Below are positions 1 through 64,000 of a stretch of DNA of 64,000 bases, piece after piece. Both the position numbers and the translations under genes were made by a program. The notes under the pieces were generated by a model that was given only the letters and a program-made list of their open reading frames with translations, was not told the origin of the DNA and ran no database searches. Each line of letters begins with the position of its first letter. Position 1 is the stretch's first letter. This stretch comes from Gemmatimonadota bacterium (GTDB taxonomy: Bacteria; Gemmatimonadota; Gemmatimonadetes; Longimicrobiales; Gaopeijiaceae), in contig JAPPGF010000023.1 in NCBI GenBank assembly GCA_028875075.1, forward strand, positions 38,396-102,395, given 5' to 3'.

Positions 1-2
1 AC

Positions 3-1082
3 GGGAACCTCACCAACGCCATCGAGCTGCGCACCCGCCTCGTCGAGGAGGGCGCGATTTTCCAGACCAGCAGCGACTCCGAGGTCATCGTCCACTTGGT
101 GGCCCGCTCTCGGCACGACAGCGTCGACGCGCAGATCGACGACGCGCTCGGACACCTCGAAGGTGCGTTCTCCTTAGTCATGGCCGTGGGCGAAGCTCTG
201 TACGCTGTGCGCGATCCGCGCGGCTTCCGTCCCCTCCAGCTCGGGCGCAAGGGCCGCGGATACGTGGTGGCGAGCGAGACCTGCGCTTTCGACATCATGG
301 GCGCGCGCTACGTGCGCGATCTGGACCCAGGCGAGGTTCTCAAGATTTCCGGGTCCAAGATCGAAACCCTGCGTCCGCTCACCTCCATCGGCCGAACGGC
401 TCCCTGCATCTTTGAGCTGGTGTATTTCGCCCGCCCCGACTCCCGTCTGTGGGGCGTGAGCGTGGACCGAGCGCGGCGTGCCTTCGGCCGGCAACTCGCG
501 CGGGAACACCCGGCCGCCGCGGACGCGGTCATTGCAGTCCCCGACAGCGCCAACTCAGCCGCTCTCGGGTTCGCCGAGGAGAGCGGCATCCCTTACGAAC
601 TCGGCCTGCTCCGGAACCACTACGTCGGCCGCACATTCATCAAGCCGTCACAGAGCGATCGTGACTTTGGAGCAAGACTGAAATACAACCCGGTGCGCGA
701 GGTTGTGGACGGGAAGCGGATCGTAGTGGTAGACGACTCGCTCGTGCGGGGCACGACGGGCCGGAGCCTGGTCAAGTTCATCCGCGAAGCCGGAGCTCAG
801 GAGGTTCACTTTCGCATCGCCAGCCCTCCCGTCCGCTATCCGTGCTTCTACGGCATCGACATGCCCAACCGAGAAGAACTGATCGGAGCCCGCCTCACCA
901 TCGACGAGACCCGTGACGCTCTGGGCGTTAACTCGCTCGGCTACCTGAGCATGGAGGGAATGCAGGAGGCCGTATCCGAGGGGGGCCCGTACTGCGATGC
1001 CTGCTTCTCGGGGAACTACACCGCGCCCCTGGTCGACGTTGAGCGCGGCTACGCGCCCGGCAATCTCGCGCTACGGTCTTGA
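3..1082 (+). CDS. purF: amidophosphoribosyltransferase, 5'-truncated by window edge
   Basis: Open frame runs from base 3 (GNLTNAIELRTRLVEEGAIFQTSSDSEV) into PurF motifs, including PRPP loop RIVVVDDSLVRGTT and C-terminal YCDACFSGNYTAPL. Confidence 0.95.
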   Translation, partial: GNLTNAIELRTRLVEEGAIFQTSSDSEVIVHLVARSRHDSVDAQIDDALGHLEGAFSLVMAVGEALYAVRDPRGFRPLQLGRKGRGYVVASETCAFDIMGARYVRDLDPGEVLKISGSKIETLRPLTSIGRTAPCIFELVYFARPDSRLWGVSVDRARRAFGRQLAREHPAAADAVIAVPDSANSAALGFAEESGIPYELGLLRNHYVGRTFIKPSQSDRDFGARLKYNPVREVVDGKRIVVVDDSLVRGTTGRSLVKFIREAGAQEVHFRIASPPVRYPCFYGIDMPNREELIGARLTIDETRDALGVNSLGYLSMEGMQEAVSEGGPYCDACFSGNYTAPLVDVERGYAPGNLALRS

Positions 1083-2113
1083 GCGGTCCGGTCACGCGCG
1101 AGCGCCTACGATCGCTTCCAAAGGCCGAACTCCACGTCCACCTAGACGGCAGTCTACGTCCTCAGACACTGCTTGAGCTTGCACGGAAGCGAGGTGTGTC
1201 GGTCCCTGCGACCGACGCGGTCGAGCTGGAGCGACGGATGGTGGCCGCCGAAGCCGGCAGCCTCCAGCGCTATCTGGCGGGATTCGACCTTACGATCTCG
1301 GTCATGCAGGACGCCTTGTCGATCGAGCGGATCGCGTACGAACTCGCCGAGGATGCAGCGGCCGAAGGCGTACACTACCTCGAAGTGCGCTATTCGCCCG
1401 TCCTAAACACACGCAAGGGGTTGTCTCTCGACGAAGCCATCGAGGCGTCCCTGGCCGGCCTCGCCCGAGCGCAAACCCGGCTCGACGTATGCGCGCGCCT
1501 CATCGTGTGCGCACTGCGCCAGTTGCAGCCGTCCGTCTCGCGCCGGTTGGCGACGCTGGCCGCTACCTACGGCGACCGAGGGATCGTGGGCTTCGATCTA
1601 GCCGGACCCGAACTGGGACACCCGGCACGCGACCACCAGGACGCCTTCGCGATCGCAGCGGAGGCCGGACTCGGCGTGACTGTCCACGCCGGCGAGGCTG
1701 ACGGACCCGAGTCTATTCGGCAGGCCCTAGACCACTGCCGCGTTCAGCGCCTCGGTCACGGAACGCGCCTCTTCGAAGATCCCGAGCTGCTGGCCCGGGT
1801 CCGGTCGGAGGGGATCGCGCTCGAGGTCTGCATCGCGTCGAACGTGCATACCGGCGCCGTGCCCCGCGTCGACCGCCATCCCGTCCGACGCTACATTGAC
1901 GCCGAGCTAGAGGTCACGCTCAACACCGACAACCGCCTGATCTCGGGCGTCACCCTCACCGATGAGTTCTGGACGGCACACCGCCATCTCGGCTTCACCT
2001 GGGACGAACTCCGATCGGTTGCACGCGCGGCCTTCGCGCACGCGTTCCTCCCCGAAACCGAGCGCGCACGGATGGTCGACGCGTTCGATCGGGAGAGTCG
2101 CCGTCAGCGCTAG
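1079..2113 (+). CDS. add: adenosine deaminase
   Basis: PKAELHVHLDGSLRPQTLLELA, VHAGEADGPESIRQAL, LGHGTRLFEDP, LNTDNRLISGVTLTDE; overlaps purF stop by 4 nt. Confidence 0.93.
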   Translation: MSGPVTRERLRSLPKAELHVHLDGSLRPQTLLELARKRGVSVPATDAVELERRMVAAEAGSLQRYLAGFDLTISVMQDALSIERIAYELAEDAAAEGVHYLEVRYSPVLNTRKGLSLDEAIEASLAGLARAQTRLDVCARLIVCALRQLQPSVSRRLATLAATYGDRGIVGFDLAGPELGHPARDHQDAFAIAAEAGLGVTVHAGEADGPESIRQALDHCRVQRLGHGTRLFEDPELLARVRSEGIALEVCIASNVHTGAVPRVDRHPVRRYIDAELEVTLNTDNRLISGVTLTDEFWTAHRHLGFTWDELRSVARAAFAHAFLPETERARMVDAFDRESRRQR

Positions 2114-2290
2114 CGGAGCTTCGTGTCCTTGTCGCGCTGGCTCACGACGACGCCGCGGACCTCCGGCGCCGGGCGCGACGCACTCGCGACGTCGGCGCTC
2201 GTCATGGTGCGAAGTGGGGAGGCGCGAATAATAGCAGCGAGTCAAGCATTTTCAGGCATGGTCGGTCCTGCGAACGACCAAGAACGCTGC

Positions 2291-3292
2291 TTAGCGTTCC
2301 GAATCGCCGGAGACTAGGGTTCGGGCACACTCTACGAGGTCTAGGGAGCCGATGTAGAGCGGGGTCCGCTGGTGAAGTTCCGTGGGTAGTTGGTCCAAGA
2401 TGTCGCCGTGCCCGTCGATCGCCCCCCCTCCCGCCTCTTTACAGATCATCGCCAAGGGCGCGGCCTCGTAGAGGAGCCGCAGTTTGCCGCGTGGGCTTCT
2501 GGAATCGGCCGGGTACATGAAGACCCCACCCGAGAGGAGCGTCCGATGGAAGTCGGCCACCAGTGAACCGATGTAGCGGGCGCTGAGGCCCTCTTGCCGC
2601 TTCAGTTCGGAGACGAACTGGCGCTGGCCCGGGCCCCAGAGGTCATAGTAGGACTCGTTGACCGAGTATGTTCGCGACGTGCTCTCCGGGATATGGATGT
2701 TCGGATGACTGAGCAGGAACTCTCCGATGCTGGGATCCAGGGTGAAGCCGTGCACTCCGGCCCCGCTCGTGTATACGAGCATAGTCGACGAACCATAGAC
2801 GACGTAACCGGCGGCGAGCTGCCGGCGACCGGGCTGCAGGCAGTCCTCAAGGCGCCCGTCCGGACCCTCGGTGACCTTGAGGTGGACGGAGAAGATGGTC
2901 CCGATGGATACGTTCAAGTCGATGTTGCTGGACCCGTCAAGCGGGTCGTAGAGCAGCACGTACTTCCCGCGGGGGAACTTCTCGGGGATCGCCACGATGT
3001 CGGGATGCTCCTCTGAGACCATGCAACACAGATCGCCGGTGTGGTCCATGGCCTTGCAGATAACCTCGTCGGCAAATACGTCGAGTTTCTTCACGACTTC
3101 GTCGTGGACGTTCCTACTGCCGGCCTGACCCAAGATGTCGACCAAACCGGCCTTGTTCACTTCGCGGCTGATGATCTTGGCGGCCAGTGCGATGTCGTAG
3201 AGGATGTTGCTGAAGGCTCCCGTGGCTTCGGGATGCCTGCGCTCCTCTTCCACGATGTGGCGTGAAAGCGTCACGACGCTGGTTTCGGCCAT
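2291..3292 (-). CDS. fbp: class I fructose-1,6-bisphosphatase
   Basis: LLYDPLDGSSNIDLNVSIGTIFSV and GKLRLLYEAAPLAMICKEAGG motifs. Confidence 0.95.
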   Translation of the reverse strand: MAETSVVTLSRHIVEEERRHPEATGAFSNILYDIALAAKIISREVNKAGLVDILGQAGSRNVHDEVVKKLDVFADEVICKAMDHTGDLCCMVSEEHPDIVAIPEKFPRGKYVLLYDPLDGSSNIDLNVSIGTIFSVHLKVTEGPDGRLEDCLQPGRRQLAAGYVVYGSSTMLVYTSGAGVHGFTLDPSIGEFLLSHPNIHIPESTSRTYSVNESYYDLWGPGQRQFVSELKRQEGLSARYIGSLVADFHRTLLSGGVFMYPADSRSPRGKLRLLYEAAPLAMICKEAGGGAIDGHGDILDQLPTELHQRTPLYIGSLDLVECARTLVSGDSER

Positions 3293-3622
3293 CTCTACCG
3301 GTGTCTCCCGTTCAGCCTATTGTCTAGGGCGTGAGGAATAATCCCGCCCGAGCTTGCGCGGGTCAAACCGGCAGACCGCTCGAACTCAAGCCTCCGGCAG
3401 CCGTCGCACGCGAGAGCGGCGTCTTGCCTCAAAATCTGCGCTTCAACTATCGTGGCTCCCTTTCTGTCTGAGAAGTGGAGGGCGGCTCGGTCGGGAGTTC
3501 GTCTTCGCCGTCCGCCCGGCACCCGAAGCAGTTGTGCGTCCGTGCGGTGCCCGTATCGATCCCGATGCGGGCGATCGGTGAAGGACGCACCGACCTGGAG
3601 AACTGTTGGAGACGCCTGACGC

Positions 3623-4867
3623 TTGAACAATCTCGCAACCGCCATAGGTCTCGTCCTCGGCCTCGTCGTGGGGCTCTTCGCTGCGGCCACTGACATCGCG
3701 GTCGCAGACAGCCTGATTCAAGGGGTTGCCCCCTTGGGCACGCTCTTCATAAACGCCATTCGGATGGTCGTGATTCCCCTCGTCGTCACCACGATCTTCG
3801 TCGGCGTGGCCAGGCTGGGAAACCCGAGGACCGTGGGCAAACTAGGGGGTTCGGCTCTCGGGTTCTTCTGGGGCACGACGATCCCCGCCATCGTCATCGG
3901 CATTACGTTCATGAAGACCGCGCTCGACATCTGGCCAGCCTCGGTCCAGGCCGGCACACCGGACGAGGGGCCACCCGTCGTTCCCGGCCTGTTGGACTTC
4001 TTGCTGGGCTTGATCCCGGCCAATCCCTTCGCAGCGGCCTCCGAAGGTGCCCTGCTCGCCCTCATCGTGTTCACGATTCTCGTAGCTGCCGCGGCCGGAG
4101 CGCTCGGCGACGAGCGACGCGAGCGACTGGTCACGTTGGCCGAGGACATCAGCGCCGTCTTCGTGAAGCTGATCCACTGGATCCTGTGGACGGCCCCGGT
4201 GGGCGTGTTCGGGCTCACCGCACCCGTCATTGCACGACTGGGGTTCGGCCTGCTGCCCAGCCTGTTCGTGTTCGTGTCTACCGTCGTGATCGGCCTGTTC
4301 GTCTTCACGGCGGTCTTCTATCTGTTGCCCGCGCGCTTTGTGGGCGGCAAGGGAATCGGCGACTTCATTCGAGGCGTGGTCGGGACGTACACCATCGGTT
4401 TTTCGACGACGAGCTCGGTGGCCTCACTGCCCGTCATGTTCAAGGACGCGGACAAGCTCGGCGTGTCCCCGCCTGTCGCGTCTCTGGTGCTTTCCCTGGG
4501 GGCGGCCATCAACCGGGCCGGCAGCGCGCTGTTTCAGGGCGCCGCCTTGGTCCTTCTCGCCGCCATCTCAGGTGTCTCTCTCTCCGCCACCACGCTCCTG
4601 AGTGCCGGAATGGTTGGCCTCGTGGTCGCCATGTCTGTCGCGCCGGTTCCCTCCGCCAGCATCGTGACACTGGCTCCCATTCTAGAGACGGCGGGCGTTC
4701 CGCTCACCGGGCTTGGCATTCTCCTAGGAATCGACCGCATCCCGGACATGTTCAGGAGCGCGACCAACACGACAGGGCATGTCGCATGCGCTGTAGTGGT
4801 GGAGGGGTTGGTGGGCGGTGACGTCACTGAGCCCGACCGGGCCACGGCCGAACGGGGCCGTGCGTAG
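3623..4867 (+). CDS. dicarboxylate/amino acid:cation symporter (SDF family)
   Basis: Multi-TM protein with TIGFSTTSSVASLPVM serine-rich motif and GAAINRAGSALFQG; TTG start. Confidence 0.85.
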   Translation: MNNLATAIGLVLGLVVGLFAAATDIAVADSLIQGVAPLGTLFINAIRMVVIPLVVTTIFVGVARLGNPRTVGKLGGSALGFFWGTTIPAIVIGITFMKTALDIWPASVQAGTPDEGPPVVPGLLDFLLGLIPANPFAAASEGALLALIVFTILVAAAAGALGDERRERLVTLAEDISAVFVKLIHWILWTAPVGVFGLTAPVIARLGFGLLPSLFVFVSTVVIGLFVFTAVFYLLPARFVGGKGIGDFIRGVVGTYTIGFSTTSSVASLPVMFKDADKLGVSPPVASLVLSLGAAINRAGSALFQGAALVLLAAISGVSLSATTLLSAGMVGLVVAMSVAPVPSASIVTLAPILETAGVPLTGLGILLGIDRIPDMFRSATNTTGHVACAVVVEGLVGGDVTEPDRATAERGRA

Positions 4868-5179
4868 GCGCTGTCAAGCAGCCTCGGGGATCCCCACGTA
4901 CCCGTCGTCCCTCAGTCCCTTGACTGCGTGGCTCCTTCCCACTTGCGGGCCGGCGCTGAGGGATTCTCTCGCCTGACGCCACCTGGAATCGGCCTGCCCG
5001 GAGCCTCTGCTTCTCCATTCCCTCCGTAGGGACCTCCAACCATCGCTGGAGGGGCTTGAGCAGTCGTTTTCCTGTCGAGCAAGCGTCAGGCAGCGAAAGG
5101 CAAGTCGCGAGGGCTAAGCGAATACGGTACGTTCTCGCGCCTACCTTGCCACTCTGTACGCAACAAGCAATTCTCCCCC

Positions 5180-5398
5180 ATGCGTTCACAGCTGGGTCCC
5201 ATACTGGTAGCGCTGGGCGCGGGACTGCTCCTAGTGGGACTCCTAGTGTGGAGCGGCATGGTGTCGTGGTTCGGTCAGCTTCCTGGAGACATCAGGGTCG
5301 TGCGTCCGAACACACGCATTTACGTACCGATTACCTCGATGGTCATCCTCTCCGTCGTGCTTTCGGCAATCCTCGTTACAATCCGGAGATTTATGTAG
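5180..5398 (+). CDS. DUF2905-like small membrane protein
   Basis: Two TM segments around LPGDIRVVRPNTRIYVPITSMVILSVVLS. Confidence 0.75.
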   Translation: MRSQLGPILVALGAGLLLVGLLVWSGMVSWFGQLPGDIRVVRPNTRIYVPITSMVILSVVLSAILVTIRRFM

Positions 5399-5637
5399 TC
5401 CCGGCCATAACTCTCGCAGGACGACGGCGCATGGGGGAGCCCGAAGACCCTCGGCCCCTTTGGCGCTTGAGTTTCACCTCAGCCCGCACATTCTGCCTGT
5501 TCGTAGTTGGCCGGCGACTCGCAGCCGAGCGGTGACGACCGGGTGGTGCGGCCACGGCCAGCGCTTCACCTGGACGGCTGCCACGTCTCGCTTGATCCCC
5601 TCACGTACGACGTGCTCCCGGCGAGAACTCGCGACGT

Positions 5638-6921
5638 TTACTCAAAGCGAAGCGCTGCGACCGGTTCGAGCCGGGAGGCCCGCAGCGCCGGCAAGAGGCC
5701 GAATGCAATACCGGTAATCGCCGCCATAGCGAGCGCGGCCACAACCGCCCAAGCAGGTACGGCTGCCGGAAGCGGGGTGAACAATGCCACCAACTCCGCG
5801 AACCCAAGACCGACGAGCATCCCGAGTGCCGCCCCCAGCACAGTAAGCAGCCCGGCCTCGGCTAGGAACTGCCAGAGTATCTCACCCCGCGTGGCGCCCA
5901 CGGCTTTCCTGAGCCCGATCTCATAAGTGCGCTCGGTGACCGAGATCAACATGATCCCGATGACGCCCACACCTCCGACCATCAGTGCGACGGACGTCAG
6001 AGCGAGCGTGCCGAGCAAGAGCATCGACGTGAGCCGGTCAATCAACGCCAAGACCTGGGCGGACTCGATCAGCGCGAAGTCATTGGGCTCGCTCGGTCTG
6101 AGCCCGCGCATTACCCGGAGCATGGCGATCACCTCGTCCTTGACCCGCCCCAGGCTCACGGAGTCAGCGGGAACGACTAGGATTTGCGCCCGATCCTCGT
6201 CCGCCGAGAGGTGCTTGAGCGCGGCCGTGTACGGCACCACGACCCAGTGTCTGATGACTGCCGTGAAGATGTTGGGCGCCGGAGCGAAGACGCCGACGAC
6301 CCTGAACTCGCGCTGACCGCCGCGGGAATTCACCAGCCCGATACGCTGACCGATCGGATCGCGGCCGCCGAACAGCTCCTGCGCCAGTTCGTCGGAAATC
6401 ACCGCGATCGCACGGCTTCGTCGCGCCTCGGCGCCAGTGAAATCACGTCCCGCGACGAAATCGCCCTGTGTGTAGCTCGGCCAACCCGCTGCGTACCCCT
6501 GGCCCTGCACGCCCGCAAGCCGGCGTCCGTCGAAGTCCACCGTGACATTCAGCGGCACGTTGTAGAGAGCCTCCCCGACCGAGGCAAGCCGACCGATGCG
6601 ATCGGCCTCCAGTGGTCTGATCTTGGGCTGTGTCCACCACGGATCGCCCTCCAGACGCGCGGCCGTGAAGTCGAACCGAGTGAGCACGAAGTTGCGGGGT
6701 CCCGACACCTCGACCGAGTCCTGGATCGACGTGCGCAGGCCGGCGACGAACGCCGTCAAGACCATGACTGCAGCGACGCCTATGGAGACTCCGAACATCG
6801 TGAGTAGAGACCGGGCCCGGTTCGTGACGAGAGCCTCGAGCGCGATACTGAAGCCGCCGCCCAGATTCAGTCGCCGTTGATCGTTGTCGACTCCGGTGCC
6901 GGCGCCTTCCGTGCTGTTCAC
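5638..6921 (-). CDS. MacB/FtsX-type ABC transporter permease
   Basis: ALVTNRARSLLTMFGVSIGVAAV N-terminus; TYEIGLRKAVGATRGEILWQFLAEA; C-terminal PALRASRLEPVAALRFE. Confidence 0.88.
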   Translation of the reverse strand: MNSTEGAGTGVDNDQRRLNLGGGFSIALEALVTNRARSLLTMFGVSIGVAAVMVLTAFVAGLRTSIQDSVEVSGPRNFVLTRFDFTAARLEGDPWWTQPKIRPLEADRIGRLASVGEALYNVPLNVTVDFDGRRLAGVQGQGYAAGWPSYTQGDFVAGRDFTGAEARRSRAIAVISDELAQELFGGRDPIGQRIGLVNSRGGQREFRVVGVFAPAPNIFTAVIRHWVVVPYTAALKHLSADEDRAQILVVPADSVSLGRVKDEVIAMLRVMRGLRPSEPNDFALIESAQVLALIDRLTSMLLLGTLALTSVALMVGGVGVIGIMLISVTERTYEIGLRKAVGATRGEILWQFLAEAGLLTVLGAALGMLVGLGFAELVALFTPLPAAVPAWAVVAALAMAAITGIAFGLLPALRASRLEPVAALRFE

Positions 6922-8159
6922 TCGTACCGGAGCGCGTCGACGGGATCAAGGCGAGCTGCTCTAGCCGCGGGATAGACGCCCGCGGCAATGCCAACCACGA
7001 GTCCCATGGCAATGCTCAGAAGGATCCACTCGGGCGCCACTGCGGCGGGAAGCGGGGTCGCGGTACGCAGCAGCAGTGTCAGGCCACTCCCGACGCCTGC
7101 TCCGACTAGCGCGCCACACCCAGAGAGCGTGGCCGACTCAACCAGGACCTGCCTCAGGATGTCTCGGCGGCGGGCGCCAACTGCCTTGCGCACGCCGAAC
7201 TCGCGTGTCCTCTCCATGACCGAGACGAGCATGATATTCACGATCACGACCCCGCCTACGATCAGCGCGATCGCGACAAGACCGGGTAGCGCCACGAACA
7301 AGACGCTCGAAATACGGTCCCAGAAAGACAGCGTCTCCGCTGATGTCTCCAAGGCAAAGTCGTTGTCCTCCGTCGGCCTGAGTCCCCGGCGAGCACGCAT
7401 GAGTCCCTCAATCTCCGTTTGGGCTTCGCGCAGACTCGACGGATCCAGTGCCTGGATCACGACCTGATCCACCACGCCGTGCGGGTTGATGCTTGCCTCG
7501 ATCGGCGAGAGTGCGGGCAGGACAGCCAGGTTGTCGAGCGACTCGCCGAAGAGCGAGCCGAGTGGCTCGATCACGCCGATCACCCGATACGGGAAACCAC
7601 GGATCCGGACCGAGCGCCCGAGCGGGTCCAAGTCCTGGAACAGCTGATCCGCAGTGCCCCACCCCAGCACCGCGACGGGTACTCCCCGATCCGCCTCCTG
7701 TGGAGTGAACGCGCGACCTCGCTCGATCACCCAATCGCGGATCGCAAAGACCTCGCGGGAGGCGCCCATTAGACGCACGTTCGTGGCCGTACGCCCGTTG
7801 TCGCCCTCGACCGCGCCCCCGGTCGCGCTCTCGACGGCCACGCGAACGGGTACGGAAAGACGAGCCCGTACGGCGTCCGCATCCTCGTGGGTGATCGCTG
7901 GACGGCGGCGCTGAGCACGCCAGTACTCCGGGTCAGTACTGAAGTTGATCTCGGGGGAGCGCCGGAGTCGAACGGTGTTGATGCCGAAGATCGTGGTTGA
8001 GAAGTCCTCGCGAATGTAGCGGTCCATCCCCTCGACAATGCTCACCACCAACAGCAGGAACATTACGCTGATGGTGACACCGAGCAGGGCAAAGAAGCTC
8101 TTCAGTTTCTCCGTACGCAGTTGGGTCAGCGCCAGGGCGATTCCTTCCCGAACGTACAC
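6918..8159 (-). CDS. MacB/FtsX-type ABC transporter permease (tandem paralogue)
   Basis: EKLKSFFALLGVTISVMFLLLV; TREFGVRKAVGARRRDILRQVLVES; PAARAARLDPVDALRYE. Confidence 0.88.
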   Translation of the reverse strand: MYVREGIALALTQLRTEKLKSFFALLGVTISVMFLLLVVSIVEGMDRYIREDFSTTIFGINTVRLRRSPEINFSTDPEYWRAQRRRPAITHEDADAVRARLSVPVRVAVESATGGAVEGDNGRTATNVRLMGASREVFAIRDWVIERGRAFTPQEADRGVPVAVLGWGTADQLFQDLDPLGRSVRIRGFPYRVIGVIEPLGSLFGESLDNLAVLPALSPIEASINPHGVVDQVVIQALDPSSLREAQTEIEGLMRARRGLRPTEDNDFALETSAETLSFWDRISSVLFVALPGLVAIALIVGGVVIVNIMLVSVMERTREFGVRKAVGARRRDILRQVLVESATLSGCGALVGAGVGSGLTLLLRTATPLPAAVAPEWILLSIAMGLVVGIAAGVYPAARAARLDPVDALRYE

Positions 8160-8175
8160 TGACCCCGCCCTCGAC

Positions 8176-9483
8176 TCAGTTGTCGTTCGGGTCTAGCCGC
8201 CGCACGCGATCACCACTGCGTAACTCACGAATCGCGGTGTAGGGTCCGGCCACTACCGTGTCGCCTGGGGCAACCCCGGACAGCACCTCGAAATGCTCGT
8301 CACCGGCGATGCCGACGAAGACCGGAAGGAACGCCACCCTGCGCGCATTCATGAGAAACACACCCTCCACCTCGTCCTCCCTGGCCCTTGCGACCCCCGG
8401 CTCGATGTTTGGTTCGTTGCGATTACGGCCGAAGCCGAAAACACGGCGACGGCGTCGGGGCCTGTCGCCGTCAGGCAGCGTGTCGGCGGACGAACGCACC
8501 GTAAGCGCGATGATCGGGACCGCTACGGCGTCATCGCGAGTGTCGACCACGATGTCGGCGGTAGCCGACAGGTCCGGACGCAAGACAACGGGAGGCTGCT
8601 CGAGCGTGAGCACGACCTCGAAGTCGATCGCCGCTTGTTGGCCGGTCGCTGTCTGAGAGGACCGCGGACGGATTGCGCTGTTTCCGATCTCGGTGACACG
8701 CCCCGTGAAGGTCTCTCCCGGAAACGCGTCGATCTCCACCGATGCGCTGTCCCCGAGCGCAAGCTGCGGGACGTCGGTCTCATCCACCTGCACAACCACT
8801 TCGACCACGCTCAGATCCGAGATGGTGAGGATGAGGCTGCCCGGGTTGTTCATGGTACCGATGATGACCGTCTCGCCCTCCTCAACCTGAAGGCGCGTGA
8901 CCTTGCCGTCGATGGGAGCGCGGAGCACAGTCTTGGCGAGCCGATCGTCCGCCTCTGCGACGGAAGCGCGAGCCTGCTCCACAAAGTGACGAGCGGCCTC
9001 CAGTGAGGCTCGGGCAACCTCAGCGTTCGTCGCTGCGTCCTGGAGCTGCTGAGGGCTCACGAGCAGGGAGTCACGCCGGCTCAAGCTAGCTAGGCGTTCA
9101 TGGTCGCGTTCTGCGCGGAGCAGCGTCGCCTCCTGTTGCGACGCCTGAGCCTGGGCTTGGCTGAGCCCGGCCCGGGCGCGCGACAGCGCTGCCTGGAACT
9201 GAGTCGGGTCGAGTCTGAGGAGGACTTGGCCAGCTCGGACGTCGTCGCCCGCGCGCACAAACAACTCGGCCACCCTTGCCGAGACGTCCGAGCTCAGGTC
9301 GACGGTTCTGCGTGCGCGGACGTTGCCGGACGCCGTGACGATGGCCACCAGGTCGCGACGACTCACCTCTTCGAGGCGGACCTCCAGTCCTCGTTCGCGC
9401 CAACGAACGACCATCGGAACCGCGGCTGTAGCGAGGGCAACGGCTGCGAGCACTCCGATTGTCAGCCTTCGTCCGGCAGTCAC
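8176..9483 (-). CDS. periplasmic adaptor (MacA/RND-type HlyD-like)
   Basis: GNVRARRTVDLSSDVSARVAELFVRAGDDVRAGQVLLRLD and VLRAPIDGKVTRLQVEEGETV. Confidence 0.88.
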   Translation of the reverse strand: MTAGRRLTIGVLAAVALATAAVPMVVRWRERGLEVRLEEVSRRDLVAIVTASGNVRARRTVDLSSDVSARVAELFVRAGDDVRAGQVLLRLDPTQFQAALSRARAGLSQAQAQASQQEATLLRAERDHERLASLSRRDSLLVSPQQLQDAATNAEVARASLEAARHFVEQARASVAEADDRLAKTVLRAPIDGKVTRLQVEEGETVIIGTMNNPGSLILTISDLSVVEVVVQVDETDVPQLALGDSASVEIDAFPGETFTGRVTEIGNSAIRPRSSQTATGQQAAIDFEVVLTLEQPPVVLRPDLSATADIVVDTRDDAVAVPIIALTVRSSADTLPDGDRPRRRRRVFGFGRNRNEPNIEPGVARAREDEVEGVFLMNARRVAFLPVFVGIAGDEHFEVLSGVAPGDTVVAGPYTAIRELRSGDRVRRLDPNDN

Positions 9484-9493
9484 TCGTATCTCC

Positions 9494-10978
9494 TCAATCC
9501 CTCAGCTCCGTGCCGACCACCGTCTCGAGCTGCGTCAGAGCGTCATGATAGGCATAGACCGCGTTCACGTACGCCCGGTCCGCCTCGGCCTTGACCGTCT
9601 CCGCATCCACCAGACCGACGAATGAGATCGCGCCCAGCCGATACCGCTCCCCGGCCAGCCGGAGTTGGTCGTCCGCAACCTCGCTATTGCGCGCCTCAAG
9701 TGCCGCGCTCTGATACGCAGTGACCAGCGTACGGAGCGCAATCGTGAGGTCGGCGGTGAGGGCGAGGCGTCGTTCGCGAATCTCTAGTTCGGCGTCGGAG
9801 CGTTGGACCCGTGCGGCCTCAAGCTGTCGCTCGCGCTGGAGGCCCTGGAAGATCGGCAAACTGATGCTCAGGGAGGCCGAAGCCGGCCGGCGACTGAAGT
9901 CGAATGGGAACGCGCCGTTCTCGGTGACGATCCGGTTCCGCATGTCGTCCGTGAAGGTGAACGCCTCGCAGTCGCTCGTCGGAAGCGGATCCACGAGGCG
10001 AGTGTAGACTTGGTTTAGGAGCGCACACTGCTGCGCCTGGTTGGCGAGCTGCATTTGCGCCTGCGTGACGAGGACGTCGGTGCTGCTTGCCTGGCGGGTG
10101 AAGCCGCCGATCCCGGCCTGTGCGACCAGGCTCGGGAGGTAGGCTGAGCGTGCCTGCCGAACGTGTGCTTGGCTTGCGTCCAGGTTGGCAGCGCCCGCAC
10201 GCAGCGTCGGATTTCTCTCGAGCGCGGTTGCGAGAAGGTCGTCTCTGTTCCACTCGGGTTCTTCCAGCTCGAACGTCGTCGTGAGCGCCAGGGGACGATC
10301 CCCGTCCATTCCGATCTGCTGTAGCAACCTCAAGCGGGCCGTGCTGAGGGCGTTCCCGGCCTGGAGGAGCGCAACCTCCGCCCGACCCACCTGAACCTCG
10401 GCCTGCCGGACATCCAGCGGGGTTACAGCGCCCACCTCCTGCTGGGCCTCAGCGAGCCGAAGATTGAAGCGCGCGCGGCCGAGCTGGAGCTCGACCAATA
10501 TCTCGCCCTCAGCCTGGCGGAGCACTTCGAGGTAAGCGCGCGTCACCGCCGCCATCAGCTCCACCCGGGCGGCATCGATCTGCGCGACAACGGCTTCCCG
10601 GCGGGCGTGCGCGGCGGCGGGAGCCAACAGGGCGGACGCGCTCAGCTGATAGGAGATCCCGACGTTGTAGGCGGACAGATAGTAGGTCGGCAGATCCTGC
10701 GCGAGCGTGAGACTGCCGAATCGTTGCTCACCGGGGCCCTGCCAGGACAGCGAGCCACCGAGGGTCGCCGAAGGAAAGAGTGATCCGACGGCTTCGCGCA
10801 CCTCCCAGTCCGCAGTTGATCTGTCGTTGCGCGCGGCCAAGAAGCCCGGGTTTTGCTCCTGCGCCAGCCGGACCGCGTCCTCCAAGGAGAGCCGCAGGGT
10901 GTCGCTCTGAGCGGCTGTAGGAGCCGCATCACCGGCGAGTAGCAGGAGCAATAGTGCGACGGCGTCACGCAGTCTCAT
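9494..10978 (-). CDS. TolC-family outer membrane protein
   Basis: Signal peptide MRLRDAVALLLLLLAGDAAPTAAQ; DAVRLAQEQNPGFLAARN; AGERYRLGAISFVGLVDAE. ORF extends upstream to 11056. Confidence 0.85.
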   Translation of the reverse strand: MRLRDAVALLLLLLAGDAAPTAAQSDTLRLSLEDAVRLAQEQNPGFLAARNDRSTADWEVREAVGSLFPSATLGGSLSWQGPGEQRFGSLTLAQDLPTYYLSAYNVGISYQLSASALLAPAAAHARREAVVAQIDAARVELMAAVTRAYLEVLRQAEGEILVELQLGRARFNLRLAEAQQEVGAVTPLDVRQAEVQVGRAEVALLQAGNALSTARLRLLQQIGMDGDRPLALTTTFELEEPEWNRDDLLATALERNPTLRAGAANLDASQAHVRQARSAYLPSLVAQAGIGGFTRQASSTDVLVTQAQMQLANQAQQCALLNQVYTRLVDPLPTSDCEAFTFTDDMRNRIVTENGAFPFDFSRRPASASLSISLPIFQGLQRERQLEAARVQRSDAELEIRERRLALTADLTIALRTLVTAYQSAALEARNSEVADDQLRLAGERYRLGAISFVGLVDAETVKAEADRAYVNAVYAYHDALTQLETVVGTELRD

Positions 10979-11477
10979 CACCGTTCGATCCTCCAGCAGG
11001 TACGGGCCGCCGGGAGAGGTTGGATCTCCTGGGCCGCCTCTATGCCTCCGGGCCAAGCCGGCGGCCCGTGCAAGCTATCGTCCTCGATCAGACAGGGGGA
11101 CACGGCGCAACGTCAACTACCGCACGGCCGGGCCGTCCCCTGGGACAGGAACCGGTACTCGAGGCTTCGACCCGAGGCAACCGAGGCGAGGGTCTCTGGC
11201 AAGTGCCGTGGGCCCGATTCAGTCGGACTGTGGAACATCTGTTGGGCCCCTTCGGTCCGATAAGATTGCAACCCTCGAGGACGACCTCAGGAGCGTCACA
11301 GCGCCGCGGAAGAGCTGTGCGACATCCTCGCGAAGATCCGGTCCATCCCAGCGCTCTCGTGCCGTCAGATTGCTTTGCGGGGCCCATCAGGTGAAGCTGA
11401 AGCCACTGCGGCAAGCCGTTGTCTTGACCCGATCTCAAGAAGGTAATCCTAGGGTGTCGAAGACAAGAACAACGGAG

Positions 11478-12494
11478 ATGACTATGACGACGACCGTCGG
11501 GCGGAGATACGCCACCATCCGCGATGCGACGCTGGGAGCCGGACTTCTCGCCCTCGCCGTGGTTCCCGTCGCGGGCCAGGCTGTTCCCATCGACGAGACT
11601 CGGGAACTAGGTCCCGACGCGTTCGTGGGCCTCTCGGTGGTCTCCCACTCCCTCGTCGTCGAGGGATGGGACCAGGACAGGATTCAAGTCGTAGGGGAAT
11701 ATGATTCGAGGTTCCAAAGTCTCGACATCGAGAGTAGCGCTCAGTCGTTCCGTTTCGAGATCGAGCCCGTGCGCCGTTTCCGGATCGCGGACGACTTGGA
11801 TCAGCAGGAGGGTTCGGCAGAACTACATGTGCGGCTCCCGCGCGCCGTGCGCCTCACGGCCAATACCGTGTCGGGCTCCGTCCGAATCGGTGGCCTCAGC
11901 GGAATCGTCACGGGAAGAGCGGTCTCCGGCACCGTGCAGATCGAGGGCGACCTCCAGTCCGTATCTCTCAACTCCGTCAGCGGTTCCATTGAGTACCTTG
12001 GCAACGCATCTTCCGTTCAACTCCAGAGCACGTCCGGTCATGTGGGCTTCGAGGGCCGCGCGGAGTCCGTGGAGCTACACTCAGTCAGCGGGACCGCGCG
12101 GATGCAGGGGCAGGGCGAGACGATCTCCGCGACCTCCGTAAGCGGCCCAGTAGAACTCAGCTCTTCGGTCCCCGTACAATGGCTGGAAGCCGAGTCCGTC
12201 TCGGGCCCCGTGAGCTATTCCGGCGGGCTAGCGCCAGGAGGTACGATCCAAGTGGAGAGTCGCTCCGGATCTGTCGTGCTGGTGCTTGGCCCCGACGCCG
12301 AAGCTTCGTTCGATTTGTCGACGATCTCGGGAGAGATCACAGCCGACGTCCCAATGGTGCAGACCGAGGTCCGCAGTCGGAGTCCGTTTACCACGCAGAA
12401 ATTTCTTCGCTTCGTGAAGGGATCGGGATCAGGACGCGTGGAGGCATCATCCGTCTCGGGAAGCATTCATATCCGAGCGCTGGAAGGCTGGTGA
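11478..12494 (+). CDS. DUF4097-like beta-helix repeat protein
   Basis: Signal peptide then repeated S-VSGSV/I--LSG-V beta-strand repeats; start chosen at MTMTTTVGRR. Confidence 0.75.
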   Translation: MTMTTTVGRRYATIRDATLGAGLLALAVVPVAGQAVPIDETRELGPDAFVGLSVVSHSLVVEGWDQDRIQVVGEYDSRFQSLDIESSAQSFRFEIEPVRRFRIADDLDQQEGSAELHVRLPRAVRLTANTVSGSVRIGGLSGIVTGRAVSGTVQIEGDLQSVSLNSVSGSIEYLGNASSVQLQSTSGHVGFEGRAESVELHSVSGTARMQGQGETISATSVSGPVELSSSVPVQWLEAESVSGPVSYSGGLAPGGTIQVESRSGSVVLVLGPDAEASFDLSTISGEITADVPMVQTEVRSRSPFTTQKFLRFVKGSGSGRVEASSVSGSIHIRALEGW

Positions 12495-12988
12495 GTCGCC
12501 GCGCCCATAACGGGGACGTCCGCATCCGACGTGCGCGGCTGGCTGACCTCGAGACGATCGTCGACTTCAACGAGCGGCTCGCGAGGGAGACCGAGGGGGT
12601 GCAACTCGATCTTGATCGCCTGCGAGCGGGCGTCGAGTCGATGCTGCGAGACGACAGGGTCGGCTTCTATCTGCTCGCCGAGACGGACGATGGAGAGACC
12701 CTAGGACAAGCCGGTCTCACTTTCGAGTGGAGCGACTGGCGCAATGGCGTGTTTTGGTGGCTGCAGAGTGTCTACGTCCGACCGGAATACCGCGGGCAAG
12801 GTGTACTGAGGGCACTCTACGACCGCATTCTGGCGTTGTCCGCGGACCGGTCCGTGTGCGGCATCCGGCTCTACGTGGAGCGCGAGAACCGTGCGGCCCA
12901 AGCAGCCTACCGTCGCTTGGGGCTCGACCCGGCAGTGTTCCAGATGTATGAGAGAGATTTCGTGATCGATCGCGGTAAGGCAACGTAG
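12491..12988 (+). CDS. GNAT family N-acetyltransferase
   Basis: GTG start overlapping previous stop; VYVRPEYRGQGVLRALYDRIL and RLYVERENRAAQAAYRRLG. Confidence 0.85.
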   Translation: MSRRAHNGDVRIRRARLADLETIVDFNERLARETEGVQLDLDRLRAGVESMLRDDRVGFYLLAETDDGETLGQAGLTFEWSDWRNGVFWWLQSVYVRPEYRGQGVLRALYDRILALSADRSVCGIRLYVERENRAAQAAYRRLGLDPAVFQMYERDFVIDRGKAT

Positions 12989-13090
12989 CGGGTGGCCTGC
13001 GCCGGGCGAACGGGACCACGGTCTGCCGGCCGACGGGCGGCTCTACACGCTATGCCTCAGCGGCCCGATCGTCCCTTGACGCGCCGCACC

Positions 13091-13579
13091 TCAAATCCAG
13101 CGACGCACCTGTTGCTTGTACCTGCGATAACTGTCGCCGAACTTGCGCTCCAAGTAGGTCTCTTCGTATCGGATTGCAGTGAGATAGATGATCCGGCCGC
13201 AGAGCGGGCTGAGAAGGAGCACCCACGCGCTCGCGAGCATGACGGCAACTCCCGCGCAGACCAGAACCATCATCAAGTACATCGGGTTGCGCGTGAACTT
13301 GTAGGGACCCTCGATGAGGAGCTCGGGCGTGGGGGTCCAAGGTCTCGGGTCCTGCCCCGACCTCTTGAAGAGGACAAACGGCCACACGCCCAACACAGCC
13401 ACGGAAGCGGCCACGATCAAGCCGCCGACGCCCCACCTGACCGATGACGAAACGGGAGGGGCGGCAGTGAGTGGAAGCATCCTCTCGAGCCCATAACCGA
13501 CGAGCACCGCCAGAACGCCTACAAGCGGAGGCGGAAACCTGACGGATGCATGGTCTCTCCCGGCGAAGTCATCGCCCAT
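13091..13579 (-). CDS. ICMT/PEMT-like membrane methyltransferase
   Basis: EGPYKFTRNPMYLMMVLVCAGVA ... EETYLERKFGDSYRRYKQQVRRW. Confidence 0.8.
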   Translation of the reverse strand: MGDDFAGRDHASVRFPPPLVGVLAVLVGYGLERMLPLTAAPPVSSSVRWGVGGLIVAASVAVLGVWPFVLFKRSGQDPRPWTPTPELLIEGPYKFTRNPMYLMMVLVCAGVAVMLASAWVLLLSPLCGRIIYLTAIRYEETYLERKFGDSYRRYKQQVRRWI

Positions 13580-13757
13580 GACTCGGAAGTTAACGACCCG
13601 TGCACCTTCTCGCACATCGAAGTCTCGTCCGACGACGAGCGAGCCTAAATTGGGGCGTGAATTCCAAAGAGAGATGAGCCTCAATGGGGGCGCAGCAGGT
13701 GCAACGGCTCTTCGCTACGTCTCGCAGTCAGGTTCTCATGTGCTCGACTTCGCTTGA

Positions 13758-13840
13758 TGCCGGGGGTGGGATTTGAACCCACACGGGCCGAAGCCCCGGG
13801 GGTTTTAAGCCCCCTGCGTATGCCGTTCCGCCACCCCGGC
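13758..13840 (-). tRNA. tRNA-Leu(TAA)
   Basis: Minus strand GCCGGGG...CCCCGGC acceptor stem, GTTCAAATC T-loop, anticodon loop CTTAAAA, long variable arm. Confidence 0.95.
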
Positions 13841-13955
13841 GCTCTTCTCCATTATTTCTCGCTCGGAGGAAACGTTGCCCCATATGCAACGGGGCTTGGC
13901 AAAGAGGCTGGACCCGAGCGCTACCAACGGATGCCAATCGAGTGGCGCTGCCCGT

Positions 13956-14582
13956 TCAAGGCGCCAGCCGTTCGAGCGTCCACTCCTCGTTCAGCCCGCC
14001 GCGACGGTACACGAACCGGTCGTGTAGGCGATTCGGCATCCCTTGCCAGAATTCTATCTCGTGCGGGAGGATCCTCAGTCCTCCCCAATGAGCCGGCCTC
14101 GGCACGTCCGCCCCGCGGTAGCGTTCCTTCACTTCCGCTACGCTCGCCAGGAGCTCATCTCGACTGCCTAGGACGGTGCTTTGCGGCGAGGCCCGGGCAC
14201 CAATCTGACTCTCGCGCGCCCGCGACCTGAAATAGGCATCCGAAACTTCGTCGCTCACGCGTTCCACATCGCCCTGAATGCGCACTTGCCGCATGAGCGA
14301 CTCCCAGTAGAACGTCAGCGCCGCCCGCGGCCGGACCGCTAGGGCGCGGCCCTTCGCCGAGCGCAGGTTCGTGTAGAAGACGAACCCCTCTAGGTCGCGT
14401 GCCTTCAGCAGCACGATCCGCCCCTCCGGATAGCCCTCGTCGTCCACGGTCGAGAGACAGGCAGCCTCCGGCATCGCGTAGTCTGCGTGCTTCACCGCAA
14501 GTTCGAACCACCGATCGAACTCGACAAGCGGGTTAGCGGCCATCGCCTCCCGTTTGAGGGGAGCAAGAGTCTGGCGTGTCAT
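13956..14582 (-). CDS. pdxH: pyridoxamine 5'-phosphate oxidase
   Basis: GRIVLLKARDLEGFVFYTNLRSAKGRAL; EIEFWQGMPNRLHDRFVYRR; EEWTLERLAP. Confidence 0.93.
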   Translation of the reverse strand: MTRQTLAPLKREAMAANPLVEFDRWFELAVKHADYAMPEAACLSTVDDEGYPEGRIVLLKARDLEGFVFYTNLRSAKGRALAVRPRAALTFYWESLMRQVRIQGDVERVSDEVSDAYFRSRARESQIGARASPQSTVLGSRDELLASVAEVKERYRGADVPRPAHWGGLRILPHEIEFWQGMPNRLHDRFVYRRGGLNEEWTLERLAP

Positions 14583-14629
14583 CGCGTTTCGTCGATGTTC
14601 GGCGGCGGCAATCTCCCCGGGGATCCCAG

Positions 14630-16015
14630 CTATCGACCCAGCTGGTGCCGGAGCGAGTCCTCGAGACGTTCGAAGCGGAAACGATAGCCGGCCTCAAGCA
14701 GCCGGGCTGGATGCACGCGCTGCCCGAATAGCAGCACTTCCCTGCCCATCTCCCCCAGGCCAGCACGCACCACGGGGACAGGAAGCGGAACCAGCGTAGG
14801 CCGGCCCAGCACGCGCCCCAACACATCCGCAAACTCCGCGTTCGTGACAGGCTCGGGCGCGCACACGTTGATCGCCCCCTCTACGCGGTCGTCCATGAGC
14901 GCATGCAGGATCGCGCCGGTCGCATCGTCTAGGTCGATCCACGACACGTACTGCTTCCCACTCCCCACACGCCCACCCATACCCACGCTGAACGGAGTCA
15001 TTAGCCTTCCAAGCATGCCGCCTGCCGGACACAGCGCCGGGCCCTGGCGCTGGATCACGACGCGCAACCCGACACTGCTGGCGCGCCGAGTGGCACTCTC
15101 CCACTTACCGGTCACTTCTGCCAGGAACCCCCTTCCGGAGTCGGTTTCCTCGTCCAGGACTTCGTCCCCACGGTCACCGTAGTAACCGACGCCGGAAGAC
15201 GACACGAGGATGGTCGGTCCGGCGTCGCGAAGCCCGGCCAGGGCGCCAGAGATCAGCTCGGTCCCGCGCACACGGCTCTCCAGGATGGAGCGCTTCTTGG
15301 CGGGTGTCCAGCGCGGCAACCGGACGATCGGCTCCCCTGCCAAGTGTACGACTGCGTCCACACCGCGGAGTCCGTCAAGGTCGATTTCGCCGTGCGCCGG
15401 GCTCCAGTAGAGCGCTCCCGGGATCCTGGATGCAGCCTCGCGGCTTCGCACAAGTGGCCTGACTCGATGCCCACCGGTCGTCAGGAGGTCCGAGAGCGCT
15501 GAACCGATCAATCCGCCGGCGCCTGAGATTGCCACAGAGAGCGGCGGTCGATGCATCCAGACAGCGTGACCGCGAAGGTCGTCACTCAGGCGGCGCTTCC
15601 TGAACGCGAACACCCGTGACAGCTCGCGCTCTACGACCGGAACCGCGAGTCCGCGAACAGCACGCCCAGCCGTGACGTCCCAATCGATCTCGTCTACAAT
15701 CCGCGTGCCATCCGCACCGTCGTCTTCGAACCGATGAACATGCACCCAACGCCGGAACGGGCCCTTGACCTGCTCGTCGGTAAACGTCCGGCCTTCTTCG
15801 TAGTCCCGGTGCCGAAGCCGCCAGGCGAAGCTGACACCGTTCCGGCCAACCTCTAGCACGAGCTCCCCGCCGTCTCGAATCGTCCCCGTACGCGCGCGTA
15901 CGCCGACTCTCATCCAAGGTGGCGCCAAGCGTTCGAACGCTCCCGGTCGTTCGTGCCAGGCGAAAACCTCGGCGGAAGGACGGGGAATCCGGAATTCATG
16001 CACGAACCGCGGCAT
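14630..16015 (-). CDS. TIGR01777 family epimerase/oxidoreductase with N-terminal SRPBCC domain
   Basis: ISGAGGLIGSALSDLLTTGGHRVRPLVRS; VHLAGEPI; SSSGVGYYGDRGDEVLDE. Confidence 0.92.
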   Translation of the reverse strand: MPRFVHEFRIPRPSAEVFAWHERPGAFERLAPPWMRVGVRARTGTIRDGGELVLEVGRNGVSFAWRLRHRDYEEGRTFTDEQVKGPFRRWVHVHRFEDDGADGTRIVDEIDWDVTAGRAVRGLAVPVVERELSRVFAFRKRRLSDDLRGHAVWMHRPPLSVAISGAGGLIGSALSDLLTTGGHRVRPLVRSREAASRIPGALYWSPAHGEIDLDGLRGVDAVVHLAGEPIVRLPRWTPAKKRSILESRVRGTELISGALAGLRDAGPTILVSSSGVGYYGDRGDEVLDEETDSGRGFLAEVTGKWESATRRASSVGLRVVIQRQGPALCPAGGMLGRLMTPFSVGMGGRVGSGKQYVSWIDLDDATGAILHALMDDRVEGAINVCAPEPVTNAEFADVLGRVLGRPTLVPLPVPVVRAGLGEMGREVLLFGQRVHPARLLEAGYRFRFERLEDSLRHQLGR

Positions 16016-16834
16016 TGCCGGCGTTTACCCAGACCTACACCAGCGGTTCACCGGCGCGATCAACTTATGGCACTTGATCCAGCCGATCAGGAAAGGCGCC
16101 CCGAGCTTCGTACAGCATCCTCAAGCCCCCGCGAGCAATCCGCCCCTAGCGTCTTGAGCCACTTGCGAGGTCGCCAGACCGATCCGCTGAACACGGGGGA
16201 CCAACTCGGACTCGGTCGCTTCCCCGGTGATGTTAGACTACCCTCGCCATCACCGGGGGGAGGGGCGTCCGCTCGCACAGCGCCTTTGACAGGCCACTGA
16301 CCTCCGCCCCGCTGCCGTACGAGGTTGCCCTGCCGATTGATCAAGACCCAGTACCGAAATACGTGTTGATTGTCTTGAACGGTGCGCAGGTTCGTTCTTG
16401 AATCGAAAGCGGCAACGCATCCGGACCTTGCGCCCAATTGTATACGAGGTTGAGGGCAGCAATAGCTCACTGAGACACACCCGAATTCACCAAGAATTTC
16501 TCGTCTAGACGCCCGTTTCACAGCCTTGAGATTGGTGGATGCATCTCGTTCGTCTTCTTTCTATGTGAAGCTATAACCAGTTTGCACGAACGCATCTTTA
16601 TAGAACTCCGGAGGTACGAATTCCTTCACTGTCGATCACTATCACAGTGCAACATGATCCCACCAAATTGTGAGCACTGACACCTGAATTGGTCTAAGCA
16701 GGCGGCCGAGCGAGAGGATCACTTCCGTGACCTCAAGTCACTACATCAGCAATGCCGTAAACCTGTGTGTCGACAATGTACTCTTCTTCGGAAGGGCGGC
16801 TTCCACCAGTGGCATAACGATCTCTTCTGTCAGC

Positions 16835-17422
16835 TTAGAGGACGGACACATACTCGCGAAAACCAGGGCGTAGCGTGAATCCTGTTATTACCTGGAAGGG
16901 CATTAACAAGCGCTCAACCTCGGCTGGCAACAGGGGCTCCTTGGCTGGGCCGAGCGGCCCTAAGGGCTCGCATCTCATAAGTCCAATATCCAAGACAGAA
17001 AAGCGCATGGGCTGAAAAACGGCTTTGTCGGGTGCGCTCGTCAGGACGTATAGGCGTGCATTTGGCGCGCTGACCTCTGTGAGTTGCTGAACGACAAGGG
17101 GGCGCTCGTCGGGAGGGACCCGGTCCAGCACATCCCATGCCAGCACTAGATCATACGGGGGGTCGAACTTTCCCAGCCGGTGTGCCAGCGCATGAATATC
17201 GCATACGCTGCCGTCGAGTATGCCGGCGAATCTTACCCATCGGGCGAACCGGCGGTAGACTTTTAGCGCGGACTTCGTCCCGTTGGCCAAGTCCAGAACA
17301 CAATGAGTGCGATCTTCAGAGACACCATCCAGAAGGGCCGCAATTCCAGGAGAGGGGCGATCGATTGCTTTCGTGAATACACCGTTTGATTCAAGCGTGT
17401 CTTGCCACGGGTACATTGGCAT
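16835..17422 (-). CDS. putative class I SAM-dependent methyltransferase-like protein
   Basis: VLDLANGTKSALKVYRRFARWVRFAGILDG...PPYDLVLAWDVLDRVP. Confidence 0.55.
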   Translation of the reverse strand: MPMYPWQDTLESNGVFTKAIDRPSPGIAALLDGVSEDRTHCVLDLANGTKSALKVYRRFARWVRFAGILDGSVCDIHALAHRLGKFDPPYDLVLAWDVLDRVPPDERPLVVQQLTEVSAPNARLYVLTSAPDKAVFQPMRFSVLDIGLMRCEPLGPLGPAKEPLLPAEVERLLMPFQVITGFTLRPGFREYVSVL

Positions 17423-17439
17423 TGCTCAGGATCCGATAC

Positions 17440-17964
17440 TTACGATACGGTGAGCCTCGCCTGAGCGGATCGATCGTCATCTTTGCCTGCTTGAGTCGTC
17501 TTGACAATTTTTTCCGATTGCTTTCCGGGCTCGTCTGACCCAGTGGACGATGAACTGTCACCCATGTCAACACCACCTCGGAAGTAAGCTCCATCCTCCA
17601 ACACCACCCGGGGTGCTGTGAGATCTCCTTCAACGGAAGCCGAACTGAGTAGAACAATCTGCTCCTCGGCTGCTAAGTCGCCCTGCACTTTACCCTCGAT
17701 GATGACGATACGTCCCCTGATATTGGCCTTGACATTCCCTTCGGAACCGACAGTGACAGAATGTGATCTCAGATCCACCGAACCCTCCAGGCGTCCTTCG
17801 ATCAAGAGATTTTCTTCCCCGGTCACCTCACCCTTGATCTTGATCTTTCGGCCGACTGTCGCCAACTCAGGCATTCGAGATCGAGCGGTAGGCGTTTCGA
17901 CGTTCTGGACCGACTGCTCAGCGGGCTTGGTCGGCCGATGAGATGTCTCGTTTTCTCTCCGCAT
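17440..17964 (-). CDS. bactofilin (polymer-forming cytoskeletal protein)
   Basis: IKGEVTGEENLLIEGRLEGSVDLRSHSVTVGSEGNVKANIRGRIVIIEGKVQGDL beta-helix repeats. Confidence 0.9.
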   Translation of the reverse strand: MRRENETSHRPTKPAEQSVQNVETPTARSRMPELATVGRKIKIKGEVTGEENLLIEGRLEGSVDLRSHSVTVGSEGNVKANIRGRIVIIEGKVQGDLAAEEQIVLLSSASVEGDLTAPRVVLEDGAYFRGGVDMGDSSSSTGSDEPGKQSEKIVKTTQAGKDDDRSAQARLTVS

Positions 17965-18347
17965 GATGGGGCCTCAGCTAAGTAATTTCACTCCGGCCAG
18001 CCCATTCCAGAAACACATGACAACAACTGCACTCCGACCGGGACACGGATGCTTGCGCAAGTTGCGGCTGAGAGGATAGCGGGGTCAAGGGGGTAACACC
18101 ATTGGGTCGGATTGTTCGATTTGAGTGTCTACAGCTCCGGGAAATCCGACGTCAAAGCCGACACGCGTCTTCGTACTACGCCGATGGGGCAAGACCGATG
18201 GACTTGAGCGAACGGGGAGTGGATGGACCGCCAGAGCTGCTCGAGGCGGGTTTCAAGATCTGCCAGCTGGCGGCACCAAGAGCGAATCGATCGGCAACGA
18301 GCGTCACGTCTCAACCCACTGTCCTGTGCGGGCGCCTGAACGGCGCC

Positions 18348-19508
18348 TCAGCTCCCGAAACGGTCGGGGCGGAAGGAGTTGAGTCTAGCGTCGCCGTGGC
18401 CTTCGACCGCACACCGGCACAGATGTCCGGTGATCGGCACCAGTAGGATGCCGTTGCGGTAGTGCCCCGTGGCGTGCACGAGATCCTCCACATCGGGGTC
18501 CCGACCGAGCACAGGGCACCCGTCGGGCGTGCCCGGGCGAAACCCCGCCCACGCATCGATGACCCGCGCCCGGGTGAGCGATGGAATGATCGTCACCGCC
18601 GCAGTACGTAGGCTCTCGAGCGCCTCGGACGTCGTACCACGGGTGAAGCCCACTTCCTCGGACGTGGCGCCCACCCAGGCCCTGACTTCATGCGTGGGAC
18701 TACCTGGATCGGGGCTGCGTGGGACGACGTAGCAGGACTCGGTCTCGACGACCGAACGGACGAACGGCGCTGTAGCGCCCGTCTCCAGCGCGAGCATCTG
18801 GCCCTTCACAGGTCGCACGGGCAACGGACGGGGAAGTCCCGCCACATGTCCGCTCCATGCGCCCGCCGCCAGGATCACGAGATCGCAAGCAAGCCGGGTG
18901 CCGTCTATAAGACGCACCCCTCGCGTGTGACCTCCCACCACGTCGAGCTCGGCCACCTGCGAACCCTCGCGTATGGAACAGCCCGACTGTTCCACCACGA
19001 TGCGTAGCGCCCGTGCCAGCGCGCGGTTGTCCACCTGGCCTTCCTGTGGCAGGAACAGACCGGCGACCGCACCGTCGACTGCCGGCTCACGCAGGGCGAC
19101 CTCCGGAGCCTCCAACCACTCCGCATCAAGCCCGGCTTCCGAGATCCATGCCTTTCGCTTGCGCAAGCTCTGCGCGGAAGCCAGGTCTCGCGCTACCAGC
19201 AGCTTGCCGTCAAACCTCAGGTCCACGCCCACACCCGAGTCGGTCTCGAGTTCGGCCGCGAACTCCTTCCAGCGTGCCAGGCTGTCAAGTCCGAGCCACA
19301 AGAGCGGATCCGGCCCGACGGCCTCGCCGATCGGCGAGAGCATCCCGGCCGCCGCGTGGGTGGCCTCCGCACCCGTGCGTCCGCGTTCCAGCACGACGAT
19401 CCGCCGACCCGTGGCGGCGAGCGTGAGGGCGCAAGCTAGCCCGATGGCTCCACCGCCGACGACGATAACGTCCGGAGCGCGCTCCGTGCCTATTGCTACT
19501 CGTTCCAA
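18348..19508 (-). CDS. thiO: FAD-dependent glycine oxidase ThiO-like
   Basis: VIVVGGGAIGLACALTLAATGRRIVVLERG; GMLSPIGE; WAGFRPGTPDGCPVLGRDP; HATGHYRNGILLVPITG. Confidence 0.85.
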   Translation of the reverse strand: MERVAIGTERAPDVIVVGGGAIGLACALTLAATGRRIVVLERGRTGAEATHAAAGMLSPIGEAVGPDPLLWLGLDSLARWKEFAAELETDSGVGVDLRFDGKLLVARDLASAQSLRKRKAWISEAGLDAEWLEAPEVALREPAVDGAVAGLFLPQEGQVDNRALARALRIVVEQSGCSIREGSQVAELDVVGGHTRGVRLIDGTRLACDLVILAAGAWSGHVAGLPRPLPVRPVKGQMLALETGATAPFVRSVVETESCYVVPRSPDPGSPTHEVRAWVGATSEEVGFTRGTTSEALESLRTAAVTIIPSLTRARVIDAWAGFRPGTPDGCPVLGRDPDVEDLVHATGHYRNGILLVPITGHLCRCAVEGHGDARLNSFRPDRFGS

Positions 19509-19621
19509 TATCCCGCCTGGGCCTCGTGCCTCGTGCCTTACCCTTGTAGGTTGTCGTCCCTCCTCGAACTGCCCTCCGGTCCGTTCCCGTCGGACTCCGG
19601 CCCCGCATCGCCACGCACCAG

Positions 19622-20125
19622 ATGGCCTCAGACCAGCCGTACCGTTTTTGCCACAGCATCGAGGTCCGCTTCAAGGACATCGACATTGGGGGGCACGCCC
19701 ATCACTCCCACGCCCTGGTCTACTTCGAGGAGGCGAGGGCCGCCTATTGGCGTCGGGTGGTCAGCCGCCCTGATCTCGAGGACATCGACTATATCCTCGC
19801 TGAAGCCACGGTTCGCTGGCACAATCGTATCGCCTGGCCAACACGGCTCGACGTGTCCCTCCGAGTCCCACTGATGGCCCGCAAACACTTCGTCATGGAG
19901 TACCTGGTGAGATCTCGCAGTGGCGAGGCTTTGCTCAGTGGCAGCACGGTACAAGTCATGTACGACTACGCGGCCGGCGCAAGCAAGCAGATCCCGAAGG
20001 ACGTGCGTGCGGCAATCACGGCGCACGACGGACCTTTCGGCCAAGGAGGACGCTGGCAGGGCCCAACGAGACCATCACCTGCGGAGTCGGCCGCCCCGGT
20101 CGACCGGGCACACCAGCGGTCATAG
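19622..20125 (+). CDS. acyl-CoA thioesterase (4HBT family)
   Basis: VRFKDIDIGGHAHHSHALVYFEEARAAYWRR. Confidence 0.85.
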   Translation: MASDQPYRFCHSIEVRFKDIDIGGHAHHSHALVYFEEARAAYWRRVVSRPDLEDIDYILAEATVRWHNRIAWPTRLDVSLRVPLMARKHFVMEYLVRSRSGEALLSGSTVQVMYDYAAGASKQIPKDVRAAITAHDGPFGQGGRWQGPTRPSPAESAAPVDRAHQRS

Positions 20126-20559
20126 CCGAGTGTGATCCAACGCGCGTCGATCGATGGCGGGAGAACTGACGCAACGAACCAACTATCAGCGTGCTACGTG
20201 CACGACACCCACGATAGGCTCTCCGGCGTGGCGGATCGTGATTCCCCTGCCACCCGCCCTGTTGATGCCTCACAGCTGGCCGAGACCAGCGTGGCGAACG
20301 CCGCCCTCCGGCTAGCTTCGCCGCAACCCGGGTAGAGACTGTCCAGGGCATTGCAGACGGGCCATCTCGGGCGCCCACACAGGCACTGCGGCAGCCCGAT
20401 CAACTGCCTCAAACGGGGACAATGAGCGACCTCACGGTTGGCGGTCACAATACTCGAACGTACGATGTATGTGGTGTCTTACCCTAAGGTGCCCACGCCA
20501 CCAGCGTTGTCGTGAGGACGCACACTCCGGCGTAGCGAATACTCGGGAGAGGAGCCCGT

Positions 20560-21000
20560 GTGGAGCTGATCATGGCGCTGTTGTGCGAGGAAGCTCGCAC
20601 CAACCCGGACGGCAAGCTGGATATCCACGGCGTGTTCAACGACTTGTTCGCTCCCGGCTTCCCCGCTCAGCAGCCGCGCATGGTGCTGGTGCTGGGAATC
20701 GAGTGGGACCGTGAAGACGATGGACGTTACAAGTTCCTCATCGATCTAGAAGATCCTGCGGGACGGCCCGTTCTTACGCTCGACGGCCACACGGACGTCG
20801 ACCGGCGCTCTCCCGAGCGGCCGCCTGCGCGCACGCGCCTGATCATGCCCCTAGAGCAAGTCGTCTTCCCGCAACCCGGCGCCTACCGCTGCGTATTGCG
20901 GCTGAACAACACACGAATCCAAGGACCTGCGCTGCACGTGATGCTCACTGAGGCGCGGAGCTCGGAGGAGCTCCCAACGGAGTCCGGCGGAGAGACTTGA
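20560..21000 (+). CDS. DUF6941-like protein
   Basis: MALLCEEARTNPDGKLDIHGVFNDLFAPGFPAQQPRMVLVLGIEW. Confidence 0.6.
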   Translation: MELIMALLCEEARTNPDGKLDIHGVFNDLFAPGFPAQQPRMVLVLGIEWDREDDGRYKFLIDLEDPAGRPVLTLDGHTDVDRRSPERPPARTRLIMPLEQVVFPQPGAYRCVLRLNNTRIQGPALHVMLTEARSSEELPTESGGET

Positions 21001-21183
21001 CCGAAGCCTCGCGTACCAGGTATTGGCGATGCTGGTGAGAACTCGTGATCAGTTTCTGCACGAAGCCCCGCGGACCCCCCGCTACGGCGTGCCGAGGCGT
21101 AGGAGGATGGAGCGGAATGCGGCGGAGGGCGCGCTCGAGGAGGGGGAGTCGGCCCGAGCCGTGGCGACAGCTCGGGCACGGGT

Positions 21184-21948
21184 GTGCTGGTGAAACCGAT
21201 GGCCGGACTCCAGGTCGTGGTTGGCAAAGGGACAGACGCCTTCGCAGCGCCCGAGATCGAGGCCTGGGTCCGCACAACGTTAGTCAGTGGCAGGCGACTG
21301 TACGAGGCCGCCGCACTGGAGGCGGTTGCTATGTTGGAAGGCCGTGGTCCCGTGCCGGTGGTAAGCACGGAGCTCGGCCGCTGGGTGGTCCGACGCTATC
21401 GCCGGGGTGGGCGGTTAGCGGCGCCGCTGCTCGGAGAACGTTATCTGCGCCTCGGAGTCGAACGTCCGCTCCGAGAAGCGGAAGCCAGCGCTGAGGCACG
21501 TTGTCGCGGGATCGCGACACCGAGAGTGGTGGCGGGTGCGGTCTACCGAAACGGGCCCTTCTATCGAGCCGACCTGATCACCGAGTTTATCGCCGACGCG
21601 TCCGATCTGGAGGACACGCTCTTTCGGGTGGACCACTCGGACTCCGAACGCGCCGAGATCCTTTGCGGCGTGGGAAAGCTCGTCGGCAAGAGCGCAGCCG
21701 CCGGAATCGAGCACCGTGACCTCAACGCGAGAAACGTATTGCTAGAGCGCGGCCTGCACGGTTTCGTTCCACTATTGCTTGACCTCGACCGATGCCGTGT
21801 CTTGCCGCCCGGCGTCGCCGGTAATCCCGCACCCATGCTTAAGCGGCTCGTCCGTTCGCTGCGCAAGCACTCGAAGCTGACCCGCAAAGCAATTGGGCTC
21901 AACGAGTGGCGCGTCCTGTCAGAGAGCACCGTTTCCGGGATCGGGTGA
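21184..21948 (+). CDS. lipopolysaccharide (Kdo) kinase family protein
   Basis: RGGRLAAPLLGERYL, EHRDLNARNVLLERG, PLLLDLDRCRVLP kinase-like motifs. Confidence 0.75.
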   Translation: MLVKPMAGLQVVVGKGTDAFAAPEIEAWVRTTLVSGRRLYEAAALEAVAMLEGRGPVPVVSTELGRWVVRRYRRGGRLAAPLLGERYLRLGVERPLREAEASAEARCRGIATPRVVAGAVYRNGPFYRADLITEFIADASDLEDTLFRVDHSDSERAEILCGVGKLVGKSAAAGIEHRDLNARNVLLERGLHGFVPLLLDLDRCRVLPPGVAGNPAPMLKRLVRSLRKHSKLTRKAIGLNEWRVLSESTVSGIG

Positions 21949-22038
21949 TGATGTGAGCCGCCGACTGGATTCTCATCAGGCGCCCAACGATCGGCGATGT
22001 CGTGCGCGCTCGCTGTGGCCCTTCTTCTCCCGCGGCTC

Positions 22039-22593
22039 TCACCAGAAGAGTAGCTTGGCAATCAGAAATGCGAACCCGGCAAGCACACTGAGTAGTGCCT
22101 CGTATTCTCGATTGCTCCACCATCGTCTCAGCCTGAAGCCGCTGGCTGAAATACTCCGCCCCTCGCCAGTAACCCGGAAGGGAATGATCCTGGGCACGAA
22201 GACCGGCACGTTGCTGGCGTACTCCGCGTACTGCTCTCCGAAGTTCTTGTACAGTAAGCGAGCCTCAGCACGGACGCTACGGCCGTAGATCCAAGCGAAG
22301 AAGACGATGAACAGGAGCACAAACGTCGCCCGCCCGCCCGCCAGCGTTAGCCCCAGCCCAATCAGGAAGCTGCCCAGGTAGAGCGGGTTGCGCGTGTGTG
22401 CGTAGGGTCCCGTGGTGCTGAGTCCACGCTCCTTCCGAATGGTACCCGCCGCCCACGTCCGTAGTAGAGCTCCCGTCAACGCCAGCCCAGCGCCGGGAAC
22501 CAGTATCGAAGGCGTAGGCCGGGCAAACACGAGAAACGGGAGGATCAACAACCACACGGCCCGGAGCCGGAGCTGCCGAAGGGAGAACGTCAT
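22039..22593 (-). CDS. isoprenylcysteine carboxyl methyltransferase-like membrane protein
   Basis: TTGPYAHTRNPLYLGSFLIGLGLTLAGG...EARLLYKNFGEQYAEYASNVPVFVP. Confidence 0.82.
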   Translation of the reverse strand: MTFSLRQLRLRAVWLLILPFLVFARPTPSILVPGAGLALTGALLRTWAAGTIRKERGLSTTGPYAHTRNPLYLGSFLIGLGLTLAGGRATFVLLFIVFFAWIYGRSVRAEARLLYKNFGEQYAEYASNVPVFVPRIIPFRVTGEGRSISASGFRLRRWWSNREYEALLSVLAGFAFLIAKLLFW

Positions 22594-22841
22594 CGTGTTC
22601 TAGGAGGTTCAGTGATCAGTGGCTGTGGAAGGCATAACGACCAGCACGACGGGCGCCGCGGCACCGCTGCCGCCCGCGCGCGTCACCAAACGGCGCCGGC
22701 GGCACATCGTTGATCGCCGCGCTTAGCAAGGGGCCAAAGGAACAGGTCGGCATCCGCGGCTCAAGACCCGGTCGAGCCCAAGGGATTGTTACTCCTAGCA
22801 CATAGTAGGCTCAGCCGGGAGGCGGACATCGCTCACAGCGA

Positions 22842-23843
22842 CTAGGTCTCCGGCAGACCGGGTCGGTGAGCCGGTGGGACGTCTGAGCGCTCGGCAACGG
22901 CGTTTGCCCGTTCGCCTCGGACGCTGGAGCCCGGGGCTGTCCGCCACCGGCGGTGCTGCCACAAGTAATGCTCCGGACGTTGTCTTATCCTGGCGGCCAA
23001 CGCAGCCGTGTGGGCCTCGGTCAGGTGCCGCACGTCCTGCTCAAGGTTTCCGGTGCGCTCGGCACGGATTTCTTCAACCTCGCAGAGATAACGACCGGAT
23101 AGCTTGGGATGCGGCATGCATGTGCCGAGGAAGAGCGGGACACCAGCACGCAGCGCAAAGACCGCCGGCCCGCGGGGAGTGGAGGCCGGTCTGCCCAAGA
23201 AATCCACAAAGACGCCGGAACTCCGGGCGTTCTGGTCGGCCAGCAACGCCGGCACCCGTCCGACCCGCAGCGATCGGAGCAGCTTCCTCGGCGCCTCACC
23301 CCTGCGGACCAGATTCATACCGAGGGCCGCCCGGTTCCGCGTCAGCGCCTCGTCGAATAGACGATTCGCCTGACGCACGGCTACTGCGTCGACCGGGACC
23401 CCGCGCGCTGCGACCGCCGCGCCCGCAAGCTCCCAATTCCCCAAGTGGCCGGTGATCAAGATGGCCCCCCGGCCATTCGCAACGGCGTCGAGCACGACAT
23501 CCATGCCGATCGGGTCGGCTGTCCTGGCACGTATCCGTTCAGCCGACTCGCCGCTGTATCGGAAGCTGGCCACAGCCTCCCGTCCAAGGTTGGTGTAGCT
23601 CGCACGCGCCACACGGTCACGCCAATTCCGGTCCTGGTCCGGGAACGCGTGCGCGAGGTTTTCGTCGGTGACCCGGCGGCGGATTCGGAGCACCGTGCCC
23701 ACGAGCCAGCCGAGTCCAGCCCCGGTAGCAAGCGCGCACCGTTCCGGAAACACTCTCAAACACGCAAGCGCAATGCTGAACGCGACATACTCGACACGGT
23801 ATCGGAAGGGCACAGCACTTCGCGATTCGGCCATGAGGGCCAC
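22842..23843 (-). CDS. lysophospholipid/lipid A acyltransferase (LpxL/HtrB family)
   Basis: GAILITGHLGNWELAGAAVAARG; PALLADQNARSSGVFVDFLGRPASTPRGPAVFALRAG; PEHYLWQHRRW. Confidence 0.9.
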   Translation of the reverse strand: MALMAESRSAVPFRYRVEYVAFSIALACLRVFPERCALATGAGLGWLVGTVLRIRRRVTDENLAHAFPDQDRNWRDRVARASYTNLGREAVASFRYSGESAERIRARTADPIGMDVVLDAVANGRGAILITGHLGNWELAGAAVAARGVPVDAVAVRQANRLFDEALTRNRAALGMNLVRRGEAPRKLLRSLRVGRVPALLADQNARSSGVFVDFLGRPASTPRGPAVFALRAGVPLFLGTCMPHPKLSGRYLCEVEEIRAERTGNLEQDVRHLTEAHTAALAARIRQRPEHYLWQHRRWRTAPGSSVRGERANAVAERSDVPPAHRPGLPET

Positions 23844-24539
23844 CAGGGGGCCAAAAAAAGAATGGGAAACAGCCCCGCCTACGAGCCGCTCGCCGGTCCC
23901 TCGCGGGCACAGACCGGGCGTGGCACAGTCGCCCTGAACCGGCAGAGCGAAGCGCCGATTGTCTCTATAACTCGTTGCTACAATTAGTATTTGAGTGTCG
24001 TTACTGCGACCGATCCCATGCTCCAGAAGTTACTGCAGCGCGCGCGCGGATCCAGTGCCCCACGCACACTCCAGTTAAACACAACCCCCAGAGCGGGGTG
24101 GCTAGATAGTACGGGGCAATCCGAAGCTCTTGAGCGGGACCTCTTGCTATGGGCGGCTGAATCAGACTCGTTCGACACCTCACCATACTACTAGCAGCGG
24201 CCCGGGCCACGCCCCGCGGGACGGTCCATGTCGGCCCGGGAGCCCGCTTGATCAGCCCCGGGAGTCGTTCATTGCTTAAGTGCCATACCGTCCGGCGGAA
24301 CGACATACGCTGATGCTTCCGCGACGACCGCGAGCGCCCGGGCGTGAGGACACGACACTCGATGACACCTAGACGCAGGCCCAGCCCAAGGAAACCGACG
24401 GCCATCTACACACCAGAGCCGGCTCTTCAGGAGGCGGCAACACGTCGGGCCTTGCCACCGGTGGCCGTGTTAGGCGAGGATCCAGTTCACCTCTCGCCAG
24501 CGGGGCGCGGGGCTTGAACCGAAGACCAGGAGCTTCAGC

Positions 24540-25382
24540 GTGGCAGCAAAGCAGCGGACCGGAAGCGGCTCCGGTGAGCGACGGATTGCGATTCTTGGTG
24601 GTGGAAACCTCGGGCAAGCACTCGCCCGGGGATGGATTGCGGCGAACGTGGTGCAACCGGGTAACCTGAGAGTGGTGCGCCGGCGCCCGGAGCGCCTAGC
24701 GGAGCTGGCCGAACTCGGCATCCGGACCAGTGCGGACAACCTCGAAGCCACTCGCTCCTCCGACCTGCTAGTGATCGCCGTCCAACCTCAGCAGATCGAG
24801 AGCTTGCTCGAGGAGATCCGGCCTGCGATCGAGCCCGCCCGCCATCACGTTGTCTCGGTCGTGTCGGGCGTCTCGCTGAACGTTCTTCGGCACTGGCTGG
24901 GCGACATCGCTCTGGTGCGGGCCATGCCAAACACGGCCGTCGCGATCCGCGAGTCCATGACGTGCCTGTCGGCCACGGCTGCGCGAGCGGAAACCCTTGG
25001 GGAAGCTCGTGCGCTGTTCGACGCGCTCGGCCGCACGCTCGTCATCCGTGAGGAAATGATGATTCCAGCTACCGCCCTGTGCGCGTGCGGCGTGGCATTC
25101 TTCCTCCGATCGGTGCGGGCTGCTTCCCAAGGCGGAATCGAGATCGGCTTCCATCCCGACGAGGCCATGCTGCTCGCCGCGCAGACAGCGCGCGGCGCCG
25201 CATCGCTACTGCTGCGTGAGGACTCACATCCTGAGGCGGAGATCGATCGCGTCACCACACCTCGAGGATGTACGATCGCCGGGCTCAATGAGATGGAGCA
25301 TCAGGGCTTCAGCTCAGCCCTGATCAAGGGCATCCTGCTCTCTGCCGATAAGGCGGCCGGCCTCTATGGAGCCTCGAGCTGA
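24540..25382 (+). CDS. proC: pyrroline-5-carboxylate reductase
   Basis: RIAILGGGNLGQALARGW; RAMPNTAVAIRESMTCL; DRVTTPRGCTIAGLNEMEHQGFSSALI. Confidence 0.88.
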   Translation: MAAKQRTGSGSGERRIAILGGGNLGQALARGWIAANVVQPGNLRVVRRRPERLAELAELGIRTSADNLEATRSSDLLVIAVQPQQIESLLEEIRPAIEPARHHVVSVVSGVSLNVLRHWLGDIALVRAMPNTAVAIRESMTCLSATAARAETLGEARALFDALGRTLVIREEMMIPATALCACGVAFFLRSVRAASQGGIEIGFHPDEAMLLAAQTARGAASLLLREDSHPEAEIDRVTTPRGCTIAGLNEMEHQGFSSALIKGILLSADKAAGLYGASS

Positions 25383-25432
25383 GGCACCGGATGACAGGAC
25401 CGTCGGTCATAATACCGGCCGCGCCGAGAGAA

Positions 25433-25463
25433 ACCCCGGCCCGGCGCGAAGCCGAGCCGGGGT
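25433..25463. terminator. candidate bidirectional terminator hairpin
   Basis: ACCCCGGC (25433-25440) / GCCGGGGT (25456-25463) perfect 8-bp stem between convergent proC and TonB receptor genes; no clear U-tract. Confidence 0.4.
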
Positions 25464-25575
25464 GGCGTAAAGGTGGCCTCAAGCCAAACTCCCAGTAGCG
25501 GGCGCGCTGAACCACGAGTTGTCGGTGCAAGTCAGCGTCCAGCGTTCCACCAGCCGGCGCCCCCCTGCGTCAAAA

Positions 25576-28449
25576 CTACCAGCTGTAGGACAGCTTGGTG
25601 TAGTAGAACGCCCCGTTAAAGCCGAACGGGCTGTACTCGCCATATCGCTGACCGGAGTCGTTGGCTGCGTCGGGGAACTCACCCGGATAGGTGTTCAGCG
25701 CATTCTGCCCACCGACCGTAAGTGTCCATCTGTCGGCGAACGTCTGGGCAAACTCGAAATCGAGCAGCTGGCGTCCCGGATAACGGGTCGTGACATCGGG
25801 ATTGCCAGAGTAGGGTGCGAACCTCTCGAAGACGCCGTCCCAATGGCTGCCCCGTACTAGCAGGCGGGTTCCACTCGGGAAGACGTGATTGACAGTCACG
25901 CTCCCTCTCGTTGACGGCAGCCCCTTCTCCAGCGCGTTCACACGACTGTCGTTGAGCGTCTCCGGGTTGTGCTCGGTCACGTTCGTGCTGGTGACGTTCC
26001 AGGCTGTGCTCACGGTGGTGACGCCCCGGTCGTTCTCGACATCGTAGGCGGCCACAACGTCTAGCCCCTGCGTCCGGGTCGAGAAGTCGTTCACGAAGAA
26101 CTGGAACCTCTTGAGCACGCCACCGGGCCGGATAATGCCGTCCTGGACCAGACGCTGAATCTCGTCGTTCGTGAGGTTGATGTTCCTGCTGGTGGTGAGA
26201 CGTTGCGACACGTCGATCAGGAAGTAGTCCGCGGAGAGGCTGAAGTTGCCTCGCTGGAACACGCTACCGAACGATAGGTTGACCGACTTCTCCGGCTCCA
26301 AGGGCTCTCCACCGTACTGTTGGGCGAGCGCCGATGTCGAGGGGATCGTACCGTTGTTGGTAAGGTCCTTGAGGGCAGGATCATAGATGGTCGAGATGTT
26401 GAAGGCATTCTGTTGTCCCGGGGTAGGCGCTCGGAATCCGGTGCTGGCGGCACCTCGCAACGCGAATCCCTCGGATAGGCTCACGCGTCCGGCAACCTTC
26501 CCGTTGACCGTCGTCCCGAAGTCCGAAAAGCGCTCGACTCGGCCCGCTATGCCGAGGGTCCAAGCACCGTCCGGTTCGCGTAACTCGAGGTCCCCGTAGC
26601 CCGCGAAGTTGCTGCGGTTCCAGATTCCCGCCGTGAGCGGCCCAAACCCGGTGAAGCCGTTGGAGCCGGGGGTGAAGCCTTGCGAGGCTAGCGGCCCCTC
26701 GGTCCAAGATGGTGCATCGCCCTGAACAATCTCGAACCGCTCGTTACGCCACTCCGCGCCGCCCGCGATGTTGACCTGGTCGTTGACCGCGTAGGAGAGA
26801 TCGACGTTGAAGTTGGTTTCCAGCTGGTCGTAGATCCCAGGGTTGAAATACGGAGTGCAGGGCTGGTCGGGAACGGCCGGTGAGGTTCCCTTGTCGCTGC
26901 ACGGCTGATCGGGCCCCAGCGAGGCGTTGACGGTGTTGTACATGTAGAAGTCGAGGCTGGAGTTGCCAACAGCCGCGCTGGCGTCCCACGACAACCTGCC
27001 GCTGGTTCCTCGAAGCCCCGCCACTACGGAGGCGTCGGAGACATAGGATCCGAACTGCGGCGTGAAACCACCGGGGAACATCTTCTGGAAGGTGAAGCAG
27101 TTGGGATTGGCCAGGACCTCCTCCAACGCAGCCATGTCGGCCACGAGGCCGTCCACGACCCGGACTTCCGGACACCCTGCCGATCCGTCCAGCACCCCGT
27201 CCTGCGCGTCGGTCAGGTCACCGACCAAGAGATGACCGGAGCCAGTGTTGAACACGCCGCTACGCGTGTTGGGGTTCCGGAAGTAGAATCCCCCCTCCAC
27301 TTGCTTGGACGCGTAGTTGCCGTGCCCATAGAACGAGAGGTTGTCGTTGAAGACGTAAGCCGAATTCGCCCACAGCTTGAGGTCGTTCGAAACCGTCGGT
27401 GACCCCCAGATCTGCGCGGGCGTGCGCACGTCGCGGTTCCCGGAGGCGATCAGCTTCGCGGCGTCGTTGCGCTGAACGCTGCGATCAGTGGGATCGGAGT
27501 TGCCGTATTCGCCGGTCAGATTCAGGAAGCCCGACTCCCCCAACGGCAGGCCGAAGTTGCCCGAGAGCGTGTACATGTCGCCGTCGCCCGGGAACAGGCC
27601 ACCCTCCAGGAGCTCGGTTGTCTCGGCGAGCAGGTGCCCGCCCGTTTTGAGCTCGATCGAGCCGCCGGAGCCGTCGTTCTTGAGGACGAAGTTCATGACC
27701 CCCGCGATCGCGTCGGACCCGTACTGGGCGGCGGCGCCGTCGCGCAGGACTTCGGCCTGCTCCAACGCGATTGAGGGGAAGAGTGAGATGTCGGGGCCCT
27801 GCGCGCCGTCGGCGATGCTGTTGCCGTACCACACGATCACCGCAGAGCGGTGACGCCGCTTCCCATTCACGAGCACCAGCGTCTGGTCAGGCGAGAGGCC
27901 GCGCAGATTGGCCGGCCGCGAGAAGGTGGCGGCATCGCTGATGGGCTGGGTGTTGACGTTGAAGGAGGGGACCACGTTGCGTAGCACGTTTGCGAAGTCG
28001 ACGTCGCCGCGGTTGACGATCTCGGCGGCGGGTATGACGTCAATCGGAACGGCCGACTCCGTCACCGTACGCGGTCGGGCGCGGGTTCCGATGACCGTGA
28101 TCCCGCCGAGGATGAGCGCCTCCTCGGACAAAGCCACGTCAAGGGGGGACTCCGAGCCAGCTACGACCGTAACCTCCTGCCTAGCAATGGCATACCCGAT
28201 CAGCTGAATCTCGACTACGTGGGTGCCCGCAGGCACGCCCTGGACCACGAACGCACCCTCGTTGTCGGACAGCGTTCCGACGGCAAGGGCGGGGATGAAG
28301 ACTTGGGCGCCCGCGAGGGCCTGGTTGGTGGCATCGTCGCGGACAGTGCCCGTGATGGTGCCATCCTGTGCAGCCGCGAAGGAGGGCAAAACCATCGCCA
28401 TTGACAAGCCAAGTAGCCATCGTGGGGTGATAGCGAGGACGCATCTCAT
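25576..28449 (-). CDS. TonB-dependent receptor with N-terminal carboxypeptidase-regulatory-like domain
   Basis: Signal peptide; GTITGTVRDDATNQALAGAQVFIPAL; plug VFVNGKRRH/LRDGAAAQYGSDAIAGVMNFVLK; C-terminal KLSYSW. Confidence 0.92.
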   Translation of the reverse strand: MRCVLAITPRWLLGLSMAMVLPSFAAAQDGTITGTVRDDATNQALAGAQVFIPALAVGTLSDNEGAFVVQGVPAGTHVVEIQLIGYAIARQEVTVVAGSESPLDVALSEEALILGGITVIGTRARPRTVTESAVPIDVIPAAEIVNRGDVDFANVLRNVVPSFNVNTQPISDAATFSRPANLRGLSPDQTLVLVNGKRRHRSAVIVWYGNSIADGAQGPDISLFPSIALEQAEVLRDGAAAQYGSDAIAGVMNFVLKNDGSGGSIELKTGGHLLAETTELLEGGLFPGDGDMYTLSGNFGLPLGESGFLNLTGEYGNSDPTDRSVQRNDAAKLIASGNRDVRTPAQIWGSPTVSNDLKLWANSAYVFNDNLSFYGHGNYASKQVEGGFYFRNPNTRSGVFNTGSGHLLVGDLTDAQDGVLDGSAGCPEVRVVDGLVADMAALEEVLANPNCFTFQKMFPGGFTPQFGSYVSDASVVAGLRGTSGRLSWDASAAVGNSSLDFYMYNTVNASLGPDQPCSDKGTSPAVPDQPCTPYFNPGIYDQLETNFNVDLSYAVNDQVNIAGGAEWRNERFEIVQGDAPSWTEGPLASQGFTPGSNGFTGFGPLTAGIWNRSNFAGYGDLELREPDGAWTLGIAGRVERFSDFGTTVNGKVAGRVSLSEGFALRGAASTGFRAPTPGQQNAFNISTIYDPALKDLTNNGTIPSTSALAQQYGGEPLEPEKSVNLSFGSVFQRGNFSLSADYFLIDVSQRLTTSRNINLTNDEIQRLVQDGIIRPGGVLKRFQFFVNDFSTRTQGLDVVAAYDVENDRGVTTVSTAWNVTSTNVTEHNPETLNDSRVNALEKGLPSTRGSVTVNHVFPSGTRLLVRGSHWDGVFERFAPYSGNPDVTTRYPGRQLLDFEFAQTFADRWTLTVGGQNALNTYPGEFPDAANDSGQRYGEYSPFGFNGAFYYTKLSYSW

Positions 28450-29191
28450 GGTAAAGCTCCTCCACGCAAGAAAGTACACACGGGTGTGACCGCCGCCGCT
28501 CGGCTGGGATCGGGACGAGGTGACGCGGGGCAGTCTTCGCAGGCCGCTGAAGACGTGGCCGCACGCGCGACCCTGTGAGCAACGCCAAGGTCTCGATTCG
28601 GCCTTCGCAAGGTCGCCTCCGTCACCTCCTGCGGCGAAGGGGGCGCGTGCGGGAGTCCCGCCATTCAAGCCCGTTCTTCCCGCTTTAACGGCACGACTCA
28701 GTAGGGTCCATCGGACCGTAGGAAACGCAGATCGTGCAGTCCAAGTTGCTCTAGACGATTTCTTGACGGGTACTAAGCCTCGGGCGATCCGCCGACCCGG
28801 CGCGCACGAATGCGAAACTAGTGACGAGTAGTACCGCTCGCAGTATCACCTTGAGGCCTCCGTTGGTCATGTCTAGTCGTTGCACGGCGGTTGTTACAGC
28901 GATATCGGTCGGTGTCCGACGGAAGTCAGGCTGCTCCGGGCTGTTGGCCGTGCACAAGGGAACGTAACCGATGCGAGTCCCATGTGGCTAGTGCCTAGCC
29001 AACAACGTACTGCAGAATTCACCATGACTCTCCCAAGTGAAGACACTCCATAATAGAAGGGCATGCCGCCTAAATAAAGACTCTCGTGTGAACCATGGGA
29101 ACAGTCGTGTGACGTTATGGTGGCCGTCCGAGAAGCACCGAGTGGAGTTCGAGGTGATCGACGTGCGCCCCGGGACCTCCGTACCCCAAGC

Positions 29192-29601
29192 TCAGCCCCC
29201 TCGTAGTGATCCGACGGGATCGAGGCGCGTCGCATACCAGGCCGGAACGGCACAGGCCAGGGCCGCGACTACGGTGAGCAGGAGTTGGAGCCGCGTGCGA
29301 CCCCTGCACCGGGATAGCTGTTGTAGATGGTTACGATGCGGTCGGCATCCGCATACGGAAGAGGCTGCAGGACGATTGCGTTCAGCGCGCTGAACGCGGC
29401 GACATTCGCGCCAATGCAGACGCCCAGCGTCAGCACCACAATGGCTGCGAACGCTCGCTCGCAAGCTAGGTCTCTGATTGCGAGACGGGCGTCTCGTACG
29501 AAGGAGTCCAAAGGCGGTATCCGGCCGTCAATCCGTGTCGAAGCCCGCCATGACTCGACCTCCGTTGTTCGAGTCCAGGTTGCCAGTCGGCTTGTCCGCA
29601 A
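29192..29601 (-). pseudogene. MacB-like orphan permease (ADOP type) remnant: N-terminus joined to C-terminus, middle missing
   Basis: [58 protein letters not shown] in one frame, then LLLTVVAALACAVPAWYATRLDPVGSLRGG in another. Confidence 0.75.
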
Positions 29602-29746
29602 GCAGGGTCAGGGGCTCGCCCACGATCGCGCGTGCCACCGCGACCCGCTGTTGCTGGTCACCCGAGAGCTGGCTCGGGTAGTGCCTGACCCCGTGCGCCA
29701 TGCCGACACGCTCAAGCTCCGGAGCAGCGCTACTTCGCCATGCCAA
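29528..29746 (-). pseudogene. ABC transporter ATPase C-terminal remnant (LolD/MacB type)
   Basis: [40 protein letters not shown]; no Walker A; degenerate signature and Walker B. Confidence 0.75.
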
Positions 29747-29836
29747 GCCGCCCTGCAGACGAGTTCGGTGGCGACGATAGCCTCCGGCCGTTTCCTTCCG
29801 GGCAATTGGCGCGAACTGATCGACCTCGAGGCATCG

Positions 29837-30150
29837 TTACCGCCAAGCGGACTTCAGGGCAAAGAGCAGTGCGACCGGGACAAGCATCGGCGAGCACTCT
29901 CTCCCGCGTCCCACCATAACCTTGACCAAGACGTAAGTGAGAAAGCCGAGGCCGATGCCGTCGGCAATGGAGAACGTCAACGGGATCGTGATCCCGGTCA
30001 TGATCGCTGGTACGGCCTCGGTGATGTCGCGCCAGTCCAGTTCCGCCAGCGGACGCATCATCAGACACGCGACGTACAGGATGGCTGCCGCCGTCGCCTG
30101 GGTGGGTATGGATCCGGCCAGCGGCGCGAAAAAAAGACAGGCGTGACGCC
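29837..30150 (-). pseudogene. NCS2/AzgA-type nucleobase permease C-terminal remnant
   Basis: FFAPLAGSIPTQATAAAILYVACLMMRPLAELDWRDITEAVPAIMTGITIPLTFSIADGIGLGFLTYVLVKVMVGRG; upstream portion absent. Confidence 0.75.
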
Positions 30151-30824
30151 TAGCGGATCGTTCGCTCCGCCAGGAATCCAGATTCCGGGACCTCCACGCG
30201 GAGCACCCGATCCTCACTGTCGTACCACACTTCGTGTAGCGCGCCGTTCATCTCGAAGGTCACATGGCGCGCCTGATGCTGAGCGCCCGCGACTCGGACT
30301 GGCCCCGGCCGTACCGATATCAGCACGATCCGGCCCTGCGCGCCCGTCCGCGGCACGAGCACCGTCGTTGCGTCGCCTTCCGACATCCGAGAAAGGAACC
30401 AGTACAAGTGCGCGACGCCATGTTCGAGAAGCACCGTACCCGTTGCAGCCCGGAACTCCCGTTCCTGTTCACCTCGGCTCGAACGCGTGCGCGCGAGCAG
30501 CCGCCGGTCGCCTGACGTAACCGCGATTTCCACCGGATCCGCACCCGCGACCTCGACCTGATACCTCGAAAAACTGAGATCGGGGCCCGTCTGCAGAAGT
30601 GGCTTCACCTGTTCGTGACCGGCTGGCAGGTCGAGCTCGATGACAGCATTCGCTATGACGTATGCGTCCACGCCCTGGCCCAGCCGGCGGATCGCGAACG
30701 TCTCGGTGCCCACACCTCCCTCGGCCTGTGTAACGTGGAATTCGCCCTCGTCGAGAACCACGTTCTGCGCCCCCGCGGGGGCTGCTAGCCCGAACAAGAA
30801 CAGGACGGCAGGAAAGCGATGCAC
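30150..30824 (-). CDS. secreted hypothetical protein
   Basis: Signal peptide MHRFPAVLFLFGLAAPAGAQ and coherent beta-rich sequence. Confidence 0.6.
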   Translation of the reverse strand: MHRFPAVLFLFGLAAPAGAQNVVLDEGEFHVTQAEGGVGTETFAIRRLGQGVDAYVIANAVIELDLPAGHEQVKPLLQTGPDLSFSRYQVEVAGADPVEIAVTSGDRRLLARTRSSRGEQEREFRAATGTVLLEHGVAHLYWFLSRMSEGDATTVLVPRTGAQGRIVLISVRPGPVRVAGAQHQARHVTFEMNGALHEVWYDSEDRVLRVEVPESGFLAERTIR

Positions 30825-30941
30825 GGTTTGCCGTGTTACCGAATTATTGGAGGGTTTTCGACGCTCACGGGCCCCCTGGATCTACCCTGTCGCCACCACC
30901 CGGTTCGACTCACGCTCACGGGCGCGGGAGGCTGAGGATAC

Positions 30942-30975
30942 GGCCGCGCGTCTGCGGCCAGTGCCTTCGGGCACT
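30942..30975. other. tandem hairpins in divergent intergenic region
   Basis: GGCCGC-gcgtct-GCGGCC (30942-30959) followed directly by AGTGCC-TTCG-GGCACT (30960-30975). Confidence 0.6.
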
Positions 30976-31098
30976 TGCCTAGCCGCGACGGTGCCGTATT
31001 CTGCCTTCAGTCTAGCCCTGGGCCTGAAAGCTAGGGCCTCCACCTCAATTGCTCGGCAGTGACGCTGATGCCGGGACTCAACCAGGAAGCCGCACGGG

Positions 31099-31758
31099 AT
31101 GCCGAACGCCGGAACGTCGGAAGCGGGCGAGAGCCGTGCAGAACCCGAGGGACCGCCCAGCGGAAAGAACATCTGCGTCTACTTAGGCGGCAACCTAGGA
31201 CGAGAGCAGCGCTACATAGCCGAGGCTAATGCCCTAGGGCGCTTGATGGCGGCCGAAAGTATCGGGCTGGTATACGGTGGCGCTCGGGTCGGTCTAATGG
31301 GTGTGCTGGCCAGCGCTGTCCTGGACCATGGCGGCTTCGTGACCGGCGTGGTGCCCAAGCAGCTTTCGTACCAAGAGCTCGCCCACGAGGGACTCAGCCG
31401 GCTCATCGAAGTCGCCACGATGCATGAGCGCAAGCATCTGATGCAGCGGCTGTCACAGGGCTGTATCGCCCTACCCGGCGGGTTCGGTACGCTGGAGGAG
31501 ATCGTAGAAGCCTTGTGCTGGTCGCAAAAGCCGCTGGAACTGCATGAAAAACCGTGCTGCTTCGCCAACATCGACGGCTACTACGACCACCTGTTCGCCT
31601 TCCTCGACCACGCGACCGCACGGGGGCTCCTGCTGCCGCAGAACCGTGCGCTTGCCCGACAGGCTCCCAGTGCTCCGGATGCGCTTCGGACGATTCAGGC
31701 AGCGTGGGACGAAGAGGAACAAGCCATGCTCGAAGCGATCAAGGCCTATCGATCGTAG
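31099..31758 (+). CDS. LOG family protein (TIGR00730; cytokinin riboside 5'-monophosphate phosphoribohydrolase-like)
   Basis: GLVYGGARVGLMGVLA; MHERKHLMQRLSQGCIALPGGFGTLEEIVEAL. Confidence 0.93.
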   Translation: MPNAGTSEAGESRAEPEGPPSGKNICVYLGGNLGREQRYIAEANALGRLMAAESIGLVYGGARVGLMGVLASAVLDHGGFVTGVVPKQLSYQELAHEGLSRLIEVATMHERKHLMQRLSQGCIALPGGFGTLEEIVEALCWSQKPLELHEKPCCFANIDGYYDHLFAFLDHATARGLLLPQNRALARQAPSAPDALRTIQAAWDEEEQAMLEAIKAYRS

Positions 31759-31855
31759 GCGACCTGCCACCGCACAAACGTGCGACCTGTGATAATCCCC
31801 CTTTCGCCCTCCTACCGTCAGCGAGAATCTGCCGGACCGCCGACGACGCGTTCCT

Positions 31856-32536
31856 TCAGGGGTAGCTGTCGTTCATGCGGGTGTAGTCGATTCCCGTCGA
31901 ATGGCATCCGGTACATGCCGCGCCCCGACTCGTTATCGAGATCAGAGTGCTTCCGTCGGGCCGGTAGTAGGCCCACAGCCAGCCGTCGCCCGCATTGTCG
32001 GACGCACGCATCTTCATCATGATCGCGTAGCGGTTGAGCGTCCCTTCGGCAATAAGCTCCTTTACGATCAATGAGGAATCGGCGAACACGGCATTGCCGC
32101 GCACCTTTCCGTCCGCGCCCAGCTGGGCAGCTGCGACCTCGTTGTATCGTGTGCGGAGGTGCGACTCGGAGTGCCCCGACCCGGATGAGCGGCTCAGAGT
32201 GTCGCGTCGATTCCGGTAGTACGTCCATCCCGACGGCGCCCGTGACAACATGCTGACCTGAGCGTCCGTGAGTTCGCCGCCCGACGTCGTGGGCTGGGAG
32301 CCCGGATCTGGTCCGCTTATCAGGTCGCCGCCATCACGCTCACCGCCGCCGCCTTCGCCACCGCCGCAGGCCGTCCCCAGGACTACGGACAGCGCCACTA
32401 GGCAGGCTCTCCAAGTATCGAGCACTATTCTCGATTTTCGCACGCCGCTAAGTCGGTGAGACCATCGTCCGCTTGACTTACGCCGAAGTATCCTTGGATG
32501 TGCCCCGCGCTTCGTGCCGCCCTCGTGCGTGCGCAT
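31856..32536 (-). CDS. cytochrome P460-like c-type haem lipoprotein
   Basis: Lipobox-like LSVVLGTACGGG; SSLIVKELI...YAIMMKM...GDGWLWAYYRPDG...CTGCHSTGIDYTR with CxxCH; start uncertain. Confidence 0.7.
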   Translation of the reverse strand: MRTHEGGTKRGAHPRILRRKSSGRWSHRLSGVRKSRIVLDTWRACLVALSVVLGTACGGGEGGGGERDGGDLISGPDPGSQPTTSGGELTDAQVSMLSRAPSGWTYYRNRRDTLSRSSGSGHSESHLRTRYNEVAAAQLGADGKVRGNAVFADSSLIVKELIAEGTLNRYAIMMKMRASDNAGDGWLWAYYRPDGSTLISITSRGAACTGCHSTGIDYTRMNDSYP

Positions 32537-32856
32537 CTCAAGTGCCGTGTCCGCCGGCAACCCTGAGCCGTGCGTCAGCCAGCAGGCCGTAGTGTCTCTG
32601 CATCTCCCCGTGGACCAAGCGCTAGCGGTGACGCGACTGCTGGACAATGTACGATGCTGCGGTCCTCGTGGAGCAGGCGGAGGCGGTCGTATGATTGCCT
32701 CCGACGCCGCAGGCGAGCCATCATGCCCGGCGTCTTCGGATGCCTCGGCTCCACTGACCCACGGGCCGCGTGTCCGACACGAGACATCGCACTGCGACCG
32801 GCGGCACGGGTCCGGACAGCGGGTCAGTTTCACTCCCTCAGGGCAAACTGAGCAAA

Positions 32857-34289
32857 ATGGATCCTCAAGAATTTCGTAGTCTAGGGCATCAGGTGATCGA
32901 CGCCTTGCCGACTACCTCGACACGATCGAGGACCGGCGGGTCTTCCCGGACGTGGACTCCAGACACCTCGAAGCCATCTTCGACGAATGTCTGCCGGAGG
33001 CTCCATCCTCGGGTGGGGAGATCTTGCGGGAAATCCGCGAGAAACTCTTGCCCAACTGCGTGCACACCGGCCATGGCGGCTACCTCGGGCTAATCACCTC
33101 CAGTCCACTCCCGATCGGCGTTATCGGCGACCTGATCGCCTCCGCCATCAACCAGAACTTGGGAACCTACTCCATCGGGCCCGGAGCCGTCTCGATCGAA
33201 CGTCGAACGATACGCTGGCTCTGCGACCTGGTCGGATACGGTCCGAAGTCCGGAGGCAACCTTACGAGCGGAGGAATGCTGGCGAATCTCATTGGGCTCA
33301 AGCTGGCGCGGGACCACGCGAGTGGGCAGCAGGCGCAGGAGAAAGGACCGAGCGGAGAATGGGGCGTATATACCAGTGAAGAACGGCACGTTTCCGTCGA
33401 CAAGGCGGCCGATGTGGTCGGGCTGGGCCGCTCCAGCGTCCGCAACGTGGAGACAGACGACGAGTTCCGCATCCGCCTCGACTCGCTAGAACGGTCGATC
33501 GAGTCCGATCTTAGGTCGGGGGTGCGGCCGGCTTGCATCGTCGCGATGGCCGGTTCCACGAACACTGGAGCCATCGATGATCTAGCCGCACTTCGCACCC
33601 TTGCAGATCGCCACGGCATGTGGCTTCACGCGGACGCGGCCTACGGCGGCGGGCTCCTCGTCTCACATGCCTGGTCGCACCTTCTCAACGGACTAGAGCG
33701 CGCCGACTCCGTGACGGTCGATCCCCACAAATGGTTCTACGCACCGGTGGATGTCGGCGCCGTACTCGTTCGCGACGAGGCCGCGCTGTGCCGGTCCTTC
33801 GGCCTCCGGCCACCGTACCTCACGGATGACTCCGACTCTTCGGAGGACCGATATCAGTACTACGTGCACGGCCTCGAACAGAGTCGCCGCTTCCGGGCGC
33901 TGAAAGTGTGGATGAGCTTCAAGCGCTACGGGGCCGATCAGATTGGTCGTTGGGTGGACGCCAACGTCGGGCACGCCCGAAGGATTCATGAGATCGCCGA
34001 ATCAAGCCCTCGCTTCACATCGGCGGTGAAGCCACCGATGAGCGCTGCCTGCATCCGCTATCTCCCCGAACGGGAACTCTCTCAGGAGCAGTTGGATGCA
34101 CTTCACTACCAGGCCTTTCAAAGAATCGAACAGGGCGGCGAGTTCTGGATCGGGACGACACGGCTCAAGGGCCGTACTTGGTTTCGGGCCTGCGCAGTGA
34201 ACTATCGAACGACGGACGGGCACATCCGTAGACTGATGGAACTGCTCGAGAGCGAATGCCGCGAGATAGAGCTCACCTTGAGCCGCTGA
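32857..34289 (+). CDS. PLP-dependent group II decarboxylase (aromatic amino acid/glutamate type), frameshifted near N-terminus
   Basis: Intact frame from 32952 with THGGYLGLITSSP, GGNLTSGGMLANLIGLKLAR, HADAAYGGG, DSVTVDPHKWFYAPVD; N-terminal MDPQEFRSLGHQVIDAL lies in a different frame. Confidence 0.85.
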
Positions 34290-34496
34290 CGCACTGGCCC
34301 AGACGGAACGGGGCCGACAGCTACCGCTGACGTGGAGCACACGCAGGCGCGACGTCACGTGCTCACGGTTGAACCCAGCGCCTATGCCAAGCCCCTGAAG
34401 TGATCAAACTGTTGCCGCGACCGTCTCCACTGACTCACGACGACCGAAGATCGCCCAGTTGCCGTCGCAACTGATGTCTGATGTGTCGTTCGGGCC

Positions 34497-36986
34497 TCAG
34501 TTCCCCACGAGGTTGACCCGCATGTACCAGATGCGACCCGCTACGCCGTACGGCGACTCGCTGGGATAGTCCATCGACCAGAGCTGTGCGACGGCCTCTC
34601 CCGGCAACTGGTTGGGTAGTTTGTCGAACAAGTTGTTGGCCCCCAATCCCACGAGGATCCGATCACCCACTTGAAGGGCCAGTTCCATGTCCGCGATCGC
34701 GGCCGCCTCGATCGCAGTGGGCTCCTCGAAATTGAACGGAGTCGTCACGGCACCGATGTGATTGACGCTGAATCGAGCACCGATTCCGCTGGCCGAGCGG
34801 ACGTCAACACCGGCCTCGATCCTTCGCCCTGGCTGCGCCTCTTCGATCAAGATCCTCTGCGTCTCGCCGATGAAGTTCTCGTTGCGGTTTGCGGTGATCT
34901 CCGTGCTGTTCTGGTGCAGGCTGGCCGACAGATCCGCCGCACCCCAATCCATTCCCCGCAAACGCCAGCTCGCGACGACGTCAAGCCCGCGGGTCCGAGT
35001 GTCGATGGCGTTGGTCCAGAATGCCACAGCGTCCACTGGGCGCCCTTGGAACTGGGCTCCGGTGCGCAGTCCCTGGCCCTGGCTCAGGTTCTGGGTGAGG
35101 GCGATCGCGTCGGATACGGCGACTCGATAGTAGTCGGCCGTGAAGAGGAAGCCGCTGTCGCTGGAATACACGAAACCGCCCGTGATGCTGAAAGACGTCT
35201 CGTGGCTCAACGAGCAGGCGCCGAAGTCGGTGCAGGCGACCGGATCGCCTTCGGGCAGGAAGCCGGTGCTCTGCAGTCCTTCGCCGCTACCCACAAAACC
35301 GATCGTGTTGAATCCACACTGGGGAAGGCGCGGCGCGCGAAAGCCCGTGGACACAGCGGCGCGAAGTGCAGCCCCCGACTCTCCCAGCCCCACTCGTCCC
35401 GCCATCTTGCCTGTCAGCGAGCTGCCTGCGTCCGAGTAGTGCTCGAATCGGAGAGCCCCACTGAGCGTCGTCTCGTCCGACGGACGCAACTCCACGTCCG
35501 CATAGGCCCCGAAGCTGCTGCGATCCCTTTCGCTCAGCGATGCCGACGTCGGGCTGTAACCGGGGTATCCCTGGAATCCGCAACTGGCAATCACCGACCC
35601 GTCGGCATTCAAGTGATGCGCCGCCGGGAAGCTTCCCTGGGCATCGCTCGGCCCGCAGGCCCACGACGCAAGTTCACCGGACTCCATCCAGTCCGAATCG
35701 CGCCGGAACGCGCCTCCGAAAGCTAGGAACGCGGACGTAGAGCCCACGTCGATCTCCCGCGCGGCATCAGCGTTGAGCGTCCACTGCCGCACGTTCAGCC
35801 CCCCGCTGAAGACATTCGTCGGTCCGGCGTTGGCAGCGATCGATGCCCCGTCAGCTCCCGGGTTGTTCGCCAGGTACTCCGCCGCATAGGATGGGTTGAT
35901 CGAATTGGCGGCGCCGAAGGCGAAGCGTCCTTCCCCGTAACCAACGCTCAGGTCTCCGGCCCATTCGCCCATATCGCCGCGCAGGCCCATCACCGCGGAC
36001 CTGTCGTTGAGGTCTGACTCCTCAAGAGGGAAGAATCCATCCGGATAGACGTAACTGACCGTGCGAGGCACCCAGTCGGCCTTTCGATACAGGCCGTCGG
36101 AAACCGCATCCCGCTCGGAGTAGCCACCGAAGGCGTAGAGCTCCGCCGATTCGCCGACCGGCAAGACCGTATTGGCCATGAAGCCGGCGCCCGTGTAGTC
36201 CGGCTCGCCGTTGCGCTGGAGTTGAATGACCTTCCCCCCGTCCGTGCACGGGCCGTAGGAAGCACTGGGTCCGAAGCAGGTCGGTGCGTCCCCAGCTCGG
36301 TTCGTCACGTCTTGTCTAGCCGCCTCGATCGTCATGTTCAGGAACCCGCGGCCCAGGGGAACCCCCGCATTCGCGGACGTGAGCAACCTCAGCCCGTCAC
36401 CGCGTGAAGTGCGACCCAGATAGGTAGCGGCATTCACACCGCCCGCATCGTCCTTCAGCACGATGTTGATGACCCCGGCAATCGCATCGGAGCCGTACTG
36501 CGAGGCTGCGCCTTCCCGCAAGACTTCGATGCGCTTGATGGCGTGTACGGGGATCGCACGCAGATCGGTGCCAGTCGTCCCATACCCAGACACCGCGAGC
36601 AGCTTCGCGAACGCAACGCCGTGGCGCCGCTTGCCGTTCACTAACACAAGGACCTGGTCCGGGTTCATGCCCCGAAGAGTCGCCGCGTGAAGAGCGGCCC
36701 CGTCACCCGCAGAAAACCGGGTCGAATTGAAGGACGGCGCGACCTGGCCGAGCACCTCGGCCAGATCGACTTCCCCCAGCCGCGCGATTTCTTCCGATCC
36801 GTAGATATCCACCGGAACCGGAAGCGTCGCCGGGTCGGACACACCGGCCCGAGAGCCTACCACAACCTCGATCCCCTCGAGGTCATAGATGATCTCAGGC
36901 TGCTCCTGAGCCGACGCCGCCACGGTAGCGACCGAGGCACTGCCGAGGGCGGCCAACAGAAGCGTGATGTCTGCTCTGATCTTCAT
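34497..36986 (-). CDS. TonB-dependent receptor
   Basis: Signal peptide; plug LVNGKRRHGVAFAKLL, EVLREGAASQYGSDAIAGVINIVLKDD; C-terminal WYMRVNLVGN. Confidence 0.92.
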   Translation of the reverse strand: MKIRADITLLLAALGSASVATVAASAQEQPEIIYDLEGIEVVVGSRAGVSDPATLPVPVDIYGSEEIARLGEVDLAEVLGQVAPSFNSTRFSAGDGAALHAATLRGMNPDQVLVLVNGKRRHGVAFAKLLAVSGYGTTGTDLRAIPVHAIKRIEVLREGAASQYGSDAIAGVINIVLKDDAGGVNAATYLGRTSRGDGLRLLTSANAGVPLGRGFLNMTIEAARQDVTNRAGDAPTCFGPSASYGPCTDGGKVIQLQRNGEPDYTGAGFMANTVLPVGESAELYAFGGYSERDAVSDGLYRKADWVPRTVSYVYPDGFFPLEESDLNDRSAVMGLRGDMGEWAGDLSVGYGEGRFAFGAANSINPSYAAEYLANNPGADGASIAANAGPTNVFSGGLNVRQWTLNADAAREIDVGSTSAFLAFGGAFRRDSDWMESGELASWACGPSDAQGSFPAAHHLNADGSVIASCGFQGYPGYSPTSASLSERDRSSFGAYADVELRPSDETTLSGALRFEHYSDAGSSLTGKMAGRVGLGESGAALRAAVSTGFRAPRLPQCGFNTIGFVGSGEGLQSTGFLPEGDPVACTDFGACSLSHETSFSITGGFVYSSDSGFLFTADYYRVAVSDAIALTQNLSQGQGLRTGAQFQGRPVDAVAFWTNAIDTRTRGLDVVASWRLRGMDWGAADLSASLHQNSTEITANRNENFIGETQRILIEEAQPGRRIEAGVDVRSASGIGARFSVNHIGAVTTPFNFEEPTAIEAAAIADMELALQVGDRILVGLGANNLFDKLPNQLPGEAVAQLWSMDYPSESPYGVAGRIWYMRVNLVGN

Positions 36987-37641
36987 GCCAGTAGGGCCTT
37001 GCCTGCGCGAGATCCTCCGCTGCCAAGAACAAACTTCAATTCCCGGTCCGGAAAGAATTGCGGTTTGTCCGGACCAGGCTCCCGGGGGCGACCCGTCCTG
37101 CGCACGTAGAGCTCACCGTGGTATGCCGCCGCCGACCCGCGGCAACGTGCGACGGTTCGTACTGCAGGCCTCAGCGGGGATCCTTGTGACCCGACCTTCT
37201 CAGAACCCGATCAGGTGAGTGACCTTCAAGCTCAGGGCACGCTCGGTGGCGAAGTTACCGTCGGTGCCCTGCACCTCGCTGTTTCAGCAAGTCACAGGAG
37301 GCGCCGCGGTCGATGACCTTCGGACTCCGAATCCTGGGGGCGTGTCATTCCCGAATCGGACGCGACGCGCTCGGTTGCTTCGGGCATGCCCGAAGCCGCT
37401 ACCTTGTCTACACAAGAGTCGAAGGACGAGCTAGCGGCGCCTGCAAATACCGGAGGAACACTGGCACTCCTGACCAGGGCTTGAAGTGTTGAACGCGCCC
37501 CCTGTCTGCGCGCAGACTTCGGACGATGGAGTGAAGTTCCGGTCGGGCACCGTGCGGTCTGGCCTGTGAGTGATGCGATGGACGTGCCACCCCTAGCCCA
37601 TGACACTCTTGGTTCAATGGTGGCAACTTGGTGAGATGCTT

Positions 37642-37716
37642 GGGCGCTTAGCTCAGCCGGTCGAGAGCGCCTGCTTTACACGCAGGAGGTCGCAGGTTCG
37701 AATCCTGCAGCGCCCA
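37642..37716 (+). tRNA. tRNA-Val(TAC)
   Basis: GGGCGCT...AGCGCCC acceptor, CCTGC-TTTACAC-GCAGG anticodon arm, GCAGGTTCGAATCCTGC T-arm. Confidence 0.96.
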
Positions 37717-37744
37717 TTGAACTTACGGGATCCGGGGGGTCTCA

Positions 37745-37770
37745 TGTCCGCTAATTGTGTCCGCTAATTG
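37745..37770. repeat. tandem perfect 13-bp direct repeat TGTCCGCTAATTG x2
   Basis: 37745-37757 and 37758-37770 identical, between tRNA-Val 3' end and integrase stop. Confidence 0.9.
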
Positions 37771-38936
37771 GAACCCGAACCGACCTCCCGGTACTCCTCG
37801 AGGGCCTTCCTGAGCCGGTCCTCGTCCGCCCTCTGATAACACTGGAGAACCGTCTGAGCGGTCTTCCAGCCTCCGAGTTCGCATAGGACCTTGAGTGGCA
37901 GATCCATGAGGTCGGACGCGAACTTCCGCCTCAAGGAGTGCCAGCCCCGGAGACGCTTGGGCTCCAGCTCCGCAAGCGTCTCGGCCTTTCTCCACCAGTC
38001 CCGAGCAAGCGAGCGGCTCATGCACGCTGACGGGTCCTTCGGGGCGGGCAGCAGGGGCGCGTCCCCGATCCCGGGGTTGTGCCTCCGTGCTTGCTCCAGA
38101 GTTGTCCGTGCCTTGGCGGTGACCGGTGTCCGATGCTCGTAGCCGGTCTTTTCATTCTCGCCCCGCCACCGGATGGTCCTGTCATCGAGGTCGATATCAG
38201 ACCACTGGAGCTTGCGGATGGCCCCGATGCGGTGCCCGGTCTCGTGGGCTAGCACCAAGGCCACGCGGAACCGCCAGTCCACCTCTCCTGCCACCCGGAG
38301 CAGCGCTTCGTACTCCGCATGGGTGAGCACCACTCGTCTCGGGTTCTTCTCCTTCGGCAGCTTGAGGCCCCTGAGAGGGTTGGACTGGACGAGGAGTCTT
38401 CCTTCCTCGTCCCGGGATTTCGCGGCCCAGTTGAGCACCGCGAGCAGGAACCTCAGATCGGACTCGATCGTTCGATCAGACACGGACCTGCGGCTGCCGC
38501 CGGCCTCTCCCGCACGCCGCGCCCGGATGAAGCGATCCCAGTCACGCTGCGAGAGCGTCCCGGCCTTGCGATGCCTTCCGAAGAATCGAAGGAACGTTCT
38601 CATTGTGGCCCGGTCGTGGTTACGCGACCTCCTGCTCTTGGTCGGTGTCACCTCTTCACCGTAGATGTCAAACAACTCCTCCAGGGTGAGCGTCTGGGGC
38701 TTGACTTCCGCCGCGCCCGCGCTAGCCGGTTCGGCGAGTCCGGCGGCCATCTCGTCCGCCTGCCTCTTGGCTCGGTCCCAGTCACGGTGTCCCAGCGACC
38801 GGGTGAGCCTGCGTCCGTTCTCGCGCCACTCGACCTGGATGATGCCGGTTCTGGGATCGGGGAAGACCCGTACCCGGTTCCGGCCCCATTCGCCAGCGCT
38901 ATAGGTGCGCTGGCCATGTTTCGTGTTGCCCATCAT
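37764..38936 (-). CDS. int: tyrosine recombinase/integrase
   Basis: HETGHRIGAIRKLQW, HSLRRKFASDL, GGWKTAQTVLQCYQ catalytic boxes; ATGA overlap with upstream gene. Confidence 0.92.
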   Translation of the reverse strand: MMGNTKHGQRTYSAGEWGRNRVRVFPDPRTGIIQVEWRENGRRLTRSLGHRDWDRAKRQADEMAAGLAEPASAGAAEVKPQTLTLEELFDIYGEEVTPTKSRRSRNHDRATMRTFLRFFGRHRKAGTLSQRDWDRFIRARRAGEAGGSRRSVSDRTIESDLRFLLAVLNWAAKSRDEEGRLLVQSNPLRGLKLPKEKNPRRVVLTHAEYEALLRVAGEVDWRFRVALVLAHETGHRIGAIRKLQWSDIDLDDRTIRWRGENEKTGYEHRTPVTAKARTTLEQARRHNPGIGDAPLLPAPKDPSACMSRSLARDWWRKAETLAELEPKRLRGWHSLRRKFASDLMDLPLKVLCELGGWKTAQTVLQCYQRADEDRLRKALEEYREVGSGSN

Positions 38937-39346
38937 TCGATACCTCTCTGGATGACGGACTCCACGATCTGCCGACTCGAAACCTCGCGCAGAGGCTGCC
39001 TCGACGCCAGACATGACTTATCAATCGTGGCCTTCCGGGGCAGGTGGTTGCGGGCGATCCTGGGCGCGCCGGGTCTTCCGGCGTTGGGGATCTTTCCATC
39101 CCGAACGAGCCGTCCGAGATGGTCGGCGGAGTAGCCGCTCTCCCTAGCCGCCTCGACGAGCGACAGGGTGGTCTCGTCCAGCTCCTGGAGGGTGGCATCG
39201 AGGTCGTCGGCGCAACGATCCAAGACCACGGCCGGGGTCTCTCCCCCGTAGCGGCGGAGCGTCTTGGCCTGCTTACGCCAGGCGACCGGCAGCGCTTCCA
39301 CGGAGGGTTGGTCTGCGCGCGGCCCGGTCTTCGTTCTCATTCCCAA
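38933..39346 (-). CDS. excisionase/MerR-like helix-turn-helix protein
   Basis: LVEAARESGYSADHLGRLVRDGKIPNAGRPGAPRIARNHLPRK. Confidence 0.7.
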   Translation of the reverse strand: MGMRTKTGPRADQPSVEALPVAWRKQAKTLRRYGGETPAVVLDRCADDLDATLQELDETTLSLVEAARESGYSADHLGRLVRDGKIPNAGRPGAPRIARNHLPRKATIDKSCLASRQPLREVSSRQIVESVIQRGIE

Positions 39347-39651
39347 TCTCCTTCGGCGTCCCTACTCAGTGCGTCGTTCAGGTCCGGGTCCCCTTCGCCC
39401 CGCCGTACGGACCGTTCGGCGAGATCGACGCGGCGTCCGAGGTCGGCGAGCCCGGTCGTGCGTGCGACGGCGTAGACGGTGGCGGCGATGGCCGTGAGCG
39501 CGAGCGCGGTGTGCAGCGCGAGGGCAATGCCGTGCTCGGCGAGGATGGCCGGCCAGAAGGGGCCGAGGTAGTCGAGGCGGGAACCACCGAGGAGCAAAGC
39601 CGCTCCCGCGACGGCGGCCGTGAGTCCCGCGCTGATCTTCCAGGGCTGCAT
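39337..39651 (-). CDS. small membrane protein of conjugative element
   Basis: Two hydrophobic segments; lies within co-oriented operon with overlap. Confidence 0.6.
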   Translation of the reverse strand: MQPWKISAGLTAAVAGAALLLGGSRLDYLGPFWPAILAEHGIALALHTALALTAIAATVYAVARTTGLADLGRRVDLAERSVRRGEGDPDLNDALSRDAEGDWE

Positions 39652-39668
39652 CGTGGTTGTCCGTGTGG

Positions 39669-40568
39669 TCAGAGTTCGACCGCGGCGGGGTCGCGGTCGG
39701 CAGGACCCTTGAGCCAGGACCGGTCCCCGCTTCCCAGGCCGAGCCTCCGGATGAGTTTTGCCGCGGCCGGTCCGTTGGCGTGGAGCCGGAACCCGGCGGC
39801 GGCCTTGGCGCGGACGGAGCGTTCGCGGTAGTTGCCGGAGACGGCCTCGATGTTGACGCGGCCGCTCCGGCCTTCGGAGTCCGCGTACTCGATTTGCGCA
39901 TCGGGGTAGAGCACGCGTCCCGCGGCATCGACCGGGAGTCCCAGCTCATGGGCGATGCGGTGCCGTTCTGCATCGGCGGCCCGCTTCCCTTCTTTCCTCC
40001 GGGCGGCCTCGCTTGCACGCGCGACTGTGCTCTTGAGTTCCGTGTCGAGGCGGATGCGTCGGACGGTGGCGCCCTGCGCCTCTAGCTGTTCGCGCTCCTT
40101 CCTGCAGGCGCGGTAGATGGCGGTGTCGTGGGCGGCCTCGCCGGGCCTGGCGCGTGAGAAACGGATCTCCTGCCCGGGATCCATCCCGCGCTCGGTGGCG
40201 AGCTGCCGCACCTCGGCCACGCCCTTGCGTGTGAGGCTCAGGACCTTGAACGGGTTGCCTCTGGGTCCGGTGGCGCAGGTCTCGGAGACGATCCCGTCGC
40301 GTATCCAGGCATTGACGGCCCTCCGGGTGGTGTAGGGGTGGCCGCCGAATCGGGCCTCGGCGAGGTCACGGTACGAGACGGTGCCGTGGACTCCGATGTC
40401 GGTGAGCCCTGCGGAGCATCGTTCGAGGAAGGAGACGGACCCGCGCTCCCGCTCGGCGGCGTATTCTCGGCGATGGCCGTTCCGCATGCGGTAGTTGTCG
40501 CGGCTGGGTGGCGCGGCGGGACGCGGGTCGCGTTCGACGCTGCGGTCGAACATCTCCTTGCCTCTCAC
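39669..40568 (-). CDS. winged-helix protein, replication-relaxation-like (tentative)
   Basis: N-terminal wHTH (VSYRDLAEARFGGHPYTTRRAVNAWIRDGIV...VLSLTRKGVAEV), C-terminal YPDAQIEYADSEGRSGRVNIEAVSGNYRERSVRAKAAAGF. Confidence 0.6.
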   Translation of the reverse strand: MRGKEMFDRSVERDPRPAAPPSRDNYRMRNGHRREYAAERERGSVSFLERCSAGLTDIGVHGTVSYRDLAEARFGGHPYTTRRAVNAWIRDGIVSETCATGPRGNPFKVLSLTRKGVAEVRQLATERGMDPGQEIRFSRARPGEAAHDTAIYRACRKEREQLEAQGATVRRIRLDTELKSTVARASEAARRKEGKRAADAERHRIAHELGLPVDAAGRVLYPDAQIEYADSEGRSGRVNIEAVSGNYRERSVRAKAAAGFRLHANGPAAAKLIRRLGLGSGDRSWLKGPADRDPAAVEL

Positions 40569-40571
40569 TGC

Positions 40572-41600
40572 TCAGCGGCTCGGCCCGAAGCTGCGTTCGG
40601 AGACCGGGAGCTTCAGCACGGGCACGACGACCCGTTCAGGACCGGGCGCTCGGGTTGCCGCCGCGGCCACGGGTTCCCGCACGGCCTCGCGCTCGCGGTG
40701 CCGCGTGAGCACGAAGTCGGAGATCTTCTGCGCGTCTGCGGCTGCGCGCCGGATCTCGCGCGGGTCCTCCTCGAGCGCGGCGATCCAGCCCTCGACGTAG
40801 GCGGCTCCCCGGCTCGGGTCGTGCCCGACGCCGACGCGTTCGCCGGTCATCATGGCGCTGATCTCGGCCCGGAGCTCCTCCCTCGCGTACTCGGCCGAGC
40901 CGAACCCGCTCTCGATCCCCTTGACGAGCGTCTCGCGGTTCATGCGCTCGGGGTGGCCGGTGCTGTGGCCTAGCTCGTGGAGCGCCGTCTGGTAGTAGTG
41001 GTTGGCGGAGGGGAACTGAGCCCGTGCCGGCAACACAATCTCGTCCTGGTTCATGTGGTAGAAGGCGCGGTCGCCCGCGACGTGGCGGATCGGCACGCCG
41101 CTGTCTTCGAGGACCCGCTCGGCCTGTTGGTGGGCTTTCCAGAGCGGCTCGGGTAAGGCAGCGGTGCGGGCTGGGAGTCCGTCTGCCTGCTCGGCGTTGA
41201 AGACGGTGTACTGGCGGATGTATGGGGTCTCGAGCTTCTCGTAGCGGTAGACGCGCTTGTCCTCAGCGTCCCGCTTGGGCCGTCCACGCTCGTCGGTGAC
41301 GGCTATCCGCTTCTTGTCCTGGAAGGAGAGGATGCGGGTGCCGTGCTCGCCCTTCCGGACCTGTCCGCCGCGCGCCTGGATCTGGCGGTAGGTGCCCCAA
41401 CGGACGTCGCCGTAGCCTTGCTTCTGCTGGACGGCGGCGAGATGCAGGCTGTTGCCACCCCTGTAGGACTGGCCAGTGTCGACGTTCATGGGGAGCACGC
41501 GCTCGCCCGGCCCCCACGGTTTCTGCCACGGCGCGGTGCCTTGCCGGATCTGCTCGACGATCGCGTCGGCGAACTTGCGGTGATACTCGTCGTGTTTCAT
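40572..41600 (-). CDS. ArdC-like antirestriction protein (ssDNA-binding N-terminal domain plus zincin-type metallopeptidase)
   Basis: IRQGTAPWQKPWGPGERVLPMNVDTGQSYRGGNSLHL; HELGHSTGHPERMNRE zinc motif; YAREELRAEISAMM. Confidence 0.88.
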   Translation of the reverse strand: MKHDEYHRKFADAIVEQIRQGTAPWQKPWGPGERVLPMNVDTGQSYRGGNSLHLAAVQQKQGYGDVRWGTYRQIQARGGQVRKGEHGTRILSFQDKKRIAVTDERGRPKRDAEDKRVYRYEKLETPYIRQYTVFNAEQADGLPARTAALPEPLWKAHQQAERVLEDSGVPIRHVAGDRAFYHMNQDEIVLPARAQFPSANHYYQTALHELGHSTGHPERMNRETLVKGIESGFGSAEYAREELRAEISAMMTGERVGVGHDPSRGAAYVEGWIAALEEDPREIRRAAADAQKISDFVLTRHREREAVREPVAAAATRAPGPERVVVPVLKLPVSERSFGPSR

Positions 41601-41797
41601 CGGTCGTCCTCCCGCTCGCCGTGCGGGTCGCTTCCGGCGTCCACGATCTCGTCCTCGCTCCCGACGTCCTCGGGGAAGAGGCCGTACTCCTCGGCCAGAT
41701 AGGCCGCGACCTCGAGCGTGTCGCCGCTGTCGCGCGCGAGCTCGCGGTCGAAGTCCTCGAACGTCTCGACCCGGATGGTCGTGTCGTTGCCCGTCAT
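41597..41797 (-). CDS. small acidic hypothetical protein
   Basis: 66 aa MTGNDTTIRVETFEDFDRELARDSGDTLEVAAYLAEEYGLF; 4-nt overlaps on both sides. Confidence 0.6.
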   Translation of the reverse strand: MTGNDTTIRVETFEDFDRELARDSGDTLEVAAYLAEEYGLFPEDVGSEDEIVDAGSDPHGEREDDR

Positions 41798-42804
41798 GCG
41801 TTCACCTCCTTCGGTGAGTGGGTTGTTGCTTTCTCGCGGGGCTCCGTCGCACGGCCCCAAACGGTCTCGGTGATCCACCGGCCTGTGCCCGCGTCGTAGC
41901 CCCGGACGCGGATGGCCTCCTCGACGAACCGCCGGCCCTTGAGGCGGGTCATGTGGAGCACGAGCGCTATCCCGTCGACGACGCCCCGGCAGGTGACCTC
42001 CCACGGGAGCGCGTCCCCGGCCTGCATGGCGCAGCTCGCGAGGCGGGAGAGCGCGGAATGCGCGTTGTTGGCGTGCACGGTGGTGAGCGAACCGCCATGG
42101 CCGGTGTTCAGGGCCTGTAGGAGATCGGCTGCCTCGGCGCCCCTGACTTCGCCGACGACGATGTGATCGGGGCGGTGCCGGAGCGCGTGGCGGACCAGGT
42201 CGCGGATCGATACGGATATCTCCGACTGGGCGCCTCCGGCCTCGAACCGGAGGCAGTTGGCGCGCTCGATCCTGAGTTCGAGCGTGTCTTCGATCGCGAC
42301 GACCCGCTCGTCCTCGGGCAGCAATTCGATCAGCGCGTTCAGGAGCGTGGTCTTGCCCGACCCTGTGCCCCCGGAGACGAGGATGTTCCTCCGGGACTCG
42401 AGCGTGGCCCGGGCAGCCTGCAGGACCGGATCGGGCAGCGCGCCCAAGCGCACGAGGTCTTCGGCCGAGAATGCCCGGCCTCCGAACCGGCGGATGGTGA
42501 TGGCGACCTCGGGGCTCGCGGGCGGCGTGCAGATGGCGACCCGCGATCCGTCGGCGAGCCGAGCGTCCAGGACAGGCCTTGCGGCCGGGTCGAGTCCGAG
42601 CGGCCGCGCGATGTGGATCGCCGCGCGGTGAAGCCAGGCGGCGGTGAGCTCGGGCGCTTCGTGGGGCTCAAGCTTCCCCGCCCGCTCGACCCACACGTTC
42701 CCCGGCCCGTTGATCATGATCTCGGAGATGTCCGGGTCCTCGAGCAGCGCTCCGAGGCCCGGAAGGAACGGCGTGAGATGACGGGTCCCGCTGGCGCGCG
42801 TCAT
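41794..42804 (-). CDS. VirB11/TrbB-type T4SS ATPase
   Basis: LVSGGTGSGKTTLLNALIELLPEDERVVAIEDTLEL; RHRPDHIVVGEVRGAEAADLLQALNTGHGGSLTTVHAN; start chosen at MTRASGTRH. Confidence 0.93.
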   Translation of the reverse strand: MTRASGTRHLTPFLPGLGALLEDPDISEIMINGPGNVWVERAGKLEPHEAPELTAAWLHRAAIHIARPLGLDPAARPVLDARLADGSRVAICTPPASPEVAITIRRFGGRAFSAEDLVRLGALPDPVLQAARATLESRRNILVSGGTGSGKTTLLNALIELLPEDERVVAIEDTLELRIERANCLRFEAGGAQSEISVSIRDLVRHALRHRPDHIVVGEVRGAEAADLLQALNTGHGGSLTTVHANNAHSALSRLASCAMQAGDALPWEVTCRGVVDGIALVLHMTRLKGRRFVEEAIRVRGYDAGTGRWITETVWGRATEPREKATTHSPKEVNA

Positions 42805-44840
42805 ATCCGTCCCTCCTCGCGGAGCCGCCAGTAGCCCTTGTGCCTCGGGAGGTAGTGGGGCTTCAGGTAGACGCGCCGGGCCGGGAGCGACTTGGCCCCG
42901 TCGTAGGGCAGGCAGACGGCCTGGTAGTTGGCGAGGAGCGTGAACTCGCGCGGTGTGAACACCGGCTCCCGTTGTTGCCGGAACGACTTGCTCGCGCCGA
43001 TGGTGCCGCGTCCTCCTCCGGCGCGTCCCGACAGGAGCGAGAACTCGGGCCTGCCGGTGGTCTCGGTGAACGTGTACGAGGGCAGCGTCTTCATGACGCT
43101 GCCGCACATCTCGGACGCGATCCGTGCGGAGGACTCGTCGGAGAGCGAGAGGAAGATCCGGGTCCTGAGCGTCTGGACGAGCGTGCGCCAGGCCTCTCCC
43201 GAGGGGAGCACGGAGCGGAGCGAGGAGATCGACTGAGTTGCGACGATCGGGATGCAGCGGCACTGCCGGGTCAGCGCGAATGCCTTCTCGTCGCCCGCCG
43301 GATCGTCCTGGCCCACGGTCGCGAACGCCTGGTACTCGTCGCACATGAACACGGCTGGCCGGAGCTTACGGCCGGGCCGGCGCGCCGCCTCGACGGGCCG
43401 TCGGAGCAATGCCTGCATCCACGCGTTCTTGAGCAGCACGCCGATGGCGCGGGCGAGGGCCGGGTTCGCGCCCGCGGGCATGTTGAGCGCGAGGACCTTG
43501 CCCTCGTCGATCAGCTGCGCGAGCGGCGGCAGCCGTCGCCGGAGTCCCGGCATGGGCTCGACGTCGGCGACGTCTCGGGCCAGTGCGGAGTCCTCCGTCT
43601 CCGCAGGTTTGGGGTCCTCCCCAGGCGGAGGCGGACAGAACACTCCCGCGACGTCGGGCTGGTCGAACAGCGAGAGGAAGACGCTGATGCCTTCGACGAT
43701 CGAGGTGCGGAGCTTGGCGTCGAGCACCGACCAGTCGTGGACGTACCACCGCTCGACGGCGTCCACCTGCTCGGCGTACTCGCTGCCGGTGGCGCCGGAG
43801 ACCGGCTCCGTCCGGTACTCGACCTTCAACTCCTCGAGCCGCGCGGCGCGGTCCGGATCGAGAAGGCACGCCACCATGCCGGCGGCGGGCGCCATTTCCC
43901 AGCCCCACTCCTCCAGCGCCTGCTTGTGCGCGTTCAGATCCTTGGCGGCGATGACGGCCCGCATGGGGCAAAGCCGCAGGGCCTGCGCCTTCGCCTCCCC
44001 GATCTTGTCGGCGAACAACGCGGCGTCGACGGTGCAGCGGTAGACGTCCCGGAGCGTGACCCAACCCCCCGGCAGGAGCCGGTGCAGCTCGACGATCCAC
44101 CGCACGAGGTTCGTGTACGCCTGTTGCCAGAACGGCTCCCGGCTCTTGCCGAAGAGCTGGTTGATGAGGGACGCGACGCTGTAGGCGAGCGAGTAGGAGT
44201 CGAGGAGAGGATCGTCGAGCGGGTTCCACTGCCAGGAGCCGCCGAGCCCGAGCTCGAGGTAGTCTTCGCCGCGCCCGGCGTCGTCGAGGATGCCCCGCAC
44301 CTGATGGCAGAAATCGCCCTTGACCTCGAGCACGAGCGCGCCCGCCCGGTGGCGGAGATCGTCGGCCTGCCAGTGGAGGAGCTGGCGCGCGAACGGGTAC
44401 ATGCACGAGGTGGTCTTGCCGGTCCCGACGGCGCCGACGATGAGGATTCCGGTGTAGAGCCCCATCTCGGGGATCACGAGCCAGGAGGGCCGCTCGCTCT
44501 CCTTCGGAGCGGTCGGATGATGCAGCTCGCCGATTACGAGCGAGGGCGTGTCGTCGTTCGGCGAGGCCGGCCACTTGGGTAGCCTGCCCCGCCGCCGGGG
44601 CCTCACGAGCGGCTGGAACCAGACCCGCCAGACCGAGAGCGTGAACAATCCGGCGAGCACTACGGCAACCGCTGGCCACGCGTAGTACCATGCCCGGATC
44701 GCGGCGTGCAGGCGTGGATCGTGGTAGGCGATCAGGTCGAGCGCCGGGCTGTCGCCGGTGCCCGGGAACGGCGCTTTGAGCGCTTGCGCGCCAGCGGCTC
44801 CGACGGCGCCCCCGATGATGGCGAGGGTACCGGACTTCAT
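42801..44840 (-). CDS. VirD4/TraG-type coupling ATPase
   Basis: N-terminal TM; GILIVGAVGTGKTTSCMYPF; VFMCDEYQAFATVG; start chosen at MKSGTLAIIGG, ATGA overlap with virB11. Confidence 0.92.
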   Translation of the reverse strand: MKSGTLAIIGGAVGAAGAQALKAPFPGTGDSPALDLIAYHDPRLHAAIRAWYYAWPAVAVVLAGLFTLSVWRVWFQPLVRPRRRGRLPKWPASPNDDTPSLVIGELHHPTAPKESERPSWLVIPEMGLYTGILIVGAVGTGKTTSCMYPFARQLLHWQADDLRHRAGALVLEVKGDFCHQVRGILDDAGRGEDYLELGLGGSWQWNPLDDPLLDSYSLAYSVASLINQLFGKSREPFWQQAYTNLVRWIVELHRLLPGGWVTLRDVYRCTVDAALFADKIGEAKAQALRLCPMRAVIAAKDLNAHKQALEEWGWEMAPAAGMVACLLDPDRAARLEELKVEYRTEPVSGATGSEYAEQVDAVERWYVHDWSVLDAKLRTSIVEGISVFLSLFDQPDVAGVFCPPPPGEDPKPAETEDSALARDVADVEPMPGLRRRLPPLAQLIDEGKVLALNMPAGANPALARAIGVLLKNAWMQALLRRPVEAARRPGRKLRPAVFMCDEYQAFATVGQDDPAGDEKAFALTRQCRCIPIVATQSISSLRSVLPSGEAWRTLVQTLRTRIFLSLSDESSARIASEMCGSVMKTLPSYTFTETTGRPEFSLLSGRAGGGRGTIGASKSFRQQREPVFTPREFTLLANYQAVCLPYDGAKSLPARRVYLKPHYLPRHKGYWRLREEGRI

Positions 44841-45135
44841 CGGAGCACGTCCCTTCCCGGAGGGATCGCTGGCTGGGAGCGACCCGAGGGGGAGGAGACA
44901 GGGGTGCGCAAACACACCTGTCTCCGAACCCGCAGCAGGCCCTCGGACTGCGGGGTCGCTCCCAGCACCGCCCCCGCGCCCCGATCGGCACTGGCCGGTC
45001 GGGGTGCGGAGGCGCAAGACGTTGGCGTGCGGTAGCTTGCGGAGCGGTGTCGGTGCGCATCGCCGGGGCGCTGAAGTGCGCATCGGCACCCCGCGTCGTT
45101 TGCGCGCTCGAGTGCGGCCATGAGGCGGGGGCGAC
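44841..45135. other. structured intergenic region: three consecutive hairpins (candidate oriT or structured RNA)
   Basis: 14-bp perfect IR 44872-44885/44953-44966 enclosing GGAGACAGG/CCTGTCTCC; 14-bp stem 44976-44989/44994-45007; 12-bp stem 45046-45057/45079-45090. Confidence 0.7.
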
Positions 45136-46068
45136 TCATCGGTAGAGGGCTCCCGCGAGGCGCGTGGTGCGCCAGGCACGGCCGCGGCGTACCGCCCCGC
45201 GCTCGGCCTGCCGGCGGACCTCGTCCTCGAGCGCCACGCTCCGCTTGAGCGCGGCCTGCAGACCGCCGAACTCCTCGAGGATCTGGACCGCGCCCTGAAG
45301 GATCGCGCGCTCGATCCGGGCGAGTTCGTTCCGGATGGCGGGGTCGGACTCACCGGTGCCGGCCGCCTCGGCCCAACCGCGGAGGACGCTACGCGCGCGC
45401 GCCGTCTCGTCCTTCGTGCGTCCGACGGCCACGGCCTCGACGGACCGACCCAACCGCGTGAGCGCGTGCCAGAGCCCCCGGTGCGTCGCGCCCCACGACC
45501 GGAGCGCTGTCGCGGTTTCGTGGCCGGGCTCGGCGTAGACGAAGACGGCGCGGGTCGAGTCCAGGGCGACGGGCATCTTGAGCGGGAAGTAGCGGCGGGT
45601 GTCCCCCGCCACGCCGCGGTAGAGGCGTGACGGCAGGAGCTCGCGCCCGATCCCGAGCGCCTCGAACGCCCGAACCTTCTCCCGCTCTGTCGGGAGCCAG
45701 GGCAGGTCCGTATGCTCGATCACGTAGTCGAGCGAGAGCAGGCGGCGCAGCAGCACGTCAGGGGATGCCATGCGGCGGTGGCGTATATGTTCGGCCCCGA
45801 GCGCGCGATAGAGGCTCCGTGCGTAGATCCGGCACACGCGGCCGATCCCCCGGATGCCCGGCACGGTCTCCTCGGAGGCCAGGCCTTGGGCGACCAGCGC
45901 GTGGGCCATGCGCCGCGCCCGTTCATGGTGCGTATCCAGGAACCGGGTCGCCTGGGCCCGCGTGAAGACCCCGCTGTGCAGGCACACGAGCGCGATCCAT
46001 TTGGCCTTCCGGCCCGTCCAGCCGAACGTCTCGAGCGCCTTCTCGCGTCCGTTGAGATGGAGCGTCAT
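45136..46068 (-). CDS. winged-helix protein of conjugative element (replication-relaxation-like, tentative)
   Basis: GRKAKWIALVCLHSGVFTRAQATRFLDTHHERARRMAHALVAQGLASEE wHTH; between virD4 and virB8. Confidence 0.6.
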   Translation of the reverse strand: MTLHLNGREKALETFGWTGRKAKWIALVCLHSGVFTRAQATRFLDTHHERARRMAHALVAQGLASEETVPGIRGIGRVCRIYARSLYRALGAEHIRHRRMASPDVLLRRLLSLDYVIEHTDLPWLPTEREKVRAFEALGIGRELLPSRLYRGVAGDTRRYFPLKMPVALDSTRAVFVYAEPGHETATALRSWGATHRGLWHALTRLGRSVEAVAVGRTKDETARARSVLRGWAEAAGTGESDPAIRNELARIERAILQGAVQILEEFGGLQAALKRSVALEDEVRRQAERGAVRRGRAWRTTRLAGALYR

Positions 46069-46733
46069 CGCTCCTGCTCGGTGACCAGCGCGCGGTCGGC
46101 CTGGAGGTAGGTGATGAGGAGCCCCATCGGGTTGTGGACCACCGCCTCCGGCGGGATGCTCTCAAGGAACTCGAAGCGCAGCGTGAGCGACCACCGCTCT
46201 CGCCGGATCTCCTGCTCGCCCCGGAGGTGCACGAGGTCGAAGTCGGCGGTGGCGCCGTGCGGTGGCTCGGGCGCCGGGTGGATACGGAGGACGACCTGCT
46301 CGACCTCGAGCTCGGTCTCGGCGGTCCCGGCCGCCATGGCGGCGACCTCGCCGGCGTCACGCCGGAACGCGGCGTTGGCGAGTGCGGTCGACAGGAAGCG
46401 CAGGCTGCGGGTCCACTGCTCCTCGACAGTCGCGCGGCGCCGCGAGTGGAAGTCGTGGACGAACCGGTTGAGGAAGTACTTCGTTGTCGGATCGAGCGGG
46501 TCGGCCTGCGCGGTCGCTGCCTCGTAGGCCAGCGCCTCGGCGCGGCCGACCTCGTCGACCCGGACGACGATCGGGCGCGGCGGCTCCGCGCCCGCGATCC
46601 GGAGCAGGACCACGACGCCGAGAGCGATGCTGGCGGAGAGGAAGATCAGGATCGTCCGCAGTTTCCTGTTCGCGGCGACCGCCTCGCCCCAGATCTCGGC
46701 GTACTCGCGGCCGGCGTCCTTGTCTGGCTTCAT
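46065..46733 (-). CDS. VirB8/TrbF-like T4SS protein
   Basis: N-terminal TM, REYAEIWGEAVAANRKLRTILIFLSASIAL, PIVVRVDEVGRAEAL. Confidence 0.88.
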   Translation of the reverse strand: MKPDKDAGREYAEIWGEAVAANRKLRTILIFLSASIALGVVVLLRIAGAEPPRPIVVRVDEVGRAEALAYEAATAQADPLDPTTKYFLNRFVHDFHSRRRATVEEQWTRSLRFLSTALANAAFRRDAGEVAAMAAGTAETELEVEQVVLRIHPAPEPPHGATADFDLVHLRGEQEIRRERWSLTLRFEFLESIPPEAVVHNPMGLLITYLQADRALVTEQER

Positions 46734-46753
46734 GGTGGGAATTCCTTTGGGCC

Positions 46754-47749
46754 TCAGGCGCCCGGAGCGGGTGTCTTGGCGGGGGCCGCCATGCCGGCAC
46801 CCCGTCCGGCGACGGCGATGAATCCGGATCCGACGGAGCCGGAACCGGAGACGAGCATGGCGGCGAGGTCGCCGACCTTGAGGCCGGCCATGAGGCCGGA
46901 TACGACGAGCGGGAGGAGCACGACGGCCCAGAGCCAGAGCTCAGCCGGGTCGGCGGTGCCGGTGCCCATCAGCGCATCGGCGTAGGTCGTGATGTAGCCG
47001 AGCCCGACTCCCATGAAGACCCTGAGGATCGCCCCGGCCACGACCCCGTAGAGCGTGTAGACCATCAGCGTTCGGAACCATCCCCAGAACAGGAACGCGA
47101 GCGGATCCAGCAGCAGGAACGGGATGAACACGGGCCCGAGGAGCATCGCGATGGCGACCGCGACCTGTGCCCAGATGACCTGCGCGTAGGTCACGCAGAA
47201 GAGCGCGACGAGCGAGAACACGAGCGAGGCGCCGATCGCGAGCGAAAGGAGCGACGAGAAGAGAACGCTGAGCCCTGCGGTCACGATCGAGAGCAGGTTC
47301 CCGGTCGACCACGCGCTGCCGAGGTGTGCGCCGTAGGCTTGGACGAGCGCGGCCATCTCGGTGTAGCCGGCCGAAACCACGTCGGAGAGGAACAGGTTCT
47401 GAAGCCAGATCCCCCCGCCGGCGATCATGGCCGGGAACGTGAACCCGACGCCCGGGATCGGGACCGTGTAGTAGTGGAGCAGCGTGCGGGGGATCGCGAT
47501 CCCGAGCACGAGCTTGACGATCGTCCAGGGGTCGAACGTGCCGCTGAACGCGATCCTGAGCCCCGTCCAGGCGATCATGACGGCGGCTAGTCCACCCCAG
47601 AGCTGGAGTCCGGCCGTGTGCACGTCGGCCGCGGCCCCTCCGATCACGGTGTCGAGCACGACGTCCAGGAAGTTCTTGAAGTCCTGGAGCCGGTCGGCCG
47701 GGATCTGCGTCGGGACGTTCGGGTCGATCGACTGCGGCGGGAGTTGCAT
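46754..47749 (-). CDS. VirB6/TrbL-like T4SS membrane protein
   Basis: Multi-TM; VPMFI-like core PVFIPFLLLDPLAFLFWGWFRTLMVYTLYGVV; start at MQLPPQS. Confidence 0.87.
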   Translation of the reverse strand: MQLPPQSIDPNVPTQIPADRLQDFKNFLDVVLDTVIGGAAADVHTAGLQLWGGLAAVMIAWTGLRIAFSGTFDPWTIVKLVLGIAIPRTLLHYYTVPIPGVGFTFPAMIAGGGIWLQNLFLSDVVSAGYTEMAALVQAYGAHLGSAWSTGNLLSIVTAGLSVLFSSLLSLAIGASLVFSLVALFCVTYAQVIWAQVAVAIAMLLGPVFIPFLLLDPLAFLFWGWFRTLMVYTLYGVVAGAILRVFMGVGLGYITTYADALMGTGTADPAELWLWAVVLLPLVVSGLMAGLKVGDLAAMLVSGSGSVGSGFIAVAGRGAGMAAPAKTPAPGA

Positions 47750-47768
47750 GGCGTGTGGCTCCCCCCGC

Positions 47769-48674
47769 CTAGTTGCCGCCGTAGAACGACGGGACCTGCA
47801 AGAGGAGCCCGTCCCGGAGGTCGGCACGACTCTGTGTCGCGGCGTCCCGCATCGTCTCCGCCATCGCACCCGCCCGCTGCCGGCTCTCGTGCCACTTGGC
47901 GAGCTGCTCGAGGCGCGCGAGTTCGGCCTGCCTCCTCCGGTTGGCCTCCTGCACGGCCTCGTAGGCGAGCACTTGGCTCATGGCCGCGCTGATCCGGCCC
48001 CGGCTAAGCGCGGCCGCGACACTCGCCTGTTGCAGCGCTGTTGCGGAGAGGTTGTTGTTCGCGGTCAGGTCCGCGAACGAGGCCTGTGAACTCTCGACGG
48101 TGGCCGCGAGCGCGGCCGCCGCGTCGAGCGTCGCGTAGTCGAGCGCGCCCTGCCGTCCGGCCGCCTCGCGCGCGCGCCGGAAGTCTTCCGCCGCGCGCGT
48201 CGCCGCCTGGGGCGGGAGGTCACGGTAGAGATCCAGGATGTCGGCCTCGCCGACCCGGTCGGCCGTGCCGAGGGCCGTGCGCCAGATCCGGGTGAACGAG
48301 CCGCCCCTTCCGAAATCGCGGACGGCGCCCGTCACGTCGTCCGCCGTGCCGGCGAAGTCGGAACTCCACGCGAGCCCGTCCCGCACCAGGCCCACGGGCT
48401 CGGCGGCGAGGTCCGCGAACGGCTCGACGAGCGCGTCGATCTGGCCCCGGGCGGCGCGTTCCATGTGGTCGAGCTGGTCCTCGAGCTCGGAGAGCTGGCG
48501 GGCCATCGACTGGACCTGGCGGACTTGGTTGGCGATCTGCACGATCTGGTTCGCGATCATCTGGGCGCGCTGGACTGCGCCTCCGACGTCGAACAGCTGG
48601 GCGCTTGCGGGCACGGGGGCCGCGAACGTCAGGAACGTTGCGAAGAGGGCGGGGACGAGGATGCGGTAGGGCAT
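47769..48674 (-). CDS. VirB5/TrbJ-like T4SS protein
   Basis: Signal peptide; AQMIANQIVQIANQVRQVQSMARQLSELEDQLDHM coiled coil; start at MPYRILVPAL. Confidence 0.85.
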   Translation of the reverse strand: MPYRILVPALFATFLTFAAPVPASAQLFDVGGAVQRAQMIANQIVQIANQVRQVQSMARQLSELEDQLDHMERAARGQIDALVEPFADLAAEPVGLVRDGLAWSSDFAGTADDVTGAVRDFGRGGSFTRIWRTALGTADRVGEADILDLYRDLPPQAATRAAEDFRRAREAAGRQGALDYATLDAAAALAATVESSQASFADLTANNNLSATALQQASVAAALSRGRISAAMSQVLAYEAVQEANRRRQAELARLEQLAKWHESRQRAGAMAETMRDAATQSRADLRDGLLLQVPSFYGGN

Positions 48675-48694
48675 GGGGGCAAAATCCTCTCGTG

Positions 48695-49942
48695 TCATCG
48701 GGACGTGGCGGAGGTGGGGACCAGGACGTCGGAGGTAAGCCAGATCCGGAGCCGGTGGCCGGCGCGGACCGTGAGGGTGGGCATCCGGTTCAGGAACCGG
48801 CCCAGGACCGAGGTCGCGCTCTGGCCGAGCCCTTGGCCGACGCCCGCTTGGAGGCCGTACGCCGGGGCGCCGGCGAGCGTGAAACCGCTCAGGACGCCGA
48901 CCGCTCCGGCGGCGGCGAACATTGAGACGTAGTGACGGTCGACTTCGTCCTTGAGCGCGCTTTCGCCCGCCTGGTTGAGGCCACGGAACTCGAGGTCGAT
49001 CCAACTGCCGCCGGGCAGGAGCAGCCGGTGGAACGCGACGGCGAGCCCGCTCTGGTCCCTGTCCTCGACCGCTTGGGCGGTGCCGACGACGCGCGCACCG
49101 CGCGGGATCAGGACGCGTTGGCGGTCTGCCGAATAGAGCGGCACCGACACCATGGCGAGCACCGGGCCGGGGAAGTCGCCCGAGAGCTGCGTCAACAGCA
49201 CCGCCTCGAGGAACGAGCCCTCGTGCACGCGCTCCCAGCCCGGCGGATCGTCCGGGCGGACCATCCGGCCCGGCTCCGGAGTGCCGGATGCAGGGGATCG
49301 CATGCCCGACGGAAGTGCTTCCATGGTCCCCGGCGGGAGCCCTGTGGTCGCCAGCCCGGCTTCGATCTCGTTCTCGAATGCTGCGAGCGACCGCTCTAGC
49401 GAGGTGAGCGTCCCCTCGAGAGCGTCTTCGAAGAACTCCGGCTCCCCGGAATCGCCGCTCGGCAATGCCCCACCATTCCGGGCCTCGCTGGGACTCCGGT
49501 ACGAGGACACGACGGGCTGCGAGCGTAGCGAGCGCATGCGCCGCTCGATCTCCTCGAGCCTAAGCGCCTCGCGAAGCTCCGCCTCCGCCTCACCGGTTAC
49601 TACCGCGCCGGACGCCTCCGATTCCGCGTCGGCGAGCGCAGCCTCTTCGGCCGCGTCCTGTAGCCGCGCGAACTCTTCACGGGCCTCGGTGGCCGCCGCC
49701 TGCTGGGTCTGGCGCTCGGTCTCCGCGCGGATGCGGCCCTCGAGCGCACGGCCCATCCCTTCATCCACGGCCTGCGGCTCCGGCGGGGCAGCCCCCACGG
49801 CCGCCTCCTCGGGCCCGGCGACGGACCAGGAGAAGAGGAGCCCGGCGACGAGCACACCCATCAGTGCGATCCCCGCCTTCGTGACGATGCCACCGGGGAG
49901 TGCGCCCCCGGGTGGACGCGCCCACTGTTTCCAGCGGCTCAT
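48695..49942 (-). CDS. VirB10/TrbI-like T4SS protein
   Basis: N-terminal TM; VHEGSFLEAVLLTQLSGDFPGPVLAMVSVPLYSADRQRVLIPRGARVVGTAQ. Confidence 0.92.
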   Translation of the reverse strand: MSRWKQWARPPGGALPGGIVTKAGIALMGVLVAGLLFSWSVAGPEEAAVGAAPPEPQAVDEGMGRALEGRIRAETERQTQQAAATEAREEFARLQDAAEEAALADAESEASGAVVTGEAEAELREALRLEEIERRMRSLRSQPVVSSYRSPSEARNGGALPSGDSGEPEFFEDALEGTLTSLERSLAAFENEIEAGLATTGLPPGTMEALPSGMRSPASGTPEPGRMVRPDDPPGWERVHEGSFLEAVLLTQLSGDFPGPVLAMVSVPLYSADRQRVLIPRGARVVGTAQAVEDRDQSGLAVAFHRLLLPGGSWIDLEFRGLNQAGESALKDEVDRHYVSMFAAAGAVGVLSGFTLAGAPAYGLQAGVGQGLGQSATSVLGRFLNRMPTLTVRAGHRLRIWLTSDVLVPTSATSR

Positions 49943-50802
49943 CGGTCACCGTCCCTGGGCTCGAACCGCCAGCGCATCCGCTTGTCGCCGATCTGCAACC
50001 AGCCGTCACCCAGCACGTGGCGCGCGATGTAGAGGCCGTCGTCGATCAGATCGAACGCCACGAGCGCAGGCTCGCCGTCCTTGAGTTCGTAGAGCGCCGG
50101 CGACTCCTGGGCGTGCGAGCGGACGTAAGTGAACCGGCCGTCGTGCCACATCGCCTCGACCAGGAACGGCCGCTTCGAGGCGCTCCCGTCCAGGCGGTAC
50201 TCGAACGCGAGCCGACCTGGGTACTCGGCCCGGAACGTTTCGATGGCGGCTTCCGCCTCGGCCCGCACGTCCAAGACTTGTGCCTCGGCCCGCTCGCGGG
50301 CCTCCCGCGCGGCGTCGGCAGACTGGGCCGCCATCTCCCGGTACGCGGCGACCTCGCTCCGGGCCACGAACGCGGGGCCGGGCGCGCCGTCAGCGGACAG
50401 GCGCCCCGCCTCCGCGCCCGCTTCGACGCGGACCACGAGATGCGGGGGCTTCTCGCCGTCCTCGGAAACCAGGAACGAATAGATACGGCCCGACTCGCAG
50501 ACGAGCGCAATGTTGGTCGCCGCGTCTTCGGCCAAGGGTTTCAGGAACGCGACGTTCGCGGCACCCGTCAGATGCCAATACTCCGAGTCGCCCACCACGA
50601 AATCGAGGATCCGCTCGTCGGCAGGGAGCACGATGACCGTCGTGTGCCGCACGCGCGTCAGCAGGCGGTGGATTCGTTCCTCGCCCTCCTCGGCGATCGG
50701 CACCCGAAGTACGGTGGCGGCCTCCTTGTGCTGGGAAGCAGCCCCGGCCGGGAGCCCCGCAAGCAGGAGTATCAATAGGATAGGTATGAAGAGGATTCTC
50801 AT
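49939..50802 (-). CDS. VirB9/TrbG-like T4SS protein
   Basis: Signal peptide MRILFIPILLILLLAGLPAGA; ANVAFLKPLAEDAATNIALVCESGRIYSFLV; WHDGRFTYVRSHAQESPALYEL. Confidence 0.9.
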   Translation of the reverse strand: MRILFIPILLILLLAGLPAGAASQHKEAATVLRVPIAEEGEERIHRLLTRVRHTTVIVLPADERILDFVVGDSEYWHLTGAANVAFLKPLAEDAATNIALVCESGRIYSFLVSEDGEKPPHLVVRVEAGAEAGRLSADGAPGPAFVARSEVAAYREMAAQSADAAREARERAEAQVLDVRAEAEAAIETFRAEYPGRLAFEYRLDGSASKRPFLVEAMWHDGRFTYVRSHAQESPALYELKDGEPALVAFDLIDDGLYIARHVLGDGWLQIGDKRMRWRFEPRDGDR

Positions 50803-53246
50803 GGCTGCATGTCCTTGGGGTTGAGGTGGGGTGCGGGTCGGCCCGTCAGGACGGCGAGGCCCTGGGTCAGTCCGTGCCTCGCGACGGCCTCGGCACGCTT
50901 CTCGGCGTCGAGCGCCGAGGACGTGTAGAGCCAGTAGCTCTCGGGATCGACCTCCAAGCGGAGGACGGCCGCCTCGTCCACGCGGCGGAGATAGAGCTCG
51001 CGCTTCGGCGCGAGTGTCCGGATGCGGGCGACTTCCGCCTCGTTCAAGCGGAAGAGCGCCCCGGCCTCGTCGGGGAGTTCGGGGTTCGCAAGGAAGAGTT
51101 TCGTCGGGATCGACTCGAGCAGCGCGGACGCCCCGGGCGTGCCCGTCACGTCCACCGCGGACTGAGTCGCGAGCACGAGCGCGGCGTTCTTCTTCCGCCA
51201 CGTCTTGGCGGCCTCGGCCAGGTAGGCAAGCACGGCGGGGTCGCGCATGTACCGCCACGCCTCGTCCACGACCATCAGTTTCAGACGTGCCGTCTCCGCC
51301 GGATCCTCGATCTCGAGGCGCATGCGCTCCAGCAGATACGAGAGCGCCGCCTCGCAAAGGTCCGCGTGCTCTGCAGCGCCGGCCAAGTCGATCACCTGCC
51401 AGTCCTGGAACTCAAGGTCCGGGGCGTCGGCTGGGGCGTTGTCGAAAAACGCGCCCCAGGCACCGCCCTCCGTCCAGCGGCTGAAGGCCGGCCACATCGC
51501 GGCCGGGAGCGAGCCGGCGAGCGCGCTCAGCCTGCGCCGCCCCGGCCCCAGCGCGTACAGGTCCTCGATCCGCGCGCGGACCTCGCTCGTGTCCGCTCCG
51601 CCGGGCTCGAAGCCGCCCAGCTTCAGCAGCCGGAGCACCCAGCCGGTCAGGAACTGGAACGACCGCGTCGTGGCAGGCAGGGCGAACGGCTGAAGCCGGA
51701 GCGTGGGCCCCGCCTCGCCGGGGGCGAGCTCGAGGTGACGGCCTCCGACGAATCGGGTCAGCCAGCGGTAGGAACCGCCCAAGTCCAGGATCAAGACGCG
51801 GGGGCCATACTTGAGCGCCTCGACAAGCAGGAAATTCAAAGCGAAACTCTTGCCCGATCCCGTTGCGCCCAGGATCAGCGTATGGCCGACGTCGCCACTG
51901 AACAGGTCGTAGTGGTAGCCCGTCCGCCACGGCGTCTCGAACACCGCGAGCGACTCGCGGCCGAGATGCTTGCTCCGGGAGGGGCCCCTCGGCGGCCCGA
52001 ACACCGGCGCGAGGCAGGCCGCAACCCCGGCCGAGACGAACACACTCCGCACCTGCCGCTTGCGCGGCTGGGCCGGGAGCCGTGCGAACCACGCGGGAAG
52101 CTGGCCGTAGCCCTCACGGATCGCCTTCGCGTCGTGCGCCGCGAAAAGACGCCGGACGTCACCGTCCAGGCGCTCGGTCTCGGCGAGGTCGCCGTGGAGC
52201 GCCACGGTGAGCGACGCCTCTCCGTAGGCCACGCCGTCGGCTTCGAGCTCGACCAGCGCGCCGCCCAGCCGGTCCGACTCGGCCGCCGCGGCCGAATCCA
52301 CCATCGCCGCCGTCGTGCCTTGCGTCTCCTGCACGTGCGACATCATCGAGTAGCGGCGTGAGAAGTAGTGCCGCTGCGCGCTACGGATCCGCCTCCGCGC
52401 TGCCTCGACCGTCCACGGCCGCCACTCGAGCGAGACCGTCATCACCGCATCGAGGCAGTAGAGATCCTTGAGCAGGTTCGCGTGCGCTTGCCCGGGCGGC
52501 GACAGGAGCGAGTAGAGGATCACCGGCTCGCCGTCGAGCCTCAGGTGCGAGCGCTCCGCCTCGAGCTCCGAGAGCGCGAGCCGCCAGTTCATGCCGCTGC
52601 CGGTCGCACCGTCCCAGACGGTTCCGGGGCGGTTGATCAACCCGGAGAGAAGCCCGGACGCCTCGCGTGCTCCGAGCAGCTCGATCGGCGTGTGCTCGGC
52701 GACGAGCGAGCGGCCCGCGTCGATCATCGCACCGAACCGGCCCGCCGCAGCTTCGATCACCGAGGCCAGGTAGGTCGGCGCGCTCTGCTGGCGCTTCCTC
52801 CACTCGGTCAGCCGAGAAACCAGTCCCGGTCGAGAGCCCTGGGGTGCCGAACGCAAGCCGGCGTCGTGCGACCAAACCACGTAGCACTCAAGACGCTGGA
52901 CGCGCTCGGCCAGGAACGCTTGACGCTTCCGGACCGAGACCGACGCGATATCGGAGCCGTGTCCCAGTGCCCTGCCCGTGGCAGGCACGGGACGGCGGAG
53001 AAGATAGAAGTACAGTCGCGTGTCGGAGCCGAGCCCCGAGAGCAACCGCTGCCAAAGGCCCAACACGCGGTCGATCTCTTCGGGCGTGCGTCCGTCGGTC
53101 ACGGCTGGCCTGATCCGGCCCGCCGCCATCAGCTCGCCCGAACGGGTCAGGCAGGTGTGGCCGTCATCGAGCCAGCCCCAATACGGCAGCTCTTCCGCCA
53201 GGGAGCCCGCCGCCTCGTGGGTCCGCAGTTCCTCGGCGACCCTCAC
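50799..53246 (-). CDS. VirB4/TrbE-type T4SS ATPase
   Basis: LILGATGSGKSFALNFLLVEALKYGPRVLILDLGGSYRWL; LKLMVVDEAWRYM; GTG start overlapping virB3 stop (GTGA). Confidence 0.92.
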   Translation of the reverse strand: MRVAEELRTHEAAGSLAEELPYWGWLDDGHTCLTRSGELMAAGRIRPAVTDGRTPEEIDRVLGLWQRLLSGLGSDTRLYFYLLRRPVPATGRALGHGSDIASVSVRKRQAFLAERVQRLECYVVWSHDAGLRSAPQGSRPGLVSRLTEWRKRQQSAPTYLASVIEAAAGRFGAMIDAGRSLVAEHTPIELLGAREASGLLSGLINRPGTVWDGATGSGMNWRLALSELEAERSHLRLDGEPVILYSLLSPPGQAHANLLKDLYCLDAVMTVSLEWRPWTVEAARRRIRSAQRHYFSRRYSMMSHVQETQGTTAAMVDSAAAAESDRLGGALVELEADGVAYGEASLTVALHGDLAETERLDGDVRRLFAAHDAKAIREGYGQLPAWFARLPAQPRKRQVRSVFVSAGVAACLAPVFGPPRGPSRSKHLGRESLAVFETPWRTGYHYDLFSGDVGHTLILGATGSGKSFALNFLLVEALKYGPRVLILDLGGSYRWLTRFVGGRHLELAPGEAGPTLRLQPFALPATTRSFQFLTGWVLRLLKLGGFEPGGADTSEVRARIEDLYALGPGRRRLSALAGSLPAAMWPAFSRWTEGGAWGAFFDNAPADAPDLEFQDWQVIDLAGAAEHADLCEAALSYLLERMRLEIEDPAETARLKLMVVDEAWRYMRDPAVLAYLAEAAKTWRKKNAALVLATQSAVDVTGTPGASALLESIPTKLFLANPELPDEAGALFRLNEAEVARIRTLAPKRELYLRRVDEAAVLRLEVDPESYWLYTSSALDAEKRAEAVARHGLTQGLAVLTGRPAPHLNPKDMQP

Positions 53247-53545
53247 CGGCCGCTCCGGATCACCAGATGCCACGGCTCCGCTGACCACTTGCCCGGATCG
53301 AACCGCGCCGGATGACGCGTCCCGGCCCGAAGCACCGCGAGCATCGCCGGGTCCTTCCTGCCAGCGAACCAGCCCGCGCCGTAGCTGATGGCGAACACCG
53401 CGCCGCCAGACGCGAGCGAGGTCGTCGCGTTCCACACCGCGACCGAGAGCATCGCACCCAGCAGGAACAACCGCCGCTCGACGCCCAACACCGTGAGCGG
53501 ACGGTTGAGCGCCGCGTAGCCCGGCCAACGCCTCAGGCCTCGCAT
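53243..53545 (-). CDS. VirB3/TrbD-like T4SS protein
   Basis: 100 aa, YAALNRPLTVLGVERRLFLLGAMLSVAVWNATTS; position between virB2 and virB4. Confidence 0.85.
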   Translation of the reverse strand: MRGLRRWPGYAALNRPLTVLGVERRLFLLGAMLSVAVWNATTSLASGGAVFAISYGAGWFAGRKDPAMLAVLRAGTRHPARFDPGKWSAEPWHLVIRSGR

Positions 53546-53829
53546 TAGAAGAGCCAAGCCAGGAAGTTGGCCGCGCCCATCGCCATCCCGAGACCGAAGA
53601 TGATCCCGGCCAGCGTCCGCTTGCTGCCCCCTTCGCCGAACGCGAACATCAGCCCGCCCACCACGATCGCGATCAGCGAGAGCCCCCGCGCAATCGGTCC
53701 CGTGAACTGAGCCTGCAACTCGTTGACCGCGTCCACCCAGGGACTCGTCTGCGCCCAGAGCGCGGCAGGCGTCAAGAGCCACACCGCCGTCCACGCGGCC
53801 GCCCGCATCGTTCTCAGCAACATTCTCAT
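53545..53829 (-). CDS. VirB2/TrbC-like pilin
   Basis: Signal peptide; TGPIARGLSLIAIVVGGLMFAFGEGGSKRTLAGIIFGLGMAMGAANFLAWLF. Confidence 0.88.
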   Translation of the reverse strand: MRMLLRTMRAAAWTAVWLLTPAALWAQTSPWVDAVNELQAQFTGPIARGLSLIAIVVGGLMFAFGEGGSKRTLAGIIFGLGMAMGAANFLAWLF

Positions 53830-54116
53830 GCCTCTTCCTCTCCTCGGTTCTCCGACGTGTGCGTGTCGCCCGGGCGTCCTTGCCCCGGCTCGGTCGACGG
53901 ATCCCCCGAACGATCCAACCCGTGCGCCCGGCTGTAGGCGTCCATGAACTCCAGCACCCGGTCCGCCGTCGCCAGCCTCGGCGACCGGCCCCGGCGCATG
54001 TCGCCCAGGAACTTCGTGTCACCGACTGACCGCACCCCCAACTGCGATGGCGTCAGGCGCGAGCGCCGCAGGAACACCGCCACTTGCCGCTCGAACTGCT
54101 TCGTCAGGTTCTCCAT
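53826..54116 (-). CDS. small HTH regulator (XRE-like) heading the transfer operon
   Basis: RRSRLTPSQLGVRSVGDTKFLGDMRRGRSPRLATADRVLEFMD; start chosen at MENLTKQF. Confidence 0.65.
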   Translation of the reverse strand: MENLTKQFERQVAVFLRRSRLTPSQLGVRSVGDTKFLGDMRRGRSPRLATADRVLEFMDAYSRAHGLDRSGDPSTEPGQGRPGDTHTSENRGEEEA

Positions 54117-54324
54117 TGCGCGTTGACCAAAACATCGAGTCGGCAAATCGCGCAATAGGACAGAGTGAGGGATAAATCCCTTTTCGTTGGCGGACAACGA
54201 GATACGGAAGTCGTGGTTTCGCCGCTCTCCGCCAGTGGGTTTAGAGGGGTGTGAAAAGGAGCCCTACAAACTGGTGGGAAGCCGGGCTTGCTGTAGGGCC
54301 GGATCATGGGTAGTTTCCCACTCC
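54117..54324. promoter_or_regulatory. divergent control region with nested inverted repeats
   Basis: GCCCTAC(54261-54267)/GTAGGGC(54293-54299), internal AAGC-CGG-GCTT, and GTGGGAA(54274-54280)/TTCCCAC(54315-54321). Confidence 0.55.
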
Positions 54325-55041
54325 ATGAGTTGGCGAAGGGTGAAGAGCGATGCGGAGCTGGATCCGGTCCGCCGACGGCTGCTAAGGCTAGTCGCCAATA
54401 GCCGCACGAACCTGCGCACGGCCTCGCTCGCCATCGAGCGCAACCCCACGTACCTGCACCAGTTCATCCACCGCAGCTCGCCCCGCGTTCTCGCGGAGGA
54501 CGACCGCGAGGCCTTGGCCGAGTACCTTGGTTGCAGCTCCGACCTGCTGCGGCACGAACGGAGCGCACGGCGCGCTGCGCGTCCCAGTCCGCTGCCGCCC
54601 GGCCCCTACTCCGCGCCCAAGGGCTACAGCGTCGTGCCGGAGATCGATGTACGAGCGGCGGCTGGCGCCGGGGCGTGGAATGAAGAGCTGGAGGAGATCA
54701 AGGAGGCGTGGCTGTTCGCCGATCCCCTCATCCGCCACGAGTTCCGGGCCAAGCCCGACGACCTGCGGATGATCACCGTCGACGGCGACTCCATGGAGCC
54801 GCTGCTCTCGAGCGGCGACCGCATCATGATCGACGTCAGCCAGAACATGCCGTCACCGCCCGGCATCTTCGTCATCTGGGACGGACTCGGGCTCCTCGCG
54901 AAACGGATCGAGCACGTGCCCCACTCGGATCCACCCCGCGTGGTCCTCAAATCCCTCAACCCGCAATACGACAGCTACGAACGCGTGGCCGAGGAAATCC
55001 GCATCGTCGGTCGTGCTGTCTGGGTCTCCAGAAGGCTGTAG
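54325..55041 (+). CDS. S24/LexA-family phage-type repressor with N-terminal HTH
   Basis: ASLAIERNPTYLHQFIHRSSPRVL HTH; GDSMEPLLSSGDRIMID Ser and LLAKRIEH Lys of the S24 peptidase dyad. Confidence 0.87.
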   Translation: MSWRRVKSDAELDPVRRRLLRLVANSRTNLRTASLAIERNPTYLHQFIHRSSPRVLAEDDREALAEYLGCSSDLLRHERSARRAARPSPLPPGPYSAPKGYSVVPEIDVRAAAGAGAWNEELEEIKEAWLFADPLIRHEFRAKPDDLRMITVDGDSMEPLLSSGDRIMIDVSQNMPSPPGIFVIWDGLGLLAKRIEHVPHSDPPRVVLKSLNPQYDSYERVAEEIRIVGRAVWVSRRL

Positions 55042-55306
55042 GGCGCCCGGTCAGCTCCCATACCTGGCATTGGTTAAACGCTCCGAGGAAGACGGCATTT
55101 GTTGGCTGACGGACGCTGATGGCGAGAGAAGCCATCAATACCCGGCCTGAGGGTACGGATGTGATTCGCACGCCAGCGCCCCGGAGCATGCCTGTGATGG
55201 GCGCACGAGCGTATCGCTGCGACGTTGCTCACCTCGTAGCGCGCATCCCTCAACCGACGGCTTGGGTCGGGCGCCGATAGTAACTGACGGAGCGGCGTGA
55301 CAATGG

Positions 55307-55504
55307 GTGACGAAGACATCCGACAGCGGACAAGTAGAGTTCGCAGGTAGCCGTCCCACGAGCCCCAGTCTCGATGATCTTGCCGCCGAGATGATCGCGC
55401 TTGCCAACTCGTATGGCGGTCGACTCATGATTGGCGTAACGGATGACGGTCTCTTTCAAGGCACATCCCGCCCACAGACGTCCGCACTCGACGACGTGCT
55501 GGTC
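55307..55504 (+). pseudogene. AlbA_2/Schlafen-type domain fragment (tentative)
   Basis: VEFAGSRPTSPSLDDLAAEMIALANSYGGRLMIGVTDDGLFQGT resembles the domain start; frame then runs antisense to the next gene. Confidence 0.45.
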
Positions 55505-56395
55505 TCAGTGGAGAACGCCGTCCGCTATCTCCAGGCGGCCGCCCTCCTCGACGCGGCGGACCACGGACAAGAGGTCGGGCGCGGCGAGTTCCCCCACCAG
55601 CTTCGTACTGATCAAGGGGAAGACGTACTGCTGAAGCTCGCGCTTAAGGTGCCGAGCTTGATCCGCCGCCCAGTTCCCGGTCGCGGAGGATACCTCGCCA
55701 CAAGGGCCGCGGAAATGCGTGTAGACCCCGTAGAACACCATTTCGTCCTCGGTCATCCAGTGGATCGAATCGGTCGGGGCGGCCTCCAGCGTGAACCAGT
55801 AGAACGTTTCGGGAATGCCTATATCCCGGTAGTAGTCCAGGTAGAATCGGTGCCGCGGATCGTCGTGCGGGAGTTCGTTGCCGTTGAACGGGCCGAAGGC
55901 CCAACTGTGGACTCCAACGTGCGCGCCACACTCGACGAGGCGCCGTACTCCAGCGAGCAGAAGGTCGGTCCCGCCGGAGGCCACAAACGCCTTGCGGGGA
56001 ACATATGTCGTCATCCGGGCGTTCCTCAGCGCGCGCGCCAGGGCCAAGTTGGTCTCGTCGTCCACGGACCCGGGCACCGACGTGAGCACGAGCGTCCGCA
56101 CGCTTGGCGATCCGTTCAGGAGCGCGACCGCCTCCCTTCGGCTGTTGCCGCTGACGACTCCCTTGGCGAAGAGGAGGTCGCCCCGCACCTCCATGACCAA
56201 CCCTTCGCCGACCGGCTCGTCGAAGTCCCCCGATACAAGGTGCTCAGCCACCGACTGTCCGAGCTGGTCGGGCGGGAGGTCCCGCCCGGTCCGCGCCGCC
56301 AGATCCGGGGCCGCCAGATCCGGGGCCGGCGGGGAGGCGCCGTCGCATCCCACCGCGAGCAGGAGCGCCGCGACCGCCGACCGCCATCGGGCCAT
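55505..56395 (-). CDS. COG3904-like (ClpP/crotonase-fold) lipoprotein
   Basis: Lipobox LLLAVGCDG; VRTLVLTSVPGSVDDETNLALARALRNARMTTYVPRKAFVASGGTDLLLAGVRRLVECGAHVGVHSW. Confidence 0.7.
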   Translation of the reverse strand: MARWRSAVAALLLAVGCDGASPPAPDLAAPDLAARTGRDLPPDQLGQSVAEHLVSGDFDEPVGEGLVMEVRGDLLFAKGVVSGNSRREAVALLNGSPSVRTLVLTSVPGSVDDETNLALARALRNARMTTYVPRKAFVASGGTDLLLAGVRRLVECGAHVGVHSWAFGPFNGNELPHDDPRHRFYLDYYRDIGIPETFYWFTLEAAPTDSIHWMTEDEMVFYGVYTHFRGPCGEVSSATGNWAADQARHLKRELQQYVFPLISTKLVGELAAPDLLSVVRRVEEGGRLEIADGVLH

Positions 56396-56765
56396 GTGCC
56401 GCTCGGCGAGCGGCTGACGGACTGCGGTATCGATCATGGCTCGGATACGGAGTTTGCGTCAGGCGAGAGGGCTTGCACCCCCGCACGACAGTTCGGAACC
56501 GGGAATCCGGAGACTTCGGCGCGACGGGCCGATGGCTCGAAGCGGCCCGGACGCGGCCGCCAATCTGGCGGAGAAGCCTTCTCTCCACGAACTGTGCGGT
56601 TGAAAATTCGCGTGGCCGGGGTCTTCCGCCAGTCGCGGCCCAGCCGATGCGCTGGCCTTCCGGGGGATTCGTGCGCGTGCCTCCCGCTCCTGCGCCGAGG
56701 GTGCGGTCATGGCTACGGGGCAGCAACCATAACCTGGTTGAGGGTGGGCGAGCGGGCCTCGGACC

Positions 56766-57878
56766 CTATCCGCCGGCGATTGGACCGGGGGCCGTCACCT
56801 GCGTCATGAGATCGTCGTCCCATTCGCCCTCGACCGTGACATGGGCCAGCGCCCCTAGTTCGACCGCCTCGATCAGGTTGTGGTTGAGATACACGTACAG
56901 GCCCGGCTGCCGGAACGTGTAGATCGCAGCGCCGGCCGAGCCTCCGCGGATGAACCAGGTTTCGAGCCCGTGGGCGGGGGGATCGGAAAAAGAGCCCTGC
57001 TCCCAGACGAAATCCCCGTGTCCGCCGATCAGGTGCGGCCTCGAGTCCCGGTTGGCCTGCGAGTGGATGAAGAGGACGCTCTCGCCGACGCGTGACGTCA
57101 TGGCGTTGTCCCCGGTCAATGCGCCTGCACGGCCGTTGAACACGACGTGGGAGGGCGTGAGCGTGCGCATGGCGTCCAGCGTCTCGGCGACCGGGGGCGC
57201 ATCGAAGGTCGCAAAGTTGCCGTCGGCGTCCCGCGGCACGTAGTAGTCCTGCTCGCCGACGTAGTAGGCCCGGTCGTAGCGGATGGGGCTGCCGTCTCGG
57301 TCCTCGAGCCCGTTCCGGGGCAGCACCATCACGGCCCCGTTCATGCCCGAGACCACATGATACGGGATCATGGAGCCGCCCGGCGCGCAGTGATAGATGA
57401 AGGTGCCCGGCTTGATGGCCTTCCATCGCAACACGACCTGCTCGCCCGGCCGAACGGCCGTCAGGGCGCCCCCGCCGAGTGCGCCCGTCGACGCGTGGAA
57501 GTCGATGTTGTGCAACAGGCGGTTGCCCGCGGGATTCTTGAGCGTGAGTTCGACGTAGTCGCCTTCGTGGCAGACGATCAGCGGCCCCGGGATCGAGCCG
57601 TTGAACGTGAGCGCGTGGATCTCGGTGCCGTCATTGTCGATGACGCGCCTGTCTTCGCGAACGACCAGCTCGACCTCGACGACCTTCGGGCCGCGTTCAG
57701 CGACCTGCGCGTGATCCGGAACGAACGGCGGGTCTACCAGTTGTTGCCGCACGCGCGGCAGGGCCTGCACGTCCGGCCGAAACACGGTGGTCCCCGACGC
57801 CACCGCTCCCGTCATCGCCGACGCGGCGGCCAGCGGGCCGCTCGTCGCCAGGAACCCGCGCCTGCTGATCGTGGGCAT
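56766..57878 (-). CDS. nirK: copper-containing nitrite reductase (NO-forming), Tat-exported
   Basis: Tat signal SRRGFLA; ligand motifs [34 protein letters not shown]; catalytic-type Asp/His in NIDFH and PHLIGGHGD. Confidence 0.9.
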
Positions 57879-58319
57879 CTGTCGCTGTTCCCCGTTTCTG
57901 GTCACATGCCTGTTTTCGTCTGTCGCTTATCAATATGAGACGCCCACGAGTCGTCCGGTACCTCGTCGTGGCGGTCTCCCCGGCGGCCGACATCGTTCAC
58001 ATAGGTCGCCGACGTGTCGAAGGTGGAGGTCCCCGTTACGAGATGCCGAGTGCGCCTATGGCTGCGGCTTGGCCGGCCACCTCGGTCGAGAGAAAGGTGT
58101 TGCGGTTGGCGAGCGAAGTAAGCGAGCGCGAGGAGGGGCAGGCGGTGCCCGATGACCTCTCGTTGCATGAAACAAGTAAGGAGCCGGATAACGCTGAGAT
58201 AGGCCCGGGGGAACTGAGCCGGGTCCAGTCGTCAGTTGGCTGTCGCGGCCGGGCCACCCCGACCGACGACTACCGATGATGCTAAAGCACGACCGGCGCG
58301 AGCGTTGGCGACGTCGCCG

Positions 58320-58415
58320 GTGGCTCGCCAAGGACGTATCGTCGGCGTGTTCTCGTGGCTGTTCGTGGTCGCGGCGTTGATCGACTTCACGCGGCTGGTG
58401 GACCGGCTGTGGTGA
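58320..58415 (+). CDS. possible 31-aa membrane microprotein
   Basis: GTG start; VARQGRIVGVFSWLFVVAALIDFTRLVDRLW; followed by hairpin GGCACCCG/CGGGTGCC (58423-58447). Confidence 0.25.
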   Translation: MARQGRIVGVFSWLFVVAALIDFTRLVDRLW

Positions 58416-59032
58416 GTACTCCGGCACCCGGTTCGACTTCGGGTGCCCGGACTGCAGGAGGCAGGACGCTACCGGTTGGCGGGAACCGGACCAGCGGACT
58501 GGAGGTAGCCAGAATCCTGGAAGGAAATCGGCTAACTACTTACAGGGCCGCACGATCTACGCTTCCTGCCGTTGTACTGGACCTTGCTGAACCGTGCCGC
58601 GAGAGCGGGAAAAACGGGTTTGAATGGCGGGAGTCCGAGGTCCCCGCCAGCCTCTTCGGCGAAGTCCCCCGAAGCCGACTCTCGTCTTCGACTCGGGAAA
58701 CCATTTCGTCCAGGCGATCAGCCGTCCGACGCGCGGGAGCGCCGCGCCCACTAGGTCCTCCGGGGAGAGCTTCCCGGCGGGCCGGAAACCGGGAGCATGG
58801 CGACCATGTCCGCCTCTTCATACACGACCACGTAGTCTTGGCGCGGGTTGAGGAAGGATGCGCCGAACAAGTGCTTCGTCTTCAGCCTTGCGGGATCGGG
58901 CCCGAAAGTTCGTTCCCGCTGAGATTCAGCCACCAGCTGCCGATGTTCGTGGATGTCACGACCGGGCCGTGCGTGGTCGCGTCGATCTCGGAGACGGGCA
59001 GCAGCAGAGCGAGAAAGACCCCCGATCGGCTG

Positions 59033-59383
59033 TCACGAGGATCCCTGGCACTGCACGGAGCGCTCCACGGCGCTCAAGAGGCGGATGTTGCCCTGCCCTC
59101 CACCCTCCACGTTGAAGTCCTGGCCCGCCTGGCACTGGGCCAGCGTCGATCCGTCGAGGCTGAGTTGCGCGCAGGCGGTGGCCAGCGCCTCCTGCAACGC
59201 CTCTTGCTCCGACGCACCTGTGCCCGTGCCGCTTCCCGAGCCGGACGGGGAGGACATCGATCCGAAGGTCGAGGGCACGAGCGTCAGCATCACGCCGCAC
59301 GTCCACGCCTCGCTCGCCGTCATGCTTTCGCACGCCACGACGGCACAGAGTGCGAACAGCACGCTTCTCAGTTTGAACCACAT
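59033..59383 (-). CDS. small secreted hypothetical protein
   Basis: Signal peptide MWFKLRSVLFALCAVVACES; leader homologous to that of 59805-62252. Confidence 0.55.
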   Translation of the reverse strand: MWFKLRSVLFALCAVVACESMTASEAWTCGVMLTLVPSTFGSMSSPSGSGSGTGTGASEQEALQEALATACAQLSLDGSTLAQCQAGQDFNVEGGGQGNIRLLSAVERSVQCQGSS

Positions 59384-59550
59384 GGATGCTCCTCCTTGTT
59401 TGACATCGCTCGTCGTTGGTTCATGCGGCCTGCATCCCTGTTGCCGATCGACCACCAAGTTCGGCCCCCGGCCCTACGGCCGTAGTGATGGTGCTCACGA
59501 CCACCGGGCCCCGGCATCGGGGATCCTGCGGCTGAAGAGCACTTCGAGAT
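59355..59550. repeat. leader cassette copy 1 (imperfect duplicate of ~62218-62402)
   Basis: Shared blocks TTGGTTCATGC-GCCTG, CGACC-CCA-GTTCGGC, CGGCATCGGGGATCC-GCGGCTGAAGAGCAC-TCGAGA. Confidence 0.8.
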
Positions 59551-59804
59551 CCGGGGCGGGTGCCGCTCCCTCGGCCGCCGCCTTTGTCGCCAGCCCCAGC
59601 GGGTCGCGCAGGACGCCTCTCACCTGTCCGATGCCCGGATCGAGCCGAATCTCATCGGCATGTCCACGGTCGACGCCGACACCGCAGCCATCACGCTCGC
59701 CGACACCGTTGGCGGTGCGACGGGGCGTTCGGCCGGGCACCGGCCCGGTTCCCGCATCGACCCGGGCGAACAACGGGAAGGCGGCGAGCACGGGCCTTCT
59801 CACC

Positions 59805-62252
59805 TCATCTCGTGACTTCGTTCTCGCTCCTGTAGTTGCCTCGCACTCCCGCGATCGTCATGTCGCCCACCAGCCGGTATCTGCCGGACGGGGCCGACGT
59901 CAGATCGTAGCCGCACAGCCCGCCGGTCCGTCTCGAGCCCGCCACCTCGCTCCAGCCTGACCCCGTGTTCCGTTGCCATGCCGACCAATGGTAGTCGTAC
60001 AGCCTGCCGTTGAAGGTGCCACCGCCGCGGATGCAGCCCGTGTTGCCGACGCTCAGGTTGATGCCTCCCACCCGCAGCGTCACGGAACCGTTGTTGTTGA
60101 TCCTGAGTCCGCTGAACGCCTCGAAGTCGCCGCCGCCTCCCGCCTCAACCGTGACGCTGAACGACTGCTCGGCCGAGAGGCCGCCCGGATCGGTGGCGGT
60201 GATCCGGATCGTCGCACTGCCCTGGACCACTGCCGCGACCGTGACCTCAGATCCGGACGCGCTCACGGTCGCCGCGCTCGTCCTCGACGAACGAGCCGTG
60301 TACGTCAGCTGGTCCCCGTCCGGATCGCTGAAGTAGGAGGAAGCATCCACCGTGGACATCTCACCCGCCGTCATCGTCCGGTCGGAGATCGATCCGACGG
60401 TCTCGGGCGACCGGTTGCTCCCGCCACCCGTCTCGACCGTCACCGTGAACGACTGCTCGGCGGAGAGCCCGCCCGGATCCGTCGCCGTGACGCGGATCGT
60501 CGCGCTGCCCTGGGCCACTGCCGCGACCGTGACCTCAGATCCGGACACGCTCACGGTCGCCGCGCTCGTCCTCGACGAACGAGCCGTGTACGTCAGCTGG
60601 TCCCCGTCCGGATCGCTGAAGTAGGAGGAAGCATCCACCGTGGACATCTCACCCGCCGTCATCGTCCGGTCGGAGATCGACCCGACGGTCTCGGGCGACC
60701 GGTTGCTCCCGCCACCACCACCGCCCGAGGCTTCGATGGTGCCCTGGACGACGACGCGCCCTTCGATATGGCAGCCCCCGCTCGCCCGGCACGTGTAGCG
60801 TATGCCCGCCTCCTCGATGTAGCCGCCGTTGTTGAACGTGATCGTGATCTGCCCGCTCGAGAACTGGAAGCTCGCCCTGGACGTCACGTCCGGCGTCCAG
60901 AAGCCCGTCGGCAGCGTCGAGACCGTCTCGCCCGTCTGGTAGGTGGCAGGAGTGCTTCCACCACCCCCCCCGCTCTCCCCGTCAACCGCAATCCGGTCAA
61001 AGAGGGCAGTGCCGCCCGATTCGCCCGTGGGACTGAGCACCCACAGCTCCACCTCCATGACCTCGGTCGGGATGGTGCTTCCCAAGCGGGTTTCGAAGAG
61101 CGTTACTCCCCCGGCGACAGCGCGTACTTCCCCGTTCTTGAACTCGGCCACGATGTCTGTGAATTCGCCGGAGCCCGTGCTGATGGCGCTGGACGTTCCG
61201 ACAAGGTCTTCTTCCGTGATCCATCTGGATTCGTTCCGGTCGAAGAACCACAAGCCAAAGTTGCCGTACGAGAACGAGCCGATATCGAAACTGATGGCCG
61301 GGTACCTGGAGTGACCCGTGCGCAGTACCACGGAGGCACCGTGGCCCTGGCCTGTTTGCACCCTGCCCATCCGCACGCCGACTTCCCATTCGGTGATGAC
61401 CGAACCCAAGCTCCGTCGCGCCCTTCCAGATCTCTCCGTAGAAGTATCGGTCAGTCTGAGAACACCTGCGGACACGGACGCTCGGGCATTGGCAAGCTCC
61501 CAGTCGGACAGGCTCGCCGAGCTGTCGAAGTCGTCGCGCAAGACGGTGCCGGAGGTGCCACCACCCGTGACAGTGACGGCGACCGTATGACTGGCGGAGA
61601 GTCCACCCGGATCCGTAGCGGTCGCGGTTACCATGGCAGTACCCGAGGCGACGGCCGAGATCGTCAGCACGCTTCCCGAGACGGACACGGTGGCCACGGC
61701 GGTGTTCGAGCTCGTCGCCGCGTAGCTCAGCGCGTCGCCGTCCGGATCGGTGAAGGCGGGGGCCAGGTTGACCGTGGCCGACTCGCCCACCGTCAGCGCC
61801 TGGGCCGGAACCGGGCTGGCGGCCACCGGCACGCGGTTGGCAGGCGTGACCGTCGCGGCCACCTGCAGCGAAGCCGACAGTCCGCCCGCATCGGTGGCGG
61901 TCACGTTCACCGTCGTCTCGCCGGCCCCAACCGCCGAGATCGTCAGCACGCTTCCCGAGACGGACACGGTGGCCACGGCGGTGTTCGAGCTCGTCGCCGC
62001 GTAGCTCAGTGCGTCGCCGTCCGGATCAGTGAAGGCGGGGGCCAAGTTGATCGTGGCCGACTCGCCCGCCGTCAGCGCCTGGGCCGGAACCGGGCTGGCG
62101 GCCACCGGCGCGCGGTTGGTAGGCGGAGGTTCCGGAGGAGGGGCAGTGGGCCCTCCCGAACCGCCGTCACCACACGAGACCGCAAAAATCAGCACCAGTC
62201 CTGAAGCAAGTCTGGCCAACAACGCGCTTCTCAGGTTGACCGATATGGACAT
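59805..62252 (-). CDS. Ig-like/cadherin-like repeat lipoprotein
   Basis: Lipobox VLIFAVSCGDGG; repeated (N)R(A/S)P...DPDGD.L.Y.A.SS.T..ATVS.SGS...I.AV..G.....TATDPGGLSA units. Confidence 0.85.
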   Translation of the reverse strand: MSISVNLRSALLARLASGLVLIFAVSCGDGGSGGPTAPPPEPPPTNRAPVAASPVPAQALTAGESATINLAPAFTDPDGDALSYAATSSNTAVATVSVSGSVLTISAVGAGETTVNVTATDAGGLSASLQVAATVTPANRVPVAASPVPAQALTVGESATVNLAPAFTDPDGDALSYAATSSNTAVATVSVSGSVLTISAVASGTAMVTATATDPGGLSASHTVAVTVTGGGTSGTVLRDDFDSSASLSDWELANARASVSAGVLRLTDTSTERSGRARRSLGSVITEWEVGVRMGRVQTGQGHGASVVLRTGHSRYPAISFDIGSFSYGNFGLWFFDRNESRWITEEDLVGTSSAISTGSGEFTDIVAEFKNGEVRAVAGGVTLFETRLGSTIPTEVMEVELWVLSPTGESGGTALFDRIAVDGESGGGGGSTPATYQTGETVSTLPTGFWTPDVTSRASFQFSSGQITITFNNGGYIEEAGIRYTCRASGGCHIEGRVVVQGTIEASGGGGGGSNRSPETVGSISDRTMTAGEMSTVDASSYFSDPDGDQLTYTARSSRTSAATVSVSGSEVTVAAVAQGSATIRVTATDPGGLSAEQSFTVTVETGGGSNRSPETVGSISDRTMTAGEMSTVDASSYFSDPDGDQLTYTARSSRTSAATVSASGSEVTVAAVVQGSATIRITATDPGGLSAEQSFSVTVEAGGGGDFEAFSGLRINNNGSVTLRVGGINLSVGNTGCIRGGGTFNGRLYDYHWSAWQRNTGSGWSEVAGSRRTGGLCGYDLTSAPSGRYRLVGDMTIAGVRGNYRSENEVTR
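60143..60712. repeat. two near-identical tandem ~285-bp Ig-like domain units
   Basis: Same nucleotide string (GAACGACTGCTCGGC-GAGAG ... CGGTCTCGGGCGACCGGTTGCTCCCGCCACC) occurs twice with few substitutions. Confidence 0.9.
61653..62130. repeat. second pair of near-identical Ig-like domain units (~275-bp period)
   Basis: GCCGAGATCGTCAGCACGCTTCCCGAGACGGACACGGTGGCC...GGGCCGGAACCGGGCTGGCGGCCACCGGC repeated. Confidence 0.9.
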
Positions 62253-62402
62253 GGATTTTCTTCCTTGTTCGGGTTGGTTCATGCCGCCTGTACATCCTTG
62301 TTGGCGACCGACCGCCAGGTTCGGCGCGATCACCGTCGTGATGCCGCTCACGGCCGCCAGGCCGCGGCATCGGGGATCCCGCGGCTGAAGAGCACCTCGA
62401 GA
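62218..62402. repeat. leader cassette copy 2
   Basis: See copy 1 at 59355-59550. Confidence 0.8.
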
Positions 62403-62633
62403 GAACCGGGCGCGTCCCCGTCGGGGTCCGTGAAGCGGGCCCACGCGTCGATCGTCGCCGTCTCGCCCATGTGGACCGTCAGGTCCGGGATCGCGCCCGC
62501 CGGCTCGGGCGCCCGGTTCGCGGGCGGCGGCGCGGGGGAGGCGGTTCCGTCACCCCGTCGCCGCATGCGACCGCCCATAAGGCCAACCCCAGCAGCGCAA
62601 GGACGGGCATGATGATTCGGGGTCGGCGCATCG
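62348..62633 (-). pseudogene. frameshifted, truncated Ig-like repeat lipoprotein
   Basis: MRRPRIIMPVLALLGLALWAVACGDGVTEPPPP in one frame; continuation PAPPPANRAPEPAGAIPDLTVHMGETATIDAWARFTDPDGD in another. Confidence 0.65.
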
Positions 62634-63379
62634 TATCACACTCCCAGGTGACCGTCCCGACGATAGGCCGGCGGGCCGATCCGTCGCAGCTGCGACGGGA
62701 AGAACGCCTTAATCCCTCTAAATCGTTGCCCTACAACGCTATATAGGAATGCGGGGGGGGGGGTAGCTCTGTCTGCCAGGACGAGAGGCGGCTTACGGGC
62801 GTCGGCAGATGTGCAGACGGGTCCCGATGCCGTTGATCCAGGTCCGTTCACCACCCAAGGAAACTCCGCCGAACCGTGACATTCGCTTTGCTCCATCGGT
62901 GCGGCTCTCCGTGGCCCGAGTTCAATTGCTCGGTAGGACCGATCTGGCCGTATAGGTCTAGGCATAGAACTTTCATTATAACAGCCTATAATCCGAGGTG
63001 TGGCCGCGCAAATGGGCCATTTCGGCGAGAATTCGGCGAGGGGGATCGAGGCGACGTATCGGCGGTCGAGGACCAGCGCGGCGAACTCGGAGCACAGGAT
63101 TTTCCCTTCCTGCTGCGCAGCCTCAAGATCTCCCGTGTTGCCCCTGCCCCGCACTCACGATTGGTTGTCGAAGCCGACAAAGCTTGCGTGTCCACGTCGG
63201 CCCCTCCGGGGGCAAGCCGGTCGGCCACGAGCCCCCAGAATCAGCCCACCTCGGCTTCTGGCCAACCTCTGCCATCCATGGAGCCAGGCAGCGAGTTGTC
63301 TGCCCTGAAAAAAGCGACTAGCGTAATGCTACAGCCGAAGAGGACACCATGAGCAAGAAACATACGAGTTCGAAGCCCT

Positions 63380-63607
63380 CTAGCCCTGCGACCGATCGAT
63401 GAACCCGCTTCCGACCCGCAACTCACGCGCCAGCGGGAGCAGTCCATCGAAGATCGGCTCGATTTCCCCGACCGGGATCATCTCCGGGTGTTCAAACAGC
63501 AAAGACTGCAGATTAGCCTCCCTGAACGTTGGCCGATCTAATGGAATGTGACGAAGCACCGTCGCGGTGCCGTTGCGGACCAGCACCGGTGATACGAACT
63601 GTCTGGC
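63380..63607 (-). pseudogene. N-terminal fragment of a nuclease-like (PD-(D/E)XK-associated) protein (tentative)
   Basis: FREANLQSLLFEHPEMIPVGEIEPIFDGLLPLARELRVGSGFIDRSQG* resembles the first ~70 aa of a longer family and then stops. Confidence 0.5.
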
Positions 63608-63609
63608 TC

Positions 63610-63846
63610 TCATCGGGTATCGACCTCCTTCTTGACCTTCGGTAACCCCCGGGCGTGCAGTTGAATCGGGACCAGGACGGCCAGCACGTCGCTCGTCGTG
63701 ATCTGATCGACCGGTTTGCTTCCTAGGCGCGGCAGCGCGTAGTCCCGGAGCGAGGCACGCCACTGGGCTTCGCTCTTGCTCCCCGATAGCATTACTGTGA
63801 CGAATTGGAACGGCATGAAGGTGTGGAACCCTGCCAGAATGGACAC
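63610..63846 (-). pseudogene. P4-type integrase core-binding-domain fragment
   Basis: SEAQWRASLRDYALPRLGSKPVDQITTSDVLAVLVPI without arm-binding or catalytic domains. Confidence 0.65.
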
Positions 63847-63962
63847 GCGGGTAACCGAACAGGTTCAGCGTCTGCACGGGTGCAGGTCTCCGACCTAGAA
63901 CCATAGAGCGCCGTTTCTATTACGCAACGTCTTCAGCCAACACCGACAGAAGGAGCAGCGCC

Positions 63963-64000
63963 TTGGGCAAGGTCATACTGATAACAGGAGCTTCCTCCGG
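63963..64000 (+). CDS. SDR-family oxidoreductase, 3'-truncated by window edge
   Basis: TTG start; GKVILITGASSG Rossmann motif. Confidence 0.65.
   Translation, partial: MGKVILITGASS

Follow-up and report, generated by a model that had tools for sequence, protein, structure and literature searches.

The window, i.e., the whole 64,000-nt stretch of DNA analyzed here, carries a conjugative element with a core of roughly 17 kb (Table 1). The genes are arranged in the order int1-xis-g104-RR299-ArdC-g135-virB11-virD4-gap-wHTH-virB8-B6-B5-B10-B9-B4-B2-g123, followed by an S24 regulator on the + strand; B5 and xis are named from position alone. This gene order is common, as a whole or in part, to about a dozen relatives, in which virD4 is mostly 76 to 82% identical. 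The named relatives are mostly Gemmatimonadota MAGs, including Candidatus Palauibacter, and some carrier MAGs are labeled Gammaproteobacteria or Acidobacteriota, which may reflect either transfer or mis-binning. The right end of the window is the contig end, and a search for att repeats gave none for this element and none for most of the others. To the right of the element, positions 55505-56437 hold an open frame whose C-terminus (residues 253 to 308) matches Phage_int_M; it may be what is left of a different integration, or the ORF may be poor and the match due to chance. An Ig-like repeat protein (Big_9/Big_2) at 59805-62444 is partly common to the region past the end of another element (G015:C13).

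The gap of 295 nt is flanked by the gene of the coupling protein VirD4 and that of the DNA-binding protein wHTH. A preliminary description of this DNA had called it the only large gap of the conjugation block; indeed, no other intergenic stretch longer than 46 nt occurs from int1 (37764) to where the S24 gene ends (55041), and the inverted repeats listed there agree with the window sequence in both letters and coordinates. The folding stability of the gap (z = -5.4 on the + strand and -4.1 on the - strand) was equaled by none of 200 dinucleotide shuffles. A coding gap was ruled out by stops in all six frames of 28 virD4-linked relatives (9 to 26 of the 28 sequences in every frame) and by the absence of a codon-phase signal in the same relatives. 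The gap is real, non-coding, and strongly structured.

Table 1. Positions of the element, its genes, and the features of the gap in the window
Feature	Position	Strand	Basis or remark
Element core, roughly 17 kb	37764..55041	-	Adjoins tRNA-Val (37641-37717); Pfam/NCBIfam and gene order
int1, tyrosine recombinase	37764..39014	-	Pfam PF00589
RR299, winged helix and PD...E motif	39669..40568	-	P222, D223, and E241 invariant in 13 homologues
VirD4/TraG coupling protein	42801..44840	-	Pfam TraG-D_C/TrwB
Gap, candidate oriT, type I	44841..45135	+	Homologues and covariation
Hairpin 0, short (CCCT..AGGG)	44851..44864	+	Adjoins virD4 ribosome-binding region; pairing of 88% across 28 relatives
Hairpin 1	44872..44966	+	Outer arms 44872-44885 and 44953-44966; 92.6% of cells paired; 5 compensatory pairs
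Hairpin 1 inner stem	44894..44925	+	Loop holds iteron A; 83.3% paired; 5 compensatory pairs
Iteron A, TGCGCA	44905-44910	+	In loop of hairpin 1 inner stem
Hairpin 2	44976..45007	+	76% paired; 8 compensatory pairs
Conserved unpaired motif CGCAAGAC	45013..45020	+	Between hairpin 2 and iteron B; columns mostly invariant in 28-row alignment
Hairpin 3 of the preliminary description	45046..45090	+	Exists in window copy; not conserved in family, 58% paired
Iteron B, TGCGCA	45054..45059	+	
Iteron C, TGCGCA	45077..45082	+	Direct repeat of iteron B, 23 nt away
Iteron D, inverted (CGTTTGCGCG on +)	45097..45106	-	Pairs with iteron C as hairpin
wHTH protein, 310 aa	45136..46068	-	Gene abuts gap; AlphaFold pLDDT 87; MarR-like N-terminal winged helix

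Conserved hairpins and iterons of the gap

Pairing and covariation were evaluated in an alignment of type I copies linked to virD4 (28 rows). These relatives retain hairpins 1 and 2 with compensatory changes, and the covariation score is 0.165, compared with 0.087 +/- 0.006 for shuffled controls (0 of 500) and 0.036 to 0.076 for slid ones. The outer arms of hairpin 1, which lie 67 nt apart, change together (GGG/CCC, GGT/ACC, GCT/AGC, and TGG/CCA), i.e., the sequence varies while the pairing is kept. The third hairpin of the preliminary description does not extend to the family (58.0% paired versus 58.3% in shuffled controls), which has in its place an array of four short-motif iteron sites: site A in the loop of hairpin 1, sites B and C, and site D, inverted, after C. 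The helix formed by iterons C and D is 87.5% paired in the 28 relatives, with three compensatory pairs. As a guess, the unpaired motif that precedes iteron B (Table 1) is a candidate for the nick region.

Type I copies carry one iteron class at all four sites, either TGCGCA-like or TGTGAA-like, and mixed copies are few. In two of them, L114 (4260-4577) and L173 (L093), site A belongs to one class and sites B to D to the other; these copies are perhaps recombinants or half-switched sites. Type II gaps have the same architecture with different motifs, e.g., TGCACA, TGTCCG, and TGTACA.

The preliminary description had also pointed out that all four non-Watson-Crick pairs of its hairpins 2 and 3 are G.U if the + strand folds, and had offered a structured RNA antisense to the operon as one explanation. 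This asymmetry is peculiar to the window copy. Among 88 copies, G.T and A.C are at or near balance both in the outer stem of that hairpin 1 (5:5) and in hairpin 2 (48:44), and the inner stem of hairpin 1 (46:11) is the only one leaning to the + strand; related sequences enter these wobble counts, as well as the pair counts, as separate rows. The argument from G.U bias was dropped, because the bias is not general across the copies. After composition correction, the + strand folds slightly better than the - strand, with a mean difference in z of -0.9 for type I and -1.2 for type II. From these comparisons, we infer that the conserved structure acts in DNA rather than in RNA.

The winged-helix protein and the gap copies of islands

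Hairpin 1 follows 93 of 101 wHTH genes. No match to the wHTH model in the PDB was below an E value of 0.001, and a search of PLSDB plasmids did not find wHTH. In 44 type I proteins, the columns of the 310 that best separate the iteron classes (97.7%) are residues 46, 48, 50, and 54, which are located at the predicted recognition helix (helix 48-60 of the model). The few exceptions to this link carry other motifs or other helices. In a tree of wHTH from which the helix part was removed, the class label switches at least three times on the starred branches, and the sister proteins L168 and L173 (support of 100/99 for the rest of the protein) differ in both the recognition helix and iterons B to D. 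In a partial Mantel test of all wHTH types, the recognition helix exceeded the 95th percentile, yet it was not the top window, and the claim is therefore limited to type I, within which the link between helix and iteron is clean; the all-type signal is diluted by clade structure. We propose that wHTH is a sequence-specific relaxosome factor that reads the iterons.

A DNA search of 150 genomes with the gap alone, its own genome included, gave homologues in 23 of them, often several per genome, and in at least four places in its own genome. At least 113 distinct copies were collected, of which 34 have wHTH without virD4 and 42 have neither; these counts are lower bounds, and the genomes are mostly fragmented MAGs. 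Besides complete elements, the layouts wHTH-gap-virD4-int1, wHTH-gap-int1, and gap alone were observed. The gap is thus retained in integrase-bearing islands that have no secretion genes, and in some of these islands the coupling protein is still beside it. In the own genome of the window, an orphan gap is adjoined by an MzaA-like defense protein (L103, 11136-12152).

Many islands carry two gaps. Among the 27 distinct adjacent pairs, type I joins type II in 22, the two copies are on opposite strands in 24, and 20 are both heterotypic and on opposite strands with their virD4-sides facing each other. The full dual layout, wHTH_I> GAP_I ... GAP_II <wHTH_II int1>, was found in L185, L194, and L198, and in others one wHTH gene has been lost, or both. 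The paired gaps are 0.1 to 3 kb apart with varying contents, including TIR-domain, periplasmic binding, and outer-membrane proteins and unknowns; in eight dual islands, the distance is 100 to 389 bp, in which a gene would hardly fit, if at all. In L176, the DNA from one gap to the other reads, in our interpretation of the sequence, as a remnant of the virD4 N-terminus, and at least this island therefore seems to have arisen from a complete element by deletion. At the ends of one dual island are att repeats of 41 bp, copies of the tRNA-Arg 3' end that lie 10.5 kb apart. Since int1 of the dual islands is 69 to 91% identical, the dual layout was probably invented once, long ago, rather than many times; one ancestral layout may underlie the 20 facing heterotypic pairs, which therefore do not represent 20 independent events.

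Several neighbors of the paired gaps were recognized. The cargo between the facing gaps of L117 (12984-14183) is a TIR-domain protein of the CAP12/Pycsar type, likely an anti-phage effector. A type IIG restriction enzyme-methyltransferase adjoins a three-gap island (L105, 6216-9005), and an IS110-family transposase is located between the gaps of another island (L111, 7359-8360).

Function of the gap and comparison with known systems

We consider it probable (about 75%) that the gap and wHTH are the oriT and the winged-helix specificity factor of integrative conjugative elements of Gemmatimonadota, and that mobilizable islands exploit them. The gap is non-coding DNA beside the genes of a coupling protein and a DNA-binding protein, contains conserved inverted repeats, and is kept in elements without a type IV secretion system, which may be mobilized in their turn. 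The protein binding, nicking, transfer, and helper use that we infer from this arrangement would proceed as follows. By binding the four repeats, including the one in the hairpin 1 loop, wHTH would decide which oriT is used, while the hairpins, as cruciform or single-stranded DNA, would serve to present the transferred strand or to close it. The gap would be cut by a nicking enzyme, and VirD4 would pass the DNA to the secretion channel. Smaller islands that retain the gap, with or without a winged-helix gene of their own, would be moved in trans, and those with both specificity types on opposite strands could be moved by either kind of helper.

The strongest argument for an oriT is, by analogy, the match of the dual islands to the rule of multi-oriT plasmids. 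In staphylococcal plasmids of this kind, two oriTs are invariably on opposite strands and 58 of 67 multi-oriT plasmids have no copies of the same subfamily, a pattern attributed to deletion by the relaxase between copies on the same strand (PMC4652767). The opposite-strand heterotypic pairs of the gap follow this rule for real oriTs, and neither an operator nor a replication origin would predict them. Of the functions put forward in the preliminary description, the oriT is well backed by comparative evidence: the gap persists without secretion genes, the iterons track wHTH, and copies of different type are found on opposite strands. The single-strand origin gained no positive evidence, and the antisense RNA was not supported.

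It is unlikely that the gap is instead an operator or leader, with wHTH as a transcription factor for the operon from virD4 to int1, and that the islands couple their integrase or cargo to the regulator of the helper. SGI1 couples to its helper's regulator in this manner via AcaCD. The gap heads the run from virD4 to int1, the N-terminus of wHTH is MarR-like, int1 is downstream of the gap in the same direction in several islands, and dual copies facing cargo could be promoters; however, a scan for sigma-70 found no promoter or terminator consensus in the gap, and the closely spaced facing copies leave little to drive. Furthermore, L102 and L119 have an integrase that belongs to a different family and points toward the gap in its transcription, the long arms of hairpin 1 that vary yet pair are not needed by an operator, and the S24 repressor is divergent and at the other end of the operon. 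The two roles may coexist, as oriT-binding factors often autoregulate.

Somewhat less probable still is that the excised element replicates from the gap, as a double- or single-strand origin, with wHTH as the initiator. The direct repeats B and C are spaced as in iteron origins, and hairpins suit a single-strand origin, but the GC content of the gap is 73.6% (50% in the lowest 20-nt window) and no A+T-rich unwinding element is present beside the iterons. Moreover, the coupling protein is kept beside the gap in islands without secretion genes, and an initiator role leaves the opposite-strand heterotypic pairs unexplained. It is very improbable that the gap is a structured RNA running antisense to the tra operon, despite the somewhat better folding of the + strand, given that the gap has no Rfam match, no promoter, and near parity of G.T and A.C in hairpin 2 and the hairpin 1 outer stem, that G.U is nearly absent from the outer stem, and that the repeats are linked directly to a DNA-binding helix.

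A point against the oriT is that profile searches recognized no known relaxase family among the core proteins of the element, several of which have no assigned function, and no conserved gene able to be a relaxase was found beyond the S24 gene. Membership of wHTH or RR299 in Replic_Relax (PF13814) was dropped since neither has a profile match; a genome search for this family was weak, and control genomes were silent too. In RR299, P222-D223 and E241 resemble the motif of PD-(D/E)xK nucleases, whereas its model has a mean pLDDT of 59.6 and the fold matches listed are nearly all winged-helix regulators, with no nuclease. The N-termini of RR299 and wHTH are alike in a profile comparison (probability of 67.6%, E = 5e-5). 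RR299 is at best a weak candidate for the nicking enzyme. The relaxase TcpM, described below, is tyrosine-recombinase-like. Because the MpsA relaxase is related to tyrosine recombinases (PMC8409611), int1 is kept as a candidate as well. Nicking by an undescribed relaxase family, i.e., RR299, wHTH, or int1 in a second role, which wHTH targets to the hairpin site, is a tentative proposal with nearly even chances. PF03432 (MOBP) relaxase matches were found elsewhere in the genomes and none on the window's contig. None of five such regions inspected, including L222 (G000:C15:100001-112000), L224, L225, and L226, has a gap copy, and several of the matches have proteins beside them that are, in our reading, MobC-like; these regions are a second, separate mobilization route.

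No homology to TcpK-pCW3 or SmpO-pWBG749 was found, although the proposed mode of working is alike. In pCW3 of Clostridium perfringens, the MarR-like winged-helix factor TcpK is encoded directly upstream of oriT, binds its tandem repeats, and is thought to confer specificity, and TcpM, an atypical relaxase, shows no sequence specificity when it nicks DNA in vitro (PMC6137059). wHTH shares with TcpK both the winged-helix fold and a gene directly beside the putative oriT, whereas TcpK is absent from the PDB sequence matches and from the best 50 fold matches of wHTH. TcpK, a protein of 102 aa, touches DNA with its wing and not with the canonical helix; wHTH has 310 aa, and its canonical recognition helix tracks the repeats.

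In the pWBG749 family, the accessory protein SmpO sets the oriT subtype, a few residues switch the specificity (PMC8136818), and non-conjugative replicons carry several subtypes on opposite strands (PMC8136818, PMC4652767). SmpO is a ribbon-helix-helix protein beside a known relaxase, a domain that is not present in wHTH, which has a winged helix instead; hosts, sequences, and element type also differ, and the gap family resides in integrated islands, in which the facing layout recurs. SGI1-like islands are likewise integrative and mobilizable, with an atypical relaxase (MpsA) and an oriT in which three stem-loops are strictly conserved (PMC8409611), whereas no MpsA-like relaxase is recognized here and help probably comes from a conjugative element in the chromosome of the same lineage. 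Islands of the iOriT or oriT-mimicking type, which have only an oriT and an integrase, are mobilized in trans (PMC11389934); those described here differ in that they pair two specificity types, one on each strand, and in some of them each type has its own winged-helix gene.

The gap thus provides a candidate oriT and specificity code for a relaxase-less-looking conjugative system of an understudied phylum, and about 90 recognition helices with their target repeats are on offer as natural pairs. The rule followed by hitchhikers, i.e., different oriTs on opposite strands, appears to recur in unrelated hosts and elements, here with cargo space added between the two copies.
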